Shown one piece after another: positions 1 to 64,000 of a stretch of DNA of 64,000 bases (positions within the stretch are counted from its first letter, which is position 1; the number at the start of each line of letters is the position of its first letter). The stretch lies in the IMG/VR virus record IMGVR_UViG_3300025870_000010, positions 1 through 64,000 of that record, one strand, 5' to 3'. The notes beneath the pieces were generated by a model, which was given only the letters and a program-made list of their open reading frames with translations, had not been told where the DNA came from and searched no databases. This stretch comes from a virus. Made by a program: the position numbers and the translations under genes.

Positions 1-104
1 GATTCCGAATATTTTTCTTTCAGTAAGGAATTTATTATTCCTAAATCTTCTTTGTCTAATTCATCTTTTACACACAACTTATCAATAAGGGTATTTATTC
101 TCAT
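1..104 (-). CDS. Partial hypothetical protein, cut by the window edge
   Basis: The first 34 codons of a minus-strand gene run off the left edge, starting with ATG at 104. The visible protein is charged (MRINTLIDKLCVKDELDKED at its start). The start overlaps the TGA stop of the upstream 89-residue gene in an ATGA arrangement, which suggests translational coupling. No family is recognisable from this fragment. Confidence 0.6.
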   Translation of the reverse strand, partial: MRINTLIDKLCVKDELDKEDLGIINSLLKEKYSE

Positions 105-370
105 TTTCTTTTGTCTAACTTTGTTTTGATTCTTGATTTAAAAACACCTTTAAGTTCATCCGATGTATAGTACCATTTCATATCAAATTGAGCACTACCT
201 ACCAAAAGAGACCACAAAGTTTTTGCATTTACTTTGAATTCCTGTTCCTTTGAAATAAGGTCTTCGAACTTTAGTATTGTATATTGTCTTATAAATTTAA
301 AAGGAATATAGAGGTACCATCTGTACCTCCATATCTTTACTATTCTATTGCAATCTTGAAATCTTTTCAT
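101..370 (-). CDS. Hypothetical protein (89 aa)
   Basis: A short basic protein rich in aromatic residues near its N-terminus (WRYRWYLYIPF) with a Lys/Arg-rich C-terminus. It lies immediately downstream of thyA (one base between genes) and overlaps the next gene by four bases, so it belongs to the same operon. I do not recognise a family. The basic aromatic character would allow nucleic-acid binding, but nothing in the sequence proves it. Confidence 0.6.
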   Translation of the reverse strand: MKRFQDCNRIVKIWRYRWYLYIPFKFIRQYTILKFEDLISKEQEFKVNAKTLWSLLVGSAQFDMKWYYTSDELKGVFKSRIKTKLDKRK

Positions 371-371
371 A

Positions 372-1346
372 TTAAACTGCTATTGGCATTTTGATTGTTG
401 AGTGTGTATCGTAATCTACTATTTCAAAATCTTCAAATTTATAATCGAATATAGTATCAACTTTGTTTAACTTTAATTTAGGCAAAACATCGGTTTTAGA
501 TTCTCTAGTCAATTGTTCTTGAATTTGTTCTATATGATTATCATATATATGAACATCACCTAAGTTACCAATCAATTCACCAGCAATCATATTAGTTTGT
601 TGTGCAATCATTTCTAATAATAAACCGTAACTTGCAATATTAAAAGGTAAACCAAGTCCAGTATCAACACTTCTTTGGTTCCACATTAATGAGATTTCTC
701 TTTTAGGAATATTTGCATTATCAAAAAGTTCATCATCCGTCATAATATCAAGAGTAGGATTTTTTTTATTCCACATATCATATCTTTCTTTATAACTCAA
801 TTCTCTAGTCCAAACTTGAAATCCATAATGACAAGGTGGTAATGCCATTTGTTCAATTTCACCAACATTCCAAGCACTTACCATAATTCTACGAGAATCT
901 GGTGACCCCATCAACGAATTAATTAAATTTTTAATTTGATTGATACCGTTTGTCTTTGTTTGAATATATTCATAATATCCTTCATCATTCTTTTTTGCAC
1001 TTAAACCGACTTGTGTTTTTCCTGACCAATCAACCCATTGCTTACCATACACAGGACCAAGGTCACCCATCAAATCTGCCCATTCATCCCAAATAGAAAC
1101 CTTATTTTCTTGCAAGTATTCTATATTAGTATCCCCACTTAAAAACCATATCAATTCGTGAATGATAGATTTTGTATGTAGTTTCTTGGTTGTTAATAGT
1201 GGAAATCCATCTTTCATATTAAAACGAATTTGTCTACCGAATACTGATGTTGTTCCCGTTCCTGTTCGGTCTCCTTTTTGATGCCCATTTTCTAGGATAT
1301 CTTTTAAAAGGTCATGATATACTTTATCTGTTTTATTTAAACTCAT
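372..1346 (-). CDS. thyA: Thymidylate synthase
   Basis: It converts dUMP to dTMP with methylenetetrahydrofolate, supplying thymine for an AT-rich phage genome. The family landmarks are present: the DRTGTGT phosphate-binding stretch (26-32), the catalytic Cys172 in LPPCHYGFQ, and the QRS..GLGLPFNIASY block (224-240). Asn236, the residue that reads dUMP, is retained, which argues against the related dCMP hydroxymethylase (gp42), where this position is Asp. At 324 aa it is longer than the 264-aa E. coli enzyme, partly through an insertion near residues 181-217. It follows the ClpP-like gene by six bases, in one transcription unit. Confidence 0.95.
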   Translation of the reverse strand: MSLNKTDKVYHDLLKDILENGHQKGDRTGTGTTSVFGRQIRFNMKDGFPLLTTKKLHTKSIIHELIWFLSGDTNIEYLQENKVSIWDEWADLMGDLGPVYGKQWVDWSGKTQVGLSAKKNDEGYYEYIQTKTNGINQIKNLINSLMGSPDSRRIMVSAWNVGEIEQMALPPCHYGFQVWTRELSYKERYDMWNKKNPTLDIMTDDELFDNANIPKREISLMWNQRSVDTGLGLPFNIASYGLLLEMIAQQTNMIAGELIGNLGDVHIYDNHIEQIQEQLTRESKTDVLPKLKLNKVDTIFDYKFEDFEIVDYDTHSTIKMPIAV

Positions 1347-1352
1347 ATGCTC

Positions 1353-1919
1353 TTAGATTATTTCATCAACTACTCCTAACTCTAATGCTTCATCAGATTC
1401 TAAATACCAATCTAATTTTCTTTTGTAAACTTTCTTTAATTGTTTCTTAGAAATGTTAGTATTTTCTAAAGTTAGTTTTTCTAATTTATCTTGTAGTTTA
1501 GAAGATTGTTCAACACTTTCTTTCATTTCTTTAACAGTTCCAATAGTCCCACCAGAAACTTGATGATACAAAGGTGTTGAATGTTTATGTGCAAATCTTT
1601 TATGACCACAAATAAGCATAATAAATCCACAACTCATTGCAGCTCCTGTACATATTGTATGAATAGGGGTTTTTGAATTTTGCATTACTGAAACCAATCC
1701 AAGTATTTGATAAACATAACCTCCATAAGAATCTATAAAAATTTCAATAGGTGGTCTCTTATATTTTAGACCATTGATTTTGTATAATTTCTTTAGGTAT
1801 GTATCATCAGCATTAATATCTAAAATCTTTTGTGTAATATCTCCTATTGTTTTTTGGTCAACTTGTTTGTTAAACAATAGTGTTCTTTCCATAGGTAACG
1901 GTAATCCATCTGTACTCAT
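1353..1919 (-). CDS. ClpP-like serine protease
   Basis: A self-compartmentalising serine protease fold of the ClpP/crotonase type. The triad is visible by alignment to ClpP: Ser96 in TGAAMSCG, His119 in LYHQVSGG and Asp170 in the KLDWYLES segment before the conserved EALELGVVDEII end. At 188 aa it is close to bacterial ClpP (about 190-200 aa). Phage ClpP homologues can act in head maturation, but this phage also has a gp21-type prohead protease, so the role here is open: host-protein turnover, Clp modulation or virion processing. It sits between the first internal-protein cluster and thyA. Confidence 0.85.
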   Translation of the reverse strand: MSTDGLPLPMERTLLFNKQVDQKTIGDITQKILDINADDTYLKKLYKINGLKYKRPPIEIFIDSYGGYVYQILGLVSVMQNSKTPIHTICTGAAMSCGFIMLICGHKRFAHKHSTPLYHQVSGGTIGTVKEMKESVEQSSKLQDKLEKLTLENTNISKKQLKKVYKRKLDWYLESDEALELGVVDEII

Positions 1920-1951
1920 ATTTTATCTTTTTAAGTTATACATATTAAAAC

Positions 1952-1983
1952 AAAAAAAAGGAACTAATATTTTAGTTCCCTTT
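1952..1983 (-). terminator. Rho-independent terminator
   Basis: A 7-bp stem (GGAACTA/TAGTTCC at 1960-1966 and 1973-1979) with a 6-base loop is followed on the minus strand by a T tract. It closes the unit that ends with the internal-protein cluster at 2-4 kb. Confidence 0.7.
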
Positions 1984-1987
1984 AAAT

Positions 1988-2092
1988 TTATTTGTTTAAG
2001 TTTTCTTTTTTCTTTCGTTCCCTTTCGGATTTGAGAGTTGTACAAGTAACTATAATTAAAGCTATAATTACCAATGAAATTTTTACTATCAA
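1988..2092 (-). CDS. Possible small membrane peptide (34 aa, TTG start)
   Basis: An open frame between the 93-aa gene and the terminator encodes a peptide with a TTG start, one hydrophobic helix (about residues 2-16) that ends in a lipobox-like VTC, and a basic tail (SERERKKKENLNK). The stop lies just before the terminator, as expected for the last gene of an operon. The start codon is non-standard and no ATG is available, so this is tentative. It could be a small lipoprotein or a lysis-related peptide. Confidence 0.3.
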   Translation of the reverse strand: MIVKISLVIIALIIVTCTTLKSERERKKKENLNK

Positions 2093-2097
2093 AATAC

Positions 2098-2379
2098 TTA
2101 CAGATTCTTTTTTACAAATTTGATTATGTCATCAATAGTATCAAAAGATTCTTGTTCAAATCCTAAAAAAGACGGTGCTGACAACCAATAACCATCAGTA
2201 TCTCTGTCAAAACTAAATGAACCCACTTGTTTTTTATTTTTGTTAATTTGATATACTTGGTCAGCTGGACTAGCGTGTTTATCTCCTACCAATTCAATAC
2301 CATCAGCATTTATATATTTTTCTGTTTGCCAAACTTTTTGGTATTTTCCTTCGTTAAGAAATTCGTTTAATTGCTTCAT
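2098..2379 (-). CDS. Candidate internal head protein with capsid-targeting N-terminus (93 aa)
   Basis: It begins MKQLNEFLNE|GK, the shared N-terminus proposed here as a capsid-targeting sequence. The LNE ending matches the (L/I)xE consensus of T4-type prohead protease, so the mature form would start at Gly11. The rest has several aromatic residues (GYWLSAPSF) and an amphipathic C-terminal helix, with no recognised domain. It is the last clear gene of cluster 1. Packaging in the head is inferred from the N-terminus; the function after injection is unknown. Confidence 0.75.
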   Translation of the reverse strand: MKQLNEFLNEGKYQKVWQTEKYINADGIELVGDKHASPADQVYQINKNKKQVGSFSFDRDTDGYWLSAPSFLGFEQESFDTIDDIIKFVKKNL

Positions 2380-2394
2380 ACTTGTTTTTTATTT

Positions 2395-2404
2395 TATTTA
2401 ATTT
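2395..2404 (-). promoter_or_regulatory. Candidate late promoter (AAATTAAATA)
   Basis: The ATTAAATA element lies 15 bases upstream of the 93-aa gene, on its coding strand. Confidence 0.4.
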
Positions 2405-2405
2405 T

Positions 2406-2717
2406 TTAAATTATTTCTATATTTTTACATTCATCAAATACAAACACAAAGATTTCACCGGTAATATTACTAGTTGTAAATGCATTTGCTTTCCAATCTA
2501 CTTTTTCACCATTATCTAATTCTATTCTTATATTAATAGGGTCGTATTTATCAAAAAGTGATTTCAAAGTACCTTTATCTTTTATACTATACTGTGAACT
2601 ATAAAGAGGAAATTTAGGATAATCTAATTGCACAGACATACCTTTTTTCAAATCCTTGAAATTCGTTATCTTTTCGCCTTCCTTTTTCCTATTAAAAAAT
2701 TCATTTAAAGTTTTCAT
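2406..2717 (-). CDS. Candidate internal head protein, degenerate targeting sequence (103 aa)
   Basis: The N-terminus MKTLNEFFNRKK clearly belongs to the MKxLNEFLNE family, but the cleavage-site Glu is replaced by Arg, so it may not be processed at the usual place. The remaining 90 residues are mostly predicted beta strand, and the stretch around GMSVQLDYP and IRIELDNGEKVDW recalls small beta-barrel (SH3/KOW-like) domains found in neighbouring proteins. No function can be assigned. Confidence 0.7.
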   Translation of the reverse strand: MKTLNEFFNRKKEGEKITNFKDLKKGMSVQLDYPKFPLYSSQYSIKDKGTLKSLFDKYDPINIRIELDNGEKVDWKANAFTTSNITGEIFVFVFDECKNIEII

Positions 2718-2724
2718 ATATTTT

Positions 2725-3003
2725 TTATTTTTTGTTTTTAAAAATGTTTAAAAAATATTCTAATGCTGATATCCTTCTTTTGTCTGTTATCTTTTTATAT
2801 AACTCTTTTGCAAACTTTATCGGGTTAGATGCTTTATCTAACATATCATATAAATCTGCATGAACTGCCCAAAAATAAGTTTCATCCCTTGTAACATTTT
2901 CTAAAATAGATTTATGTTTATTACCTAAGGCATTGATTATATTTTGTATCGACTTTTGTTTAAGAAGATTATATTCATCACTGTGTTCTTTAAGACTTTT
3001 CAA
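2725..3003 (-). CDS. Candidate internal head protein, TTG start (92 aa)
   Basis: The frame opens with TTG AAA AGT CTT, giving MKSLKEH. Similarity to the MKxL starts of the adjacent genes supports this TTG as the true start; a nearby ATG at 3005-3007 runs straight into a stop in another frame. The canonical FLNE is lost (HSDE), so processing is doubtful. The protein looks alpha-helical and charged. It lies between two other cluster members with short spacers, in the same transcription unit. Confidence 0.6.
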   Translation of the reverse strand: MKSLKEHSDEYNLLKQKSIQNIINALGNKHKSILENVTRDETYFWAVHADLYDMLDKASNPIKFAKELYKKITDKRRISALEYFLNIFKNKK

Positions 3004-3017
3004 ATCATGTGTTTATT

Positions 3018-4133
3018 TTATCCCCAGTAATTACTTGGTGGTACATATCCAGCAATTTTCTTAACTACCTCGTCAGTTACTTTTTTAGCATCAATACCTT
3101 TTCCGGCTGATTTTACCTTAATATAATTAGCATCTTTAATATAAGAACCACCTTTTCCAGATTTTGCTATTGTAGAATCAACACCTCTTTTGTTGAATGC
3201 ATACCAAACATCACCATCTAAATATTTTTTAATATCTTTACCCATATCAAGAATATCTTTTGCTGTTTGTGCGGCACCTCTATGAGTATCCATTAAAATT
3301 TCTTCTGGAACTTGTCTACTTCTTTCTTTATTTTGTGCAATTGCAACATTATAAGAATTGATAACCCAAACAAGATGAACATTTATTTTTTCATATCCTA
3401 AAGATTCAATATCAGCAGAAATACTTCTTAACTTGTTTAAGTTCTTTAAAGTAACATCAAAAATAAGATTTGGTTTTCTATCTACCGGTGCCATTAAAAT
3501 ACCAGCATATCTTGCAAGTTTTCTTTTATCAATTACATTTAATTCTTCATCTAAGATTGTGTGTAAAGTACTAACATCATTAGGATTTTTCAAATTGAAT
3601 TTTGAAATATCTTTTCCTGTTGCTTCCTCTGCCATTTTCTTAATCATATCAGATTTTAATGCTAATGCTTTAACTTCATCAACATCATAAACTTGACCTT
3701 CGATTCCCATAAGGTTATCTTTTACAAAACCTTTACCAGAACCAGCACCACCAGCAAGTAAAACTGCATTTCCAAATTTAGGATATGCTTTACCTCCGAA
3801 TGTAATAAGTTTTTCATTTAATTCAAAAACTTCACTTTCGTAAACTTTATAATCATTACCATCTTCAACTGAAGGGTTTCCATTTTTGTCTATAACAATA
3901 ACACCTATGTCACTGAATTTACCAAATTTCTTTTTAATGTTTTTATCGTGATTTGTAAATATTTCAACACTTTCTGGGTCATCCCAAAATAAAACACCAG
4001 AATCAATAACTTTGAATCCGTTACCTTTTTTATCAATTGCAATATCACCCGGCATTACTAATGCTAAATCTTTGACCGATGCACTTTCATTTATTCCTTT
4101 TAGTTCTTTTCTAAAAATATCTAATCCTTTCAT
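3018..4133 (-). CDS. Zeta-toxin-like P-loop kinase, candidate internal head protein
   Basis: Three parts are visible. Residues 1-16 (MKGLDIFRKELKGINE) resemble the capsid-targeting N-terminus and end in an (I)xE site. Residues about 25-105 form a small beta-rich domain ending in another LNE (105-107). Residues 120-371 form a P-loop kinase with Walker A GGAGSGKG (128-135), a distal NLIFDVTL strand and an Arg-rich lid-like segment (NKERSRQVPEEI). This pattern recalls zeta toxins, which phosphorylate UDP-N-acetylglucosamine, and related nucleotide kinases. Kinase fold is confident; the zeta relationship and substrate are inferred. It is the first gene behind a candidate late promoter. Confidence 0.75.
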   Translation of the reverse strand: MKGLDIFRKELKGINESASVKDLALVMPGDIAIDKKGNGFKVIDSGVLFWDDPESVEIFTNHDKNIKKKFGKFSDIGVIVIDKNGNPSVEDGNDYKVYESEVFELNEKLITFGGKAYPKFGNAVLLAGGAGSGKGFVKDNLMGIEGQVYDVDEVKALALKSDMIKKMAEEATGKDISKFNLKNPNDVSTLHTILDEELNVIDKRKLARYAGILMAPVDRKPNLIFDVTLKNLNKLRSISADIESLGYEKINVHLVWVINSYNVAIAQNKERSRQVPEEILMDTHRGAAQTAKDILDMGKDIKKYLDGDVWYAFNKRGVDSTIAKSGKGGSYIKDANYIKVKSAGKGIDAKKVTDEVVKKIAGYVPPSNYWG

Positions 4134-4152
4134 AATTTATTATTTGTTTTCT

Positions 4153-4160
4153 TATTTAAC
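4153..4160 (-). promoter_or_regulatory. Candidate late promoter (GTTAAATA)
   Basis: A one-base variant of ATTAAATA, 19 bases upstream of the kinase gene that opens internal-protein cluster 1. Confidence 0.4.
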
Positions 4161-4164
4161 TCAC

Positions 4165-4503
4165 CTATTTCCAAAAGCATTGTACTAAAACAATAACCAA
4201 ACTTAGCCCCAAACAAACTAATGTCTTGGGGCTAAAATCTGCACCTATAAAAAAATGTGTGAATATTCCAAAGACAATAGTGTTAACACTAAATCCAATG
4301 AAACGTAATGTCCAGGCACTATCAAAAATAATTGCTCCGGCCTTTGTTGCTTCTACGAAAAAAATACTTGCACCTAATCCCATAAGATAAACTAGGAAAG
4401 TGTACTTAGACAAAAAAGATGCAAATCTAATCGGAGCAACTCCTTGAAACCAGATAATGACATCTGTCAAAATCAACAAGGTAAAATATAATAGATATTT
4501 CAT
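4165..4503 (-). CDS. Small four-helix membrane protein (112 aa)
   Basis: Nearly the whole protein is hydrophobic, with four likely membrane helices (about 2-20, 31-52, 62-84 and 92-110) and short loops. Its start overlaps the stop of the upstream exonuclease gene by one base (TAATG), so the two are translationally coupled. The size and topology would suit a holin or small transporter-like protein, and a lysis cassette lies about 1.5 kb upstream, but there is no diagnostic motif. Confidence 0.6.
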   Translation of the reverse strand: MKYLLYFTLLILTDVIIWFQGVAPIRFASFLSKYTFLVYLMGLGASIFFVEATKAGAIIFDSAWTLRFIGFSVNTIVFGIFTHFFIGADFSPKTLVCLGLSLVIVLVQCFWK

Positions 4504-5315
4504 TAAAAAGTTATAGAATTGTCAATAAGACTTTTTTCTATTTTTTCGATTAGTCTATTTGCAATAGTTCTACTATGAATAGAAATTGATTTGGTCCTAG
4601 TCATCCACTTTAAAAAACCTAGTGATTCTTTAGAATCCATTTTCAATATGTTTTCATCTTTCAATTTACCTTTTGCAAAAAACACATCTTTATCTTCTCT
4701 TCTGAAAAAATTATCTGTATCAATAGTATCCGAAGATGATATCAATTCGTATTCTCCTTTAGTATCTATCAACTTGTCTAATATTTCAATGGTTGCAGTA
4801 ACATCACTTTTTGCTTCGTGAGCTGTACCCATATCACCACCAACAATCCTGGAATGAACTCCTTCTAAGGTATTAGGATATAATTGTCTATATATGTCAT
4901 ATACATCAATTCTTTTGTTTTGAAGAATATTTACAGAACTAGGTATCTTTGCTTGTAGAAATTTTTCGATAATAAAAGGAATGTCAAATCTATTAGAACA
5001 ATATCCACAAAGAATAGTACCTTTAGAAAAATAGTTTTCATAAATAGACTTTGCTTTTTCACTAAAGTAAGGATATCCTACTAATGATTCATTTGTGATT
5101 CCGTGCTTTTCTAATGCCTCTTCTCTTACTGGAACATTAGTATTATAGTACGAATCGTTTTCTATAAATTCTTTACCATCATATTTACATACATACAATT
5201 CTATGATTTCATCAGTTATTTTATCAATCCCTGTTGATTCGATATCAAAAAATGTTATAGGTGCTTTTGTTGTTTCATACAATTTAACGAGTATTTCTCT
5301 TACGTCTTTTTTCAT
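4503..5315 (-). CDS. DEDDh 3'-5' exonuclease (DnaQ/RNase T type)
   Basis: The RNase-H-like exonuclease signature is complete: ExoI FFDIEST with Asp24 and Glu26, ExoII around CSNRFDIPF with Asp111, and ExoIII HEAKSDVTAT with His166 and Asp171. Such enzymes remove nucleotides from 3' ends of DNA or RNA; T4 DexA is a possible functional counterpart, but its substrate cannot be read from sequence. The C-terminal 90 residues are a separate segment with a KWMTRTKSISIHSR stretch. It follows a terminator and has no ATTAAATA element, consistent with earlier expression. Confidence 0.85.
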   Translation of the reverse strand: MKKDVREILVKLYETTKAPITFFDIESTGIDKITDEIIELYVCKYDGKEFIENDSYYNTNVPVREEALEKHGITNESLVGYPYFSEKAKSIYENYFSKGTILCGYCSNRFDIPFIIEKFLQAKIPSSVNILQNKRIDVYDIYRQLYPNTLEGVHSRIVGGDMGTAHEAKSDVTATIEILDKLIDTKGEYELISSSDTIDTDNFFRREDKDVFFAKGKLKDENILKMDSKESLGFLKWMTRTKSISIHSRTIANRLIEKIEKSLIDNSITF

Positions 5316-5392
5316 TTTTTAGATGTGTAATATTATTAATAACTTTCTATATATTAAAGTTTTTTTAATGTAAAAATATTTTAAATTTGATA

Positions 5393-5426
5393 CAAAAAGA
5401 GCAACTAAATTGTTGCTCTTTGTTTT
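5393..5426 (-). terminator. Rho-independent terminator
   Basis: A perfect 10-bp stem (AAAGAGCAAC/GTTGCTCTTT) with a 6-base loop and a minus-strand T run directly follows the stop of the 87-aa gene. Confidence 0.75.
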
Positions 5427-5689
5427 TAACTTTCTAATAAGTCGTATAGTTTACTTTCCGTTGTCAAGTATCTGGAGATCAATTCTAGCTCCGAATAGTT
5501 TGGTCCTTTCATAATTCTAAGTTCTTTAGAATCTGTTTTAAAAACAATAGAATTTGTTGTTTTACAGAAGTACGGTTCGCTTTTTAATTCTTGTTCTATT
5601 TCTTTGATTTCATTAACATTTGTTTCATCAAAGTCTTTCCACACTATTTTAGTGTTTCCTTTTTGTACTATGTTCCAAGTATCTTTCAT
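5426..5689 (-). CDS. Hypothetical protein (87 aa)
   Basis: A small soluble acidic protein with a mixed alpha/beta pattern (TWNIVQKGNTKIVWKDFD at its start). It ends an operon that begins near the spanin/amidase pair. No family is recognised. Confidence 0.6.
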   Translation of the reverse strand: MKDTWNIVQKGNTKIVWKDFDETNVNEIKEIEQELKSEPYFCKTTNSIVFKTDSKELRIMKGPNYSELELISRYLTTESKLYDLLES

Positions 5690-5720
5690 TTGTTCTATTT
5701 TTAAATATTCGTATTAGTTT

Positions 5721-6047
5721 TTAATTAGTCCAATCATTGTAATAACCATTATCGTATAGGGTAAGATGTATTGCAAAGGTTTCTTTAAAGTTTTTTGATA
5801 TACTACCGTCAGTATCGTGCTTGCTTATCATAAATAAATAATATGCGGAATCTTCGGACATATTAAAATCTTTTGATATTTCATATAAGAAATCATAAAG
5901 TTCACTAGGTTCTTCATAGGTATTAAAACTTTTTGATAAACCACTATGTATTAATGCGTGACTTTTTATTTTATTTGATGCAATTTCGATCTCATATAGA
6001 CAAGACAATTTTATTGTACTTAGAATTTCTTCTGCAAATGTTATCAT
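5721..6047 (-). CDS. Hypothetical protein (108 aa)
   Basis: I start the gene at the ATG at 6047, one base after the amidase stop; the longer frame needs a TTG inside the amidase gene. The protein starts MITFAEEILSTIKLSC and looks soluble and mixed alpha/beta. It is probably co-transcribed with the lysis genes, but no domain is recognisable. Confidence 0.6.
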   Translation of the reverse strand: MITFAEEILSTIKLSCLYEIEIASNKIKSHALIHSGLSKSFNTYEEPSELYDFLYEISKDFNMSEDSAYYLFMISKHDTDGSISKNFKETFAIHLTLYDNGYYNDWTN

Positions 6048-6048
6048 A

Positions 6049-6708
6049 CTATTGTTTATTATATGAATCCTGGATTCTTGCAAATCCGTTGACTATTGCT
6101 TTTGCAACTTGATGTTGAGTTCCAACATCTATCATTTTTTTACAATCTGATAAGTTATCAAAGAACCACATTTCTAATAGCATTGCCGGCATAGATGTAT
6201 TTTTCAATACGTAATAGTTTGCTTCTTTATCAACATCACCATCGGACCATTTGTCCATTCTGTACTTTTCATCAGGAAAGAAATCTACAATTGAATCAAA
6301 AACCATTGTTGCTAATTCATCACTTTTAGTTTGTCCTTTGCTAGTAAAGATTTCTATGCCGTGTGCTTTTCCGGCACCCGATGCATTTCCGTGCATTGAA
6401 AAATATACACAATCTTTATCTTTTTTGTGATATGAATTTGCCATTGAAACTCTTTCCTTTAACGATATATCATTTTCAGAATCGACAATATCTAAATAAG
6501 ACATTCCTCTAATAGCCATTATGTTTTTTACTATTCCAATTACTTGTCTGTTAAAAACCCCTTCATAGAATGAAATATCTTCTTCAGGATGATACCAACT
6601 CTTTTTCCAGGTGGATTTGTCATTCTTGTCAAAGGTGGGTGCAGTTGTATATTTTCCATCAACTATCCCACCATGTCCGGCATCTAATAAAAATGTAATT
6701 TTTGACAT
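6049..6708 (-). CDS. N-acetylmuramoyl-L-alanine amidase (endolysin)
   Basis: An Amidase_3-type zinc enzyme that cuts the amide bond between muramic acid and the stem peptide. The expected ligands and catalytic residue are visible: His12 in LLDAGHGG, Glu49 in FYEG, His106 in FSMHGNAS and Glu179 in LLEMWFF. At 219 aa it is essentially a bare catalytic domain without a wall-binding module or signal peptide, so it would need a holin for export. The spanin-like gene directly upstream supports a role in host lysis. Confidence 0.9.
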   Translation of the reverse strand: MSKITFLLDAGHGGIVDGKYTTAPTFDKNDKSTWKKSWYHPEEDISFYEGVFNRQVIGIVKNIMAIRGMSYLDIVDSENDISLKERVSMANSYHKKDKDCVYFSMHGNASGAGKAHGIEIFTSKGQTKSDELATMVFDSIVDFFPDEKYRMDKWSDGDVDKEANYYVLKNTSMPAMLLEMWFFDNLSDCKKMIDVGTQHQVAKAIVNGFARIQDSYNKQ

Positions 6709-7047
6709 TTACTTTAGTTTTTTTGTTAGTTTTTCGATCTCAATATCATATTTGTGCATTATGTCATCAGGTCTTTCTTTAGTTCTAATGATTGCATTAT
6801 TATAATACAAATTTCTTTTTGAAATTTTATATCCTTCTAGTTCTAACAATAATTGAAAGTTGTTTAATGTAATTGTACTGTCAGCTAAAACTTTAATTTC
6901 TGTTTTTAAGGAATCAACTTCTAAAGTCAATTTCTTATTTTCTTTAATAACTTTACTAGAATTCCTATTTGAGTTGCACGTATATAAAAACGTACAACTC
7001 AAAAGGATAAAAGTTATTAAAGGTAGTTTTTCTAAAAACCTTTTCAT
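6709..7047 (-). CDS. Spanin-like membrane-anchored coiled-coil protein (112 aa)
   Basis: I use the ATG at 7047, giving MKRFLEKLPLITFILLSC..., because the longer frame overlaps the upstream gene by about 100 bases. One N-terminal hydrophobic segment (about 8-25) includes lipobox-like Cys residues and is followed by a charged coiled coil. This layout and its place next to the endolysin fit an inner-membrane or lipoprotein spanin that disrupts the outer membrane at lysis. No second spanin partner is evident. The assignment rests on topology and context. Confidence 0.55.
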   Translation of the reverse strand: MKRFLEKLPLITFILLSCTFLYTCNSNRNSSKVIKENKKLTLEVDSLKTEIKVLADSTITLNNFQLLLELEGYKISKRNLYYNNAIIRTKERPDDIMHKYDIEIEKLTKKLK

Positions 7048-7051
7048 AATT

Positions 7052-7588
7052 TTAATTATTAGCTTCTTCAGTTTGTTTAGCTGCCATTGCTTCTTGCATT
7101 GCAACTTCTGGGGTAATACCCATTTCTGCAGCCTGTAATTCGAAACCAGCATCTCTTAATGTTTGCTCGTCTTTACCAATTTGATTTTGAATAATTTCGG
7201 CAAGTGATGTCAACAATTCAGAAACTTGAGATACTTGGTCAACCCCAACATATTTATTGGTTGCGACAAATTGAAACAATGCTCTGATTGATTCTTTAGT
7301 AACATTAGCAATAGATTCTGGTTTTAATTCAGAAACTAATTTTTGAGCTGCCGAAATGTCCCAAGCTTGTTGTCCTACCCATTCTACTTTAGGTAAAATT
7401 TCCATTGTTAATAATGCAATAGAACCTTGCGACAACGAAAGTTCATATGTCTTTTCACTGTATTCTTTTTGAATTGCTTCAAAAGATTTACCAAGTTCTT
7501 CAAAAGTAGATGATTCAATATCACTACCTAACACTCTTTGTACTTTTTCTTCAGCAACCGAAGTTTCTAAGGTTTTAACTTTTCCCAT
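7052..7588 (-). CDS. Hypothetical helical protein (178 aa)
   Basis: The protein is largely alpha-helical and acidic, with a Met/Ala/Gln-rich C-terminal tail (MQEAMAAKQTEEANN) after a helical core around ALFQFVATNKYVGVDQ. It lies between two unknown genes and the lysis pair. No family is recognised. The composition would suit a virion or chaperone protein, but this is only a guess. Confidence 0.65.
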   Translation of the reverse strand: MGKVKTLETSVAEEKVQRVLGSDIESSTFEELGKSFEAIQKEYSEKTYELSLSQGSIALLTMEILPKVEWVGQQAWDISAAQKLVSELKPESIANVTKESIRALFQFVATNKYVGVDQVSQVSELLTSLAEIIQNQIGKDEQTLRDAGFELQAAEMGITPEVAMQEAMAAKQTEEANN

Positions 7589-7594
7589 AATTGT

Positions 7595-8101
7595 TTATTT
7601 TAAATTTAAAATTAATATACTATATTTATTGTTTATCAGTAATATACATCTGTCAAATGTAGCACCAATGTTGTAAAGCAAGGCTTGTGGTTCTAATATC
7701 AAATCTGATTTTATGTCTTTGAAATATTCACTTTTTGCTAATTCTACAAATCCTTCTTTAGAATTAAGTAAAATATTCATTATGTAATGTAAACAATCTT
7801 CTTTTTTCAAATCGTAAAGTTTATCAACCCAAACATCTTCGTCATTTTTAAATGGGGATTCAGGAATACTAAATTTATCAATATCTACATTTGATAAACC
7901 ATGTTCGTTTTTATGATTACCTAATACATATGCAAATGTAGAACGCAACATTGATATTTCTTCATAGACATTATCTTCTCCGAAACACATTTGCCAAGCC
8001 TTTGCTGAAATATCTAACTCAGTAAAGCAATTTTCAGAAATGATATTTCTTTTGTCTTCTAAGTCATCCTCATTGATAGGATTAAGTTTTACTTCTTTCA
8101 T
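7595..8101 (-). CDS. Hypothetical protein (168 aa)
   Basis: A soluble acidic protein with two Cys-containing segments (SENCFTELD, KKEDCLHYIM) and a hydrophobic C-terminal strand (RCILLINNKYSILILNLK). No known motif is seen. It is spaced six bases from the downstream gene and belongs to the same unit. Confidence 0.65.
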   Translation of the reverse strand: MKEVKLNPINEDDLEDKRNIISENCFTELDISAKAWQMCFGEDNVYEEISMLRSTFAYVLGNHKNEHGLSNVDIDKFSIPESPFKNDEDVWVDKLYDLKKEDCLHYIMNILLNSKEGFVELAKSEYFKDIKSDLILEPQALLYNIGATFDRCILLINNKYSILILNLK

Positions 8102-8138
8102 TGTTTTTAATTTATTATATCTTTACTATTAAATGTAA

Positions 8139-8642
8139 TTAAAACCATAAATATTTTATTGCGGCTGAAAAAAGTATTACGATTGATAGTGGTTTTAAAA
8201 TTGTACCTATTATATTCCAAATAGTTTTAGAAAGTGTTACATCGTCATTTTGAATTTTTATGTAACATAGTAATGTAAAAGTATCCGGTATGTGAACCGG
8301 AGCTTGTGGTTCTATCAAAGAAGTAATACCCAAAGGTAGATGCTTATCTAATATTGCTAAACTATTAGAAAGTGCTTTTTCTTTTGTTTCTTGATTCTGA
8401 AACAATTCCTTTGATTTGAAATTTAACGTATAGTAAATATCTCCCGAATAGTATTCAAGTCTAACTGGAGATTGTGTCATACTATTCGGATAATCGAAAT
8501 TGTTTGTAAATGCTTGTTGTAATTTTTGATCTTCTTTACTAAAGAATTCTAAAAGAACTTCTTTTATTTTAGAATGTTCTCGATACTCTTTCCAATAGTT
8601 AACATTGGTAATGAAATCAAAAATTTTATTTGATAAATTCAT
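8139..8642 (-). CDS. Hypothetical protein with C-terminal membrane anchor (167 aa)
   Basis: A soluble N-terminal region of about 135 residues is followed by a single C-terminal hydrophobic helix (around NIIGTILKPLSIVILFSAAI), suggesting a tail-anchored protein facing the cytoplasm. Its start lies within the last codons of the sigma-like gene, so the two are probably coupled. No family is recognised. Confidence 0.6.
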   Translation of the reverse strand: MNLSNKIFDFITNVNYWKEYREHSKIKEVLLEFFSKEDQKLQQAFTNNFDYPNSMTQSPVRLEYYSGDIYYTLNFKSKELFQNQETKEKALSNSLAILDKHLPLGITSLIEPQAPVHIPDTFTLLCYIKIQNDDVTLSKTIWNIIGTILKPLSIVILFSAAIKYLWF

Positions 8643-9270
8643 GGTATAGGTTTTCGTTAAGTTGTAACTTTTTCTTTGCGTTAAAAATTCTATTTAAAAC
8701 ATTTTGCAATTTAGTATCATACTTTTTTGCAATTTCTTTTGTTTTCATTTGATTACAATATTTATCATGTAACATATTGTAACTAGTTTCATTATCTAAT
8801 AGAGTTTTTATAGTATCCCAAAGGGTATTTATACTTTCGTTTTTTATGAAATCTTCTTGTAGGTCATATGTATAAGAATCTTCAGAAATGTTCTTATCAG
8901 AAATTACCATATTACTTACAATTGGGTCCTCAATATCATATTTGCTAAATTGACCTCCTGTACTTTTATAGTGTCTGATAATATTTTGTTTTACCTTTAG
9001 ATAAATCATAGTACTTATACTGTACTTTACTACATCTATTTTATCAATATCATTCCATATGGAAATCATTGCTTCATTATATGCATCTTCTAAAACTTGA
9101 ACCGGATTATCAAATTTTTTGTAATAGTTTATTACAGACGGTTTCAATGTATCGAAAAGTAATTTGAATTTCTTTTCTGATTTAGTTTCTTTGAACTGAA
9201 TCCCTAATTGTTTGATGTTAACTCTTGCCATACTTTCTACTTTTTTTACTTTTGTTAGTTTACTAAACAT
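8626..9270 (-). CDS. Sigma-factor-like protein (ECF type), possible phage transcription regulator
   Basis: Two parts fit a small sigma-70 family factor. Residues about 40-105 resemble region 2: a helical stretch with an AYNEAMISIWNDID segment followed by TMIYLKVKQNIIRHYK. Residues about 165-205 resemble a region 4 helix-turn-helix (MKTKEIAKKYDTKLQNVLNR). It is the first gene of a leftward unit next to the divergent region before the sheath gene. A second, gp55-like factor lies at 35.6-36.4 kb, so this one may serve another promoter class. The ATG at 9231 is an alternative start. Confidence 0.65.
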   Translation of the reverse strand: MFSKLTKVKKVESMARVNIKQLGIQFKETKSEKKFKLLFDTLKPSVINYYKKFDNPVQVLEDAYNEAMISIWNDIDKIDVVKYSISTMIYLKVKQNIIRHYKSTGGQFSKYDIEDPIVSNMVISDKNISEDSYTYDLQEDFIKNESINTLWDTIKTLLDNETSYNMLHDKYCNQMKTKEIAKKYDTKLQNVLNRIFNAKKKLQLNENLYHEFIK

Positions 9271-9496
9271 AGTTTCTTAATAGTATATATTACCCCTCAG
9301 AAATCTACTAATTATTAAATGCATTACTAATGGGTTTTATTTTATTAAAATGAACTTTTTTTTAGTTTTTTTTAATTAGTAATACCTCGTCATACAATAT
9401 ACGAATTAAAAATGACAATTGCAAGGAAAAAATAAAAAACTTTTATTTTCTTCTTGTATTTTTTGTTGATTAAATATACTAAAATAAGTATAAATT
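9271..9496. promoter_or_regulatory. Divergent intergenic region between sigma-like and sheath genes
   Basis: These 226 very AT-rich bases separate leftward genes from the rightward sheath gene. The plus-strand half holds a clear ATTAAATA element (9467-9476). The minus-strand half has AT-rich stretches but no element I can name with confidence. No coding frame or RNA gene is evident. Confidence 0.5.
9467..9476 (+). promoter_or_regulatory. Candidate late promoter (TGATTAAATA)
   Basis: A consensus copy of the element, 20 bases upstream of the tail sheath start codon, on the plus strand. Confidence 0.6.
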
Positions 9497-12400
9497 ATGA
9501 GTTTACCAGTTTATTTATCGAATATCAAATCAAGCGGGGTATATACCTTTGAGTTCGACAAATCACAAATAGTAACAACTACTACTTCTACAATAAGAAT
9601 GATTATTGGATTTAGTAAAGTTGGACCGTTCAACACTCCCGTATTTTGTCAGGATTATGCATTCTTTCAAGATGTGTACGGTAAAAGAGATAAGCAATTA
9701 GAAAAGAAAGGTTCGTACTTTCATCTAAGTGCGCAAGAAATGTTATTGGATTCTCCAATTATTGCATTGAACTTGTTAATATTAAATGATGCACTAGACA
9801 AAACTGAATTTATTAGTTTTTCTACAGCAGCAAAAGACAAAAACCAAAAAACTGGTTATGCACCACTTTCTGGAAATTTCAATTCAAGCAAGTTTTGGAA
9901 ATTAGATTCGGACAAAGCACAATCTAATATTGAAGCACAACCAGGATATACTAAGTCTTTATTGAACTTTTCAAACGTAGGAAGTAAAACATTTTCTGTT
10001 ATAGTAACACAAGATAGAATTCAAGGTCTTGACACAACAGCAAACGATTGGTACGGAGAATCAGATGTTCCTGAATTTATGGATGGTTCTGATTATATCA
10101 ACGATTATTGTATTAGAGTTAATATCATAAAAGGAGATTATTCCGATTTCGAAAAATTAGCAACTGATCCATTATTGGGTGATTACTTTGATTCTAACGG
10201 AATTAAAAAAACATATGAAGACATTAACGGAAATACTAGCGATGGTCTTGTAGCATTCTTAGAAAACCCTAATGTGGTTTCTTTAGGAGAATATATTGGA
10301 TTATTAATTCCTAATTTTCAAGATGCTGACGGAACTGATTTGTATATTCAAGATTTAGTTAATTTAGAAACATCATTTACTGGACTTTTCTGTTCTGTTG
10401 ATGAAGACTTGTTTGATGGTTCAACTATGTTGTCCGGTAATGTTATTGATTTACTAGGTGGTACAATTGATGGTGATACTAACTTAAATAAAATTGACTA
10501 TCTTTCATACTTGGGAGGTATTACAGAAAATTTAGCGTATACTGCCGAAGTATATACTGCTGGGGAAGAAACTTTTCAGGCAAATGTATCTGCCAACAAT
10601 TCAACTACTGCTACTGCATTATTAAAACAAACGGATACAGGTGTTGGATATAATTCAACACAATTTGACACAATAGTAATTTATAATCCCGGTGCAACAG
10701 CATCAGAGGCTCCAGTAGGAACAAGTCCATTTACTGGTGCAACCCCAGCAATAAAATCAGCAGCTTGGTTGGCTTATGCAAATTCTATTAAACCAAATGT
10801 TTCTTTTATGAGTTGTACAGGAACATCAACAACACTCGCACTTGTAAAATCGGTTAGTGTATTATTTGATAGAGTAGAAATTCTAATACACCCAAAAGAC
10901 GAAGCCGGTGCATTAATGTATTTCGATGGTACATCATTATCATCCAGTGTTGACGAAGCAATAAAAGGTAATCCAAGTATTGGCATTCTTACATTAGATA
11001 CAACAACAACTCCTAATAGTTATATCATTACAAAAACTAATGATGCTGGAGAAGATTATCTTTCTGGTACAATTTCAAGTGGTGATGATGTATTAATTTC
11101 TGGTACAACCTTTGATACATTTAGTATAGTGTCCGATGTTGCTGATGGGAATGGTGATGCATTAGATACTGCATTAGGTTCAGATATTCTTTCACATCAA
11201 ATATCTTTTTATAGATTAACACCAGCAACAAATACGACTGAATCAAGTTTGACAATTAAATCAAAAGCCGGTGCAATTAATGCATCTTATACTGTAACCA
11301 AAGTAAATGACTATGAATTTACATATACTGTCGGTGCTGCAGGTGCTCCCGCTCTTAGTAAAGACTTAGTTGTTTCGGATTTCTTAATAAGAGGATTTAC
11401 TGTTGGTTCAACTAAAACTAACATTGACCCTAGAACAGGAAACACTAGATTTACTAGAATATTGTCGGTAAAAGAAAGTGGTGGTACCGTAACGGTTAAG
11501 ACACTTGACCCTGTATATTTTGGTACTACTAATAACAAAATCGAAAGATACAAATCGGTTTCAGAGTTTGTAACAAATTATAATGTACAAGGATTAGACG
11601 GATTTACAATGAGAGCTGACCAAATGCCAGATGGAACACCGGCTAGACAAAATGCTATATTGAAAGTTTTAACAGATACGGGATTGTATGGGGCATTGTC
11701 AGATAAAGAAGCAATTACATTTAGATATATAGTTGATACTTTTGATGGATTGATTGAACCTAGTTCTAAAAATGTTTTAACGGCATTGTGTAAAAATAGA
11801 CAATTTGCATTTGCAATTTTAAATGCACCGTCTGTTAAAGCACTTAGTGATTCTACTAATCCATTATTCAAATTTAATATACTAAGTGAATATGACCCAA
11901 GATATGTTAGTACCGGTGGTAATCAAGATTTGAACCCAAGTAACACATTTTCGTTACCTAGTTTAAATCAAGGTTCTAACTACTGTGGTTTCTATCATCC
12001 GTACTTAGTATTGAGAGAAGGGCCAAGTACTAAATTAGTACCACCAGCAGCGTATATTTCTAACAACTTTATGGCAAAATATAGAAGTGATAAACCTTAC
12101 TCTATAATTGCAGGACCAAGAAGAGGTGTAGTAGCTGGAAATAATGTTGTAGGTGTTGAATACATTTATGATAGAACAGGATTAGATTCAGTAGAACCAT
12201 TCGGATTGAATGTTATTGTACCAAACAGAGGTTTCGGAAACGTAATCAATGCTAATCAAACGGCACAACAAAACATAAAATCTGCATTGTCAAGTATTCA
12301 TGTAAGAGAATTGTTAATTTACATTGAAGAAACTGTTGAGCAAATTCTTAAAAGTTATAGATGGGAATTCAATACCGTTCAAAATAGATTAGAAATCAAA

Positions 12401-12622
12401 ACTTTAGTTGATGGTTTCCTAAGTCAAATATTGAACGATGGTGGTCTTTATGATTACCAAACGGTTATGAATACGGTAAATAACACTAGTGAAGTTATTG
12501 ATAACGATATGGGTATTATTGATATCGCTATCGAACCAGTTAGGGGATTAGGTAAACTTGTACAAAGAGTTACTATTCTTAAAACGGGTGCAATTGCATT
12601 AGGAGAATTTTCAGTACAATAA
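9497..12622 (+). CDS. 18: Contractile tail sheath protein
   Basis: It forms the contractile outer layer of the tail. The C-terminal third is characteristic of T4 gp18-type sheaths: a conserved block from about residue 725 (DTFDGLIEPSSKNVL) through YRSDKPYSIIAGPRRG and the terminal domain with NRGFGNVINANQTAQ, RELLIYIEETVEQ and a DIAIEPVRG end. At 1041 aa it is much longer than T4 gp18 (659 aa); extra sequence in the middle, roughly 330-700 and rich in Ser, Thr and Gly, likely forms surface domains. It is followed by the tube gene and is one of only five plus-strand genes. Confidence 0.93.
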   Translation: MSLPVYLSNIKSSGVYTFEFDKSQIVTTTTSTIRMIIGFSKVGPFNTPVFCQDYAFFQDVYGKRDKQLEKKGSYFHLSAQEMLLDSPIIALNLLILNDALDKTEFISFSTAAKDKNQKTGYAPLSGNFNSSKFWKLDSDKAQSNIEAQPGYTKSLLNFSNVGSKTFSVIVTQDRIQGLDTTANDWYGESDVPEFMDGSDYINDYCIRVNIIKGDYSDFEKLATDPLLGDYFDSNGIKKTYEDINGNTSDGLVAFLENPNVVSLGEYIGLLIPNFQDADGTDLYIQDLVNLETSFTGLFCSVDEDLFDGSTMLSGNVIDLLGGTIDGDTNLNKIDYLSYLGGITENLAYTAEVYTAGEETFQANVSANNSTTATALLKQTDTGVGYNSTQFDTIVIYNPGATASEAPVGTSPFTGATPAIKSAAWLAYANSIKPNVSFMSCTGTSTTLALVKSVSVLFDRVEILIHPKDEAGALMYFDGTSLSSSVDEAIKGNPSIGILTLDTTTTPNSYIITKTNDAGEDYLSGTISSGDDVLISGTTFDTFSIVSDVADGNGDALDTALGSDILSHQISFYRLTPATNTTESSLTIKSKAGAINASYTVTKVNDYEFTYTVGAAGAPALSKDLVVSDFLIRGFTVGSTKTNIDPRTGNTRFTRILSVKESGGTVTVKTLDPVYFGTTNNKIERYKSVSEFVTNYNVQGLDGFTMRADQMPDGTPARQNAILKVLTDTGLYGALSDKEAITFRYIVDTFDGLIEPSSKNVLTALCKNRQFAFAILNAPSVKALSDSTNPLFKFNILSEYDPRYVSTGGNQDLNPSNTFSLPSLNQGSNYCGFYHPYLVLREGPSTKLVPPAAYISNNFMAKYRSDKPYSIIAGPRRGVVAGNNVVGVEYIYDRTGLDSVEPFGLNVIVPNRGFGNVINANQTAQQNIKSALSSIHVRELLIYIEETVEQILKSYRWEFNTVQNRLEIKTLVDGFLSQILNDGGLYDYQTVMNTVNNTSEVIDNDMGIIDIAIEPVRGLGKLVQRVTILKTGAIALGEFSVQ

Positions 12623-12625
12623 AAA

Positions 12626-12635
12626 TGATTAAATA
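12626..12635 (+). promoter_or_regulatory. Candidate late promoter (TGATTAAATA)
   Basis: It sits four bases after the sheath stop codon and 65 bases before the tube gene. A 13-14 bp hairpin starts immediately after it, so the hairpin would lie in the 5' leader of the tube transcript. Confidence 0.5.
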
Positions 12636-12668
12636 AGATATAGAGAACTTAAAATGTTCTCTATATCT
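12636..12668 (+). terminator. Strong hairpin between sheath and tube genes
   Basis: A perfect 13-bp stem (12636-12648 with 12656-12668) and 7-base loop, followed by TTAAAA rather than a long T run. It could attenuate read-through from the sheath gene or stabilise or regulate the tube mRNA leader. Confidence 0.55.
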
Positions 12669-12700
12669 TTAAAATACTTAGATAAAAAAAATTATATAAT

Positions 12701-13255
12701 ATGGCAAGTTTACCACATTACAAAAATTCAAAGGCATCCGTAAACAAATGGGAATTTGTTGCTGGTAACTTATTTGAAGTTACTATATTACCACCACCTG
12801 GTGTCGGTGGAGGAGAATTACTATTAGAACACGTTAGAACTATTGGTGGTCTTACAACAGAAATGGGACAAGAAGCGGTTGAACAAGAATTCAAAACGTC
12901 AAAACGTTCATTTTTAAGTACAGTTCCTACAAATACAGTTGTTGATTTAGCAATTGCATTTTCATTGAACTTAAATGATGACAATGAAATGTATGTTTAT
13001 AAAACGCTTAGAGATTGGAAAAGATTGGGTTATAACCCACTAACTGGTGAAATGGGACTTAAAAAGGACTATTCGGATGCGAAAATTATAGTTACTATGT
13101 ACAATAGAGTAGGTGATATTCATTGGCAAAGAACTTTCCACGATTGTTTCGTAAACGGAGATTTACCTGAATTAGCGTTAGATTATTCTTCTGGTGACCC
13201 ATTAGAAATGGAAGTTACTTTTAGAAGTGATTACTTTACAGAACAACAAGTATAG
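12701..13255 (+). CDS. 19: Tail tube protein
   Basis: The inner tail tube subunit through which DNA passes. The 184-aa length, position right after the sheath, and features such as TILPPPGVGGGE near the N-terminus and the YNRVGDIHWQRTFHDCFVNG stretch before a PLEMEVTF end fit the T4 gp19/phage tube family (T4 gp19 is 163 aa). It has its own candidate promoter and a leader hairpin, which would allow the higher dose needed for tube relative to other tail proteins. Confidence 0.88.
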   Translation: MASLPHYKNSKASVNKWEFVAGNLFEVTILPPPGVGGGELLLEHVRTIGGLTTEMGQEAVEQEFKTSKRSFLSTVPTNTVVDLAIAFSLNLNDDNEMYVYKTLRDWKRLGYNPLTGEMGLKKDYSDAKIIVTMYNRVGDIHWQRTFHDCFVNGDLPELALDYSSGDPLEMEVTFRSDYFTEQQV

Positions 13256-13271
13256 TAAATTAAAAATTATA

Positions 13272-13310
13272 AGAAAAAAGGGAACTATTGATTTAGTTCC
13301 CTTTTTTTTG
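13272..13310. terminator. Bidirectional terminator
   Basis: A long stem (GGGAACTA/TAGTTCCC flanked by A and T runs) lies between the convergent tube and PhoH-like genes. The A and T tracts on either side let it end transcription in both directions. Confidence 0.75.
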
Positions 13311-13331
13311 TTTATTGAATAATAACTATTT

Positions 13332-14132
13332 CTATGCAACTCTTTTTCCATTCGATTCTAATTCATCGTAACGGTCTTCTATTTTATTTATGATGTCTGC
13401 TCTACTTTGATCTTCTTTAGTCATTTTAACTACGTGAAAACCGTCTATGTCTTGAAAATTCTCAATTAAAAATTCTAATCCAGAAGTTTGTCCTGATGAA
13501 CTATCTTTTTGTTGTGTATCTCCTAAGATAACCAATTTACAATTTTGTCCTATCCTAGACAATACCGTTCTCAAAATTGCGTTGTTTATGTTTTGTGCTT
13601 CATCTAATATTATAACACAATTGTTTAATCCTATACCTCGTATATAAGCAAGAGGTAAAAACTCAATTACTTGAGATTGTCTTGCCATTTCATAAGTACC
13701 TGGATTAATTATTTGTTTAAAGTTGAAATCAAACGAAAACAAAAAGGGGGCAATCTTATCTTCCATCGTACCTTTTAAGAATCCAATATCTTCCGATTTG
13801 TTATCTAAGGTCTTTACAGATTTACATAAGTATATTTTATCATACGAACCCGTCTTAAAAGCTTTCAGTGCTCCTTGAATAGCGGAATATGTTTTTCCTG
13901 TTCCTGGTTTGCCATGTACAATAGTAATAGTAGTGTTTTTGTTACTAATAGATTTTACTATTTCGCTTTGATTTTTAGTTTTACATTTAAACTTAGATAC
14001 CGCAATATTGTTTTTAAAGGTTTTGATACCACTATCTTTATTTTCTTTTTCCATAGGTTTTGATTTAGTCTTTGTATTAGAATATTCTAATAGAATTTCT
14101 GTATCCTCTTCGCTGAAATTCTTTATTTTCAT
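13332..14132 (-). CDS. PhoH-like ATPase
   Basis: A P-loop NTPase of the PhoH family, often found in marine and T4-like phages. Walker A is GKPGTGKT (74-81), Walker B is VIILDEAQN, and the sensor-like LVILGDTQQKD follows. The N-terminal 50 residues are a Lys/Glu-rich extension. PhoH proteins are related to the helicase domain of RecD-like enzymes and are thought to act on RNA or DNA; the exact role in phage is unsettled. It follows a GTTAAATA element and is convergent with the tail genes. Confidence 0.85.
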   Translation of the reverse strand: MKIKNFSEEDTEILLEYSNTKTKSKPMEKENKDSGIKTFKNNIAVSKFKCKTKNQSEIVKSISNKNTTITIVHGKPGTGKTYSAIQGALKAFKTGSYDKIYLCKSVKTLDNKSEDIGFLKGTMEDKIAPFLFSFDFNFKQIINPGTYEMARQSQVIEFLPLAYIRGIGLNNCVIILDEAQNINNAILRTVLSRIGQNCKLVILGDTQQKDSSSGQTSGLEFLIENFQDIDGFHVVKMTKEDQSRADIINKIEDRYDELESNGKRVA

Positions 14133-14155
14133 AGTATATATTTTATCTTCTATGA

Positions 14156-14163
14156 TATTTAAC
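14156..14163 (-). promoter_or_regulatory. Candidate late promoter (GTTAAATA)
   Basis: A one-base variant of the element, 23 bases upstream of the PhoH-like gene. Confidence 0.35.
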
Positions 14164-14188
14164 CTATCTAAAAAACTTTAATGTTGTA

Positions 14189-16711
14189 TTAAGAAAATGA
14201 TGTATTTTGAATATTAACATCTATACCAGCTCGTAAAGTATCAGTAACTAATTCGAGTTCTGACAATAGTGGTCCCAAGTCTATTTTTTCTTGTGTTTGT
14301 GTCGCAGGACTTGCTGTTGTTGTACTAGTAGAACCTACTTCAATTCCATTCATTTCTGCAATTGCATCTTTTAGTTTTTCTAAAACGGCTTCTAAATCAC
14401 CAAAACTACCATCCATTGCCTCTGCAAAGTTAGTAAGGTTTTCGGCCAATGAATTTAATTTAGTTAATTTTTTCAAATCCATTCCATTAATAGATTCTTT
14501 CATATCAACAAACATTTTACCAATATCTTTAGATGCCCCCCCTTTCATTTTTTCTACGGATTCGGCAAAGGATTCGATTCCTTCAAAAAGAGTTTCTACT
14601 TTATCTTCATCCATCTTTTCAAAATCAGAATCGGTAAATGTTTTAATAACAGAAGTTAAGGGTTTACTAAATGTTTCTTGTAGTTTTGCACTATCAATTT
14701 TTACTTTACTGAAAGTAGATATTGCATTTGCAAAACTTTCCATAGGAGATGCCAATGTTCCTAAATATTCTATACCATCTTCAATATCATCATTTTCCCC
14801 CAATTTTATAAGTGGGCCCGTTAATGCATTAAGCATTGTTGTAATTCCTGTCCCTATTTTTCCAACATCAATTCCCTTTTCAGAACCAGGTACCACTTTT
14901 CCTTTATCATCAAATTCAACTACTTTCATATTACCGAAAAATGACATACCTAATGCAAAAGAACCTAATGCATTTCCAAGTTTACCTAATAATTCAATTC
15001 CCGTTCCTAAATTACCTTGACTAAACCAACCACTACCGTCTGAATTTTCAGCTCCGAAATCTTTTAGGGGTTTAGTTATTTCTTGTAATAATAATGCTAT
15101 ATTAGAACTAATTGCAGCCGGATTTATCGCACCTTTAGTTTTTACTGTATATTTCGCATCTGCCCCCTCTCCTTCCTTTACAACCTCACTTAGTTCTAAA
15201 TTTGCAAAAGACCCTATACCTTCAGCAAATGCCGAAAGTGCGTTTCCTAATCCGGTAAGTAATGCTATTCCGGCAGCAACTTTTATAAAATCAGAAATAC
15301 CGAAATCACTGAAAGCATCCTTTACAGCAGTTACTAATGTTACAATTGCTCTAGCCAAAAGGTCAGATTTTTCTTGTGTCCAATCAATTCCCGCAAATTT
15401 AACTAAAGAATCTGTAAATACCCATACTGCGGCACCAACTACTAATAATGCAGCCGCACCGGCAAGTATAAATGGTGCAACTAAACCTGCGGCCCCGAAC
15501 GCAACCCCCATTCCAACAATAAATGCCGATAATATTCCTATTGTTTTCCAAGTAATATTGGCTTCTTGTAATTTGGCTAAAGAAAATGCTATTATAGCAA
15601 CTACAACAGCAACTAGTAACATTGATAATGCACCAGGAATTATTTGAGCTTTAAGTGCACCAGCAATTACAAATACAATTGCTAATCCTATCATAACAAC
15701 TCCTAACATAAGAGCTGCTGCTGCAAACCTTTTTAAAGAAATAGTTGTTATAAAAAATAAAATACCTACGATAATTGCAGTTGCAATTGCTAAAAATATC
15801 ATACTCATTGCACCTTTGTTGGTTTTTGATTCAACCAATCCTATTAACATAAATACTAATGCAACTCCTATTAACACACCAAAGACTAATAAAATTGCAC
15901 CCATCGTAATTTGATCCATAATAAATTTAGAAAGAACAATTAATCCAATTACTATTCCTATGGTTAATGCTAAAAATATCATACTTTTTGCACCATCTTT
16001 TGCACTATCATCAACTGCTGATATCATACTAAAAGCAAAAGCAACAGCAAAAAGAGTTCCTATTACCAACAAGACCGGTCCAAATCCTACTGCACCTAAA
16101 ATTAATGACGCAATGGCAATAGACAAAACAATACCTAATACCGCCCCTGAAATAAACAACAATGCTTTTGCACCTTCTTTCAAGTCTTTTGTCATTGTTC
16201 CGAGCCATTTAAAAAAGAAAACCCATACAATTAAAAAAGGTAATGTTGTAATCATACCTATTGCCAATAATGGGCCAGCTAGTAATATTGCTAATGAAAA
16301 CAATATTATTTTCTTACCCATATCGAAAAGTGCAGTAAAAGCTTCAAATTTCTTTTCGTCTAATTCATTTACGGCATCTACAAATTTCTTAGTAGCATCG
16401 GCAAACTTATCCATTCCAAGTGCCATTGCTTGTAATGCTTTACCTCCCCTTTTCTTAAACATTTTACCAAAAGACTTAGTTCCTGATGAATTGAAAATAG
16501 AAATTGAACTACTCCCACCAGTACCTTTGACTAATCCCTTTGCAATTTCTTGTAATAATTTAGTTTGTTTTGATAATTCTTTACCTATTTCTTTAGATAA
16601 TATAGTATTTGTTTTGTTTATACCCGTTAAAATAGAAACATTTTGATTCGCATTGACTGTGGCCAATGTTTCTATATTCTTTAATATTCCAGCAACTAAG
16701 TTTTCACCCAT
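14189..16711 (-). CDS. Probable tail tape measure protein
   Basis: An 840-aa protein in three parts: an N-terminal helical region (about 1-125) with coiled-coil character (ILSKEIGKELSKQTKLLQEI), a long hydrophobic middle (about 130-450) with many potential membrane helices of similar length, and a helical C-terminal half. Long, helical, partly membrane-like proteins next to hub genes are typical tape measures, which set tail length and enter the host membrane during DNA delivery. T4 gp29 is shorter (590 aa) and I do not see direct similarity, so the call rests on architecture and position. Confidence 0.5.
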   Translation of the reverse strand: MGENLVAGILKNIETLATVNANQNVSILTGINKTNTILSKEIGKELSKQTKLLQEIAKGLVKGTGGSSSISIFNSSGTKSFGKMFKKRGGKALQAMALGMDKFADATKKFVDAVNELDEKKFEAFTALFDMGKKIILFSLAILLAGPLLAIGMITTLPFLIVWVFFFKWLGTMTKDLKEGAKALLFISGAVLGIVLSIAIASLILGAVGFGPVLLVIGTLFAVAFAFSMISAVDDSAKDGAKSMIFLALTIGIVIGLIVLSKFIMDQITMGAILLVFGVLIGVALVFMLIGLVESKTNKGAMSMIFLAIATAIIVGILFFITTISLKRFAAAALMLGVVMIGLAIVFVIAGALKAQIIPGALSMLLVAVVVAIIAFSLAKLQEANITWKTIGILSAFIVGMGVAFGAAGLVAPFILAGAAALLVVGAAVWVFTDSLVKFAGIDWTQEKSDLLARAIVTLVTAVKDAFSDFGISDFIKVAAGIALLTGLGNALSAFAEGIGSFANLELSEVVKEGEGADAKYTVKTKGAINPAAISSNIALLLQEITKPLKDFGAENSDGSGWFSQGNLGTGIELLGKLGNALGSFALGMSFFGNMKVVEFDDKGKVVPGSEKGIDVGKIGTGITTMLNALTGPLIKLGENDDIEDGIEYLGTLASPMESFANAISTFSKVKIDSAKLQETFSKPLTSVIKTFTDSDFEKMDEDKVETLFEGIESFAESVEKMKGGASKDIGKMFVDMKESINGMDLKKLTKLNSLAENLTNFAEAMDGSFGDLEAVLEKLKDAIAEMNGIEVGSTSTTTASPATQTQEKIDLGPLLSELELVTDTLRAGIDVNIQNTSFS

Positions 16712-16737
16712 TTCTAAATCCGATAATTCCCTTTCTT

Positions 16738-16747
16738 TATTTAATCA
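16738..16747 (-). promoter_or_regulatory. Candidate late promoter (TGATTAAATA)
   Basis: A consensus copy, 26 bases upstream of the probable tape measure gene. Confidence 0.6.
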
Positions 16748-16758
16748 AATAAACAATT

Positions 16759-17085
16759 TTACATTTTAGGCATTTTAAAATTACCTAATTTTGGCATATT
16801 CCCACCAAAACCTTTCGTGTACTTACTTGCGTCGGATTTCATTTTTTCCATCTGTTCATTTGTTTGGTCTTTACTTCCAGATTTGTCTCCGTTTTGTTCC
16901 TTCAACATATCAACAAGGTCTTTTACCATCCATTGGTATTCATAGTAACAAAGGTTATCTATTTCGGATGGTTGTATATGTAAGTGATGTTGAACATATA
17001 CTCTATTTTTATAAAAAGATCGCAAATCAACTTTCATTGATTTAAAAATGTCTTTCATCTTTAATCTAACAGTCGGTGTCCTCAT
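16759..17085 (-). CDS. Small tail/baseplate assembly protein candidate (108 aa)
   Basis: A helical protein with an aromatic core (IDNLCYYEYQWMVKDLVDML) and a Gly/Lys/Met-rich tail (GFGGNMPKLGNFKMPKM). It lies directly upstream of the probable tape measure and near the gp26-like gene, where T4-type phages keep small assembly factors such as gp51 or tape-measure chaperones. The role is inferred from position and size only. Confidence 0.5.
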   Translation of the reverse strand: MRTPTVRLKMKDIFKSMKVDLRSFYKNRVYVQHHLHIQPSEIDNLCYYEYQWMVKDLVDMLKEQNGDKSGSKDQTNEQMEKMKSDASKYTKGFGGNMPKLGNFKMPKM

Positions 17086-17105
17086 TTATACTAAGTTTAG
17101 TACTA

Positions 17106-17115
17106 TATTTAATCA
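17106..17115 (-). promoter_or_regulatory. Candidate late promoter (TGATTAAATA)
   Basis: A consensus copy 20 bases upstream of the 108-aa gene. It directly abuts the T tract of the preceding terminator, a recurrent terminator-promoter junction. Confidence 0.6.
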
Positions 17116-17116
17116 T

Positions 17117-17146
17117 AAAAAAAGACTACCAAAAATGATAGTCTTT
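17117..17146 (-). terminator. Rho-independent terminator
   Basis: An 8-bp stem (AAAGACTA/TAGTCTTT) and minus-strand T run close internal-protein cluster 2. Confidence 0.7.
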
Positions 17147-17169
17147 CTTAATATTGTACGTATTTTATT

Positions 17170-17442
17170 TTACTTAGTAATATTTTTAAGTTCTTTGAAT
17201 AGTGCATCCTTATCAAATACCTCATCTTCCATACCTTCAATTGAAGAAAGTCCATCACGACCAACAACAACTTTTAGAGGACCTGACCAATTTGGTATTT
17301 TATTTATTGGATTATCCCCATAAAAATCTGTAACCCCACTATTTGTAGTTTTGCTAACTTTCTTAAAGATTGTTTTTAGAAAAGATTCTATCTCATCGTG
17401 ATTACCTTTACCTTCGTTTAAAAATTCGTTTAAATGTTTCAT
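17170..17442 (-). CDS. Candidate internal head protein with capsid-targeting N-terminus (90 aa)
   Basis: It begins MKHLNEFLNE|GK, an exact copy of the shared N-terminus; cleavage after Glu10 would leave an 80-residue mature protein. The mature part has a helix (DEIESFLKTIFKKVSK), a central loop-rich NPINKIPNWSGPLKVVVG stretch and an acidic helical tail. No domain is recognised. It is the last gene of cluster 2, three bases after the preceding stop. Confidence 0.8.
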   Translation of the reverse strand: MKHLNEFLNEGKGNHDEIESFLKTIFKKVSKTTNSGVTDFYGDNPINKIPNWSGPLKVVVGRDGLSSIEGMEDEVFDKDALFKELKNITK

Positions 17443-17445
17443 ATC

Positions 17446-17961
17446 TTAATCTGGATTTTTCCAACCTTTATAGAAGTCTGCAAATGCTTGTCCTTCGGCA
17501 CTTGCTTGTGCTTCAATCATACCTAAAAGTTGATTTAATTGTTTTGTTGTAATTTGTATTCCTTTATTTTCTGTTCCAAAGTAATCAGCACTACCAGAAA
17601 GTCCACCTGGTGTTTCGTTTCTTAGTCTACCATTAAATGCTTCATCATTAATTTTATAACCTCTTATTGCTCTGAATCCATATAGATAAAGTTTACCGTC
17701 TTTTGCAAATAGTTCTACTAATTTTTGACTACCATTCCTATCATCAGGTGATGAACCATAAGTAAAGATAGAAACCCTAGATGGATATACTTTACCGAAC
17801 ATAGTTCTTTCTTCTTCGTAATCATCTACAATACCTTTTTTGGTTTTACTTTGTAGTGCATCTCTAAGTGTCTCAGTAGATTCCAAATCTTTTTTACTAA
17901 GATTACCAACTTTAGTACCATAGTTCTTTGCTTCGTTTAAAAATTCATTTAGTGCTTTCAT
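17446..17961 (-). CDS. Candidate internal head protein with capsid-targeting N-terminus (171 aa)
   Basis: It begins MKALNEFLNE|AK. The mature protein would be about 161 residues, basic in its first half, with aromatic-rich beta segments (SRVSIFTYGSSPDDRNGSQK, KLYLYGFRAIRGYK) and a helical C-terminus (QAFADFYKGWKNPD). No known enzyme motif is seen. It lies in a tight run of four such genes, which suggests coordinated packaging. Confidence 0.8.
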   Translation of the reverse strand: MKALNEFLNEAKNYGTKVGNLSKKDLESTETLRDALQSKTKKGIVDDYEEERTMFGKVYPSRVSIFTYGSSPDDRNGSQKLVELFAKDGKLYLYGFRAIRGYKINDEAFNGRLRNETPGGLSGSADYFGTENKGIQITTKQLNQLLGMIEAQASAEGQAFADFYKGWKNPD

Positions 17962-17971
17962 AGTTTTATCT

Positions 17972-18250
17972 TTATTTTACGAAATGATAATGTGATTCTA
18001 AATATCCACCTTTATCTTTATAGAACGCTTCGACATCATATTTCTTTGGGTCTTTGTGTTCAGGTAATTTTGTTTTGATAAATTCTAATCCATCTTCTAC
18101 TGAATCAAACTCGTGTGCCTTACCATCATCTTTAGTCCATTGTACATCACCTTTTGGTGTTATTACAACGTATTTGTTGAATTTAGATGAACGTACTGTT
18201 ATTTTATCGTATTTTACCCCTTCATTAAGGAATTCATTTAGTGCTTTCAT
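17972..18250 (-). CDS. Candidate internal head protein with capsid-targeting N-terminus (92 aa)
   Basis: It begins MKALNEFLNE|GV. The mature segment is a compact beta-rich domain (KYVVITPKGDVQWTKDDGKA) with a helix (SVEDGLEFIKTKL) and a His/Tyr-rich end (GGYLESHYHFVK). Its pattern of repeated strands with a single helix differs from its neighbours, so cluster 2 is not simply a duplicated family beyond the N-terminus. Confidence 0.8.
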   Translation of the reverse strand: MKALNEFLNEGVKYDKITVRSSKFNKYVVITPKGDVQWTKDDGKAHEFDSVEDGLEFIKTKLPEHKDPKKYDVEAFYKDKGGYLESHYHFVK

Positions 18251-18254
18251 AATT

Positions 18255-18264
18255 TATTTAATTT
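18255..18264 (-). promoter_or_regulatory. ATTAAATA element four bases from a start codon
   Basis: It lies four bases upstream of the 92-aa gene and overlaps the stop of the next. If it acts as a T4-like late promoter, transcription would begin at about the start codon. Confidence 0.3.
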
Positions 18265-19139
18265 TATCTAATCCAACGAACATAATCTTCAAGGGCATAT
18301 TCTTTTGCAATAACATCTCCTTTCATTTTATTCCAAAGGTCAGTTGCCATTTCAATATAAACTTCAGCATCATTTTCATATCTATCAATCGGTTCAACAT
18401 ATCCTTTGTCCCCTTTAATAACATCTAATATTCTTTCGTTATAAACTTGTCTAATTTCGTTTGTTATATCAATCTTTTCATCAGCCCAAGTAGGAAACAA
18501 TTTAATTGCTTTCTTGAATTTAGTATCCCAATACTTTTCTGATTTTTCAGCTTCTCCTGTGTATTGATTTATTTCATCTAATACAGATTTACCTTCATTC
18601 AACTTTGTTATTTCGTTAGATTTGTTACCAACAAACGTTTGAAATCCACTTTTCTTAGTGTATTTTACATCATAGGTAACTTTTCCGTCATTTCGTACAT
18701 TTGTTATTACTGCTGGTTCCCCATAGTATAATACCTTTTCACCTTCTTTAAAAAATGGTTTAATGTGCCAACCATATTTATCTGTTACTGGTTTTTTAGA
18801 TTCATCCATTCCGGACATACTTAATACAGCTTTTTTCTTTTTAGTCATCAACTTTATTAATTCATCAAGAACTTTACCACCTTTATCATCGGTTGCTCTA
18901 TGTGGTCTACCTACAAAGTCTTGACCGATTCCTTCTAATTTACCAGAACGATTAAAAGTTATATTACCTTTAGGTGTTTTTAATTGAAAATCTCCCATAC
19001 CTAAATGTACTAATTCAGAACCAGGAAGTACTCCTTTACTGTAATTTACAAAATTGCTATCAACAATAGTTTGATTTCCTACTCTTTCGTAGTGTCCTAC
19101 ATCTTTTGCTTCGTTTAAAAATTCGTTTAAGTGTTTCAT
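18264..19139 (-). CDS. Candidate internal head protein, multidomain (291 aa)
   Basis: It begins MKHLNEFLNE|AK and has at least three parts after that: a beta-rich segment (about 12-110), a small beta-barrel-like segment (about 128-180, with GEKVLYYGEPAVITNV) that ends in KLNEG, a second possible protease site, and a helical acidic C-terminus. Cleavage at both sites would release separate products. It is the first gene of cluster 2, behind a candidate late promoter. No enzyme motif is recognised. Confidence 0.8.
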   Translation of the reverse strand: MKHLNEFLNEAKDVGHYERVGNQTIVDSNFVNYSKGVLPGSELVHLGMGDFQLKTPKGNITFNRSGKLEGIGQDFVGRPHRATDDKGGKVLDELIKLMTKKKKAVLSMSGMDESKKPVTDKYGWHIKPFFKEGEKVLYYGEPAVITNVRNDGKVTYDVKYTKKSGFQTFVGNKSNEITKLNEGKSVLDEINQYTGEAEKSEKYWDTKFKKAIKLFPTWADEKIDITNEIRQVYNERILDVIKGDKGYVEPIDRYENDAEVYIEMATDLWNKMKGDVIAKEYALEDYVRWIR

Positions 19140-19158
19140 ATTATAATATTTCTTTTCT

Positions 19159-19168
19159 TATTTAACCA
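19159..19168 (-). promoter_or_regulatory. Candidate late promoter (TGGTTAAATA)
   Basis: A one-base variant, 19 bases upstream of the gene opening cluster 2 and directly adjoining the terminator of the gp26-like unit. Confidence 0.45.
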
Positions 19169-19197
19169 AAAAAAAGGCAACCAAATCGGTTGCCTTT
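19168..19197 (-). terminator. Rho-independent terminator
   Basis: A 10-bp stem (AAAGGCAACC/GGTTGCCTTT) with a minus-strand T run follows the gp26-like gene. Confidence 0.75.
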
Positions 19198-19213
19198 GTG
19201 GTATTATTGTATT

Positions 19214-20239
19214 CTACATTAATTCATCATCTAAGATACCTTCTTCTATGAATAAACCTTTGATTCCAGTAGGTAATTCTATATTTGCTTCTATTGGGTC
19301 ACCGCATTTAGTACAGGGTTTCAGCATTTTTTCTTTTACCGAAATTGCAGCTAATTCAACTAACTTAGTAAAAGTTAAGAATTTCTTTTCATTCCATCGT
19401 ATGAATTCCATTCTATAATTAGACATATCATCAATTGAAAATCCTCTCCATTCTTCTACCATATAGGGAACAGTTTTTAAGAAAGGTAGATATTCTTTAA
19501 CATTTTCTTTGTTTTCTTGTAATGATTTGATATATTTATTTATTACTCTCATAATACCAATTGTCGGTGGTCTCATATTGATGATACCATAAGTCTTGGT
19601 TTCTATGTCAAATCTTCTAGTATCATCGGAATAATACTTGGCAATCTTTTCGTTGAGTTCTCTCTTTTGAAAATTCTCATTGATAATTTCCATATCATTT
19701 TCTGTATTGCAAGATTCACATTTAGCTTTGAATGAGATTTTATTTTCTCCTTCTGCAAATGTAAGTTGTCTAATACTTAAAATAAGACTTAAACGATCTT
19801 CTTCTAAGATATCTTTCCAGGATGCAACTTTACTAGGAAATGAAACCCTAACACAATTACTAAGTAAATCTACTAATGCTTCATCAACTTCATATGGATT
19901 TTCTTCATCAAGTGCTGAAAAAGTTCTAATATCTTTAACCGTTGCCGATTTAATTCTTACTTTAGTTCCTCTAGGATAGAATCTACCTTTAGATGGAAAT
20001 TCAGTAACATCTACCGAAAAGAATCCATGTCTTAATTCTGTTTGTTCAACAGATTCTTTAGCATAATCAGCTCTTTCTATTTTACCTAATGATTTTATTT
20101 TAGGTTCTTCTTTAGGTGCCTCAGTTGCTGCATTTTCTAAATCAGATATACCTTGCTTTTCTTGTGAACTTTCTTTAGGTTGATTGTCCATTTCACGCAA
20201 AGCTCTTTCTTCTGGTGTTAAATCGTTGTTATCGCTCAT
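19214..20239 (-). CDS. 26: Baseplate hub subunit, gp26-like
   Basis: It resembles the T4 baseplate hub protein family: an FPSKGRFYPRGTKVRIKSATVKD entry segment, a central helical region and a C-terminal domain. The N-terminal 70 residues are an acidic low-complexity extension. Four Cys in two pairs (CESCN around residue 180, CTKCG around 313) could bind zinc. At 341 aa it is longer than T4 gp26 (208 aa), as seen in other distant relatives. It lies upstream of internal-protein cluster 2 and the probable tape measure. Confidence 0.75.
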   Translation of the reverse strand: MSDNNDLTPEERALREMDNQPKESSQEKQGISDLENAATEAPKEEPKIKSLGKIERADYAKESVEQTELRHGFFSVDVTEFPSKGRFYPRGTKVRIKSATVKDIRTFSALDEENPYEVDEALVDLLSNCVRVSFPSKVASWKDILEEDRLSLILSIRQLTFAEGENKISFKAKCESCNTENDMEIINENFQKRELNEKIAKYYSDDTRRFDIETKTYGIINMRPPTIGIMRVINKYIKSLQENKENVKEYLPFLKTVPYMVEEWRGFSIDDMSNYRMEFIRWNEKKFLTFTKLVELAAISVKEKMLKPCTKCGDPIEANIELPTGIKGLFIEEGILDDELM

Positions 20240-20260
20240 ATTATAAAATTTAATGTATTT

Positions 20261-20270
20261 TATTTAATCT
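20261..20270 (-). promoter_or_regulatory. Candidate late promoter (AGATTAAATA)
   Basis: 21 bases upstream of the gp26-like gene. Confidence 0.5.
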
Positions 20271-20619
20271 AGGTATTAAAGTCTTTTTTAGTTACATTTA
20301 AAGTTTCTTCTGTACCTAAAACTCTTAATGTATATATATTACGGTCAGTATCTACACTTACAATTTTACCGAATTTCTTCCGACCTCGTATATAACATAC
20401 CATACCCTTTATTATTTGAGTATCATCAGAAACTAATTCCATATTTTCATCAAGTTCTATTAAGTGTTCTAAAAAAGAATTTTGTGTTTGAACAATACTG
20501 ATTAAGGTTTTTAAACATTCCTTTACGAATTCACTATCAATATCTTTATTCGTACAATTTTCTAAGTTTTGTAGTAACTTTTTAGTTGTATCAAAATATG
20601 TTATTTTTTTCTTATCCAT
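20269..20619 (-). CDS. Hypothetical protein (116 aa)
   Basis: A helical N-terminal half is followed by a small beta domain with KGMVCYIRGRKKFGKIVSVD, which reads like a KOW/SH3-type segment. Its stop overlaps the candidate promoter of the gp26-like gene. It is probably a small virion or assembly protein given its neighbours, but there is no diagnostic motif. Confidence 0.6.
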   Translation of the reverse strand: MDKKKITYFDTTKKLLQNLENCTNKDIDSEFVKECLKTLISIVQTQNSFLEHLIELDENMELVSDDTQIIKGMVCYIRGRKKFGKIVSVDTDRNIYTLRVLGTEETLNVTKKDFNT

Positions 20620-20819
20620 TAATAAAATGTCATACTAAGACAGTTGTCTTCTATTGTTAATTTATTTAATATCTTATCAAATCCGTTTATCTTTACATCT
20701 AGGTCTTTAACGCCGCTACTTCTGGTATAAATAGGAAATTCACTTTTAAGTAATTCTATTTTATTATCACCAAAGGTAAAAACTAAAATATCATTAGATG
20801 TTGATACTTCCTTTTCCAT
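20619..20819 (-). CDS. Hypothetical protein (66 aa, start uncertain)
   Basis: I use the ATG at 20819 (MEKEVSTSNDILVF); longer options at 20846 and 20906 overlap the upstream glycosyltransferase gene by 53 to 113 bases. The protein is a small beta-rich domain. Its stop overlaps the next start by one base. No family is recognised. Confidence 0.5.
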   Translation of the reverse strand: MEKEVSTSNDILVFTFGDNKIELLKSEFPIYTRSSGVKDLDVKINGFDKILNKLTIEDNCLSMTFY

Positions 20820-22023
20820 TTTCACTGTTAAGTCGTTGTAATTCATGCTCAGTGGATTCAACGTTATTTGACATTCTTTTAATGTCAGTATTTCCTGCGT
20901 TTCCATCGCTTTTTGCTTTTTTTAATGCGTATTTAAAATATTTTAATGCTTTTTCTTTTTGTCCAGTATAATATAACGAAACTCCGTACATATCATAAAC
21001 TCCCCATTCATACATAAAAGGTTCTATGAACAATTCTCCTTTTAAACCTTCTTTAATGTATTTCAATGCCAATTTTAAGTATATTAATGCATTTTTATGC
21101 ATATTATTTGCCTGTAAAAATGATGTCATGTTGAATAGGTGTTCTACTCTATTTGTCATATTAAATTCTTCACATTTAAGTAGATGCTGAAATATAAATT
21201 CTTGTGTGTTTATGTGATAACTCAATCGAGCAATCATCAATTGTGAATAATATATTTCTTCTATAAAATGTGTTTTTACTTTAGTTCTTTCTGTATAGTA
21301 CTGAATTGATTTTCTACATAACTTTAAACCGTGTTCATCTTTTTCATCTTTTTGTAAAAGAATATTTGCAGCATCCCTATAAGATTGTGCTAAATAAAAA
21401 GTCCATCTTGGGTCTTTCCAGTCATTATCATCTTGATACTTTAAAAGAATTTCAGCGTGTCCTTCATATTTTTTAGAAACATCATCCATTTGCCAAGAAT
21501 TTCCATCTGGGGTAATCAACATATGACCAAAATCAATTTTTACATTTTTAGAATGATTTTTTGATTGTAGAACTTCGTGTACTGGCCCATACCAATAATA
21601 ATCATTATCGAACCTATAAAATTGCGCACGAGAATATCGCATACCACCATATTTACATGGTATAAGCATTTGGTCAGGTTTGTTTATCCCTATGAATTGG
21701 TTTAGTGTAGTTTTGTTAAATGTCTTATCTAAAACAAGTTGTTCATCTGCATCCATCCAAAATCCATATTGTCCTAAATCCTTTGCGTGTTCTATGCTTT
21801 GATTTCTACATTCTTCAAAGTTAGTGAACTCAAAATCTATTATCTTACCACCAATTCCTTTAGAATCGAAAAAAGTTTTTATGATTTCTTTTGTTTTGTC
21901 TGTTGATCCAGTATCTACTATGCAATAAGAATCAATCATTTTATAGCAAGAATTCAGAGCACGTTCAATTACGTGCTCTTCATCTTTTACTATCATAGTT
22001 AATACTATTTTAGTTTCAGTCAT
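20794..22023 (-). CDS. Family 2 glycosyltransferase with C-terminal helical repeats
   Basis: A GT-A fold domain occupies about residues 1-220: the opening KIVLTMIVKDEEHVIERAL, CIVDTGSTDKT and the metal-binding DAD motif (91-93, in FWMDADEQ) are typical of GT2 enzymes that use UDP- or GDP-sugars. Residues about 220-400 look like tetratricopeptide-type helical repeats (YGVSLYYTGQKEKALKYFKY). The acceptor is unknown; its place among baseplate and virion genes suggests glycosylation of a virion protein, though DNA or host-surface modification is possible. Confidence 0.85.
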   Translation of the reverse strand: MTETKIVLTMIVKDEEHVIERALNSCYKMIDSYCIVDTGSTDKTKEIIKTFFDSKGIGGKIIDFEFTNFEECRNQSIEHAKDLGQYGFWMDADEQLVLDKTFNKTTLNQFIGINKPDQMLIPCKYGGMRYSRAQFYRFDNDYYWYGPVHEVLQSKNHSKNVKIDFGHMLITPDGNSWQMDDVSKKYEGHAEILLKYQDDNDWKDPRWTFYLAQSYRDAANILLQKDEKDEHGLKLCRKSIQYYTERTKVKTHFIEEIYYSQLMIARLSYHINTQEFIFQHLLKCEEFNMTNRVEHLFNMTSFLQANNMHKNALIYLKLALKYIKEGLKGELFIEPFMYEWGVYDMYGVSLYYTGQKEKALKYFKYALKKAKSDGNAGNTDIKRMSNNVESTEHELQRLNSENGKGSINI

Positions 22024-22026
22024 CTA

Positions 22027-22260
22027 CTAATCTTTAGTAGGTTCTAAAATAACTTCAGTTGGTTCCGTTGTTGGTTCCGAAGGTGCTTGTTCTTGCTCTT
22101 TTGCATAAGCATTTAAGAGTTTAAGAGATTGAGAAATGTAATCTAAATCTTCCCATTCGAAAATTCCAGCTCTTCTACCTTGTTCTGCAGCCTGCATAAG
22201 TACAGAAATTGCCTGATTTAAATTTGAAACAGTTCCTGCTTCTTGTTTTGCTTCACTCAT
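22027..22260 (-). CDS. Hypothetical protein (77 aa)
   Basis: A short helical protein (ISVLMQAAEQGRRAGIFEWE, then a second helix) with a Pro/Glu/Thr-rich tail (SEPTTEPTEVILEP). Three bases separate it from the glycosyltransferase gene. The helical core followed by a flexible acidic tail would suit a small chaperone or adaptor; no family is recognised. Confidence 0.6.
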   Translation of the reverse strand: MSEAKQEAGTVSNLNQAISVLMQAAEQGRRAGIFEWEDLDYISQSLKLLNAYAKEQEQAPSEPTTEPTEVILEPTKD

Positions 22261-22270
22261 TTGTATATGT

Positions 22271-22297
22271 ATTAAAAATTAAAAATTAAAAATTAAA
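22271..22297. repeat. Short tandem ATTAAAA repeat
   Basis: Nearly four copies of a 7-bp unit fill the gap between two genes and reach the downstream stop codon. It is probably simple-sequence slippage. Confidence 0.6.
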
Positions 22298-23357
22298 TCG
22301 CAAACATTATGTTTACATCTAGATTATTTACTTTCGCTGTAATCTTACCTTTAAAGGTTTTAGATTCCATTATAAATAAACTATTCAACTTAAACGTTAC
22401 GGGCATATTAGTATCTAATTCAGATACCGTTCCTGTAAAGGAATTTATATTGGTGCTCGTGTACCCTATTGCCGATGGCATTGAAATATTACTATTGTTA
22501 TAAATATAGTTTGTTTCGGACCACTCTATTAGTTCAATGATATTATAAGCCGTTTTATTTTTTACAATGTCACTTATTTTCTTATCTAATTTAACAATAA
22601 CCCATTTTCCGAGCGTATCATTAAAAATAAACAAGATATATTCATTATCTAATTTTGTATATGCGTAATAGTCTAACTTACATTTATATTCATTATCTGC
22701 AGCACTTGACTTAATTATCAAGTTATTGTTTTCAAGATATCCAGTAAAAGAATAGTTATATACTCCTTTTGCTACTGCTGTTGCGCCACCAACGACACAA
22801 GTTCCGGTTGCCCCTGTTATTCCTATTGCAGCTGATGTTGCTCCTGTTCCACCACAACTGGCAACATCTATGCAAGTACAACCAGCCCATCCAGTAACTC
22901 CGGCTGCTGTTGGTCCGTGTGAACAATCGAATAATAGTGCATTATCAGAAAAAATAGTTTTAGTATCAAGAGCGTATGTTGTATATTGATCCATTTCAAA
23001 ATCTAATAATACTTCTGATGTAGATGTAGAACCGGCATTACAACCACAATTACTTGCCAATGAATTATTTGCCGGCAAACAAGCACTCGTTAAATCAATA
23101 GAACTATCCGTTGCTTTAATTGTACTACCAGTACTCGTATTACTATTCCTTGCCCTAACAGCAATAAATTTATAAGGGGTAGTTATTGCAATTTCATCGC
23201 CTTTATTCAATAGACCGTTCCAAGTTGTCCAATTAGTAACACTTGGTAAATAATCCTTTAAAGTTAATCTTAAATCACTTGCAACAGTATCTCCATTGGA
23301 CACTATACTAGGTCCATTTTCGTCTATTTTTATTATGCATTTTTTAGTACTTGACAT
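22293..23357 (-). CDS. Probable virion surface protein with Gly/Cys-rich insert (354 aa)
   Basis: Mostly beta-rich and rich in Asn, Ser and Thr, with a central stretch (about 98-190) full of Cys, Gly and Ala (SNCGCNAGSTS, GWAGCTCIDVASCGGTG, ITGATGTC). The flanking parts resemble a phage tail or fibre-type beta structure. It may be a minor tail, adhesin or decoration protein whose Cys-rich insert is surface exposed. The role is inferred from composition and from its place near tail genes. Confidence 0.5.
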   Translation of the reverse strand: MSSTKKCIIKIDENGPSIVSNGDTVASDLRLTLKDYLPSVTNWTTWNGLLNKGDEIAITTPYKFIAVRARNSNTSTGSTIKATDSSIDLTSACLPANNSLASNCGCNAGSTSTSEVLLDFEMDQYTTYALDTKTIFSDNALLFDCSHGPTAAGVTGWAGCTCIDVASCGGTGATSAAIGITGATGTCVVGGATAVAKGVYNYSFTGYLENNNLIIKSSAADNEYKCKLDYYAYTKLDNEYILFIFNDTLGKWVIVKLDKKISDIVKNKTAYNIIELIEWSETNYIYNNSNISMPSAIGYTSTNINSFTGTVSELDTNMPVTFKLNSLFIMESKTFKGKITAKVNNLDVNIMFAI

Positions 23358-23367
23358 TTAACTTATA

Positions 23368-24006
23368 TTATTTTTCTCCTATTGAATTAACAACTTTTTC
23401 AGCGTCATCAATAACATCTTCTAATTTACTGTGATTCTTCTTATTATTTAATTCATCAGAATTTCTCTTTTTTCTAAAGGATTGTAATATAACATCGGAC
23501 TTTTCAGCATTCGTATGAATTTCTGTATCTTCGGTTGCGTTATTCGTATGAATTTCTGTATCCTCCGTTACAGGAACTTCTTCTTTAGGTGCAAGATAGT
23601 CCATTAATGATTTAATGAATCCTAACGAAACTAAAGGTAAGATACCACCACTAATAAAAGAAAAAACTCTTTTTGTAAAATCTGGGTCCTCATCAACCAG
23701 ATCGAAAAGTTTTGCCCATTCAGAAATGTTACCACTATGTGACCATGCCCAATACATATTTCCGTGTATTTGAAATGTTGTTAGTAATATGAACAGAATC
23801 CAAATAAGAGTTTTGTTTCCTTTAGAAATGATAATACCACCTAATGATGCCATTGCTCCTATTTCAAATCCGATTGCTAAACACCAGGATAAAAACAAAT
23901 TGTTTGACAATTCAAAGAATTCTATACTGTGTATTGTACTTACGGTACTAACAAGTACCCATAAACTAATAAAAGTTCCTATCCAAAATTTTTCTTTAAT
24001 GTTCAT
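23368..24006 (-). CDS. Membrane protein with charged repeat tail (212 aa)
   Basis: Four likely membrane helices occupy about residues 5-75 and 105-140. The C-terminal 70 residues are hydrophilic and carry a nine-residue repeat (TEDTEIHTN twice) followed by Lys/Asp-rich sequence. It could be an inner-membrane phage protein such as a superinfection-exclusion factor or a channel modifier, but nothing specific identifies it. Confidence 0.6.
   Translation of the reverse strand: MNIKEKFWIGTFISLWVLVSTVSTIHSIEFFELSNNLFLSWCLAIGFEIGAMASLGGIIISKGNKTLIWILFILLTTFQIHGNMYWAWSHSGNISEWAKLFDLVDEDPDFTKRVFSFISGGILPLVSLGFIKSLMDYLAPKEEVPVTEDTEIHTNNATEDTEIHTNAEKSDVILQSFRKKRNSDELNNKKNHSKLEDVIDDAEKVVNSIGEK
23509..23562. 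repeat. 21-bp direct repeat, period 33
   Basis: Two identical 21-bp copies (23509-23529 and 23542-23562) inside the membrane-protein gene encode the repeated EDTEIHTN segment. This is an in-frame duplication. Confidence 0.8.
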
Positions 24007-24008
24007 AT

Positions 24009-24452
24009 CTATACTTTAGTAGTTTCCAGCATTTTGGAAAACTTCTTTAGATATTTAATCAAATCTTTTTCGTAATATTTAAGTAAAACATCAAATTCCT
24101 TTGTTCCTATTTTACTTATTTGCATAAAACTTTTAGAAACTTCTTTATCAACTTTACTTTTTGCTTTTTTCTTTGCTCCTGCCATTGAAACTCTTAGAAC
24201 TCTCCTGATATATGCCAGCATTTTCATACCTTGACCGGACTTATTCATATCAAGAAATGCTTGATTCCAAAAATCAACCGTACTTTCGGGACAAACTCGC
24301 ATATGTGTCATATTGAATGAAACTTCGGGCAAAGCCCTGGATAACATTCTATTAACAATGAAGGCATGTCTTTTTTTATCCATATTAGAAATGTCGGCAA
24401 ATTGTTCTTTTCCTAATTGTCCTATTATATCAAACGGTGATTTTACTATCAT
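24009..24452 (-). CDS. 62: Clamp loader small subunit, gp62-like
   Basis: It pairs with the gp44 ATPase to load the sliding clamp. The segment HAFIVNRMLSRALPEVSFNM followed by helices matches the conserved N-terminal pattern of gp62 proteins (xxFIVNRxLS) in distant T4-like phages. At 147 aa it is somewhat shorter than T4 gp62 (187 aa). Its gene follows the 5' nuclease and gp44 genes in one unit, as expected for a loader subunit. The assignment combines a short motif with position. Confidence 0.6.
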   Translation of the reverse strand: MIVKSPFDIIGQLGKEQFADISNMDKKRHAFIVNRMLSRALPEVSFNMTHMRVCPESTVDFWNQAFLDMNKSGQGMKMLAYIRRVLRVSMAGAKKKAKSKVDKEVSKSFMQISKIGTKEFDVLLKYYEKDLIKYLKKFSKMLETTKV

Positions 24453-25642
24453 AATCCTAATTCTTTAAAGATACTTGCACTACTTGAATTGTCGTGTGCT
24501 TTCTTGTCATATAGTTTCATAGACATTAAAAGCTGTTTATAGTTAAATTGTTTTTGTACTTCGCATTTTTTCTTTTTATAAGTTTCTTCTGACCAATTAA
24601 AAATATCATTGTACAAATAAGATGGGATAGTATCCTTGTGTAACAATACAAGATTTATATTAACATCTACATTATTTTCAACATCTTCAATAGAGTACTT
24701 GTTTTGAGATTTAAAATTTCTAATAGCAGAACTTGCTAGTTTTCTTTTGAAATCAGTACGAAACAAATCTTCCACATTGAATTTAGAAAAATCAATTTCT
24801 TTCTTTATGTTTTTTATAGTTGCGTCCGCAATCCCTGTGTTAAACCATTGGCCAGCTTTTTTGGCCTTGGGTCCATATTGTCTAGCTTCACTTATAATAG
24901 GAACTATATTATCAGATACATCACCACCTAAAACCTTTTCAATAACTATTTCGAATGGATCAACTACTGATAACTTAGAACTTGTATTATTAACTACTGA
25001 ACGAAGACAATCAACGGCATAAGTCTTTTGATTTTCTTTTAAGTACAATGCAGTATCTCTATCAATCCAAATTTTTCTATTTTGTTTTTGATATTGAATA
25101 GTAAACGTATTTTTACTTTTATCAAATCCTACACATTGCTTTAAATCCCCATCACCAGAATAAATTATCGTACTTTTACCTTGTGTATTCAAGTAGCTAC
25201 AATGTACAAAAATTAAATCATCAGCTTCACAACCTGGAATTGCCTTAAAGTTTAGATTACAACTAATTGCCAATCCTTTAACAAATGAATCAAACACATT
25301 AAAGATACTAGAAAAATCAATACCTTTATCTTTCTTTCTATTACCTTTATATGATAATCCGGTTTGAATTCCTTTATAATCTTTAGTAAGATACAAATCT
25401 TTTCTCCAAGAATTAGAATCATCTATTGTAAATATAACATCATCTATGATTGGACCCAAACTTCTAATATCCTTTGCATAAATCTGCGCTAACTTTTCTA
25501 ATAAAAAGTTAGTATCCTTTCTAAGAGTTTCTTCGTTGTTACCTTTCAAGAACATTTCATTATTCTTAGAAAACAATTTCATAACACTTAGTGTAGAATA
25601 TAATAGGTAATTCCCATCAATTACTAGAGTAAATTTATTCAT
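24449..25642 (-). CDS. rnh: RNase H / 5'-3' FEN-type exonuclease
   Basis: A T4 RNase H-like structure-specific 5' nuclease that removes RNA primers and flaps from Okazaki fragments. Acidic metal-binding clusters are visible: VIDGNYLL near the start, GCEADDLIF, YSGDGDLKQ and GGDVSDNI. I use the ATG at 25642, eight bases into the gp44 stop region, because the longer frame needs a TTG deep inside gp44. At 397 aa it is longer than T4 RNase H (305 aa). Its position between gp44 and gp62 ties it to lagging-strand synthesis. Confidence 0.85.
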   Translation of the reverse strand: MNKFTLVIDGNYLLYSTLSVMKLFSKNNEMFLKGNNEETLRKDTNFLLEKLAQIYAKDIRSLGPIIDDVIFTIDDSNSWRKDLYLTKDYKGIQTGLSYKGNRKKDKGIDFSSIFNVFDSFVKGLAISCNLNFKAIPGCEADDLIFVHCSYLNTQGKSTIIYSGDGDLKQCVGFDKSKNTFTIQYQKQNRKIWIDRDTALYLKENQKTYAVDCLRSVVNNTSSKLSVVDPFEIVIEKVLGGDVSDNIVPIISEARQYGPKAKKAGQWFNTGIADATIKNIKKEIDFSKFNVEDLFRTDFKRKLASSAIRNFKSQNKYSIEDVENNVDVNINLVLLHKDTIPSYLYNDIFNWSEETYKKKKCEVQKQFNYKQLLMSMKLYDKKAHDNSSSASIFKELGL

Positions 25643-26588
25643 TGACAATTTTTTTAATTTTTTGTAAACAAGCCGATAAGGTAACAAATTTATCAATTAC
25701 GAAATTAGATTTATATGTGTAGTCGGCAACCTCTACAATTATACTTCCTATTTTATTTGATTCAGCACCTTTATTAATCAAAAAATCAATAAAATCTTTT
25801 CCTAGCGATGCAAACACGTTGTCTTCGTTGTTTACATAGTTTTTGTATGCAAAGGTATAAAGGTCTATAAAAGATTCACCAGAATTGATTAGGTGCTCGA
25901 ATAACTCTTTATTTTCACCAGTAAATGATTTTAAATCTTCTAAGGTAATAGTTTTCTTACCTTCTTCGTACATTCCTTGTAAAAAAGTAATTGTGCTTCT
26001 TAAATCTGGGAAATGTTTTTTAACGATTGCACCCATAACTTTAGGTTCAACAGTCATTCCTTCTTTTTTACATATTTGATTGAAACGAATTAGATATTTT
26101 TTCATCAAATCTCGCTCTTCTTCTTTTGGAAAGTCAAAGTTTATTACATCAAACCTTGATTGAATATTGTCAGGTATTTTTTGAATGTAATTACAAGTTG
26201 CAATAAATCTAGTTGTACCGGCAAATGTTTCAATTACAGCTCTCATTGCTTTCATATATTGCTCAGATACTCCATCGAACTCATCTAATAGTACAACCTT
26301 TTGCGCTTTCTTTCCGTGCAATATTGAAATATTCGAACAGAATTCTGTTATTTTAGTTCTAACACTATCAACACTTGTATCAAGTGAACAGTTGATTTCT
26401 AAACTAACAGCATCTTTAGAAATAATTTTACCTAAACTAGTTTTACCTAATCCTGGACTACCGTGTAATAAAACGTGATTGTTTAATTTACCTCCTTCGA
26501 ACTTTTTATAAACTCTTTCCGGAATAATTAAGTCATCTAATGTTGCTGGGCGGTACTTTTCTACCCAAATGTTGTTTTTTATACTCAT
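25635..26588 (-). CDS. 44: Clamp loader ATPase, gp44-like
   Basis: An AAA+ ATPase of the RFC small subunit type that opens and loads the sliding clamp on DNA. Walker A is GSPGLGKT (43-50), Walker B DEFD (102-105), sensor 1 includes Asn133 in ATCNY, and Arg145 in the SRF motif is the trans-acting arginine finger. The N-terminal WVEKYRPATLDDL is a hallmark of this family. Length (317 aa) agrees with T4 gp44 (319 aa). No ATTAAATA element precedes it on its strand at the usual spacing, consistent with early or middle expression. Confidence 0.93.
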   Translation of the reverse strand: MSIKNNIWVEKYRPATLDDLIIPERVYKKFEGGKLNNHVLLHGSPGLGKTSLGKIISKDAVSLEINCSLDTSVDSVRTKITEFCSNISILHGKKAQKVVLLDEFDGVSEQYMKAMRAVIETFAGTTRFIATCNYIQKIPDNIQSRFDVINFDFPKEEERDLMKKYLIRFNQICKKEGMTVEPKVMGAIVKKHFPDLRSTITFLQGMYEEGKKTITLEDLKSFTGENKELFEHLINSGESFIDLYTFAYKNYVNNEDNVFASLGKDFIDFLINKGAESNKIGSIIVEVADYTYKSNFVIDKFVTLSACLQKIKKIVNE

Positions 26589-26634
26589 ATTAAATATTTT
26601 ATATCATAAAGATTATACACTAATTAAAAACAAA

Positions 26635-27294
26635 ATGGCATCGAAATATTTTATAGATACGCAAAAAATTACAATAAACGATAAAAACTACGTACCTAAT
26701 GTATTTCCAAATACTTGGTTTGTGCAAGAACCTATTGATATAGAACACAAACATTGGAAATTACTTGCATATCTAAAAAGAATTGATAATAATGTAAATA
26801 GAGGATTTTTGTTTCAAGAATACGAAACATTAGAAAAAAGATACAAAGATTTAGAATCTTTCATATCTACCTACGAAATAGTAAACAAAGACAAACAAAG
26901 TGAAAAACTTTTTGATTATATTTATGAACTAGATGGTACAACCCCAAAAATAAAAGAGTTAGATGTTATCGTAGAAAGAAGTGTAGAAAAACTTAGAGCT
27001 AAGTATTTTGAATTGCAAGTTGTTATAACATTTCTTAAAGACAATATAAAAATTGTTCGTAAAGAAATTAGAGATCGAAGAAAGAATTTACATATGTACA
27101 TAGAGATGTGCAATTGTTCTATTATTGAACACTATATTATATCAAAAAAAGGAATTGTAGAATATCAAGGTTCTTTTCATTCTGAATTAAAATATGTAGA
27201 AGATGAAATAAACAATGTTATTGAGGTCAAAACAGATATGGCATTAAATTCTAAGGGTATTATAATTCCTTATGTACTTAAACTTATGTTATAA
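26635..27294 (+). CDS. Hypothetical plus-strand protein (219 aa)
   Basis: I choose the ATG at 26635 (MASKYFIDTQKITINDKN); the longer frame begins inside gp44 on the other strand. The protein has a helical middle with strong coiled-coil potential (about 90-150) and a beta-rich C-terminus. It is an isolated rightward gene between two leftward units, a position often taken by late-acquired genes. No family is recognised. Confidence 0.65.
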   Translation: MASKYFIDTQKITINDKNYVPNVFPNTWFVQEPIDIEHKHWKLLAYLKRIDNNVNRGFLFQEYETLEKRYKDLESFISTYEIVNKDKQSEKLFDYIYELDGTTPKIKELDVIVERSVEKLRAKYFELQVVITFLKDNIKIVRKEIRDRRKNLHMYIEMCNCSIIEHYIISKKGIVEYQGSFHSELKYVEDEINNVIEVKTDMALNSKGIIIPYVLKLML

Positions 27295-27925
27295 TAGAGT
27301 TATATACCTTTTCAATATTTCTTAATTTAGCTGTATAGCTGGTTTTTAATCCTTTATCAACAGATTTGTCCGTATCGTAAAGTGATTTCTCTCGTCTTAT
27401 GAGTTTAGAAAACATTTTTCTTTGATGTTCTTTGTTGATTATGTAAAAATCTTGTTTGAATTTAGAAAATTCGTGGTCGTGCAGTCTTTTATCGAATATT
27501 CCTTTTTTATTGATATAATGATCTTCAATACATTTTCCACAAAGAACATTTTTTAATTTAAAATCTCCTAAAAAAGAAATTGTAGGTTCGTTGCATCTTA
27601 TACATTTATATTCGATAGTATTTGCAGTCCAATAGTATTCGTCTTTAGATAGTACTATATTTGCATCTATTAATGGTATATAACTAGGATAAAAAGGGAA
27701 TAACCGCTTTGGTTGATTCCCTGTAATTTTGTTTATAAAAAATTTATCCTTTTGAATTAACATATTACAAAACAAATCGTCATCAAAGTATTTTCTTGCA
27801 AATTTATTATTTACAAATACTTTTTTTTCTTGAAAAGTTGCTTTATCTAATAATATTCTTTGATATAGTCTATCAGAACTAAATCCTTTTCTTACAGTCT
27901 TTCTCCTATTAAGTTTTCTAAGCAT
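27284..27925 (-). CDS. Zinc-ribbon-like protein (213 aa)
   Basis: Four Cys in two CxxC pairs (CIRCNEPT and CGKCIEDH, around residues 108-135) suggest a zinc ribbon in the middle of a basic protein (Lys/Arg-rich at both ends). It overlaps the end of the acidic head-module protein by 34 bases. A nucleic-acid or protein-binding function is plausible, but no family is recognised. Confidence 0.6.
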   Translation of the reverse strand: MLRKLNRRKTVRKGFSSDRLYQRILLDKATFQEKKVFVNNKFARKYFDDDLFCNMLIQKDKFFINKITGNQPKRLFPFYPSYIPLIDANIVLSKDEYYWTANTIEYKCIRCNEPTISFLGDFKLKNVLCGKCIEDHYINKKGIFDKRLHDHEFSKFKQDFYIINKEHQRKMFSKLIRREKSLYDTDKSVDKGLKTSYTAKLRNIEKVYNSIIT

Positions 27926-29286
27926 TTAATTTCTTCGTTAAGTGATTGTAAATCATAGAAAAATGATAATGGTAATGTGTTGTTTTCTTTTAATTGTTTT
28001 TCTAATTTGACAATCTTAGAATCTATATTAACAATACCTTTTTTAAATCCTTCTTTCTTTTCTGGGTTTTTAATACTATCTTTTCTTAGGTTATTCTTTT
28101 TTGTTGTTAGGTCATCTATTTGTTTTTTAATCTTTTCGTTCTTTTTATCTTTTATTTCAGCTTCTGCGTTTGCTTTGGCAGCTTCCGCTTCAATTTTTTC
28201 AGTATCAGCTTTTGTTTTTTCAGTTTCGGCCTTTACGGTTTCTGTATCGGTTTCAATCTTTTCGGCTTTTGTTTCTTCTGGTGTATCTGTCTTTTCTTCT
28301 GTTTCTGTTCCTGTTCCAGCAGTTGCACCTTTTTCCTCCGTTTCTGCATCTTCAGTTTCATCGTTTTGATTTGATGCTTCCTCTTCGTCTTTCTTTTTCT
28401 TTGCGTCTTCTTTATCTTTTTCTATTGCTTCTTTTTCTGCCGTTTCTGCTGCTTTTAATTTTTCTTCCCTTGCAGTTTTTTGTTCTGGGGTTTCATTTTC
28501 AGGAGCAACTTTTAGTTCTTTTACCTTTTCGGTTGCATTTTTCGTAGCATCGGATGGTTCAGGGTTATCAGTAGTTTCTTCGTTTTCGGTTTCTTCAGTT
28601 GAATTTTTGTTTTTTGCTTCTTGTGCCAATCTTTCTTCTTCTTTTTTCTTGGCTTCTTCATCAGCTTTTTTAATATCGTCTTCTAAAGTACTTTGGTCTC
28701 TTTTTATCTGTTCAACATCATCTACATAACCTTTGAGTTTTGCTAAACTAACATCGGCTTTTTTACCCATCAAAAAAAGTTTTATTTTGTATGCGTTTTC
28801 GGCAAAGGCATCTACTTTTTGTAGAATCTTTGAATCCCTTTTTAAATCATCTAGTTGTTTTTTGATTTGGTCTAAAGATTTTACTTGTGCTTCGTATTTA
28901 GATAATTCAGTTTTTCTGAATTTACTTCGTTTATCTCTATCTAAATTATCAATTTTATTAGATGCTGCAACGTAACTTTTTGCGGCTTTTTCAAGACCTT
29001 TGTAATATTTTCTTATATTCTTTTTACCTCTTAAAAAATTAATAACATTTTTTACAAGTTCTTCGTTTAAAACGTGCATTGATAATTCTTCTGCTTCTAA
29101 AATTAATTCAAAGGTTTGTGATTCAAATATTTGAGATTCACTAATTCCATCTCCCATTCCTACATTTAATATATACATATAAGTAGCAACAAATGCTTTC
29201 CTTTGTTCTTCTGATAAATGATTTAGATACGCTTGTAAAAAATTAGTATCTTGATTTGTTAAATTCGTATTTTGCATTATTTCCAT
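27892..29286 (-). CDS. Acidic coiled-coil head-module protein (464 aa)
   Basis: The first 110 residues look folded (LSEEQRKAFVATYMYILNVG and a VLNEELVKNVI helix with an LNE site). A coiled coil follows, then a low-complexity stretch of Glu, Lys, Thr and Ala (about 205-390). It lies right after the major capsid gene in transcription order with its own candidate late promoter. Composition and position suggest a head-core, internal or decoration protein. An alternative start is the ATG three codons downstream. Confidence 0.55.
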   Translation of the reverse strand: MEIMQNTNLTNQDTNFLQAYLNHLSEEQRKAFVATYMYILNVGMGDGISESQIFESQTFELILEAEELSMHVLNEELVKNVINFLRGKKNIRKYYKGLEKAAKSYVAASNKIDNLDRDKRSKFRKTELSKYEAQVKSLDQIKKQLDDLKRDSKILQKVDAFAENAYKIKLFLMGKKADVSLAKLKGYVDDVEQIKRDQSTLEDDIKKADEEAKKKEEERLAQEAKNKNSTEETENEETTDNPEPSDATKNATEKVKELKVAPENETPEQKTAREEKLKAAETAEKEAIEKDKEDAKKKKDEEEASNQNDETEDAETEEKGATAGTGTETEEKTDTPEETKAEKIETDTETVKAETEKTKADTEKIEAEAAKANAEAEIKDKKNEKIKKQIDDLTTKKNNLRKDSIKNPEKKEGFKKGIVNIDSKIVKLEKQLKENNTLPLSFFYDLQSLNEEIKCLENLIGERL

Positions 29287-29305
29287 TTGACAATATTTCT
29301 TTTAA

Positions 29306-29315
29306 TATTTAATCA
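29306..29315 (-). promoter_or_regulatory. Candidate late promoter (TGATTAAATA)
   Basis: A consensus copy 19 bases upstream of the acidic head-module gene, directly adjoining the capsid-gene terminator. Confidence 0.6.
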
Positions 29316-29316
29316 T

Positions 29317-29346
29317 AAAAAAAGGGAACCAAAAATGATTCCCTTT
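29317..29346 (-). terminator. Rho-independent terminator after the major capsid gene
   Basis: An 8-bp stem (AAAGGGAA/TTCCCTTT, extendable with mismatches) and a minus-strand T run close the capsid operon. Confidence 0.7.
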
Positions 29347-29368
29347 TAATATTAATATAGTTAGACTA

Positions 29369-31048
29369 TTAAGCCCATCCACCATCAACTTTATCTTCTG
29401 CACCAAAAGTAAGGTACATTGTTTCTGGATGATGACCAGCTTCAACAATTTGGTATCTAGACTTCATTTGCATTTTCGGAGCCATAGTTCCTTCTGCAAT
29501 TGTTTCAACAGTATCAGCCATAACATAAGGCATGAATACAAGACCTGGTGTATTACCGTCTCCTTTTCTACCTAATGCAATTCTAACATCTTCCCAAGCC
29601 ATGTTCGGGTCAACATAAATTGCAATACCAGCTAATGTTCCTAATGGATACAATGCTCCAGGAACTTGGTTGATAGTATTAGCGATTGGGTAAGGAACGA
29701 ATCCAGCACAATCTTGGAATCCACTTGCAGCGTTTCCAGAACAAACTGCGAATGTAGCAGGTCCTCTTCTACCTCTTACAGAGATAATGTTAGAAGATGC
29801 AAGCATTCTAGACATTAAACGTCTTTGTCTTGTTCCTAAGTTTTCAGCACCAGTATTAGATGCATCAACTCCAGTTACTTCAAGTGTACTTGCAAAATAT
29901 TGCCAAGAACCTGTTAAAGCAAATCCAGCTGCAGCACCTGTTGTTTTATAAGTACCAACAGCACCACTATCTAAGATTAAGTGGTAGTTTTTACCAGAAA
30001 CAGCTTCAATGTTTTCGTGATTTGTTTTTCCTAATTCGAAAATCTTACTAAGAATATCTTTATTGATAACTTGTGTCATTTCGTTTGCTAAGAATTGGTT
30101 TGCTTGTGCAACCGCATCAATACCGAATTGTTTTAAATCCATTAATTGTTCTCTTGTTACTGCAGCAGCGGCTTGAACCGTTTTTGCTTCAATAGCTTTA
30201 GAGAATAATTGAAGGTTTCCAGTATTAGATTGAATAGCTTCACCTTGTTGTCTAGTCATTTTAGTAACTCCACCGAATTCAGAAACACCTTGATTAGTTG
30301 AGAAATCAACGATGTGGTCTTCTAAACCTTTAACTAATTCTGCTTTAGAAACAATATTAACTGCTCCACCACCGAATGTTGCTACAATCGGAGCTGCAGC
30401 ATTAGTTCCAGAAGGAATAAGAATTGCAATAGAGTTAGTTGATGTAGCGAATGTAGTAGGTACTTTAACAATTGTGTACCCATCAATTCTTGATTTTCCA
30501 AGAACCGTAAATACACCAGCATCACCAGCAATAGTAAACGTTGCACCGTCAACAACTAATGCTGAAGCCGCAAAATTAAATTTAACGTAAATTGGAGAAT
30601 TTGGTGTAACACCATTTGTTCCAGTAGCATATGGGTCAGCTATTGCAGCGTATCCATTCTTACCTCCACCGTAAACGAAATCCATATAAGATAACATTCC
30701 TACTGGTGAATTCATTGGAATAGTTGGAACTAATTCCAATCCAATAGTTTGTGCAGCAACTTGAATCGCTAAAGGTAAAAGTGAATAAGGTACATCACCA
30801 GAACCTTTAGTTCCTCCTGTCCAACCGTTTCCAGTTGAAGCTGGTAATTGTACAGCTCCCATACCATTTACAGAACCTGGTGTTGCGTAAAAGTTATTTT
30901 CATTTAATTCGCCACCAAGTCTTGCTTCGTAGTTTTCTTGTAATTGACAGATTGTAGCAACTAATTCTTTTTTAGATTTGTCTACACCCGTTCCAATTGT
31001 TTGTTCGATAACTGGTGACCAGTTTTCTAATAATTGATGTTTGTTCAT
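29369..31048 (-). CDS. 23: Major capsid protein, gp23-like
   Basis: It forms the hexameric shell. The start MNKHQLLENWSPVIEQ resembles the T4 gp23 start (AELLNKWKPLLE). At residues 47-50 there is a GELNE|NN site at the place where T4 gp23 is cut by the prohead protease (FLTE|AE), giving a mature protein of about 509 residues. The MNSPVGMLSYMDFVYG stretch also follows gp23 order. I use the ATG at 31048; the frame upstream relies on a TTG. It lies behind the protease-scaffold gene, as expected for a head operon. Confidence 0.9.
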   Translation of the reverse strand: MNKHQLLENWSPVIEQTIGTGVDKSKKELVATICQLQENYEARLGGELNENNFYATPGSVNGMGAVQLPASTGNGWTGGTKGSGDVPYSLLPLAIQVAAQTIGLELVPTIPMNSPVGMLSYMDFVYGGGKNGYAAIADPYATGTNGVTPNSPIYVKFNFAASALVVDGATFTIAGDAGVFTVLGKSRIDGYTIVKVPTTFATSTNSIAILIPSGTNAAAPIVATFGGGAVNIVSKAELVKGLEDHIVDFSTNQGVSEFGGVTKMTRQQGEAIQSNTGNLQLFSKAIEAKTVQAAAAVTREQLMDLKQFGIDAVAQANQFLANEMTQVINKDILSKIFELGKTNHENIEAVSGKNYHLILDSGAVGTYKTTGAAAGFALTGSWQYFASTLEVTGVDASNTGAENLGTRQRRLMSRMLASSNIISVRGRRGPATFAVCSGNAASGFQDCAGFVPYPIANTINQVPGALYPLGTLAGIAIYVDPNMAWEDVRIALGRKGDGNTPGLVFMPYVMADTVETIAEGTMAPKMQMKSRYQIVEAGHHPETMYLTFGAEDKVDGGWA

Positions 31049-31085
31049 TTTAACAACATTTTTTTTGTTTTTAAATTCCAATATT

Positions 31086-32729
31086 TTAAATCATTTTAAA
31101 TCCTCTTAACTTAGCAAGTCTTGCTTCCGTAAGTTGACTTTGAGATGGTTTTTGAATATTTTCCTTTTTTTCCTCTTTAATCAAATTTTCTTTTGTGAAC
31201 TCATTGTTCCAAAATGACTTGATTGCCGATTCATTAACGAAATTGAAAAGTGAAGCTCTTTTTTTAATTCTTAACTTTTCGCCTTCTTGTAAATCATTCC
31301 AAGTTTCTTTATACTTTGTAGGTATAAGTTGCATCCATAATGGAGACTCTTCTTTACCTTCGTTTAAATCAACATTTTGTGATTCGTTTAGAGATTTGTT
31401 GTCAGTTGCTCTTTGCTCCTTAGCTTCTAAGATATTCTCTAGCTTATTATATATACTCGTTTTAAAATCTTCGATTTTTGATTCGTTGATTTTTTGTTTA
31501 TTAACATTTAATCCTTTTGTATCAGAATTTTCTAACATCGATACAGATTCTGTAACGTGGTCGGTCCAATTTTCAATTGCACTAACTGATTCAGTTACAT
31601 GATTAGACCAAGATTCTACACCAGAAACAGTATCCGTTGCGTGGTCAGACCAATCTTCTAATGCACTTACAGTTTCCGTAACGTGTCCAGACCATTTTTC
31701 AACACCACTAATTGTATCAGTTGCGTGGTCAGACCATTCTTCTATTGCACTAACAGTTTCTGTTACGTGTTCAGTCCATTTAACCATTGATTCAAATTTA
31801 GCTTCTAAATCATTGTATTTTTCCTGTAAAGATTTGTTTTCTGAATTTCCATTAGATTCATTAACAGAATCAAATTCTTCTTTAACATGGTCAGCCCAAT
31901 TTTCTATTGCTGATAATTTTTCGTTTACTGATTCAAATTTTTGTTTGAATTCAGCATTACTGTACTCTTCTACGATGCCATCGTTTTGTTCAATAATACT
32001 TTCTTGAATTTCTTTCATGTCAGCAATTTCGGATTTAACCCCTTCTATCGCTTCTTTTGTAAAATCTGTGTATTTGTTGAACTCGCTTTCTTTGATAAAA
32101 TCCATTGTTTCTACTTGATTATTTTTAGTATTTAACTCTTTAATATCTTGCTTTATTTGTTTGCCTGTTTCATAGATTGCAAAATCACTAAATACGTCTA
32201 ATTCTGTATTTTCGTTTAGCATTCCAAAAGATTCATTTACACTACTCAATCTTGCATTTGCAAAACCTGGCGTATCAACTAAATCGTATGTAAATAATTT
32301 GTGAATCTTTACAGATTTATTTTCAGTAACAGTACCAGCAGCTCTTGATGATATGTGTAAAGGAATTCCAGCATCAACAATTGCCTTTGCTTGTTTACCA
32401 GCATCGGTGTCCAATAATTTGATTTTTCCCATTACTCTATTGTTTTCTTCATCCATCCAAATTTCTTCAATTTTATGAGACACATTTCTCAATGTAGTTT
32501 CAAATTGTTTTGGATGGTCTAATTCACCAACAGCCGTTCCACTTTCTACAACTTTTTTAAGTGCATTAAAATGTGGTTGGAATTCTTTTCTAGTATAAAC
32601 TCTACCATTTCTATTTTCAGAATCGAATTCTGTAAATACGCCTTCTAAAACATATTTATCGGAACCTTCTGCATTAGGAATAGGTTTTACTGAAAATTTT
32701 GATTTTTCTATTAATAAGTAATCTTTCAT
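31086..32729 (-). CDS. 21: Prohead protease fused to scaffold (gp21-gp22-like)
   Basis: Residues about 1-165 match the T4 gp21 protease: ENRNGRVYTRKEF, GELDHP with catalytic His72, and HISSRAAGT with the catalytic Ser at 127/128. The remaining 380 residues are acidic, helical and scaffold-like, with about six 14-residue repeats (313-398) each holding a Trp and an H(V/A)T core. T4 encodes protease (212 aa) and core protein gp22 separately, so this appears to be a fusion. Many (L/I)xE sites would let the protease cut its own scaffold. It lies between portal and capsid genes. Confidence 0.88.
   Translation of the reverse strand: MKDYLLIEKSKFSVKPIPNAEGSDKYVLEGVFTEFDSENRNGRVYTRKEFQPHFNALKKVVESGTAVGELDHPKQFETTLRNVSHKIEEIWMDEENNRVMGKIKLLDTDAGKQAKAIVDAGIPLHISSRAAGTVTENKSVKIHKLFTYDLVDTPGFANARLSSVNESFGMLNENTELDVFSDFAIYETGKQIKQDIKELNTKNNQVETMDFIKESEFNKYTDFTKEAIEGVKSEIADMKEIQESIIEQNDGIVEEYSNAEFKQKFESVNEKLSAIENWADHVKEEFDSVNESNGNSENKSLQEKYNDLEAKFESMVKWTEHVTETVSAIEEWSDHATDTISGVEKWSGHVTETVSALEDWSDHATDTVSGVESWSNHVTESVSAIENWTDHVTESVSMLENSDTKGLNVNKQKINESKIEDFKTSIYNKLENILEAKEQRATDNKSLNESQNVDLNEGKEESPLWMQLIPTKYKETWNDLQEGEKLRIKKRASLFNFVNESAIKSFWNNEFTKENLIKEEKKENIQKPSQSQLTEARLAKLRGFKMI
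31536..31793. repeat. 42-bp tandem repeat in the scaffold region
   Basis: About six units of 42 bp encode the 14-residue repeats of residues 313-398. Units alternate between two types (EWSDHATDT and KWSGHVTET style), which suggests growth by duplication of an 84-bp pair. Confidence 0.8.
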
Positions 32730-32760
32730 TTTCTTGAATTAATTTTGTTATAATTTATAT

Positions 32761-32770
32761 TATTTAATCA
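32761..32770 (-). promoter_or_regulatory. Candidate late promoter (TGATTAAATA)
   Basis: 31 bases upstream of the protease-scaffold gene, which leads into the capsid gene. Confidence 0.6.
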
Positions 32771-32787
32771 AATTTATTTTTAACTTT

Positions 32788-34404
32788 CTAAATATCCATT
32801 TCTTCGGCATCTTCTTGCCCTTGTTCCATTTCCTTATCTTCTTTAGCTTTTAACTTTCTATTAAGTTTCAAGTCAGATTCGGATAATGTTGTAAGAAATT
32901 TTCTAACTAAAAATTCAGAACTAAAAAATCGTACTTCATTCCCTTCAGCATCAAAATCAATTAATGAATCTTTTGCTGTACTAATTAAATCTAATTCACT
33001 TTGTAGTAATTCAGTTTCTTTTAATTTTTCAAATATATCATATCTTGCCCAAGATAAATTTACTTTTGATTCGAATAGTGGGTCATCGGCCAATTCTTTA
33101 ATATCTCTTTTAGTTTGTAAAACTACCGGTCTGATAAGTATTTCTTGTATTTTACCTCTTAATCTATCAACAAATCTACTGAAATATATTTCTTCTCTAG
33201 TATATCCTTCTGCCGATGATTCGAATGTAGGTGATTCATCTTTTATAAATCGGTTTCTAGGAACTTTTGAAACTGAGATTAATTTATCAACGAAATATTT
33301 CAAAGATTCGGTATCTGATAAATCAGGACCATCATTTCCTATGTTTTCAATTTGAGGCGTTCCTTGATCTCCTTCTGGAATCCAATATTCTTTTGAAAAC
33401 GGCATCATTGATTTACCGTTTATTTTTAATTCTCCTGATTCATTATCAAAATCTACATTTTCTCTATATGATTGCATCAAAGAACCAAGAGTTTGTTTTG
33501 CCATTTGTTTAGATTTACCACCAACCGGTATAACAAACTTAGTTTTGTATGATGAATTTACAACTGCCCAGATAATTCTAGACTGTTCCATAATTCTTAA
33601 TAGATTAAAAGAACGTATCAATCTTTCCGTATAAGAAACTCTATTTTCATTATTAATTGCTGAGTAAGATAAAAATATAACTTGTGCATCAGACAATTCT
33701 CTTTTCTTTACAGCATCTAGTGGATATTGTACCCAACCTCTAGTACCATCTTCATAAATTTTAGGCGTTAATGATATTGGGTCTAATTCTTTAAATCCTA
33801 TAATATTAGTATTTGAATTATCCCAAATAATTTCGTATGCTAGGTATCCATCAATTAAAAATTTCTTAACAAAGTGCCAAGCCGTATTTTCATTCTTGAA
33901 TCCAAATAGATTATAAATTTTCTTGAAATTATCATTTAGGTTTTCTTTTATGATTTCAGAAAATTCTTCCTTCATATTTGGGTCCGATTCAAAATCAACT
34001 TGTGCAAAGTACCTATCCGTATTATAAACAACAATTTCATCTGTTAAGGTATCAAGAACCATTTCGATTTCATCTTGCATTGCATACCTTCTAAGTTGTT
34101 CTATTTTTCCTGGATAAGATTGGTCAAAAAATGGAATATTCTTTTTAGAATATACGTCAGAATACGAAAAATCATACAACTGATCCATGTTACTGTCATT
34201 TTGACCATATCGTAACATATTATTGTTGTCTTGCCAACCGATTTCGTTTTCAATAGAACCTATTGCTTCGGAATTAGATATAACACTATCTTTAAAATCA
34301 TATCCCCTTCCTGATAGTTTTCTAAGGGTTGTATTTCTAAATGTTTTGTTATTAACATTTGGATTGGTGCTGTTTACTCCGTTTCTATTAAATATAGATG
34401 CCAT
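32788..34404 (-). CDS. 20: Portal protein, gp20-like
   Basis: The dodecameric ring at the head vertex through which DNA is packaged. Characteristic stretches include LRRYAMQDEIEMVLDTLTDE, HFVKKFLIDGYLAYEIIWD, YWIPEGDQGTPQIENIGN and SPTFESSAEGYTREEIYFSRFV. At 538 aa it is close to T4 gp20 (524 aa). It ends in an acidic Glu/Gln/Asp tail. It precedes the protease-scaffold and capsid genes, the standard head order. Confidence 0.92.
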   Translation of the reverse strand: MASIFNRNGVNSTNPNVNNKTFRNTTLRKLSGRGYDFKDSVISNSEAIGSIENEIGWQDNNNMLRYGQNDSNMDQLYDFSYSDVYSKKNIPFFDQSYPGKIEQLRRYAMQDEIEMVLDTLTDEIVVYNTDRYFAQVDFESDPNMKEEFSEIIKENLNDNFKKIYNLFGFKNENTAWHFVKKFLIDGYLAYEIIWDNSNTNIIGFKELDPISLTPKIYEDGTRGWVQYPLDAVKKRELSDAQVIFLSYSAINNENRVSYTERLIRSFNLLRIMEQSRIIWAVVNSSYKTKFVIPVGGKSKQMAKQTLGSLMQSYRENVDFDNESGELKINGKSMMPFSKEYWIPEGDQGTPQIENIGNDGPDLSDTESLKYFVDKLISVSKVPRNRFIKDESPTFESSAEGYTREEIYFSRFVDRLRGKIQEILIRPVVLQTKRDIKELADDPLFESKVNLSWARYDIFEKLKETELLQSELDLISTAKDSLIDFDAEGNEVRFFSSEFLVRKFLTTLSESDLKLNRKLKAKEDKEMEQGQEDAEEMDI

Positions 34405-34424
34405 ATCGTTTTCTTTTGTTATAT

Positions 34425-34434
34425 TATTTAATTA
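34425..34434 (-). promoter_or_regulatory. Candidate late promoter (TAATTAAATA)
   Basis: 20 bases upstream of the portal gene; it overlaps the stop codon of the preceding gene. Confidence 0.5.
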
Positions 34435-35040
34435 CTTAGAATTCTTTGATTTTATATATTCTTTAATCATTTCGTTATAGGATATACCTTCAAACTTTTC
34501 AATGGATAGGAATGCACAATCTACCCAACTATTGTAATTTATACAATATACTTTAGATTTTCTACTAGGAATATAAGTTCTTAATGCAAATTCGAATCCA
34601 TATTTAGAAAGTAAAGCCTTTACTGCGGCATACCTATACATAATTTGTGGTTGCTTTAATGCATTGTTTGATGCCCTACCATCTTTTTGTCTTTGAAAAA
34701 AACCACTATATGTTCTTTGTATCGTTTCTAAAATATACCATTTGTAAGGTGCAGGAATAAAATTTAAATTTAAACCTAGTTCATATCTCATTTTTTTCTT
34801 TTGTATAATACCTAAACTAAGAACTAACGGACTTTTATCGTAATAATCTAAGGTCTTTTTTCCTTTAGGATTATATTTAAATTGATTTATTTTACCAACT
34901 TGCATCATTTGATTTTCACAAAAAACTACAGTTGGGTCCATCGGATTGTTTTTTGCTTTTTTAAACCAATCGTCTGCATCGTCTTGTGCAACCTTTAATC
35001 CCTTTTTTGCTTTTATGCTAGTTATATCTTTTATTATCAT
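34432..35040 (-). CDS. Conserved T4-like virion or assembly protein candidate (202 aa)
   Basis: A basic protein with a MMQVGKINQFKYNPKGKKTL stretch followed by YYDKSPLVLSLG and a LNLNFIPAPYKWYIL segment. I recall this general pattern (Phe/Tyr-x-Tyr-x-Pro-Lys, then Tyr-Asp-x-x-Pro) in unassigned structural proteins of marine T4-like phages, but cannot name the family. It lies between the gp4 nuclease and portal genes and overlaps gp4 by four bases, so a head-completion or joining role is plausible. Confidence 0.55.
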   Translation of the reverse strand: MIIKDITSIKAKKGLKVAQDDADDWFKKAKNNPMDPTVVFCENQMMQVGKINQFKYNPKGKKTLDYYDKSPLVLSLGIIQKKKMRYELGLNLNFIPAPYKWYILETIQRTYSGFFQRQKDGRASNNALKQPQIMYRYAAVKALLSKYGFEFALRTYIPSRKSKVYCINYNSWVDCAFLSIEKFEGISYNEMIKEYIKSKNSK

Positions 35041-35513
35041 TTATTCTTAAACCAATTTTCGTCAGCAACAAAAAATACCCAATCTTTTGTTTTACAAAAA
35101 GCAATTGCTGATTTGAACTTTGACTTATTTACTAAGTAGTGTTTCATCAGGTATTCGTAACTAGTCAATGCTTTCTTTGTTTTTCGTTTAGGTTTTGCCG
35201 GTGGTTGTTTATATTCTTGAGCTGGCTTAACTTCTACTAACCAGGTTTTACCGGTAGATAATTTTACTAAAAAGTCTGGATAGTAGTTCTTTATTCTATT
35301 TTCAATAGGACAATGATATTTTATTGCAACCGATTCAGATGCCCATTTTTCAACTTGTGGACTTCTTTCACACCAAATGCAAAATCTTTGTTCCCAAGAT
35401 GAACGATAAATAACTTTTTTAACAGCACCAATATACTTAACAGATTCAGATATGTTAAAATATCCTTGCTTTGTTCGTGCATTTTTAGTAGGTTTCAAGT
35501 TCTTGATGCTCAT
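35037..35513 (-). CDS. 4: Head completion nuclease, gp4-like
   Basis: The gp4/gp50 head completion family: the motif YRSSWEQRFCIWCERSPQVE followed by the WASESVAIKYHCP stretch is diagnostic, and the YYPDFLV...WLVEVKP segment provides an Asp and Glu-x-Lys in a PD-(D/E)xK-like nuclease arrangement. T4 gp4 is needed to finish heads before tail joining. I use the ATG at 35513 (158 aa); the longer frame starts with TTG. Length matches T4 gp4 (about 150 aa). Confidence 0.8.
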   Translation of the reverse strand: MSIKNLKPTKNARTKQGYFNISESVKYIGAVKKVIYRSSWEQRFCIWCERSPQVEKWASESVAIKYHCPIENRIKNYYPDFLVKLSTGKTWLVEVKPAQEYKQPPAKPKRKTKKALTSYEYLMKHYLVNKSKFKSAIAFCKTKDWVFFVADENWFKNK

Positions 35514-35518
35514 ATAGT

Positions 35519-35526
35519 TATTTAAT
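35519..35526 (-). promoter_or_regulatory. ATTAAATA element five bases from the gp4 start
   Basis: It lies directly between a terminator and the gp4-like gene, five bases from its ATG, so a transcript from it would be leaderless or nearly so. Confidence 0.4.
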
Positions 35527-35529
35527 AGA

Positions 35530-35567
35530 CACAAAAAACCACTATTAAATTAATAATAGTGGTTTTA
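35530..35567. terminator. Symmetric terminator after the gp55-like gene
   Basis: A stem of about 13 bp (AAAACCACTATTA/TAATAGTGGTTTT) has A and T runs on both sides. It ends the gp55-like sigma unit on the minus strand. Confidence 0.75.
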
Positions 35568-35619
35568 ATTATAAGGTTCAGGACTTATAAAGGTTAATTA
35601 TAAGGTTCAGGACTTATAA
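35565..35619. repeat. 26-bp direct repeat at the end of the gp55-like gene
   Basis: Two identical 26-bp copies (35565-35590 and 35594-35619), period 29. The right-hand copy covers the sigma gene stop codon, so this looks like a tandem duplication of the 3' end. Confidence 0.85.
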
Positions 35620-36366
35620 TGAATGCATTCCATCACCATCAGTATTGTATCCAGAATCTATACTAAGTAACAATCCTTTTGATTTTTTAGGATATAATCT
35701 TTTCCATCCTTTTGCATATCCGTTTATACAAGATGAAGTAAAAAATGAGAATGGATTTGGGTCTTTAATTATTATTTGTTCTTTGTCAAAAATAGCAACA
35801 TCTCTTTGATTCTTTTTAACGATGAAATCTAATTTAATTCTATTGTAATTCGATGCATCTAAAAAGTATTCTTGTGTTTCTAGTTTTCCTTCATAAAAAT
35901 GATTTAACATTTCATCTTTAGTTGATTTTCTTAGAACTCTTAATTGTTTAGTTTCCGATAGGTATTCAAGGTCAATCAATTTCATTTTCTTGGATTTTAA
36001 ATCCTGTTCTACTTCTGCAATCAATAAGTCAATCGGATAGTTTTCTACTACGGTTGCAGCTGCAGTTCTAGGAGAACCTTTTTCTGGATTAACTCGTATT
36101 TCATCACCCTTTTTTAAATCAGCATATCCGTGAAAACGAGCAAAGTCCGGATCAAATTTTCTCCAGTTTTTAGCAAGGTCAAAATAAGCTTCTGATAAGG
36201 CATGTTGCTTATCATCCTCACATTTGTAATAAAGTTTTCTAATTGTTTTTTGGGCAAGTAACATCAACATTTTAGTACACCTACTAGTCAATTCATCCTG
36301 TTCTCTAGATTTGTAAATTTCTTCTAATAAGTCTTTCTTATTTAGGTAATTTTTACTTTTTGCCAT
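35614..36366 (-). CDS. 55: Late sigma factor, gp55-like, with insertion
   Basis: T4 gp55 directs host RNA polymerase to late promoters. The N-terminal region (about 25-75) reads like sigma region 2 helices, ending NWRKFDPDF. The matching continuation, NPFSFFTSSCINGYAKGWKR (204-223), is typical of the gp55 core (FDP..NPFAYFT) but begins about 125 residues later. The insertion at about 76-202 is mixed beta/alpha, with KKGDEIRVNP and LRVLRKSTKDEML. The frame is open throughout and in normal codons, so this is not a frameshift. It is likely still functional. Confidence 0.7.
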   Translation of the reverse strand: MAKSKNYLNKKDLLEEIYKSREQDELTSRCTKMLMLLAQKTIRKLYYKCEDDKQHALSEAYFDLAKNWRKFDPDFARFHGYADLKKGDEIRVNPEKGSPRTAAATVVENYPIDLLIAEVEQDLKSKKMKLIDLEYLSETKQLRVLRKSTKDEMLNHFYEGKLETQEYFLDASNYNRIKLDFIVKKNQRDVAIFDKEQIIIKDPNPFSFFTSSCINGYAKGWKRLYPKKSKGLLLSIDSGYNTDGDGMHSL

Positions 36367-36377
36367 ATCTATAATTT

Positions 36378-36406
36378 TAAAAAAGGGAAACTGAATGTTT
36401 CCCTTA
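36378..36406 (-). terminator. Rho-independent terminator
   Basis: A 9-bp stem (AAGGGAAAC/GTTTCCCTT) followed by a minus-strand T run separates the 522-aa gene from the gp55-like gene. Confidence 0.7.
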
Positions 36407-36440
36407 TTAGTTAAATGTATTTTTTATACAATTTATTTTA

Positions 36441-38009
36441 TTATTTGAATAATGCGTAGATGGCAGGTCCTGGAATAAAGTCAGGTAACATATTATCTAA
36501 TTCTTCAGCAGAAATCAATTTCATTTTTTCTACCTTTTTGATGATATCAGGACTAAACAAACCTTGTCCTTTCTTTTCGGCAGCATTAGCTTTTTCCATT
36601 CTTGATGCGATATAGTTTCCTATTTTAGATTCCTTATGTTCATTTACTAATTGACCTAATTCTTCGTTCAACATTTCAAATGATTTGTCTAACTCTTCAC
36701 CCTCATCAAGTTTTTCAACTAAGGCTTTTTTAGTTTCAACTAAGAATGTAACTTCATCACTTTTCAAGATGTTTTCCATTTCTTGTAACTTAATGAATTC
36801 TTTTTCAACATTTGCTCTGTTTTCAACATTCAATTCATTGTACTTAGTAACTGCTTCATCTATTTTAGAATAAATTTCATCAGTCTTAGTCATATCAACT
36901 ACTCTTGAAATATCAAGGTTTTCAACTAAACTTTTAAATTCTAAAGAATCAACATTGATATGTAAACCTTCAAGAATGTTATTGAAATCTAAGTCATATT
37001 TCTTATTCAAAGATTCTGACAATTCTTGAACATCTTCGATATCTAAAGATTCTAAAACAAATCCTCTTGTTTTCTTATCGAATTTAGAAATTGAAACTTC
37101 GTTGTTTGACATTTTGAATATTTCAAAGTTTTCATTTACAGTTTCTACACTTTTAACAAAATCTAATTCTACAAATGTATTTGCATTTTCGAACATAAAT
37201 TCTACGATAGACCTTGTTTTAGTATCTGTGTAATTGATGAATCCTGAATTTTTCAATACTCTAGTCAATTGTTGTTTGTTTTCTATTTTACTTTCGTTGA
37301 TAGTAATTTCGTTTCCTTTTTCACTTGCAACTATTTGAATGTTTGCATTTTTTATGTTTGCTTCAAAAACATTATTACCTTTATAATTAAAGACCGTTAA
37401 AGCTCTTTGAGCAGCTGCAAATTCACTTGATACTTTACCGTTGAATCTTTCAACTTTAGTAATATCACTTGTTACAATATGATTTCCACTGTTAGATGAA
37501 AAAACAAATCCTTCTTCAACTTGCATAATAGGGGAAATTATAGAACTTCCGATAGATGCTTTTTCATTTTTTTGTACACCAAATTCTGCACTTTCAAAAG
37601 ATTCAACCATTCTTCTAACGTTTGGTTCATATTTGAACTTTGCTAATGAAGAGATACTTCCTTTAATTTCTGATTCTTCTAGTACAACCATTTCTTTTAT
37701 AGATTCTACAATAGGTGTATAAGTTGATACACCATCTAATTTGTTCATTATTCTTTCTAGTTCTAAACCGTATGTATTTTCATTTAAAAATGTTTCTACA
37801 TCTTCTAAGAAATTTTCAACAACAGAAACCCAGTCATATTGCTTTAATTGTTCTAGGTACAATTCAAATTTATTATTAGTAAAACCACTCTTTAAATCGT
37901 GAATTGCTTTGTTGCAAATACTTTGAGACTCCTCGTGCTCATTAAGACCGTTTGCTAAGTCAGCAAGTCTTTTGTATAATCCGAATTTTTCAATAACGTT
38001 AATTCTCAT
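36441..38009 (-). CDS. Head-module structural protein candidate (522 aa)
   Basis: An acidic, largely helical protein with many (L/I)xE sites (for example GLNEHEES, NFLEDVETFLNE, VVLEESE and MLNEELG) and a hydrophobic C-terminus (DFIPGPAIYALF). It has its own candidate late promoter and lies between the gp15-like and gp55-like genes. It may be a head core or internal protein processed by the prohead protease, but no domain is recognised. Confidence 0.6.
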   Translation of the reverse strand: MRINVIEKFGLYKRLADLANGLNEHEESQSICNKAIHDLKSGFTNNKFELYLEQLKQYDWVSVVENFLEDVETFLNENTYGLELERIMNKLDGVSTYTPIVESIKEMVVLEESEIKGSISSLAKFKYEPNVRRMVESFESAEFGVQKNEKASIGSSIISPIMQVEEGFVFSSNSGNHIVTSDITKVERFNGKVSSEFAAAQRALTVFNYKGNNVFEANIKNANIQIVASEKGNEITINESKIENKQQLTRVLKNSGFINYTDTKTRSIVEFMFENANTFVELDFVKSVETVNENFEIFKMSNNEVSISKFDKKTRGFVLESLDIEDVQELSESLNKKYDLDFNNILEGLHINVDSLEFKSLVENLDISRVVDMTKTDEIYSKIDEAVTKYNELNVENRANVEKEFIKLQEMENILKSDEVTFLVETKKALVEKLDEGEELDKSFEMLNEELGQLVNEHKESKIGNYIASRMEKANAAEKKGQGLFSPDIIKKVEKMKLISAEELDNMLPDFIPGPAIYALFK

Positions 38010-38046
38010 TTTATTGTTCTTTATTTTTATTATTTACTTATTTACT

Positions 38047-38056
38047 TATTTAATCA
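38047..38056 (-). promoter_or_regulatory. Candidate late promoter (TGATTAAATA)
   Basis: 37 bases upstream of the 522-aa gene. Confidence 0.55.
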
Positions 38057-38062
38057 CATACT

Positions 38063-38860
38063 TTATGGGATATTTGGACTATTATTATTTCCAGTCGGCC
38101 ATATGTCCCTTTCTACTTCAATTTTGCGTCCAGCAGAATCTGTATTGTCTTTCTTATCAGATACTATGTAGATATTATTTAAAATGTTTTCCATTCTATC
38201 TCCAGCAAATAGTTCAGTATCAGTCTTGAATATAGGATAACTAGCCTGAACTTCTATCGGAAACGTTATTTGAATTTCTTTTTTATCTGATAATCCAAAT
38301 TGTACCATCCTTTCTTTATTTATATCAGATGGGATTGCAAAATAACAAGGAACTTTAACACTAAACACATCAACGTAATAATAAACGTTTTTATACATGT
38401 TTGAAAATATACCATTTATACATTTAAATATATCAACTATTGAATCTACGAATATAGTAACTTCGAAATCCATTTTGAAAGGAGCTTCCATAAATTCAGA
38501 GTTAAATTGTTTAACCTCTCCGTCATCTGTTTGTTTAAGGAAGTTTGCTCTTTTAAATTTATTAGTTAAATATTCTTCTTGTAAGGTTATTCCTGTTAAA
38601 TTCATTACAGCTCTAGGAAATTTTTCATACAATCCGGTTGCTTTACCATCTTTTTTTAATTCATCCGAATTTAAAAATATATCACTTAAAAATCTTTCAG
38701 AACCGGCAATCGTAAAATATGCGGGCACATCTACTTTTGTTTTTTTATTGTCAACAACATTGTTCCAAAATATTCTATCATCCAACGCGTGTAGAGTACC
38801 TACGATTATGTTCCTAAATAATACATCGTCTTTATTTTGATAGTTATTGTAAGTTTCCAT
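38063..38860 (-). CDS. Tail terminator / sheath stabiliser candidate, gp15-like
   Basis: A 265-aa protein whose order of segments resembles T4 gp15 (272 aa): an N-terminal FRNIIVGTLHALDD helix, a VDVPAYFTIAGSERFL strand (gp15 has a similar VPI..Y..KEHF), a KMDFEVTIFVDSIVDIFKCI segment and a strand pair ending ITFPIEVQASYPIF. gp15 caps the tail and stabilises the sheath. The similarity is in pattern only and could also fit another tail-end protein. Confidence 0.45.
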   Translation of the reverse strand: METYNNYQNKDDVLFRNIIVGTLHALDDRIFWNNVVDNKKTKVDVPAYFTIAGSERFLSDIFLNSDELKKDGKATGLYEKFPRAVMNLTGITLQEEYLTNKFKRANFLKQTDDGEVKQFNSEFMEAPFKMDFEVTIFVDSIVDIFKCINGIFSNMYKNVYYYVDVFSVKVPCYFAIPSDINKERMVQFGLSDKKEIQITFPIEVQASYPIFKTDTELFAGDRMENILNNIYIVSDKKDNTDSAGRKIEVERDIWPTGNNNSPNIP

Positions 38861-38864
38861 AGTC

Positions 38865-38874
38865 TATTTAATTA
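38865..38874 (-). promoter_or_regulatory. ATTAAATA element four bases from a start codon
   Basis: It lies four bases upstream of the gp15-like gene and overlaps the gp46 stop codon. Confidence 0.3.
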
Positions 38875-40530
38875 ACATTCATCTATCAATAATTCACTGA
38901 ATCCAGCAACTTTATTAACTGCATAAATGTAATCGAACATTTCTTTTGGTAATTCACTGTGGTTGATTACAAATACTGTCAAATCTAAATCATCTACGAC
39001 ATTCCTAATCAACAATAATACCTCGTGTATTGAGTTGGCATCTAGCGATGCAAGTATCTCATCCAGGAATAATAAATTTATATTAGGATAATTTCTTTTC
39101 ATAATATGAATCAAAGAAATTAATACAGCAAAATCAGCTTTTTTCCTTTCTCCTGTACTAAGAGTTTTAGGATTAATTTCTTCACCAATAGATATTAGTT
39201 TACTATTAAACCTTTCATCAATTTCAACCTTATATGGAAAATGTAACTTTTTACTAATTTCATTTATAGATTTGTTAAAACTAGGTAAAAAGTTTTTCAT
39301 TATTTGTAACTTAACCCCATCTTCACCAAATATCTTACTCAATTCTGCATATAGGTATTCATCTTTTTTCTTTTCTTGAATGGCAATCAATATCAAATCA
39401 ATCTTTTCAATAGTATTTTCTAATACAGAATCAAATTCATTTGTTTCTACTTTAGGTTTTGATAGATTTTCTTGTTTACCTTTTAATTTATCTAGTGCCA
39501 ATCTTGTTTCATAAATTGTATTACCTAATACTTGTTTCTTTTTATCTATTATAGATTGAATACCTTTCAATTTGTCAATGGAAACCTTAACACCTTTTAA
39601 ATCATTTTCATATTGTAATTTTTCTTCTCTAATCTTTTCTTTATTTTTTGTATGAACATCGTCTGTCAGATCAGAATTACAAGTAGGACATACATCACTA
39701 TCATAAACTTTTAACTTGTGATTACAATCTTTAATCTTAAAACTATATTCGTTCTTTGTTTTAGTTAGTTTAGTCATTTTTTCAAAGGCTAATGATGCTT
39801 TACTATCAATGTCTTTTGAATTTTCAACCATTTCTAACATACTTTCAGTTAACGAATTTATATTTTCGATAACTTCTTCTAGTTTGTCTGTTATGTCTTT
39901 TGATTTTTCTGCATCTAACGATTTTATTTTTTCTTCGATAGTTTTTTTATTTTCCATCAAAACTCGAACTTGACCACCTAAGTTTCCTATATCAACATTA
40001 AAATCTTTTACAAATTCTTTCAATGAATCGTGTATCTTATTGAAGAAAAGAATACCAAATATTTGGTCTAATATCTTTCTTTTGTCAGAGGGCCTCATTG
40101 TTAAAAATGATTTGAACTTATCGACTGATATAGAAATAACATTATCAAAAGTCGATTGAGGTATTTTCATATAATCATTTTCGATTATACCTTGAATGTT
40201 ACTGTTTCCGGCAACATCTTGAACTACGCCATCAATATAAACTTCCAGTACTTTAGGTGTTATACCTCTTTCAATTGTAATAGTAGAACCCTTTGCAACT
40301 AAGGTAATTTTACCCCATAATGTCTTATTAATTCTATTAGGTAAATCTCCAAGTTTCTTTTCCTGTACCTTTCCATAAATCAAATATGATATAACTTCTC
40401 TAATAGTTGACTTACCATGACCAGATTGTCCTATAAGCATTATCATATTACCTTTCTCATTGAATTCTATTTTGGTAATCTTATTTCCGTATGAATTAAA
40501 ATTTTTGTATTCTAGTTTAATTAATTTCAT
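38872..40530 (-). CDS. 46: Recombination endonuclease subunit, gp46 (SbcC/Rad50-like)
   Basis: With gp47 it resects DNA ends for recombination-dependent replication. The N-terminal Walker A is GQSGHGKS (34-41), coiled-coil arms flank a zinc hook CPTC (281-284), and the C-terminal Walker B with D-loop is LLFLDEILASLDANS. The signature LSTGERKKADFAVL is present. Length (552 aa) matches T4 gp46 (560 aa). Its start overlaps the gp47 stop by four bases, which fits coupled synthesis of the complex. Confidence 0.95.
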   Translation of the reverse strand: MKLIKLEYKNFNSYGNKITKIEFNEKGNMIMLIGQSGHGKSTIREVISYLIYGKVQEKKLGDLPNRINKTLWGKITLVAKGSTITIERGITPKVLEVYIDGVVQDVAGNSNIQGIIENDYMKIPQSTFDNVISISVDKFKSFLTMRPSDKRKILDQIFGILFFNKIHDSLKEFVKDFNVDIGNLGGQVRVLMENKKTIEEKIKSLDAEKSKDITDKLEEVIENINSLTESMLEMVENSKDIDSKASLAFEKMTKLTKTKNEYSFKIKDCNHKLKVYDSDVCPTCNSDLTDDVHTKNKEKIREEKLQYENDLKGVKVSIDKLKGIQSIIDKKKQVLGNTIYETRLALDKLKGKQENLSKPKVETNEFDSVLENTIEKIDLILIAIQEKKKDEYLYAELSKIFGEDGVKLQIMKNFLPSFNKSINEISKKLHFPYKVEIDERFNSKLISIGEEINPKTLSTGERKKADFAVLISLIHIMKRNYPNINLLFLDEILASLDANSIHEVLLLIRNVVDDLDLTVFVINHSELPKEMFDYIYAVNKVAGFSELLIDEC

Positions 40531-41579
40531 ATTCCTTTAAATAAATTTTCAAAAATCTTTCTTGCTTTCTTATTATCTTCTCCTTTAAATCTATTATCAA
40601 TTTCTTTATTGATAAGTTCTTTTGCGTCTAAAGAAGATGATCCATCGTCAATTTCTCCGTAATCAGATTCGATAGGAAAAATATTTAGCAGTCTAGCTTT
40701 TTCTCCTATCTTATGAAATACCTTTGTCAATTTTGATGAATTTGTAGATAACAATTTTTCTTTAATGTTTATATCAACAAAGTTATTTTTACTTTGCTCA
40801 TTGATATCTAATATTTGTTCTTTAGTAATTTCATCAATAGTAAATTGAATAAACTTAGGAGATATATCATTTTCGTAAAAAGTTTCTTTTCCTGTTTCTA
40901 AATCTAAAACAAACATTCCTTTTGAATTACCAGAATCTCCTCTAGTAATTTGATAAGGCGTTCCTACTACATTAATGTTTCCTTTTTGCTGTGACCAATG
41001 GATATGACCAGTATAAACCTTTTTATATCCATCGGCACTTTTAGGATTTGCACCATCGTTTTTATCAATTTTAACGTACTTATTATATTTGATTAATGAA
41101 AATGTTCCGTGCATAAATGCATAATGACAAGAATGTTCTTTTTGATATTTTTGTAAAGTTTCGGATTCTTCCTTTACATCTTTTTGCCAAGGCATCATCA
41201 AAAACTTAATATTATCATGTTCTAAAACATTGACATCTTTATGTACAGTAACATTTGGAATATATTTTAGTATATCCAAACTTGATATTTCAGTACTTGT
41301 TTTATAATAAATATCGTGATTTCCAGCAATGATATGTACAGGACCAATTTTACTTAGTTCTTCATATATCTTGATACCTAAATCCATAGATTTAACATTG
41401 ATAGATGTTCTGTTATCGAAAACATCACCACAATTTATTATGATATCACCTGGTTTGAAATGTTTTTTAATAGTTGGAATAATGAATTTAAAATGTGCCT
41501 CTTCCATTATATCCATCCATTCTGTTGAATTTGACCTAGCACCTAAATGTGTGTCGGTAAAAATGAATACTTTTGACAT
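40527..41579 (-). CDS. 47: Recombination endonuclease subunit, gp47 (SbcD/Mre11-like)
   Basis: The nuclease partner of gp46. Metallophosphoesterase motifs are in order: FTDTHLG (Asp9, His11), CGDVFDNR (Asp52), AGNHD (87-89), MHGTF and TGHIHW. Length (350 aa) agrees with T4 gp47 (339 aa). It lies directly upstream of gp46 and begins two bases after the previous gene's stop. Confidence 0.95.
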   Translation of the reverse strand: MSKVFIFTDTHLGARSNSTEWMDIMEEAHFKFIIPTIKKHFKPGDIIINCGDVFDNRTSINVKSMDLGIKIYEELSKIGPVHIIAGNHDIYYKTSTEISSLDILKYIPNVTVHKDVNVLEHDNIKFLMMPWQKDVKEESETLQKYQKEHSCHYAFMHGTFSLIKYNKYVKIDKNDGANPKSADGYKKVYTGHIHWSQQKGNINVVGTPYQITRGDSGNSKGMFVLDLETGKETFYENDISPKFIQFTIDEITKEQILDINEQSKNNFVDINIKEKLLSTNSSKLTKVFHKIGEKARLLNIFPIESDYGEIDDGSSSLDAKELINKEIDNRFKGEDNKKARKIFENLFKGI

Positions 41580-41580
41580 A

Positions 41581-42057
41581 TTAGAAAAGTTTATTATCTT
41601 TGTAAAGTTTAGCGTGTTTTAGTTCATCTAACAATTCTCCTTTAAATTTAATAGAAAGGTTTTTGTAGAAATACTTAGTTTCCTTTTCGTTTAGATTGAT
41701 ATAATCAGTAATTAGGGCAAACATTTCTATCTTTGTTAATCTGGATAAATGTGTGTTTGTCTTTAAAAGAATCATACAATATGCATAAATCTTATTAACC
41801 TTTTCAATAGGTAAGTTTATAGTTCTTTCTAATGGAATATCATCAATTATTTGTTTTATTGTTTCATTTTCTTGTATTGATATTTCCATTTCTTCTAAAT
41901 CCATCTTTTTACTTACGGATTCTTGTGAATTGTTCGAATACATTTTACTACCAGTATCTGGTTCGAATGATATTGCAGTAGTATTCATTTCACCACTTAA
42001 ATATCTTTCTTGTAGATAGTAGTTTGTTTGTTTATTTGATTTCTTATCTTCTGACAT
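41581..42057 (-). CDS. Hypothetical protein (158 aa)
   Basis: A disordered, Ser/Asn/Glu-rich first half precedes a helical C-terminal half (TKIEMFALITDYINLNEKE, then LSIKFKGELLDELKHAKLY). It is coupled to gp47. Placement beside recombination and replication genes would suit a small transcription or replication co-factor such as a gp33-like coactivator, but I see no firm signature. Confidence 0.6.
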   Translation of the reverse strand: MSEDKKSNKQTNYYLQERYLSGEMNTTAISFEPDTGSKMYSNNSQESVSKKMDLEEMEISIQENETIKQIIDDIPLERTINLPIEKVNKIYAYCMILLKTNTHLSRLTKIEMFALITDYINLNEKETKYFYKNLSIKFKGELLDELKHAKLYKDNKLF

Positions 42058-42105
42058 ATATGTTTTTAATTATACTTATTAAATGGCTTTTTTTGCTTAA
42101 ATATT

Positions 42106-43008
42106 TTAAATCTCTTCATCAAAGATTACAGTATTATACATCTTTTTAACTTTATATTGACTAATGTTTAGTTTTTCTGATGCTTCTTTGATTGACTTAT
42201 AATTAATGCCATCTATTGTTACTTTTGTTCCGTTGTTTGGTTTGTAGCCATTTAACTCTAATATCAAAGGAGATTCTGAAATCGTATATTTTTTAGATTT
42301 AATGATTTTACTAAATGTCGGTTTCGAAATATTAAGATTCGCATAGGCCTCTTTAATTGATTCATATTCTTTACCATCTACTATTATTTTTTGAGTATTG
42401 TGTGGTAATATTCCAGTAGTAACCCCAATTAATTCGCCAGTTGTTATTCTTTCATCATTTATATGAACTAGTTCAGTTTCTCCTGTTATCGAATTTTTCA
42501 TAGTAGTTTTTCCTTTATTGATTCCGAATAGGTTTTTATTACTATCAAATTCAGATTTTTCTACTTGCATTATTTCACCTAATACATTAATACAAACTAC
42601 TTTACCTTTAGTAGTCGTTTTTGCAGGAACGCCAGTTTTTGTATCTGATATTTTCTTTTTGGTTTCATCTGAATGGCAAAAATATCCATTATCGTCAACA
42701 TCAAATATATTATACCCATCTTGATAATACATACATTCATTTTCTTTGATGTGTAAAGTTTCTCGCTGTCTTAGAATGTTAATATCCTCCACATATTCCA
42801 AAATACTAAATGTAAACATAGAATCTTTTTTATTGTATGCATTTTGAAAATATCCTGTGTGATTATTGTTTCGTAACATTGAACAATGGGAATTAAATCT
42901 TCTTTTAATATTATTGGTACTTCCTATATATTTCTTACCATTTATATTTTCAAAAACATAAACCCCCATTTTATCCCATTCAATATTATCAGTTTTAGTA
43001 ATTTTCAT
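42106..43008 (-). CDS. GIY-YIG homing endonuclease with NUMOD repeats
   Basis: The N-terminal GIY-YIG nuclease has GVYVF (15-19), KYIGS (26-30), the catalytic Arg in NNIKRRF (36/37) and Glu83 in QRET. Two or more NUMOD1-type DNA-binding repeats follow (GKEYESIKEAYANLNIS and GINYKSIKEASEKLNIS). Such enzymes cut an intron- or gene-free allele and copy themselves in. It sits just downstream of the gp41 helicase gene, whose 3' end is duplicated, and has its own candidate late promoter. Confidence 0.92.
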   Translation of the reverse strand: MKITKTDNIEWDKMGVYVFENINGKKYIGSTNNIKRRFNSHCSMLRNNNHTGYFQNAYNKKDSMFTFSILEYVEDINILRQRETLHIKENECMYYQDGYNIFDVDDNGYFCHSDETKKKISDTKTGVPAKTTTKGKVVCINVLGEIMQVEKSEFDSNKNLFGINKGKTTMKNSITGETELVHINDERITTGELIGVTTGILPHNTQKIIVDGKEYESIKEAYANLNISKPTFSKIIKSKKYTISESPLILELNGYKPNNGTKVTIDGINYKSIKEASEKLNISQYKVKKMYNTVIFDEEI

Positions 43009-43023
43009 TTTAAAGTTTTTCTT

Positions 43024-43033
43024 TATTTAATCA
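43024..43033 (-). promoter_or_regulatory. Candidate late promoter (TGATTAAATA)
   Basis: 15 bases upstream of the GIY-YIG endonuclease gene. Confidence 0.55.
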
Positions 43034-43051
43034 AAAACTTTTCAAACTGTT

Positions 43052-43077
43052 TACCTCATCGTCTATACCTCATCGTC
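43052..43077. repeat. 12-bp direct repeat at the gp41 stop codon
   Basis: Two copies (43052-43063 and 43066-43077) of a 12-bp sequence, period 14. The right copy encodes the last residues of gp41, the left copy lies just past its stop. Confidence 0.8.
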
Positions 43078-44367
43078 AAGAATAATTGTGTTGGTCTCTT
43101 GAAGTCTCATATAGTCATAGTCTATGTTTATTTTACACTTCATATTTTTTCCGGTCCCATCTCTTACCTTCAAAAGCTTCAACCAATAGTAATTATCTAA
43201 ATTCATTTCTGGTGTTTGAATGATTGCTAAAATAGTATCACAAGTTGCGGCCAATCCGGCTGATTCTGCAATCATTCCCATATTGATGTTTGATGATTCG
43301 AATCCAGCTCTATTCGTCTGTGTTGCACTTAACATTACTACATTTCTTCTTTGAGCAACAGCTCTTAAATCTTCACAAATGTTTTTAATCTTGATATATG
43401 TTGATTCAGAATTAGGATTTTTAATATCTTTCATAATATTAATATAATCAACTAATATTACATCATATGTTATTCCTACAACATCTTGAATTTTACCGAT
43501 AAAATTATCAATGTCATCAGCCGTTGCATTACTTGTTTCGTAATTTTTAACAGTCAAAGCACCTGGTGTAACTATATTACTATTCTTAAAATCTTGAATC
43601 TTTTGTTTCATAAAAGTTTCATCTAAAGATTTCTTATCATATGCGTTTACATTCATATTGAATATATCAGCACCGATTCTTTTATGTACCTTTTGACCTC
43701 CCATTTCAAGTGATATAAACAATACGTTTTTACCAGCTTTACAATAATTTGAAGCATCTTGTGCTAAGAATAAAGACTTTCCTGTGTTCGGTGGTGCAAC
43801 ATAAACATTCAATGTACCTTTAGAATGACCACCTACGTTCTTATCAATGAAATCGTAATTAGAACTTAGCAAGTCTTCTGCGGACATTACGTGCGATTTA
43901 GTATCAAAAAAGTCTGTACCTAAATCATCGTCAAATGTGATGTTGTTTCTACCGTTTATTAAGTTCTTAACCGAATCGACAATAGTACCTACGTTTTCTG
44001 GTGTTACCTTTGCAGTATTAATATATTCTACGGTATCAACAATAGAAGAATCTAAATGTTTCCATCTAATCCAGGATTGTGCAGTTTCTTCTACCCAACT
44101 GATATCATATTCTTTTATATCTTTCTTAAAGATTTCATCAAAGAATATTTTAGGACATCTTTCTTCCAGTTCTCCGGTTGAAATAAGCATCCATAAGTTT
44201 TCTTTGGATGGGGATATTTTATATTTTTTGTAATATCTTTTTGATAAAGTTGACAGTAAATCTATTTCTGGTACAGAAAAGAAACCTCTTTCAGTTGGTT
44301 CTAAGTAGACCGGATTTTCTAATGCGAATAGTAAAAATATCTTTTCGAATTCGTTTGTATTTATCAT
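43063..44367 (-). CDS. 41: Replicative DNA helicase, gp41 (DnaB-like)
   Basis: The hexameric 5'-3' helicase that unwinds the fork and activates primase. Walker A is APPNTGKS (191-198), followed by VLFISLEMGGQKVHKRIGA, Walker B VILVDYINIM and the glutamine switch region MLSATQTNRAGFESSN. The N-terminal 150 residues form the helical primase-interaction domain. Length (434 aa) is close to T4 gp41 (475 aa). Its C-terminus EV is followed by a short duplication and a homing endonuclease. Confidence 0.93.
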   Translation of the reverse strand: MINTNEFEKIFLLFALENPVYLEPTERGFFSVPEIDLLSTLSKRYYKKYKISPSKENLWMLISTGELEERCPKIFFDEIFKKDIKEYDISWVEETAQSWIRWKHLDSSIVDTVEYINTAKVTPENVGTIVDSVKNLINGRNNITFDDDLGTDFFDTKSHVMSAEDLLSSNYDFIDKNVGGHSKGTLNVYVAPPNTGKSLFLAQDASNYCKAGKNVLFISLEMGGQKVHKRIGADIFNMNVNAYDKKSLDETFMKQKIQDFKNSNIVTPGALTVKNYETSNATADDIDNFIGKIQDVVGITYDVILVDYINIMKDIKNPNSESTYIKIKNICEDLRAVAQRRNVVMLSATQTNRAGFESSNINMGMIAESAGLAATCDTILAIIQTPEMNLDNYYWLKLLKVRDGTGKNMKCKINIDYDYMRLQETNTIILDDEV

Positions 44368-44394
44368 ATAGTTTTATTTGTATATTACAACAAA

Positions 44395-44422
44395 AAAAGG
44401 ACTAAATAATTTTAGCCCTTTT
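44395..44422 (-). terminator. Rho-independent terminator
   Basis: An imperfect 9-10 bp stem (AAAAGGACTA/TAGCCCTTTT, one mismatch) with a minus-strand T run ends internal-protein cluster 3. Confidence 0.65.
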
Positions 44423-44446
44423 CAATTAATTTATGTTTGTATGATT

Positions 44447-44836
44447 CTATTCCATTATTCCTTTTACATCAAATCCTGGAAGAGCTTTCTTTGCAAATTC
44501 ATCAAATACGAATAAAATATCATACCCATCCCATTTCAACATTTTTGCATATCCTATACCTCTTTCTCTAAGACTTTTATCCCAATATTCTTTATTGCCG
44601 ACCATCCTATCATCCAATTTGGCCTTTGGAAAAATAGAATCTAATAATCCAGCTTCTGAACTAAAGTTTGCGTCTATCAATGCAGCTTTCAATATTGCTT
44701 TAAATGAATATTGTAAATCGGGTGATCCTTTTTCTTCACCGGATAAATAAGATTCTAAGTCAGACAAAACTTTTTTACTATTTCTAGCTTCGTTTAAAGA
44801 TTCGTTTTCTGTTAAGAAATGTTTTAAGTTATTCAT
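44447..44836 (-). CDS. Candidate internal head protein, variant targeting sequence (129 aa)
   Basis: The start MNNLKHFLTE|NESLNE|AR carries two potential (L)xE cleavage sites and retains the FLxE spacing of the shared N-terminus; T4 gp23 is itself cut after FLTE. The mature part is helical and charged with a WDGYDILFVFDEF segment near the end. It is the last gene of cluster 3. Function unknown. Confidence 0.7.
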   Translation of the reverse strand: MNNLKHFLTENESLNEARNSKKVLSDLESYLSGEEKGSPDLQYSFKAILKAALIDANFSSEAGLLDSIFPKAKLDDRMVGNKEYWDKSLRERGIGYAKMLKWDGYDILFVFDEFAKKALPGFDVKGIME

Positions 44837-44853
44837 ATTTATATTTTTATTTT

Positions 44854-45225
44854 TTAATCTAATGAACCGAATTTACCTTTACCCATACTATCAGCAAAAT
44901 CTCTTGAACCTTGAGATTCTAATTTAATATAGTAAGAATCTGTTGCCTTTCCACCTCTACCAAAATAAGATTTTAAAAGAAAAGTATCAATCGTTTTTGC
45001 TTTTTTATCTTTAAGAGTTTCTTTTAGTGTCTTTTCAACTTCCTTTCTCCAATTTTTATCGGCAGGGTCAATTTTAATACTTTGACTTGCAAATGCTTTT
45101 AAATCGGTAGGTACACTTATTGATGAAATTGTATCCGGTAATTTATTAATTGCTTTAAGTAAATCTTTTAAAGATTTACCTTCGGATTCAAATCCTTCGT
45201 TTAAAAATTCGTTTAATGCTTTCAT
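44854..45225 (-). CDS. Candidate internal head protein with capsid-targeting N-terminus (123 aa)
   Basis: It begins MKALNEFLNE|GF, an exact copy of the shared sequence. The mature protein is basic and helical at first (KSLKDLLKAINKLPD, WRKEVEKTLKETLKDKKAK) and ends in Gly-rich FGRGGKATDSYYIKLESQG. A nucleic-acid binding role would fit the charge but is unproven. Confidence 0.8.
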   Translation of the reverse strand: MKALNEFLNEGFESEGKSLKDLLKAINKLPDTISSISVPTDLKAFASQSIKIDPADKNWRKEVEKTLKETLKDKKAKTIDTFLLKSYFGRGGKATDSYYIKLESQGSRDFADSMGKGKFGSLD

Positions 45226-45229
45226 ATCT

Positions 45230-45532
45230 TTATAACTTATTTACTATTTGCTTTTCGAATTTGCTTCTACTTATAGAAAAAACCAATCCAGCTCGTGAAT
45301 TATTTTTTTCATATTTAAAAGCTAATCCTGTTTGAATTTTGATTCGATATTCTATATCATCTATTTGTTCTTCTTTGTCTGCGATGACCATATCCAAATC
45401 TTTAGATGTTTTAGGTAAATATTGAAGTACAATATCATTTCTACCACTAGTATCCATAGTAATTATATAAGTAATCCCACCGTATATATATGTTTTCATC
45501 TTTTCGTTTAAAAAATTGTTTAATTGTTTCAT
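45230..45532 (-). CDS. Candidate internal head protein with capsid-targeting N-terminus (100 aa)
   Basis: It begins MKQLNNFLNE|KM, a close variant of the shared sequence. The remainder is beta-rich with a possible amphipathic end (SISRSKFEKQIVNKL). It is the first gene of cluster 3, preceded by an ATTAAATA element only four bases from its start and a terminator just beyond. Confidence 0.75.
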   Translation of the reverse strand: MKQLNNFLNEKMKTYIYGGITYIITMDTSGRNDIVLQYLPKTSKDLDMVIADKEEQIDDIEYRIKIQTGLAFKYEKNNSRAGLVFSISRSKFEKQIVNKL

Positions 45533-45536
45533 AGAC

Positions 45537-45546
45537 TATTTAATGC
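45537..45546 (-). promoter_or_regulatory. ATTAAATA element four bases from a start codon
   Basis: It lies four bases upstream of the gene opening cluster 3, between it and the uvsX terminator, so it would give a leaderless transcript. Confidence 0.45.
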
Positions 45547-45563
45547 ATTTACAATATACATAG

Positions 45564-45598
45564 AAAAACCCACAAATCAAAGGAAATGTGGGTTTATT
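45564..45598 (-). terminator. Rho-independent terminator after uvsX
   Basis: A 9-bp stem (AAACCCACA/TGTGGGTTT) with a 12-base loop; the minus strand continues into a short T run. Confidence 0.65.
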
Positions 45599-45630
45599 TT
45601 TAATCTATTTTACAAACTAATAGTTTGTTT

Positions 45631-46848
45631 TTAATCTTCATCTTCTACATCTGTGTGAAGTATTTCTTCAATTTCATCATCGGTTTCTTGTGAACTAAAT
45701 TCAAAGTCTTTTTTGATGAGTTCATCGAAACGGTCTTCTAGGGGTTGCATTACTCTTTCAGTAAACAATTCTCTAGTATCAATTGCTTCACCTAAATGTT
45801 CAACAATATATTTTCTTGCTGTTTCTTTAGGTGCAAAATACATAACCTCTTCGCTATCAGTAGGTGTAAATATTTTTACCTTTTCTTTTGCAGCTCCTGT
45901 AAGTTTATTGTATTCTTTTTCTGTTAGTAAGTTTCCTTTTGCAATACCTACATTATCCCATCCTAAATAATCTTGAACACCCATATAACGATTAAATGGT
46001 CTATCAAAGAAAATAGGGAACTTGATTGTTTTTGGTTGAGCAAATCTATTCTTTCCAGTTTTAGCTGTTACAATAACACCAGTTTGTCTTTTTTCATCTT
46101 TCTTATCATCTTTAAGTTTTGCTTTAGTTAGATACAAGGTGATACTTGGTGAATAAACAACTCCTCCTCCACCACCTTGAACAACCGGGTCTCCATAACC
46201 ACCAATGTTTACCATTGTATGATTTGTAAATATCATTGGAATACCTAACGAATTCAAATCAGAAGTGATGATTCTAAAGAAAGAACGAATTTGTTTTGCT
46301 CTGGTCATGTCTGCAGCACTGTTTCCTGTTCTTGCATCTTCGATTTCTTTTGATGACGCAACCATTCCTATTGAATCAAGAACTAATAAAAACTTAGGAA
46401 TTTTTTGACCTTTCAATTTTAATGCTGTTAGATTCTTAATGAAAATAGCATACATTGTTTTCAACTTTTCGATTTCTGAAACGGGTTCGTGTCTAAAGTT
46501 TTTCAAATCAATTCCAAAATTTATACAACTTTGTGGGTCAACTGCCCCTTCAGTATCGTAGTAAATTGGTGTATATCCGGCTAATTGTGCATTCCTTACA
46601 GCATTAAGTGTTAAGAATGTTTTACCAGACCCTGATTCTCCAACTAAAGATGTTTGCTTAGTACTTGGAAATCCTTTTTTAATAGAACCACTTAGGGCTG
46701 CATTTAAAATCCAATTACCAGAATCAATCCAAACATTGTTTTTATAAATTTCAGATTGACCAAAATTACTACTACCAAAAGGATTAATTTCGCCAAGTTC
46801 TTTGAAAATATCATCGACTGAACTATGTTTTTTACTTGCTTTTGCCAT
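45631..46848 (-). CDS. uvsX: RecA-like recombinase UvsX
   Basis: It forms filaments on single-stranded DNA and performs strand invasion for recombination-dependent replication. Walker A is GESGSGKT (70-77), Walker B FLLVLDSIGMV, and the loop regions include GNSAADMTRAKQIRSFFR and NHTMVNIGGYG. An acidic C-terminal tail (DDEIEEILHTDVEDED) is like T4 UvsX. Length (405 aa) agrees with T4 (391 aa). It follows the polymerase C-terminal gene in one unit. Confidence 0.94.
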   Translation of the reverse strand: MAKASKKHSSVDDIFKELGEINPFGSSNFGQSEIYKNNVWIDSGNWILNAALSGSIKKGFPSTKQTSLVGESGSGKTFLTLNAVRNAQLAGYTPIYYDTEGAVDPQSCINFGIDLKNFRHEPVSEIEKLKTMYAIFIKNLTALKLKGQKIPKFLLVLDSIGMVASSKEIEDARTGNSAADMTRAKQIRSFFRIITSDLNSLGIPMIFTNHTMVNIGGYGDPVVQGGGGGVVYSPSITLYLTKAKLKDDKKDEKRQTGVIVTAKTGKNRFAQPKTIKFPIFFDRPFNRYMGVQDYLGWDNVGIAKGNLLTEKEYNKLTGAAKEKVKIFTPTDSEEVMYFAPKETARKYIVEHLGEAIDTRELFTERVMQPLEDRFDELIKKDFEFSSQETDDEIEEILHTDVEDED

Positions 46849-46861
46849 ATTATAAATTATT

Positions 46862-48082
46862 TTAAAATAAACGTTTTTTAATTTTCAACGAACCTGATAA
46901 TGCATTTATACCAGGCATCGACTGAATAATATTGTTCAATGGATTAATAACTGTTTTTTCGAACATTAAATCAATATCAATTTCAGGTGCAAATTCTTTA
47001 GGATGCGCTCCTCTATTGAAAGAAAATACATTATATGCTTCCTTGTGCGATTTTGCATAATACCATTTAACCTTATCTCCGGTTCTAAGTCTTTCGTACT
47101 TATTTTCAAAAGATGGATTGTTGTTAATAAACATATTGTGAATTGCGGCACCTCTAACATGTGTACTACAACCACTTGCATAATTTAAACTTTCTTTATC
47201 GTCTAAAATATATTTTTCGTAATCACCTATTCCTGTTGTAATGCAAATATCTTCTAAGTCAGCAATTGCAAATCTTTTTTTCAATTTCAATAATTCAATA
47301 GTAATATCTCTTTGTGTGAAATTTTTACCATTGTCGAATATCCATTGAACTAACCTTGACAGTTCCGGTCTACAAAAAGGTGGCGTTGTTAAACGAATAA
47401 TTTCAAGTCCTGTCGTTTTTGTATAAGTTCCTGGTTCGTAGAACTTGCCATCTTGCCAAACAATATCTTGCGTATACTTTTTTTTCTTAACCCAAATACC
47501 AGATTTACTTATAGTTTCTAATTCAAAATCTAAATGATTTTCGGTATTGTACGACTGTGCATATTTATCAAATACCTTTTTTAGATATCCTTTTAATCTA
47601 ACTTCATTTATTGTTAATACTAAATCTGCAGCCGAACCTGTCCAATTTATTTTTTCTGCAGCTTCTTCAAATGTAACGTATGCAGAATCCGTATCTATAT
47701 AAACAACAGTAGGTTTTACACAAGGAACTGGTTCTAAGTTTACATCAGGACACATATCTTTTAGTTTTTTCAAAAGAGTAATATCCTTATGAAACATTTT
47801 ATGAAAGTAAGTATCTAATGCCTTTTCAGAATATCTAATTGCATCTTGACCTTGCATAGTAATAGTTTCAGCAAGTGTTTTATTATAGAAATAAAAATAC
47901 TTACTGGCCATTGCACCGTATATAGAATTCAATACTAATTTATCGGATTGTTCTAGTGTTGAATATATACTTGCTTCATCTTGCAATTGAGATAGTGCCG
48001 AATCTGTTTCAGATGGAGATAGAGAACTCCAATCGAAATTCTCTATCTCTTCTGTTGACATATTTTGAATATTTGCTGTCAT
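46862..48082 (-). CDS. 43B: DNA polymerase, C-terminal half (gp43B)
   Basis: It carries the second half of a family B polymerase: motif B SDKLVLNSIYGAMASKYFY (46-64, with Asn52, Tyr55, Gly56), motif C YIDTDS (128-133, catalytic Asp130 and Asp132), a KKKKY template-binding motif and the thumb. Motif A and the exonuclease are encoded on a separate upstream gene. Its ATG overlaps the clamp gene's stop by one base (TAATG), so its synthesis is tied to the clamp. Together with the N-terminal half it totals 908 aa, close to T4 gp43 (898 aa). Confidence 0.92.
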   Translation of the reverse strand: MTANIQNMSTEEIENFDWSSLSPSETDSALSQLQDEASIYSTLEQSDKLVLNSIYGAMASKYFYFYNKTLAETITMQGQDAIRYSEKALDTYFHKMFHKDITLLKKLKDMCPDVNLEPVPCVKPTVVYIDTDSAYVTFEEAAEKINWTGSAADLVLTINEVRLKGYLKKVFDKYAQSYNTENHLDFELETISKSGIWVKKKKYTQDIVWQDGKFYEPGTYTKTTGLEIIRLTTPPFCRPELSRLVQWIFDNGKNFTQRDITIELLKLKKRFAIADLEDICITTGIGDYEKYILDDKESLNYASGCSTHVRGAAIHNMFINNNPSFENKYERLRTGDKVKWYYAKSHKEAYNVFSFNRGAHPKEFAPEIDIDLMFEKTVINPLNNIIQSMPGINALSGSLKIKKRLF

Positions 48083-48870
48083 TAAAGTTCAACTTCTTCA
48101 TGTAAAGTAATAACTACTTCCATAGTTTTATCGACAGTTTCAAAGATAATCTTATCTTCATCTAAGATTGGATAAACATTATATGAATTTGCATCAACAG
48201 CTCTGAATAATTTCTTATCTAACTTGTATGATTTTTCTCCACCACCAACAAGACCTTCGAATTCTTCATCTATATCAATAGAATATGAACCTTCTGAACA
48301 AACCTTTACTTGACCGTTAACTTTAAATTCTAATTCATCACTTGAATCAAAATCCATAAATTTCTTAACTTGCAAGATTTCGTTTGCAGTCATTTTAAAG
48401 TTACAATCAGAAGCTGAAGTATCTTTTACTTGTGCAATCTTTTCTTCTGGAACATTTGCGAACTCAAAAAGTGTTGGGTCTGCAGCATCTAAAGTTAATG
48501 AAATTTTAGGACTGGAAACTTTCATACTTTCTCCAAAGTATTCACCATCTAATTCAGAATACACAATTTCGATTTTAATTTCGCCACCACTTAAAAAACT
48601 AAATGCTTTCTTTACTTTGTTACCATCGTAAAAACAAAGTTTAATAGGTGATGATAAATTTTCATTATCTAAATTTGATTCGCCACATAATTCGCCTATT
48701 TGCATTCTCATACTTTTGATAAGAGTTCCTGATGAATTGTGTGCATCGGTTCTGATTCCTTCTTGGTCTATTTTAAAATAAATAGTTGAGGCGTCATCTA
48801 AAGGAATTAACGAATCTATAAAGTTATTGAACTTTACTAAATCTACGGTTTTTAATACTACTTTTTTCAT
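48082..48870 (-). CDS. 45: Sliding clamp, gp45-like
   Basis: A processivity clamp for the polymerase; in T4 it also activates late transcription. The alternating strand pattern ends in the clamp-like DANSYNVYPILDEDKIIFET block, and earlier segments such as NFKMTANEILQVKKFM fit a clamp inter-domain region. At 262 aa it is longer than T4 gp45 (228 aa). Unusually it lies between the two polymerase halves. The call is by pattern and position rather than strong identity. Confidence 0.75.
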   Translation of the reverse strand: MKKVVLKTVDLVKFNNFIDSLIPLDDASTIYFKIDQEGIRTDAHNSSGTLIKSMRMQIGELCGESNLDNENLSSPIKLCFYDGNKVKKAFSFLSGGEIKIEIVYSELDGEYFGESMKVSSPKISLTLDAADPTLFEFANVPEEKIAQVKDTSASDCNFKMTANEILQVKKFMDFDSSDELEFKVNGQVKVCSEGSYSIDIDEEFEGLVGGGEKSYKLDKKLFRAVDANSYNVYPILDEDKIIFETVDKTMEVVITLHEEVEL

Positions 48871-48901
48871 GCTAAATGTATTTGTTTATAGTTAAATGTA
48901 A

Positions 48902-50410
48902 TTATTTACGGTTTTGTTTTATTTCATGTGCTATTTTTGCACATAATTTTGAACGATATTGATTTTTCTTTCTATTTGCATACAATTCATCATATACTCC
49001 TTTCAATGTCGATTTTCCTTTTTTGAATATACAACCGGATACTGAAATGACCTCATCGTTTTTAGGTCTTTCTATTTCAATAGATAATGGTTTATACTTA
49101 CTATAATATTTTAGGTCATTTGTTTCTTTTCTATCAAAGTTTTCAAAACCTAATTCTAAGAAACGAGAAATAGATGGATACAGTGAACTAAAATCATAAC
49201 AAGCAGTTAAAGTATGCAAACCAGCAATTGGTGATTTTACAAAGGCTCCCTCGTACCATTCCTTTTGTCTTTGAGATATATCAATAATCGGCATAACTTT
49301 TGATTTTGAAGTATAAGCCTTAGACATGTATCCTTCGGTAACGTTTACAGCAGAATCCGCTTTGTCTATTGGATTACAAGAACCATTTCCTTGTGCCAAG
49401 ATTGCAGAAAATGGTCGTCTTTTTTCGTGGATCAACAAAACAAGAATAGTATCGACAGCATTATAAAGACAATATGTATCATAATCCTTTGCGTACATTT
49501 CTTTTAAGACATCACCATTCATTACTGGATAGTTTCCGTATTTCAACTTTTTTACCTTTAATACTTTCGAAGATACAAAATCTAAAGATTTAGATTCTTT
49601 TACTTTTATACTTCTATCGAATGCATCAAAATAATACATATAGTCAACAACCGCAAAGTGATGCGGAACTTTACCTACATCTTTTTTGTTATTCAATTTG
49701 TTGGTAGGAGAAATAGATTTATAATCAACTTTAAGGTTATCCATTCTTTTAGTTAAGAAAGGCCAATCAAATCCGTTGTCATTTGCCCAATTTGCTCTGA
49801 ACGTATTTATAAAGTTCCATCCTGTTATGACAGGAAACTTTGAACATATCTTTACAAACGATTCTAAAAGTTTTACTTCATCAGGAATATGAACATATTT
49901 CATTACAATTTTCAAATCAGTTACCTTAACAAAATAATCCGATAAGAATTCATTCATTTTCTTTTGCTTATCGTAATCGAAATTTTCTTTTTCTCCTAAT
50001 ATAACAACTTGAATTTTATTATTGTCATCTTTCCAACAAACTGTTATTGCAGTTATTTTTTCCTTAGCTAAAGTTACATCAGGGAATCCTTCGTGAATAT
50101 CTGTTTCAATATCACAAAATAAAATCTTAGGCATATTAAATTCATACAATATGTTTTTATATTCGGGTTGCGTATTGATCCATTCCCAGATACTTTTTTT
50201 GTCTATTGTATCATTATCTTTGTAAGAAATTCTTACAACTCTTTTGTCATCCCAAGATTTGTGTTTGATGTCAGCATTAGGACCTTCATAGTATCTCCAT
50301 TTCCAGAAATCTCTTTTTTTAACAGACAAAATTTGTCTATTTCTATCAGAATCTATATATGAAATTTTAACAGTATCTGAATACTTGTTTTGTTCTATGT
50401 CTAATATCAT
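48902..50410 (-). CDS. 43A: DNA polymerase, N-terminal half (gp43A)
   Basis: It holds the N-terminal domain, the 3'-5' exonuclease (ExoI FCDIET with Asp100 and Glu102; ExoII around GWN...NGFDWPF, with about ten extra residues; ExoIII Asp320), YEGAF and palm motif A DFSSLYPS (406-413). It ends in the fingers region (ANRKKNQYRSKLCAKIA) just before the expected motif B. The stop is clean and the rest follows as a separate gene beyond the clamp gene. Two subunits would have to associate. Confidence 0.92.
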   Translation of the reverse strand: MILDIEQNKYSDTVKISYIDSDRNRQILSVKKRDFWKWRYYEGPNADIKHKSWDDKRVVRISYKDNDTIDKKSIWEWINTQPEYKNILYEFNMPKILFCDIETDIHEGFPDVTLAKEKITAITVCWKDDNNKIQVVILGEKENFDYDKQKKMNEFLSDYFVKVTDLKIVMKYVHIPDEVKLLESFVKICSKFPVITGWNFINTFRANWANDNGFDWPFLTKRMDNLKVDYKSISPTNKLNNKKDVGKVPHHFAVVDYMYYFDAFDRSIKVKESKSLDFVSSKVLKVKKLKYGNYPVMNGDVLKEMYAKDYDTYCLYNAVDTILVLLIHEKRRPFSAILAQGNGSCNPIDKADSAVNVTEGYMSKAYTSKSKVMPIIDISQRQKEWYEGAFVKSPIAGLHTLTACYDFSSLYPSISRFLELGFENFDRKETNDLKYYSKYKPLSIEIERPKNDEVISVSGCIFKKGKSTLKGVYDELYANRKKNQYRSKLCAKIAHEIKQNRK

Positions 50411-50658
50411 TTATCGTTTTCTTTTTCCTGTTCTTTAGTTTCAGTATCACTTAAAATGCCAGCCGAATCACATAGCGTAATTATAAATTCTACTGTATCT
50501 TCGTGCAATTCGATAGTAACTTTCCCATTCTTTTTAAATCCTACTTTATTTTTCTGTGCATGTATCTCATTTTTAAGTGTTCCGAAAACATCAATAAACG
50601 AATTCACATCGTCATTGGTTAATTGTAAATCTAAAATATTACTAATTCTTAGTTCCAT
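50407..50658 (-). CDS. Hypothetical protein (83 aa)
   Basis: A small protein with a helical start (MELRISNILDLQLTNDDVNS), a central beta hairpin and an acidic tail (SDTETKEQEKENDK). It overlaps the polymerase start by four bases, so the two are coupled; a polymerase-associated role is possible but unsupported by motifs. Confidence 0.6.
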   Translation of the reverse strand: MELRISNILDLQLTNDDVNSFIDVFGTLKNEIHAQKNKVGFKKNGKVTIELHEDTVEFIITLCDSAGILSDTETKEQEKENDK

Positions 50659-50681
50659 AAAAAATATTTGCTTTTATATAC

Positions 50682-50691
50682 TTATTAAATA
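50682..50691 (+). promoter_or_regulatory. Candidate promoter element (TTATTAAATA)
   Basis: 36 bases upstream of the rightward glycosyltransferase gene. Confidence 0.35.
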
Positions 50692-50727
50692 AGAAAGAAA
50701 GAAGTTTTATTTTAAAGAATTTAAACA

Positions 50728-51570
50728 ATGTCAGAAAAACCTGCAAAACCAATTGATGTTGATGTCATCATAATATCTTGGGCAAAAAACAAAGAACTAT
50801 TTCAAGAAACAACAAAGTGTTTACAAACCTTATTTGATAGTGAAGACTGTTCTTTAATACGTTTTAATGCAATTGTGGTTGAAACCGACACAGAAACATC
50901 TTTTGATGAATTCGAAACAAAAGGACATACTATAAAAACAATTCATCCGAAAGTATCACACCCAGATTTAGAATTCGGATATCATACCTACTTAAATTTA
51001 GGATTAGAACAAGGAAATGCCGAATGGACTTGTTTGTGCAATAACGATTTAGATTTCAAGAAAAATTGGGCATTGAAAATACTTCAAGTTATTTTTAGTC
51101 AAAGAAACATAGATGAGAAACAATGGGAATATGTTTCAGCGTGTCCTGCAAATCCAAAAGAACAATGGCATAAAGAAAAATTAGACAAAATAGAATTAGG
51201 ATATGGTGTTCGTCAACATGTTGCTGGTTGGTGTTTATTTCAATCAAGAAATGTTTTTGAAAAGTTCGGTAAATTAGAAGAACGAATAAAATTTTGGTTT
51301 TGTGATAATTGGTATTCGGTTGCTTGTCAATGGTACAAGATACCTCACATTTTTGTAGGAACTTCAATTGTAGAACATCACAGTGGTTTAGAGGGAACAA
51401 CTACAATTCAAAGTCAAATGGAAAAAGATAAAAAGCACAAATTGACATATGGTGCTGGCGATGAGTTCAGAAAAATTGCCAGAGAATTAATGAATAATGA
51501 AACTTGGGGTGTGTTAGACAAAAAGCAACAAAAAGAATTTGAAGAAAAGACCGGTAAGAAATACTATTAA
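50728..51570 (+). CDS. Glycosyltransferase, GT-A fold (280 aa)
   Basis: A small single-domain enzyme with a GT2-like start (VDVIIISWAKNKELFQETTK), a metal-binding-type NNDLDF (105-110) in the expected place and a conserved HVAGWCLFQSR acceptor-side segment. It is an isolated plus-strand gene next to the polymerase, flanked by a bidirectional terminator. The acceptor is unknown: DNA, virion and host-surface glycosylation are all possible. Confidence 0.75.
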   Translation: MSEKPAKPIDVDVIIISWAKNKELFQETTKCLQTLFDSEDCSLIRFNAIVVETDTETSFDEFETKGHTIKTIHPKVSHPDLEFGYHTYLNLGLEQGNAEWTCLCNNDLDFKKNWALKILQVIFSQRNIDEKQWEYVSACPANPKEQWHKEKLDKIELGYGVRQHVAGWCLFQSRNVFEKFGKLEERIKFWFCDNWYSVACQWYKIPHIFVGTSIVEHHSGLEGTTTIQSQMEKDKKHKLTYGAGDEFRKIARELMNNETWGVLDKKQQKEFEEKTGKKYY

Positions 51571-51604
51571 CAAAAAAGGGAATCGAAATGATTCCCTTTT
51601 TTTA
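51571..51604. terminator. Bidirectional terminator
   Basis: A 13-bp perfect stem (AAAAAAGGGAATC/GATTCCCTTTTTT) lies directly after the glycosyltransferase stop and before the convergent leftward unit's end. Confidence 0.8.
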
Positions 51605-51694
51605 TTTGATTATTATTACATCACCACTTTCTGTGATTATATAAGTTCCGTTTGAAGAACTTATTAGATTTCCTTTCCAATGATTACTTTGCAT
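51602..51694 (-). CDS. Possible small protein (30 aa)
   Basis: An ATG-started frame of 30 codons (MQSNHWKGNLISSSNGTYII at its start) overlaps the end of the 843-aa gene by eleven bases and runs to the terminator. The sequence looks like a small beta hairpin. It fits the usual position of a last coupled gene, but its short length makes it uncertain. Confidence 0.35.
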   Translation of the reverse strand: MQSNHWKGNLISSSNGTYIITESGDVIIIK

Positions 51695-54215
51695 ATATAT
51701 TTCCTTTAAAGTATTTACAGTATTCGATATGATTAACTTTCAAGAAACCTTCAACTAACTTTTCTATTGCGTAGTCATTCAATCCTTCCATCATTAAGAA
51801 AGGTTTTAGATGTCTTTTGATGAATTTACTTTCAAGTAAAGTAGTTTCGAATTTATCAAAATCTAATATAGATTCAGATATTTTAGAATTGAATTCAAAG
51901 TCTTTAAATTTTTGTAGTTTACTTTCAGAAATTTTTGATAAGAAAGGAATAAATTCTTTTTCGTCATTTTCTAATTCTAAAGTTCCATTTCTAAACATCA
52001 AAATCTTTTCGAAAATTTTAACATTAGATTTTGTCAAAGACTGATTGTGTAGTTTTTCATCAAAAGATTCTTTCATATATTGGTCGTGATACATAGTCAA
52101 TTCATATGTATTTCCATCAACCCCTCTATTATAAATAGAAATGTGTAAGTTTCCTATTGGTTTACCGTTTTTGTCTTGAATAGTAATAGTTTTACTTTGT
52201 GTCTTACCTTTCTTTGGTTTAAAGAATGCATCACCGAATGCAGCAAAGAATTCTTGTTGGTCAAATTTATAACCAGCATCTTCTATATAGTCAGTAATTA
52301 CATTTAACGTTTCGCCATAACCGGCTAAATACGTTGGGTAGTCTTGTTTGAATTTTATTTTAGGTAATCTTCCTTCATTTATGATATTATCTCCTTTGAT
52401 TTTATCACCATTTTCAAGTGCATAAGTCCCATCATCATCTCTAGTAACAACTAGTTTAACAATACCTGATTTTTCTTTTCCATTAACGGTGTACTTTACA
52501 GTATCACCAACCGATATGTAACCTTTTTTTCCTTCGTTCATATTTTCTTGTAAATTTTTAGGTAAAGGAATTGTTTGTCTGATTCGTTCTTTTCGAGGAC
52601 TATTCCAATATACATCTTCAGGTATTTCATATTCTATATATATAACATCTTGAATATAATCCACTGCAATTCCTTTTATAGATTTTACTATTTCAGTTTT
52701 CTCTTCTTTTCGATAATTCCAATATTTTTTTCTAAGATATTCTTCGACATAATCATAAATTTGAGGTGTTGCTTGTTCAATATCTTCTTTATCTAAGTAC
52801 TTTTTAATAGACTTAACTGCGTTTTTAAAGTTAAACTTTTCATTCAATTCAGATTCGTTCATATTTATGGCATTTTGCATATTCATTGATAATCTGATAA
52901 TATCGGCATAATCTTTATAAGTCAATCCGTAATATTCGTTATTTTCTTTAGTACCAATATCGAACATTTCTTTTGCTTGTTTTTCTATATTACCACTTTT
53001 GATTCTATATGTTCCCTTTCTTTTACCAGAATCCATAAATCTCATTTCGTCAGTATAATGTGGGTCTGTTGACCAACCAGAACTCTGGTCTACTTCAATA
53101 GAAAAATGAACTTCATCGTCATTTTGGTAAACAGTCCAACCGTTTCCAGATTGATAGGTTTTACCTTTTTTATATTTGATTGCTTCTTCTAAAGATAGTA
53201 TATCGGCTTGTTCCATTAATTGGTCATTATCAAATCTTACAGCTGGTGTTGCGCCCCGACCATAATTACTAATTTTTGACTCAATACCAAAAATATCTTT
53301 CAACATTGTTACCACTGTAGAACCTTTCTTTTTATCTTTCAATTGAAAGTAAGTTACTCGGTCATTTGGTTGTGATATTATTTGACTTACATAGAGACTT
53401 AACTCTTTAGAAATATCTAATGCTGAGTCACCTGATAATTGTCCTTTAAAGTTTGATTCGTCTATATTGTGTATTTCGTTTAATTCATAATCTAAAATAG
53501 ATTCAACTATTAATGCATCAGAAAATAAATCTTCACCATAAGATTCTAATATATCAGAAATTGTATCAACATCTAAATCACAATCCATAACAACAGATTC
53601 AATATCAACAGATTCAGCAAGTACTGCCGTATCTTCTAATTCATCTTTAAGTTGTTTGTAGTAAGGATGAATTTGTTTAGGTGTAAATTTTTTGAATTTC
53701 TTTTCGTCACCATCTATGATTGCTTGTCTAACTTCGGTTCCTGATGTTAATCTTCCTTTTAATTCTTGAATTGCAAAATCAGGATGCGTAGTAATGTTTT
53801 TCATTCTTTTTGCCATTCCTGTATATGTTTTTGCTCTATCTTCTCCGGCACCAATTAGCACTGGATTGTATCCTCTTCGTTGTGTTTCCATTATAACAAC
53901 CGGAATAAATGATCCAGTCATACTCCAAGCATCCTTAACTAAGTCTTGACCTTTTGCGATATCTTCCATATAGTTGATAGTCAAATTATCACTGAACTTT
54001 GAGTTCTTACCACTTTTACTTCTAATATAGATATAAACGGATGGTAATCCGTTAATTTTATATAGTTCTTTGGCCATACCTAAATGACCAATAGTTAGTG
54101 GTTGGTAGCGCCCGATTATTACATTAACAGGTTCTAAATGACTTTGGTCATTTTCCCCTTGCATATCTTTTAGGTCGTTAACTATGTCTTTTTTTATAAT
54201 ATCTTCTTTTGCCAT
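51684..54215 (-). CDS. Large multidomain protein with NMN-adenylyltransferase-like domain (843 aa)
   Basis: Residues about 30-195 form a cytidylyltransferase-type domain: GRYQPLTIGH (35-44) is a variant of the HxGH motif and SGTEVR (158-163) matches the second signature of NMN adenylyltransferases. The rest is a chain of small segments, several ending in a potential (L/I)NE prohead-protease site (ELNE at 456-459, INEG at 612-615), including a beta-barrel-like domain (about 568-612). It may be an internal head polyprotein or an enzyme involved in NAD or nucleotide metabolism. It does not carry the standard N-terminal targeting sequence. Confidence 0.7.
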   Translation of the reverse strand: MAKEDIIKKDIVNDLKDMQGENDQSHLEPVNVIIGRYQPLTIGHLGMAKELYKINGLPSVYIYIRSKSGKNSKFSDNLTINYMEDIAKGQDLVKDAWSMTGSFIPVVIMETQRRGYNPVLIGAGEDRAKTYTGMAKRMKNITTHPDFAIQELKGRLTSGTEVRQAIIDGDEKKFKKFTPKQIHPYYKQLKDELEDTAVLAESVDIESVVMDCDLDVDTISDILESYGEDLFSDALIVESILDYELNEIHNIDESNFKGQLSGDSALDISKELSLYVSQIISQPNDRVTYFQLKDKKKGSTVVTMLKDIFGIESKISNYGRGATPAVRFDNDQLMEQADILSLEEAIKYKKGKTYQSGNGWTVYQNDDEVHFSIEVDQSSGWSTDPHYTDEMRFMDSGKRKGTYRIKSGNIEKQAKEMFDIGTKENNEYYGLTYKDYADIIRLSMNMQNAINMNESELNEKFNFKNAVKSIKKYLDKEDIEQATPQIYDYVEEYLRKKYWNYRKEEKTEIVKSIKGIAVDYIQDVIYIEYEIPEDVYWNSPRKERIRQTIPLPKNLQENMNEGKKGYISVGDTVKYTVNGKEKSGIVKLVVTRDDDGTYALENGDKIKGDNIINEGRLPKIKFKQDYPTYLAGYGETLNVITDYIEDAGYKFDQQEFFAAFGDAFFKPKKGKTQSKTITIQDKNGKPIGNLHISIYNRGVDGNTYELTMYHDQYMKESFDEKLHNQSLTKSNVKIFEKILMFRNGTLELENDEKEFIPFLSKISESKLQKFKDFEFNSKISESILDFDKFETTLLESKFIKRHLKPFLMMEGLNDYAIEKLVEGFLKVNHIEYCKYFKGNIYAK

Positions 54216-54239
54216 GGGTATTTTAAATTATGTTTGACT

Positions 54240-54256
54240 TATTTAATGATTAAATA
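54240..54256. promoter_or_regulatory. Divergent palindromic promoter pair
   Basis: The sequence TATTTAATGATTAAATA is a perfect palindrome around one central base. It provides an ATTAAATA element on each strand: leftward for the 843-aa gene (24 bases to its start) and rightward for the HNH gene (59 bases). Confidence 0.6.
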
Positions 54257-54300
54257 AAGAAAGGTAATCATAGGAACGCCAATTCCTCCTACCTTTCTTT
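54256..54300 (+). promoter_or_regulatory. Leader hairpin before the HNH gene
   Basis: An 11-bp outer stem (AAAGAAAGGTA/TACCTTTCTTT) with a small inner AGGAA/TTCCT stem lies between the promoter and the HNH start codon. T4 homing-endonuclease genes use comparable leader structures to limit early translation. Confidence 0.5.
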
Positions 54301-54315
54301 AAAATAAATAAACTT

Positions 54316-55149
54316 ATGATATTTAATCCAAACAATTGGTATGACATTCCAGGATATAATGGAAAGTACCAAATCAATACAATAGGACAAGTCAAATCAA
54401 ACACAGCAAAATCAAAAGGAAAACTTTTAAATATAACTGAAAACAATGGTTATAATCGTGTTAAATTAGAATCTACAATATTTCAACTACATAGAATAGT
54501 TGCATTAACATTTTTACAAAACCCTAATAATTTAGAACAAGTTAATCACATAGATGGTGATAAATCAAACAATACCCTTGAAAACTTAGAATGGATTTGT
54601 CGTTCAGATAACCAAAAACACGCATACGAAACAAGATTAAGAACACCAACGAAAGGTAGGAAATCTCCTCAAAGTAAAACTATTCAAAAAATTGTTGATG
54701 GAATTGTTGTTGCAAAATATACATCCACTTCTAATGCTAGCAAAGAATTAGGATTAAGTCAATCACTTATATCAATGATAATTTCTGGTAAAAGGAATCA
54801 ACGAAAAGAATACACATTAAAACATAAAAAAGTTGATAACTGTATAGAAAACCTACCTAATGAAATATGGAAACCTGTTAATAAAAAAGGATTTGAAGAT
54901 TACAAAGTTAGTAATATGGGTAGAATCATAGGATTGGATGGGAAATTAAAAACACTATTCAATAAAAGATATTTGACTGTTAGAATGAGGGATAAATCTT
55001 TTTTAGTTCATAGATTAGTGGCAGAAACCTTTATACCTACCCTTGACGAATCGTTAGTTGTGAATCACGAAGACGAAAACAAACACAATGCGTGTTTAGA
55101 AAATTTAGAATGGGTTTCACAATCTTATAATGTGATATATAGTCTTTAA
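54316..55149 (+). CDS. Homing endonuclease with duplicated HNH module
   Basis: Two copies of NUMOD4 followed by an HNH domain are visible. The first (about 5-105) has NWYDIPGYNGKYQIN, LHRIVALTF and VNHIDGDKSNNTLENLEW. The second (about 183-277) has FEDYKVSNMGRI, VHRLVAETFI and VNHEDENKHNACLENLEW. A helix-turn-helix-like segment (SNASKELGLSQSLISMIIS) lies between them. It is a free-standing endonuclease likely to cut a homologous site in related phages. Both modules keep their His and Asn residues. Confidence 0.9.
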   Translation: MIFNPNNWYDIPGYNGKYQINTIGQVKSNTAKSKGKLLNITENNGYNRVKLESTIFQLHRIVALTFLQNPNNLEQVNHIDGDKSNNTLENLEWICRSDNQKHAYETRLRTPTKGRKSPQSKTIQKIVDGIVVAKYTSTSNASKELGLSQSLISMIISGKRNQRKEYTLKHKKVDNCIENLPNEIWKPVNKKGFEDYKVSNMGRIIGLDGKLKTLFNKRYLTVRMRDKSFLVHRLVAETFIPTLDESLVVNHEDENKHNACLENLEWVSQSYNVIYSL

Positions 55150-55185
55150 AAAAGAAAAGGACTACTTATAATGTATTCCTTTTTT
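55150..55185. terminator. Terminator between convergent genes
   Basis: An imperfect stem (GGAATAC/GTAGTCC on the minus strand) with A and T runs on both sides lies after the HNH gene and the leftward membrane-protein gene. Confidence 0.5.
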
Positions 55186-55636
55186 CTAACTTATTTTTAT
55201 ATAAAAGAACTTGGAAATGAAAACAACAAAGAACAACTATACTAATCAATTCCCCTAAAAGAATACTATATGGATATGCTACGATTGATAAAATATATAA
55301 GTACCTATAAATTACAAATCTTTTATTAGTGAATATGCAATACATACAAGAAAAATAAAAACAAATTGCAAAAATGTTGTGTGCTATTTGAAATTCATAC
55401 CAATTAAAACTTGTTAATAACAGCAAGAAAAAGCTCGGAATTTTCCAATTCTTTAACGAAAAGAAAAAATATGAACATATTATATTTGAAACAATGAATA
55501 AGGGTTGATAGGGTGTTCCCCAGTATTGAGATAGTGAATCAAGTATTCCACTGCTTAAAATCATAACAGCCGGAGAAATTAAACATAAGAAAATTGTTAT
55601 TAGTTTTACGTTAAATTCCTTTATCACTTTAGTCAC
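55166..55636 (-). CDS. Multi-pass membrane protein (156 aa, GTG start)
   Basis: A GTG codon begins the only plausible frame; no upstream ATG is available. Four or five hydrophobic helices occupy most of the protein (about 10-30, 45-63, 65-82, 85-105 and 115-135), with a Lys/Arg-rich C-terminus. It has an ATTAAATA element 18 bases upstream and its own terminator junction. No family is recognised. Confidence 0.6.
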   Translation of the reverse strand: MTKVIKEFNVKLITIFLCLISPAVMILSSGILDSLSQYWGTPYQPLFIVSNIICSYFFFSLKNWKIPSFFLLLLTSFNWYEFQIAHNIFAICFYFSCMYCIFTNKRFVIYRYLYILSIVAYPYSILLGELISIVVLCCFHFQVLLYKNKLEKRNTL

Positions 55637-55654
55637 TTTATGTTGTCTTTTTAT

Positions 55655-55664
55655 TATTTAATGC
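55655..55664 (-). promoter_or_regulatory. Candidate late promoter (GCATTAAATA)
   Basis: 18 bases upstream of the membrane-protein gene and directly adjoining the next terminator. Confidence 0.5.
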
Positions 55665-55692
55665 AAAAAAAGACTACAAAATGTAGTCTTTA
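55665..55692 (-). terminator. Rho-independent terminator
   Basis: A 10-bp perfect stem (AAAGACTACA/TGTAGTCTTT) with a 3-base loop and minus-strand T run follows the repeat-protein gene. Confidence 0.75.
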
Positions 55693-55725
55693 AATTTTAT
55701 TAGTTCGATGATACTTTTTATTATA

Positions 55726-56004
55726 TTAAGATAGACCGTTTTGTTTTCTTGCTAATTGAAGCATTTCTTTATGTTCAAATTTAGTATTGATCTCAACAAC
55801 AGTACCGTCTTCGAAAATTGCGCTTCTAAGGGTTAATTTAACAATCTTTCCTTTTCCTTCAGTTTTTTCAACTACTTCGTCAACTTTAACTTCGTCAACT
55901 TTAACTTCGTCAACTTTAACTTCGTCAACTTTAACTTCGTCAACTTTAACTTCGTCAACAACTTTAACTTCTTTTTCTACGTTTTCTTTTTTATCTTTAG
56001 CCAT
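55726..56004 (-). CDS. Repeat protein with VDEVK tandem array (92 aa)
   Basis: An N-terminal charged segment (MAKDKKENVEKE) leads into about six VDEVK pentapeptides and then a C-terminal beta domain (IVKLTLRSAIFEDGTVVEI). The array is probably an extended spacer or amphipathic helix/strand linker. The copy number may vary between relatives. It has its own candidate late promoter, so it may be a virion or head-associated protein. Confidence 0.7.
   Translation of the reverse strand: MAKDKKENVEKEVKVVDEVKVDEVKVDEVKVDEVKVDEVKVDEVVEKTEGKGKIVKLTLRSAIFEDGTVVEINTKFEHKEMLQLARKQNGLS
55876..55960. repeat. 15-bp tandem repeat
   Basis: Five full copies and a partial sixth of a 15-bp unit encode the VDEVK array. 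The copies are identical at the DNA level, which suggests recent or ongoing slippage. Confidence 0.9.
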
Positions 56005-56026
56005 AATAATGTATTTTTTTATAGTA

Positions 56027-56036
56027 TATTTAATCT
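56027..56036 (-). promoter_or_regulatory. Candidate late promoter (AGATTAAATA)
   Basis: 22 bases upstream of the repeat-protein gene. Confidence 0.5.
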
Positions 56037-56042
56037 AATTTT

Positions 56043-57245
56043 TCACAAAGTCTTTTTCCAATCGTTGAACGATAAAAAGGATTCATTAATCTTTGATGTT
56101 ATATCTTTAATTTTACTAACAACTAAATTTATTTGATTTTTTAAATTATCATCAATCCTTTTTGTTTTTCTCTTTTTTAGTTTCCTAAAACTAGATAGTA
56201 AAATTTTAAATATTTCTTCAGAATCTTTATTTTTCTTTACAAAATCTACAACATCTTTACTTTTAATCATTTTTGTATTCAATGCAAATTCAGGTGCTTT
56301 TGCAAAATCTGGTTTTTTAATGTTAAGTCCTTTTAAGAAAGTTGAGTTTTCATCAATGAATCTTTTTATTACTCTAGTCATTAAGTCTAAATACTTTTCA
56401 TCTTCATTTGGACCATCTGCAATAAAATCTTTGAATACATCATTTTCTTCTACCCAACCAATAAATGAATACAAGACTAATCCGAATTCGTCATTAGTAT
56501 CTTGTTGATTAACTCTTGCGTGTGCTTTATCTCTTGCCATTTGCGTAAACATTGGATCAACTACCTTTGCTAAATATTCACCATCGTTGAATTTAAAAAC
56601 TAAACCTTCAATCGGTTTGTCTAATGTATTATTCAATGCAGTTTTCTTTAACTTAGGGTCTAAGATAGAAACAATAAACTTAGTAAAAGATGAGGTATTA
56701 AATTCTTTTACTAAATCTTCAAAAGGTGTTTTCAAAAAGTCTTCTAATTGTTCTTTTTGTAATTTACTCAATGCACCATCAAAAATTATAAAAGGTTCTT
56801 CTACATCGAAATACTTTGACCATTTTTTTAAAGTTTTCGGGTCGTCAATAAATTTAGTAACCTTACCTTTGTCATTCATTTCTTTCATATGAGTTAAGAC
56901 TAATCCATTTTTTGGTAGTCTATCATATGCAATCGAAACTGGTTTAGTATTTTGAAAATATTCAAAACCAAATCTTAAATTATCAGGTAATTTTTTAGAA
57001 CCTACTACATTTTGTATATATTCAATTGGTGGTTCATAAAGGGACATTATAGTTCTATCCAATTTAGTTATTGGTTGTCTATCATCTCTTTTAAAAAAAT
57101 CCATAGTACCATTTGAATTTTGTTGTGCTGAAAAAACAGAACCATCTGGTTTTTCAGAAACTACTAATTTCTTATTGAAAAGGTTATTTATAAATTCTGA
57201 ACCTTGTTTACTATAAATATCGAATAGGTGTTGTAATCCTGCCAT
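56043..57245 (-). CDS. RNA-ligase-like nucleotidyltransferase (400 aa)
   Basis: A covalent nucleotidyltransferase of the ligase/capping superfamily. Motif I is EKPDGS with candidate nucleotidyl-Lys32 (T4 RNA ligase 1 has KEDGS), motif III FGFEYF (92-97), motif IV IEGLVFKF (Glu213) and motif V YLAKVVDP (Lys227). The C-terminal 150 residues are helical and basic. I use the ATG at 57245; the longer frame needs a TTG. It lies 19 bases after a pol-beta-type nucleotidyltransferase, suggesting a joint end-healing and sealing role. DNA ligase or a capping-like activity is an alternative. Confidence 0.75.
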   Translation of the reverse strand: MAGLQHLFDIYSKQGSEFINNLFNKKLVVSEKPDGSVFSAQQNSNGTMDFFKRDDRQPITKLDRTIMSLYEPPIEYIQNVVGSKKLPDNLRFGFEYFQNTKPVSIAYDRLPKNGLVLTHMKEMNDKGKVTKFIDDPKTLKKWSKYFDVEEPFIIFDGALSKLQKEQLEDFLKTPFEDLVKEFNTSSFTKFIVSILDPKLKKTALNNTLDKPIEGLVFKFNDGEYLAKVVDPMFTQMARDKAHARVNQQDTNDEFGLVLYSFIGWVEENDVFKDFIADGPNEDEKYLDLMTRVIKRFIDENSTFLKGLNIKKPDFAKAPEFALNTKMIKSKDVVDFVKKNKDSEEIFKILLSSFRKLKKRKTKRIDDNLKNQINLVVSKIKDITSKINESFLSFNDWKKTL

Positions 57246-57264
57246 GGTATATCTTTTTTTAAAT

Positions 57265-58203
57265 TTACGAATTTTTTCGGTAGTATGCAAATTTTTTCAT
57301 CTTAAAATCAAAATTTTCTTTTACACCTAATTCTTTAGGTAATGGTAAACCTTTTCTTTTAAGAACATCTACAAAATATTCAACAATTGCCGAAAGGTCT
57401 TTCTTCCAGGGAAAATCTTTCTTTTGCATTGCTTTCCAAACAGATTCAAATGAATTCGTATCTTTAATTGTTGCATCAATACCTAATAGTGATTTTGTAA
57501 TTAGTTCGGGGTCTTTACTTACGAATTCTTCCCATTCACTCTTACCAGTTTTTACAAGTTTACCCGTTTTTCCTACGTAAGATTTTATTTGTTTTTTATA
57601 TCCTTTATTTGGGTCCAACATAATTCTACCCAATTTCTTAATTTGTCCTTTATATTTTCCTTCGAATTCATCTTCCCAATATGTTGTAAGGTCAGGAACA
57701 CTAACAGCATATCCAATAGCTTTTAGTAATTCTGTTCTATATAAACCTTTCCAAGCCGATTCTTGTTTTGTAAAATCTGGAGAATGAAACATCCATCTAG
57801 CAAAATCAATATCATCTTGTAACATTAAATCAACTTGAACATTTCCACCGCTACCTTTGATTGGATATGCTAATGAAATTATTCCTAATCCATGCATATA
57901 GTTTTTATCCATCTTAGGATAGGCAGTATCTAACAAATCTAAAATCTTTTTACCAACATCGTCTTTAGAAATATTTAGATTCTTTGCGATTGCACCAGTA
58001 TCAATTGCGATATCAATATCACCACTTGTTTGTCCAGGTAGTTTTTTCCCTGTTGAACCTAATGCGGCCCAATCTTTACCTTTAAGTTTTAAAAACCTAT
58101 TTAAAATTTTATTTTCTATATCTTTTAAGGTTGGCATCGTTTCCTCTGCTTTAATTGGCATTACGTTGGGAACTGCTTTTCCACCTTCGAATAATTTATT
58201 CAT
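57265..58203 (-). CDS. Pol-beta-type nucleotidyltransferase (312 aa)
   Basis: The classic active-site set is present: helix-turn GS (49-50), GDIDIAID with Asp62 and Asp64, and the third Asp125 in VQVDLML. This fold covers CCA-adding enzymes, poly(A) polymerases, kanamycin-type transferases and antitoxin-like enzymes. The start MNKLFE|GG is a possible degenerate form of the capsid-targeting sequence, so packaging is conceivable. It shares an operon and a candidate late promoter with the ligase-like gene, supporting nucleic-acid end repair. Confidence 0.75.
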   Translation of the reverse strand: MNKLFEGGKAVPNVMPIKAEETMPTLKDIENKILNRFLKLKGKDWAALGSTGKKLPGQTSGDIDIAIDTGAIAKNLNISKDDVGKKILDLLDTAYPKMDKNYMHGLGIISLAYPIKGSGGNVQVDLMLQDDIDFARWMFHSPDFTKQESAWKGLYRTELLKAIGYAVSVPDLTTYWEDEFEGKYKGQIKKLGRIMLDPNKGYKKQIKSYVGKTGKLVKTGKSEWEEFVSKDPELITKSLLGIDATIKDTNSFESVWKAMQKKDFPWKKDLSAIVEYFVDVLKRKGLPLPKELGVKENFDFKMKKFAYYRKNS

Positions 58204-58222
58204 ATTGTAATTGTGTTTTTAT

Positions 58223-58232
58223 TATTTAATCA
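58223..58232 (-). promoter_or_regulatory. Candidate late promoter (TGATTAAATA)
   Basis: A consensus copy, 19 bases upstream of the nucleotidyltransferase gene and directly adjoining a terminator. Confidence 0.6.
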
Positions 58233-58266
58233 AACAAAAAAAGGAACTTAAAAAGTTCCTTTTTGT
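58233..58266 (-). terminator. Rho-independent terminator
   Basis: A 12-bp stem (AAAAAGGAACTT/AAGTTCCTTTTT) with a 3-base loop and minus-strand T run follows the acidic internal-protein gene. Confidence 0.8.
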
Positions 58267-58287
58267 TAATATTTATATTTATATTTT

Positions 58288-58800
58288 TTAAGCTTTAAAA
58301 ACAAGACTGTATGTTGCACCACCTTTGTTTATATCAACTTTACCACCTTTGTGTAACTTTTCCATTTCATCTTTAGAAATAGATATTTCTGCAGTTTCAC
58401 CTTTTTCGTGTTCATTTACTTTTTTTTTACTAGATTCGTTATAACTATCTTCTTCCATTTCTTCGTCTTCAGATTCTTCCATTTCTTCGTCTTCAGATGA
58501 ATATAATTCTTCTTTGTCTTTTCCTTTGTCTTTAGATTCGTAAGATTCTTTCTTAGCTTTCATTTCTTTAGAATCTTCATCTTCTTCAGAATCGTAATCT
58601 TCTTCAACTTGCTTTTCGTTTGTTGGTTCTTGGTCCCATTCTTTCTCTATTTCATTAAAGAATTTCTTTTTATCAGCATCAGATAACTTTGCTGGAGAAT
58701 CAACATCAAATTTCTTTAATTTTTTATCAAAAAATTCTTGATATTCTTTTTGTTTTTTAGACTTTTCAGCTTCGTTTATAAAATTAGTTAACTTTTTCAT
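58288..58800 (-). CDS. Candidate internal head protein, highly acidic (170 aa)
   Basis: The start MKKLTNFINE|AE is a variant of the shared N-terminus with an (I)xE site. The mature protein has a helical opening, a long Glu/Asp/Ser stretch (about 60-120, with EDEEMEE repeats) and a short folded end with GGKVDINKGGATYSLVF. Acidic packaged proteins can mimic DNA or neutralise basic partners, but this is not shown here. It has its own promoter and terminator. Confidence 0.75.
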   Translation of the reverse strand: MKKLTNFINEAEKSKKQKEYQEFFDKKLKKFDVDSPAKLSDADKKKFFNEIEKEWDQEPTNEKQVEEDYDSEEDEDSKEMKAKKESYESKDKGKDKEELYSSEDEEMEESEDEEMEEDSYNESSKKKVNEHEKGETAEISISKDEMEKLHKGGKVDINKGGATYSLVFKA

Positions 58801-58825
58801 GTAAAATGTTTTATTTTTCTTTGTT

Positions 58826-58835
58826 TATTTAATCT
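58826..58835 (-). promoter_or_regulatory. Candidate late promoter (AGATTAAATA)
   Basis: 25 bases upstream of the acidic internal-protein gene. Confidence 0.5.
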
Positions 58836-59337
58836 ATTCGTTTATTGTAGTTTTGTTTATAACTCTTTGACCTAATTTTGATAGTTTACAACAAACAATG
58901 CCGTCTTTTGTAAATTCTTTAATATAAGATGAATTTTTATTAAACCAACTCATACTAGTTCTAGAACCAGAATCTTCATTTTTTGATTGTACAAAATCTT
59001 TTAATTCTTGTTTAGTACAATGTCCTTTTTCTGCAATGAAACCTAATATGTTATTTCTAACAGGGGCATTTGCACCAACTTTTATAGAATCATATTGGCC
59101 GTATTTTCTTTTTACTTGTAAAGTTTTTCTTTCGTCAATTTTTTCTGGTAAATTAGTTTCTTTAGTTTCAGCGTAATCTTTTAGTTTATCTTCTGGTAAC
59201 TTTGAAAGTTCTTTTATTTCATCAGATACTTCATCTCCTTCTAATTCACCTCTTTTATATGCTAATGCCATACCGAATAATCTTCTTTGAGATTTTGACT
59301 TAGATGCTTCATTTAAAAATTCATTAAGTGATTTCAT
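58834..59337 (-). CDS. Candidate internal head protein with DNA-binding C-terminus (167 aa)
   Basis: It begins MKSLNEFLNE|AS. Residues about 12-65 (SQRRLFGMALAYKRGE, then helical turns ending NLPEKI) match a small conserved phage domain that I recall as DUF3008. Residues about 90-162 form a winged-helix-like segment (NILGFIAEKGHCTKQELKDF, then TSMSWFNKNSSYIKEF). A DNA-binding protein carried in the head could coat or regulate injected DNA. The domain name is from memory and needs checking. Confidence 0.75.
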   Translation of the reverse strand: MKSLNEFLNEASKSKSQRRLFGMALAYKRGELEGDEVSDEIKELSKLPEDKLKDYAETKETNLPEKIDERKTLQVKRKYGQYDSIKVGANAPVRNNILGFIAEKGHCTKQELKDFVQSKNEDSGSRTSMSWFNKNSSYIKEFTKDGIVCCKLSKLGQRVINKTTINE

Positions 59338-59339
59338 AA

Positions 59340-59576
59340 CTATTTTATTTTTTTATAAATAGAAACCCAACTCGAACCTATTTCTTGTAAGGAATCTGGA
59401 TTTGTATTTTTAGGTTTATTTCTAGTAGTTACACTTAATTGTATCATACCATCTAATAACGCAATAACATTTGCTTTTTCTAAAGATTCGTATTCTGAAT
59501 CCCCATATTTAGAATCTAAATATTCTTTTATTTGCAATGAAAAATTTTCATTCAGAAAATAACAAAGGTGCTTCAT
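59340..59576 (-). CDS. Candidate internal head protein, variant targeting sequence (78 aa)
   Basis: The start MKHLCYFLNE|NF keeps the FLNE core. The mature part is helical (LQIKEYLDSKYG, ANVIALLDGMIQLSV) with a short basic stretch and a polar end. It is two bases from the next gene of cluster 4 and is preceded by an element four bases from its start. Confidence 0.7.
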   Translation of the reverse strand: MKHLCYFLNENFSLQIKEYLDSKYGDSEYESLEKANVIALLDGMIQLSVTTRNKPKNTNPDSLQEIGSSWVSIYKKIK

Positions 59577-59580
59577 TATA

Positions 59581-59588
59581 TATTTAAC
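59581..59588 (-). promoter_or_regulatory. GTTAAATA element four bases from a start codon
   Basis: It lies four bases upstream of the 78-aa gene that opens cluster 4 and overlaps the uvsW stop region. Confidence 0.3.
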
Positions 59589-61122
59589 CCAAAGAAACTT
59601 TCTTAATTACATAATTGAAACCTTGCTCTTTATAAATAGTCTTTCTAACTCTAGAATGATTTACTAGCATTGACTTTTTATTAGAATCTAAACAATCAAC
59701 ATAATCATAAAGTCTTAACTTATCTTTATCTTTATGCGTTCTCAATCCTCTACCTATTGATTGTCTAACTATTACATCAGATTTGAAAGATTCAGTAAAG
59801 TGAATATTGTGTATATTTTTAATGTTAACTCCTGTACTAAGAGTTCCATAACTTGCTACTAGAACTTTATTAGTACCAGATTCCATCAATTTTTTTATTT
59901 CTACCCTATCATCTTTTTTGATTTCACCATATATAAAGTAAACTTCTTTATCAGTATTATCTTCTAAGTATTTTTTTAATTCCTTACCATATACTTGTCT
60001 ATGAAATAAAACTAATTGATTCTTTTGTACCTTAGAAATAATTTTAGATATAGTTTCAATTCTTGGTTTGTATTGAATAACAAAATCTTGTTCTATTTTT
60101 AGTAGTTTACCTTTGTCTTCACCAGTCAATTCTTTTCTAATTAAATCAAATCTTTTTTGTACCTCTTCTGGATAATTGAATTCTACAATTGCAATTTCTA
60201 CCTCAGCAATGGTTCCCATTTCTTGCAATTCTTCTGCACGAATTTCAATAACAGTCGGTCCTAAATAAGCTTGAAGTGTTAAACTATCAAGTGTGCCTTG
60301 TTTAGGTGTTGTTCCTGTTAATCCAAATCTTCTTTCAACATTAACACATTTACTTATACATTCTCTAATAGTATTAGATTTTGTTCTATGACACTCATCA
60401 ACAATAACCGTATCAAATGCTTTAAAATAAGAATTTTGAAATTTACCTAGTGATTGAAATGTACTAACATGTATATTTTGTGATGCCGTAAAATCTTTCT
60501 TTTCCCCTCCGTGAATCTGTTTGATGTTCAAAGGAATTTTATTTTCTTCCGTTAGAAAAGAATTGTATTCGTGAAAATTTTCATATGCTTGAATTACAAG
60601 GTCAATTGATGGAACAATCATTAAGAATTTTTTACTTAATTCCTTTTCTTGAAAATAAGCAATACAAATAAATATAATCAAAGATTTACCTGCAGCTGTT
60701 GTAAGTTCACTTATACATATTTTATTAGTTAAAATTTTATATGCTGTATTTATTTGATAGTCATAAGGAAAAAAAGGTTTACCTTTTGTATCAATTGAAC
60801 CTTCGAATTTATTTTCAACCCATTCTTGAAACCCTTCTCTGGAAACATCTTTGTAGAAAAGCGCATCACCTAATCCTGTTATTTCTAAAGGAAATTTATA
60901 AGTTTCAGCTACGTACTTAATTTCTTTCCATAATCCAATAGGAACGAATTTATCTTTGTGAAAATAAGATATAATCCCATTCCATTTTCTCTTTACCGCT
61001 GGAGGTAAAAAATTATAAGTTTCAAGTTTTTTTGTTAAGGATAAACTTAGTTGTTTTCTTTCTAATTCTGTTGCATCTACTAGCGTTAAAATCTTCCCTT
61101 CGTGTGTCGTTTCGAATACCAT
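59584..61122 (-). CDS. uvsW: DNA helicase UvsW-like
   Basis: A superfamily 2 helicase that processes recombination intermediates and stalled forks. Motif I is TTAAGKS (141-147), motif II VDECHRT (DECH, 242-245), motif III GLTGTTP and motif VI SIGRGLRTHKDKD. The N-terminal 110 residues form the T4 UvsW-type accessory domain. Length (512 aa) is similar to T4 UvsW (503 aa). Late expression fits T4, where uvsW is a late gene: a GTTAAATA element lies 22 bases upstream. Confidence 0.92.
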   Translation of the reverse strand: MVFETTHEGKILTLVDATELERKQLSLSLTKKLETYNFLPPAVKRKWNGIISYFHKDKFVPIGLWKEIKYVAETYKFPLEITGLGDALFYKDVSREGFQEWVENKFEGSIDTKGKPFFPYDYQINTAYKILTNKICISELTTAAGKSLIIFICIAYFQEKELSKKFLMIVPSIDLVIQAYENFHEYNSFLTEENKIPLNIKQIHGGEKKDFTASQNIHVSTFQSLGKFQNSYFKAFDTVIVDECHRTKSNTIRECISKCVNVERRFGLTGTTPKQGTLDSLTLQAYLGPTVIEIRAEELQEMGTIAEVEIAIVEFNYPEEVQKRFDLIRKELTGEDKGKLLKIEQDFVIQYKPRIETISKIISKVQKNQLVLFHRQVYGKELKKYLEDNTDKEVYFIYGEIKKDDRVEIKKLMESGTNKVLVASYGTLSTGVNIKNIHNIHFTESFKSDVIVRQSIGRGLRTHKDKDKLRLYDYVDCLDSNKKSMLVNHSRVRKTIYKEQGFNYVIKKVSLG

Positions 61123-61144
61123 TATTACTTTCTTTAGTACATAT

Positions 61145-61152
61145 TATTTAAC
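61145..61152 (-). promoter_or_regulatory. Candidate late promoter (GTTAAATA)
   Basis: 22 bases upstream of uvsW. Confidence 0.4.
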
Positions 61153-61156
61153 TATG

Positions 61157-61612
61157 CTAAAAACTACCCGATTTGAATTTTTCAGTATCTATTAGATATT
61201 TTATCATCCAAATACTCTTATCTAAAGTTTCTATTGTTTCTTTATAAAAGGTTATTTGATTTTCAATCATTTTAATTACATTGTAAGTATCTTCTAAGTC
61301 AGCTTCGATATGATTTTTTATTTCGTAATCATTTAATTTAATATCGTATTCTAATTTATAGAACCTGTACTTTTGTTTTCTTGCACTACCTAACGATTTG
61401 TTTTTTTTTGCAATCGAGGCTCGCATTTCATTTGATTTATCTACTAAAAGTTGTCTTTGTGATAATATATGAACTTGTATGGCAGCAACATTATTAATAC
61501 TACCCATAGGAATAGTAATGTTGTCTTTTATATATGCAGACATTTCTTTGCGTTGTGTTGTAAATGCAATATCTAATTTTTCAGACTTGGATATTTCTTT
61601 TTCTTCAGACAT
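61157..61612 (-). CDS. uvsY: Recombination mediator, UvsY-like
   Basis: A 151-aa helical protein. Its end, a YKETIETLDKSIWMIKYLID helix followed by a KFKSG stop region, resembles the conserved C-terminus of UvsY proteins (a long helix, then an IKxAIxxxKFxxG pattern). UvsY helps load UvsX onto gp32-coated DNA. It lies next to uvsW, as in T4, and its ATG overlaps the stop of the upstream gene by one base. The assignment is by pattern and position. Confidence 0.6.
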   Translation of the reverse strand: MSEEKEISKSEKLDIAFTTQRKEMSAYIKDNITIPMGSINNVAAIQVHILSQRQLLVDKSNEMRASIAKKNKSLGSARKQKYRFYKLEYDIKLNDYEIKNHIEADLEDTYNVIKMIENQITFYKETIETLDKSIWMIKYLIDTEKFKSGSF

Positions 61613-61806
61613 TAAAATAGTTTTTTTCCTTTTTTGGGTTCTTTAATTTTTATAGTAGGTTTTTTAATTGTTGGTTTTAGTTTTTCTTGTTCAATAATTA
61701 TATCATTACCTTTCGGTTCTGGAATAATTTCTTTATCGAAATCTACAATAAATAACTTGCCGTTTTTCTTTACAATTTTCTTTGTATTTTTGTATAAATT
61801 AAACAT
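61612..61806 (-). CDS. Hypothetical protein (64 aa)
   Basis: A small basic protein with a short beta hairpin (KKNGKLFIVDFDKEIIPEP) and a Lys/Pro-rich tail (KKPTIKIKEPKKGKKLF). It overlaps primase by eight bases and UvsY by one, so it lies in the replication operon. No family is recognised. Confidence 0.55.
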   Translation of the reverse strand: MFNLYKNTKKIVKKNGKLFIVDFDKEIIPEPKGNDIIIEQEKLKPTIKKPTIKIKEPKKGKKLF

Positions 61807-62884
61807 GGTATATATCGTATTTGTTTTTACTAAAGCAATCTTTAATATAACTTAATGAGTTTTTATATTCTCTATTTTCGTATATGTAAACTACAAGTTC
61901 GTTTAAATCTTTAACCTTCTTATTATTAAATGAAGTATTTTTGAAAAACCTTTTCCATAAAAAACAATTATTTTTACCTTTTATTTTATCTATTGCACTG
62001 TTCTTTCCGGTAGTGTCGTTATCGAACCAATACCTTATATTATCTAATCCATCAAAAAAGTTCTTTAATTTACTTGCACCGGCAGTAGCAACTGAATTAG
62101 GAACAAAAAAAGAATCAAAGGGTCCTTCGAAAACTGTTACCTTATCTTCAATATCGACATTGAATAGATTGAAAATTATTGATAAGGTTGAAAGTTTTTC
62201 TACAAAAGGTGCATCATCCGGATATTGTACATTTCTACTCATTTCTTCTACTAGAACAGGAAAAGTTTTAGTACTATATTTCATACCAAAATCTAAATTC
62301 TTTATTTGCAATCCTACTACCTTTTCATTTTCATCTATTTTGTTCAGGACCCAAACTTCTCTATTGCCGAATTTATTTTTTCTAAATCTAATTCTATCTT
62401 GAAATCTATGTAACAATCTACCTTTCAAAAATTGAGCTCCCCATTTACAACGATCTGCAGTAAACAAACCATAGTGTTTTTCTAAATCTAAAATTGAAAT
62501 AGAATTGTTATACAAGAATTCGAAATATTCACTTGAATCAATTAATTTTGTAGGTTTTCTTAATCTTTTTGATTTTTCAATTACTTTTGTAATTTCAACA
62601 ATTTGGTCTAAATTTTTTATCTTTTTACCAAATTGTTCAAAGAACTTAAATATAGACCAATATTTTGCATTACAATCACCATTCCAACAATAGTACTTAA
62701 AAGAATCTAAATATAATATACCTCTTTTCTTAGATGGATTGGTTTTAGAATCTCCACAGCAAGGACAAGACATTTCTAATTGATTTTCTTTATTGTCTAT
62801 CAATCTTCTTTTTTCAGAATCAGTATGTGCGTTGTATAATATATCTTTGCAAATTTCTTCAATATCTTTTCTTATATCACCCAT
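61799..62884 (-). CDS. 61: DNA primase, gp61-like
   Basis: It makes RNA primers for lagging-strand synthesis with the gp41 helicase. The N-terminal zinc-binding domain has Cys40 and Cys43 (SCPCCGDS) and Cys66 and Cys71 (CWNGDC). The C-terminal half is a TOPRIM fold, with VTVFEGPFDSFF and the metal-binding WFDNDTTGK. Length (361 aa) agrees with T4 gp61 (342 aa). Confidence 0.92.
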   Translation of the reverse strand: MGDIRKDIEEICKDILYNAHTDSEKRRLIDNKENQLEMSCPCCGDSKTNPSKKRGILYLDSFKYYCWNGDCNAKYWSIFKFFEQFGKKIKNLDQIVEITKVIEKSKRLRKPTKLIDSSEYFEFLYNNSISILDLEKHYGLFTADRCKWGAQFLKGRLLHRFQDRIRFRKNKFGNREVWVLNKIDENEKVVGLQIKNLDFGMKYSTKTFPVLVEEMSRNVQYPDDAPFVEKLSTLSIIFNLFNVDIEDKVTVFEGPFDSFFVPNSVATAGASKLKNFFDGLDNIRYWFDNDTTGKNSAIDKIKGKNNCFLWKRFFKNTSFNNKKVKDLNELVVYIYENREYKNSLSYIKDCFSKNKYDIYHV

Positions 62885-62899
62885 TACAACTTTTTAAAA

Positions 62900-62935
62900 A
62901 TAAAAAAGGGGAATAAAAACTTATTCCCCTTTGAA
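62900..62935 (-). terminator. Rho-independent terminator after gp32
   Basis: An 11-bp stem (AAAGGGGAATA/TATTCCCCTTT) with a 6-base loop and minus-strand T run. Confidence 0.8.
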
Positions 62936-62945
62936 CTAATATTAA

Positions 62946-63938
62946 TTACACATCTAAACCTTCTAAGATGTCATCGAAAACATCATCATCCGTGGGGGCA
63001 TTGTCAGGTCTTGCATTTTTTAAAGTGTCGGTTTGTACTTCTTCTACAACACTTTCTTCAGCAACTTCAGTTTTTGTTTCAACCTTTACTTTCTTTTTTG
63101 GAGCTGGGGTATCTTCTAAACCTTCTATGTTAATATTAGCACTAATTTGTGCTGGTTTGATATTACCGAATTGTTTTCCGGTCTTTTCTGAAATGATAGA
63201 TAATAACAATTTCAATCTATCATCAGCACTTTTCTTATACTTATACGGTGCCATTAAGGTGTTTCCTTCTTGTAAGAATTCTACAAATTCTGCTTTCTTA
63301 TCTGTCGTTAATTCAGAACCGTTGAACATTAGAGGACCTGCTTCTGATAATGTAACAGTTCCATTGTAGTTCCAATTATTACCAACAGTATTTATTTGTA
63401 ATCTTATGGATTTACCTTTAAACGGATCAAAGATATTACAAGGTTTGATCCCTATTGATTTATCTTCGTCAGATACATTGATTGCACCTTGTAAGATTTT
63501 ATGCACTTGAATAGGTGCTTTATAAACCATTAGTTTTCCTTCGTTATCCGGATTAACAGCATCTGATTCTACTAATACTAAGTAGAAGAATGAACTTTTA
63601 GGTCTAATATCCTTTGCTAATTGCTCAGCTCTTGCATCTGTTTTTCCTTCTCTTTTTAAATCAAAGAAAGTGTTCATTGCTAAGCATTCATCACCTATTG
63701 AAAAGGCTGAATCAAAGAAATTATTTCCTGTGTCGTTACCATCATTCTTATCGAAATAAAATGTTGTTTTTGGAATAAAGGATTTTTTGTGATTTTCTAA
63801 CCAATAAACTGGTCTTACTAGTGCTCTATAAACACCATCTTTTGCTTCTTTAGGGTTCGGTTTGAACTCGTTGTTTACGTATGATTTCTTTACGTCTTTG
63901 TCTAAATCATCTACGGATAAATCAAATATGTCTACCAT
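62946..63938 (-). CDS. 32: Single-stranded DNA-binding protein, gp32-like
   Basis: It coats single-stranded DNA in replication and recombination. The central core (about 40-215) has NPDNEGKLMVYKAPIQVHKIL and IKPCNIFDPFKGKSIRLQI, which follow the T4 gp32 order (DPAAPENEGKVFKY, then the second Cys block). The zinc-binding Cys cluster of T4 is not kept. The C-terminus is acidic (TDDDVFDDILEGLDV), as expected for the protein-interaction tail. At 330 aa it is close to T4 gp32 (301 aa). Confidence 0.9.
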   Translation of the reverse strand: MVDIFDLSVDDLDKDVKKSYVNNEFKPNPKEAKDGVYRALVRPVYWLENHKKSFIPKTTFYFDKNDGNDTGNNFFDSAFSIGDECLAMNTFFDLKREGKTDARAEQLAKDIRPKSSFFYLVLVESDAVNPDNEGKLMVYKAPIQVHKILQGAINVSDEDKSIGIKPCNIFDPFKGKSIRLQINTVGNNWNYNGTVTLSEAGPLMFNGSELTTDKKAEFVEFLQEGNTLMAPYKYKKSADDRLKLLLSIISEKTGKQFGNIKPAQISANINIEGLEDTPAPKKKVKVETKTEVAEESVVEEVQTDTLKNARPDNAPTDDDVFDDILEGLDV

Positions 63939-63952
63939 AATTTTACTTTTTT

Positions 63953-64000
63953 TTACTTTGTTTTTATTAATTTACTTTCATACTCAGTAGCTACCTTTTG
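63953..64000 (-). CDS. Partial protein, C-terminal end, cut by the window edge
   Basis: The last 15 codons and the stop (…QKVATEYESKLIKTK) of a minus-strand gene that begins beyond the right edge. The frame is open to the edge and ends 14 bases before the gp32 start, the normal spacing for an operon neighbour. Its function cannot be told from this fragment. Confidence 0.45.
   Translation of the reverse strand, partial: QKVATEYESKLIKTK

Follow-up and report, generated by a model that had tools for sequence, protein, structure and literature searches.

How can a phage sigma factor, which directs RNA polymerase to its starting points, carry a predicted folded domain in the middle of region 2, the most conserved part of sigma factors, whose specificity loop holds the key melted base, and what would such a domain do there? 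This question is raised by the open reading frame (ORF) 35614-36366 in the window, i.e., the whole stretch of 64,000 nucleotides analysed here (positions 1 to 64,000 of IMG/VR virus record IMGVR_UViG_3300025870_000010). A first-pass annotation, made from the DNA letters, regarded this ORF as a gp55-like late sigma factor whose core is interrupted between FDPDF and NPFSFFT by about 125 residues of beta-rich texture, with the frame left intact. The ORF, on the minus strand, starts with ATG and contains zero internal stops; the two motifs lie where the annotation had placed them (residues 71-75 and 204-210 of the protein), and the interruption amounts to about 130 residues. The features of the locus and its surroundings are collected in Table 1.

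Table 1. Coordinates of the sigma gene, its parts and other features in the window (AF2, AlphaFold2)
Feature	Position	Strand	Basis or remark
gp55-type late sigma factor gene	35614..36366	-	250 aa, start codon 36366-36364; ORF, structural match, alignment
Sigma region 2, first half (residues 1-71, helices H1-H3)	36154..36366	-	AF2 helices (10-22, 28-43, 50-70), T4 gp55 alignment
SH3-like barrel, first half (residues 75-112)	36031..36144	-	Strands 89-92, 102-110; same strands in L009 match Tudor/NusG-KOW barrels
Inner fast-evolving module (residues 113-174)	35845..36030	-	Nested in barrel, missing from L009; alignment
SH3-like barrel, second half (residues 175-203)	35758..35844	-	Strands 176-184, 187-194; conserved in all barrel carriers
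Sigma region 2, second half (residues 204-250)	35614..35757	-	NPFSFFT helix (AF2 helix 205-224), C-terminal tail DGDGMHSL and stop
GATTAAATA late-promoter-like motif	38047..38055	-	Upstream of 522-aa gene preceding sigma gene
GATTAAATA motif	32761..32769	-	Upstream of head maturation protease gene
GATTAAATA motif	9468..9476	+	Upstream of tail sheath gene
gp4-like head closure	35037-35534		
gp2-like DNA-end protector	34432-35040		
Portal	32788-34404		
Head maturation protease	31086-32729		
Major head protein	29369-31081		
Tail sheath	9497-12622		
DNA polymerase, split in two ORFs	46862-48082 and 48902-50410	-	
Leader-bearing ORFs	2098-2379, 2406-2717, 17170-19139, 44447-45532, 58288-59337	- (all)	
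Free-standing homing-type endonuclease	42106-43008	-	GIY-YIG with NUMOD/I-TevI-like parts
Free-standing homing-type endonuclease	54316-55149	+	HNH with NUMOD4

The window is part of a 73.6-kb virus record with T4-type genes, and it also encodes UvsX, SbcC/D and a clamp loader. Between the two polymerase ORFs lies a 262-aa ORF (48082-48870) with zero PHROG or Pfam matches, which could be the sliding clamp by its position and length. A C-terminal tail common to gp55, the polymerase and other proteins of the window was looked for as a candidate clamp-binding motif and not seen. An N-terminal leader like MKALNEFLNEA/G recurs in about eleven ORFs of the window that differ in other respects; it looks like a capsid-targeting peptide that is cut by the head protease and marks head-packed proteins.

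Regarding the identity of the sigma gene, comparison of an AF2 model of the window protein (mean pLDDT 73.6, pTM 0.45) by VIA-align revealed T4 gp55 within the RNAP-promoter open complex (PDB 7d7c chain F) as the top match, with Z 13.4 over 98 residues at 2.4 A; the match spans residues 7 to 230 and is aligned on either side of the insert. The same chain is likewise the best match (Z 13.3, 98 residues, 2.4 A) of the AF2 model (mean pLDDT 72.4, pTM 0.54) of L009, a relative from IMG/VR 3300045526_000110 that carries a shorter insert. A Foldseek search with the whole window model gave zero matches at E<=0.001. The profile scores of the window protein are weak (phrog_234, E 0.044; Pfam Sigma70_r2, E 0.037, below the cut-off), as expected if the insert splits the match; insert-free relatives, which align with both halves of the window protein, score clearly (7e-13 and 1.8e-6). 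The C-terminal tail, which has the consensus DG.GMH[SN][LIF] among insert carriers, is disordered yet conserved. By predicted structure and alignment, the ORF is a T4 gp55-type late sigma factor with region 2 split by about 130 residues, and both halves of region 2 are predicted to form the sigma fold still. The model does not show a single continuous fold unrelated to sigma region 2, since T4 gp55 is the top match around the insert, and the first-pass identification is borne out by structure comparison, alignment and the insert-free relatives alike.

Relatives without the insert show what it replaces. The junction between the 2.2 helix (...NF[ND]) and the 2.3 helix (NAFAYFT) comprises 4-7 residues in 154/154 insert-free relatives fetched from IMG/VR (for example, NFNPEKSTNAFAYFT), so that the insert of the window protein, about 130 residues longer than this loop, corresponds to about residues 72/75-203. 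It has been reported that F86, H95, Y97 and T99 of T4 gp55 accommodate the bases flipped out at -12, -9 and -8, and that alanine substitution of pocket residues impairs open-complex formation (PMC7892883). F86, H95, Y97 and T99 align with F71, F206, F208 and T210 of the window protein; F86 and T99 are thus kept, and the pocket is altered by H95 -> F206 and Y97 -> F208, as well as by N13 -> K10. The acidic H3 residues of T4 gp55 for clamp-helix binding, E70, D74 and E77, align with H55, E59 and F62, the last of which adjoins D63. The insert would, from helix order, occupy the H3-H4 "specificity loop" of region 2.

The beta-rich texture noted in the first-pass annotation is reproduced by the AF2 model, in which seven strands (89-92, 102-110, 130-136, 141-147, 164-170, 176-184 and 187-194) fall within the insert and the remainder of the protein is helical. 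The simplest form of the insert is found in L009, whose approximately 65 residues are predicted to form an SH3-like barrel, a five-strand fold with a 3-10 turn. This predicted barrel matches the MTF2 Tudor region (Z 9.0, 53 residues, 1.5 A) and the KOW domain of Aquifex NusG (Z 8.3, 55 residues, 1.8 A, 22% identity), on a scale where the tool flags Z of 7-8 as common. KOW (PF00467) gave zero matches in the record at E<=10 and matched in 14/14 control genomes; as the KOW sequence motif is absent, the insert is not filed as KOW. There were also zero Pfam matches to the Tudor family for the insert or the whole protein, and a profile search of solved-structure sequences gave a chance hit only. "SH3-like small barrel" is a fair description of the predicted fold, and kinship to Tudor or KOW stays at structural likeness. 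In the window protein and eight other relatives, an inner module of about 60 residues (a-b-b-a-b) lies between barrel strands 2 and 3, and its sole structural match, to the PulL C-terminal domain, is weak (Z 5.6). The insert of a further carrier, L139, is longer still (276-aa protein), and profile comparison detected no sequence homology between it and the barrel. By eye, its last strands and flanks resemble the barrel.

An insert occurs at this point in ten other contigs, and the L139 sequence is identical in two assemblies; the insert is therefore neither chance nor an assembly artefact. No insert carriers were found in cellular genomes. In a tree built on the sigma core, with the insert removed and T4 as the outgroup, the ten barrel carriers group together (support 99/91) and are joined by L139 (99/93), so that the 11 carriers form one clade, nested among insert-free lineages. 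Hence, the simplest reading is that the insert was gained once, on that branch. Comparisons of the window barrel with those of L001, L002, L003 and L006 gave dN/dS of about 0.15, 0.10, 0.06 and 0.09, respectively, by which measure the barrel is under purifying selection. The inner module evolves several times faster than the barrel: between the window and L003, it shows 30% identity, as against 100% for the first core half and 93% for the barrel, and its dS is higher too, the inner values being rough and the inner alignment poor. From these sequences, the inner module looks as if it had been exchanged as a cassette. In insert-free marine phages (L140-L154, L176 and L011), the ORF that lies just upstream of gp55 ends in a domain with an SH3-like sequence pattern (KKGDEVMVNAEEYASLGD...), and the upstream neighbour of the carriers is without this C-terminal domain. 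The tempting idea that such a domain moved into gp55 is not supported by profile comparison, in which the match was limited to 16 columns at 38%.

Frequencies of 8-mers within 80 bases before predicted genes were compared with those in the whole sequence, a method validated by its recovery of TATAAATA in T4 (10 vs 0.5 expected). This k-mer enrichment with a T4 control was preferred to an EM search without seeds, which on small sets ended up with G-rich words that resemble coding sequence. In the window, GATTAAATA is present in 14/71 upstream regions (0.6 expected), with 15 copies in the whole window. It is enriched in 8/8 tested members of the window clade, the seven others, including the barrel-only L009, having counts of 6-14 against 0.3-0.6 expected. 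The phage with L139 is enriched for ATTAAATA upstream of genes (25 vs 6.7 by second-order Markov expectation), and (G)ATTAAATA is enriched upstream of genes in the carrier genomes overall. In insert-free marine and lake phages and LR756500, the enriched word is GATATATA or AATATATA, and GATTAAATA was not found in insert-free G009-G012, LR756500 or the lake set. On the simplest alignment, GATTAAATA would be GAT-AAATA plus one extra T, and the putative late promoter element of the carriers is possibly one base longer than that of their insert-free relatives. The insert and the motif change represent one evolutionary event, and their link is therefore a correlation on a single branch. The Flavobacterium phage MaF61, which has an insert at the same junction, shows the 8-base motif GATAAATA (14 vs 0.7 expected); its insert is thus not accompanied by a lengthened word, and a single lineage carries the link between insert and motif. 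Upstream regions of MaF61 (L131-L133) are also enriched in a further motif, TTGCAACAA (for TGCAACAA, 12 against 0.8 expected), which perhaps represents another promoter class or an operator.

We propose that the insert acts as an integral domain of the sigma factor, giving the specificity loop its shape or keeping it stable. On this view, a small SH3-like barrel entered the H3-H4 loop of the gp55 of a T4-like phage in a single lineage, with the frame preserved, and most carriers have a second module within the b2-b3 turn of the barrel. Taking the place of the short loop, the barrel would pack against region 2 or next to it, at the upstream end of the transcription bubble, keep the loop ends shaped to accept flipped non-template bases and help to set which -10-like word gets read, with the variable inner module probably facing outward, toward a host- or phage-specific partner. 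The barrel would thus be the in-cis counterpart of separate loop-holding factors. The ORF, the insertion site, the predicted barrel, the single clade of carriers, the purifying selection and the different upstream motif are observed; contacts with DNA or polymerase, an effect on promoter choice and the role of the inner module are inferred, and we give the explanation about an even chance of being right. A folded domain inside the specificity loop, in a phage sigma factor that is apparently functional, would be evidence that grafting of a domain can remodel the reading of promoters. This idea can be tested directly, since carriers differ from insert-free relatives in motif.

The barrel might instead be a docking domain for another protein, such as the beta lobe of the host polymerase, a NusG-type or ribosomal partner or a phage coactivator, in which case the loop would merely tolerate insertions, the barrel would have no part in promoter reading, and the altered pocket residues would cause the motif change. 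SH3-like barrels are common protein-binding modules, the NusG KOW domain is among the structural neighbours of the barrel, and a fast-evolving, exchanged-looking inner module is what is expected of a partner-facing surface. The insert of MaF61 without the longer motif also fits docking, as do the pocket differences, of which Y97 -> F208 and N13 -> K10 alone could change the promoter word. However, the insertion point lies exactly between base-pocket residues, not in a free surface loop or tail, the barrel-only L009 already has the GATTAAATA motif, and the partner is so far only hypothetical; we consider docking as the sole role somewhat unlikely. A more far-reaching form of the proposed loop-shaping role, that grafting of the barrel rewired promoter reading to a -10-like element longer by one base (GAT-T-AAATA) and that the nested exchangeable module tunes the factor to the host, is doubtful at present; if true, it would be a natural example of a sigma factor that altered both promoter word and spacing by taking up a domain in its reading loop.

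The first-pass annotation had offered two guesses on the nature of the insert, an added working domain or a frame-keeping remnant of an invading element; the first is favoured by the predicted folded barrel and its purifying selection, and the second is not supported. The two homing endonucleases of the window and the high variability of the inner module would suit an intein, intron or homing element, or a tolerated insert of little function. However, there are zero Pfam or NCBIfam (intein/Hint) matches for the insert or the protein and zero Rfam matches for group I/II introns in 34400-38100 at E<=1; the frame is open across the insert, whose end (...IIIKDP|N) is without the terminal HN-C/S/T expected of an intein. 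These negatives, together with the lack of decay, speak against an intein, intron or homing remnant, and the conservation of a barrel in ten phages at such low dN/dS, with a predicted fold, makes the broader reading of a tolerated or remnant insert quite improbable. As to mobile elements elsewhere, the ORF right after gp55 in LR756500 (L011 2971-5007; 537 aa, endonuclease-like, DUF7487) ends in NAEIYSI like gp55, as if an invading gene had copied the end of gene 55. Finally, it is most improbable that the window copy is a specialised or decaying paralogue of an insert-free gp55 elsewhere in the genome, because, even if the record may be a fragment and several T4 contact residues are changed (E70 -> H55, E77 -> F62), the gp55 match is the single one in the 73.6-kb record, it precedes the gp4-like, gp2-like and portal genes as in insert-free relatives, the counterparts of F86 and T99 are conserved along with the C-terminal tail, and upstream regions show a strong motif of the gp55 type.

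A review of T4 late transcription describes the conservation of gp55 without an insert (PMC2988020), and no description of such an insertion in gp55 or another sigma factor was found in the open literature searched, the coverage of which is incomplete; its novelty is thus provisional. T4 gp55 (7d7c_F; PHROG 234) shares with the window protein the region-2 fold, the helix order, F86/T99, the T4-like head and tail gene context and the TATAAATA-like motif class. It differs in lacking the approximately 130 extra H3-H4 residues, in the pocket residues described above, in its upstream motif (TATAAATA as against GATTAAATA) and in having a clamp-binding tail where the window protein has DG.GMHSL. The insert-free gp55 proteins of marine and lake phages (L140-L215, L042-L121, LR756500 and Lak phages), the closest of which show 55-64% identity in the best aligned segment, have a similar C-terminal tail and, in several cases, the same downstream neighbours, and are set apart by the short loop and the upstream motif GATATATA or AATATATA. 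A parallel in a cultured phage is MaF61, a Flavobacterium phage of myovirus shape (PMC13269007), in which the unannotated gp55-like ORF75 (XYH49378.1) is interrupted at the same junction by about 130 aa and shows about 26% identity overall to the window protein. In profile comparison, its match starts in the sigma core and reaches into the first two strands of the barrel (prob 97.5, 103 columns), the tree test gave an AU p of 0.18 for one clade with the other carriers, and no relatives of ORF75 were found in IMG/VR; being cultured, MaF61 would provide a laboratory system. The Tudor (MTF2, PHF1) and NusG KOW barrels have the same topology as the predicted barrel of the window clade (Z 8-9 over 51-55 residues), whereas the barrel of the window protein has no sequence-family match to them and contains the inner module between its strands 2 and 3. 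In function, the closest counterparts would be Crl, which touches the specificity loop of sigma-S and stabilises open complexes (PMC6917491), and the SI3 head, which does so with cyanobacterial sigma-A (PMC10120043). Both would act on the same region-2 loop as the window insert, a likeness by site of action: Crl is a separate protein and the SI3 head is part of beta-prime, whereas the barrel of the window protein sits inside the sigma factor itself.
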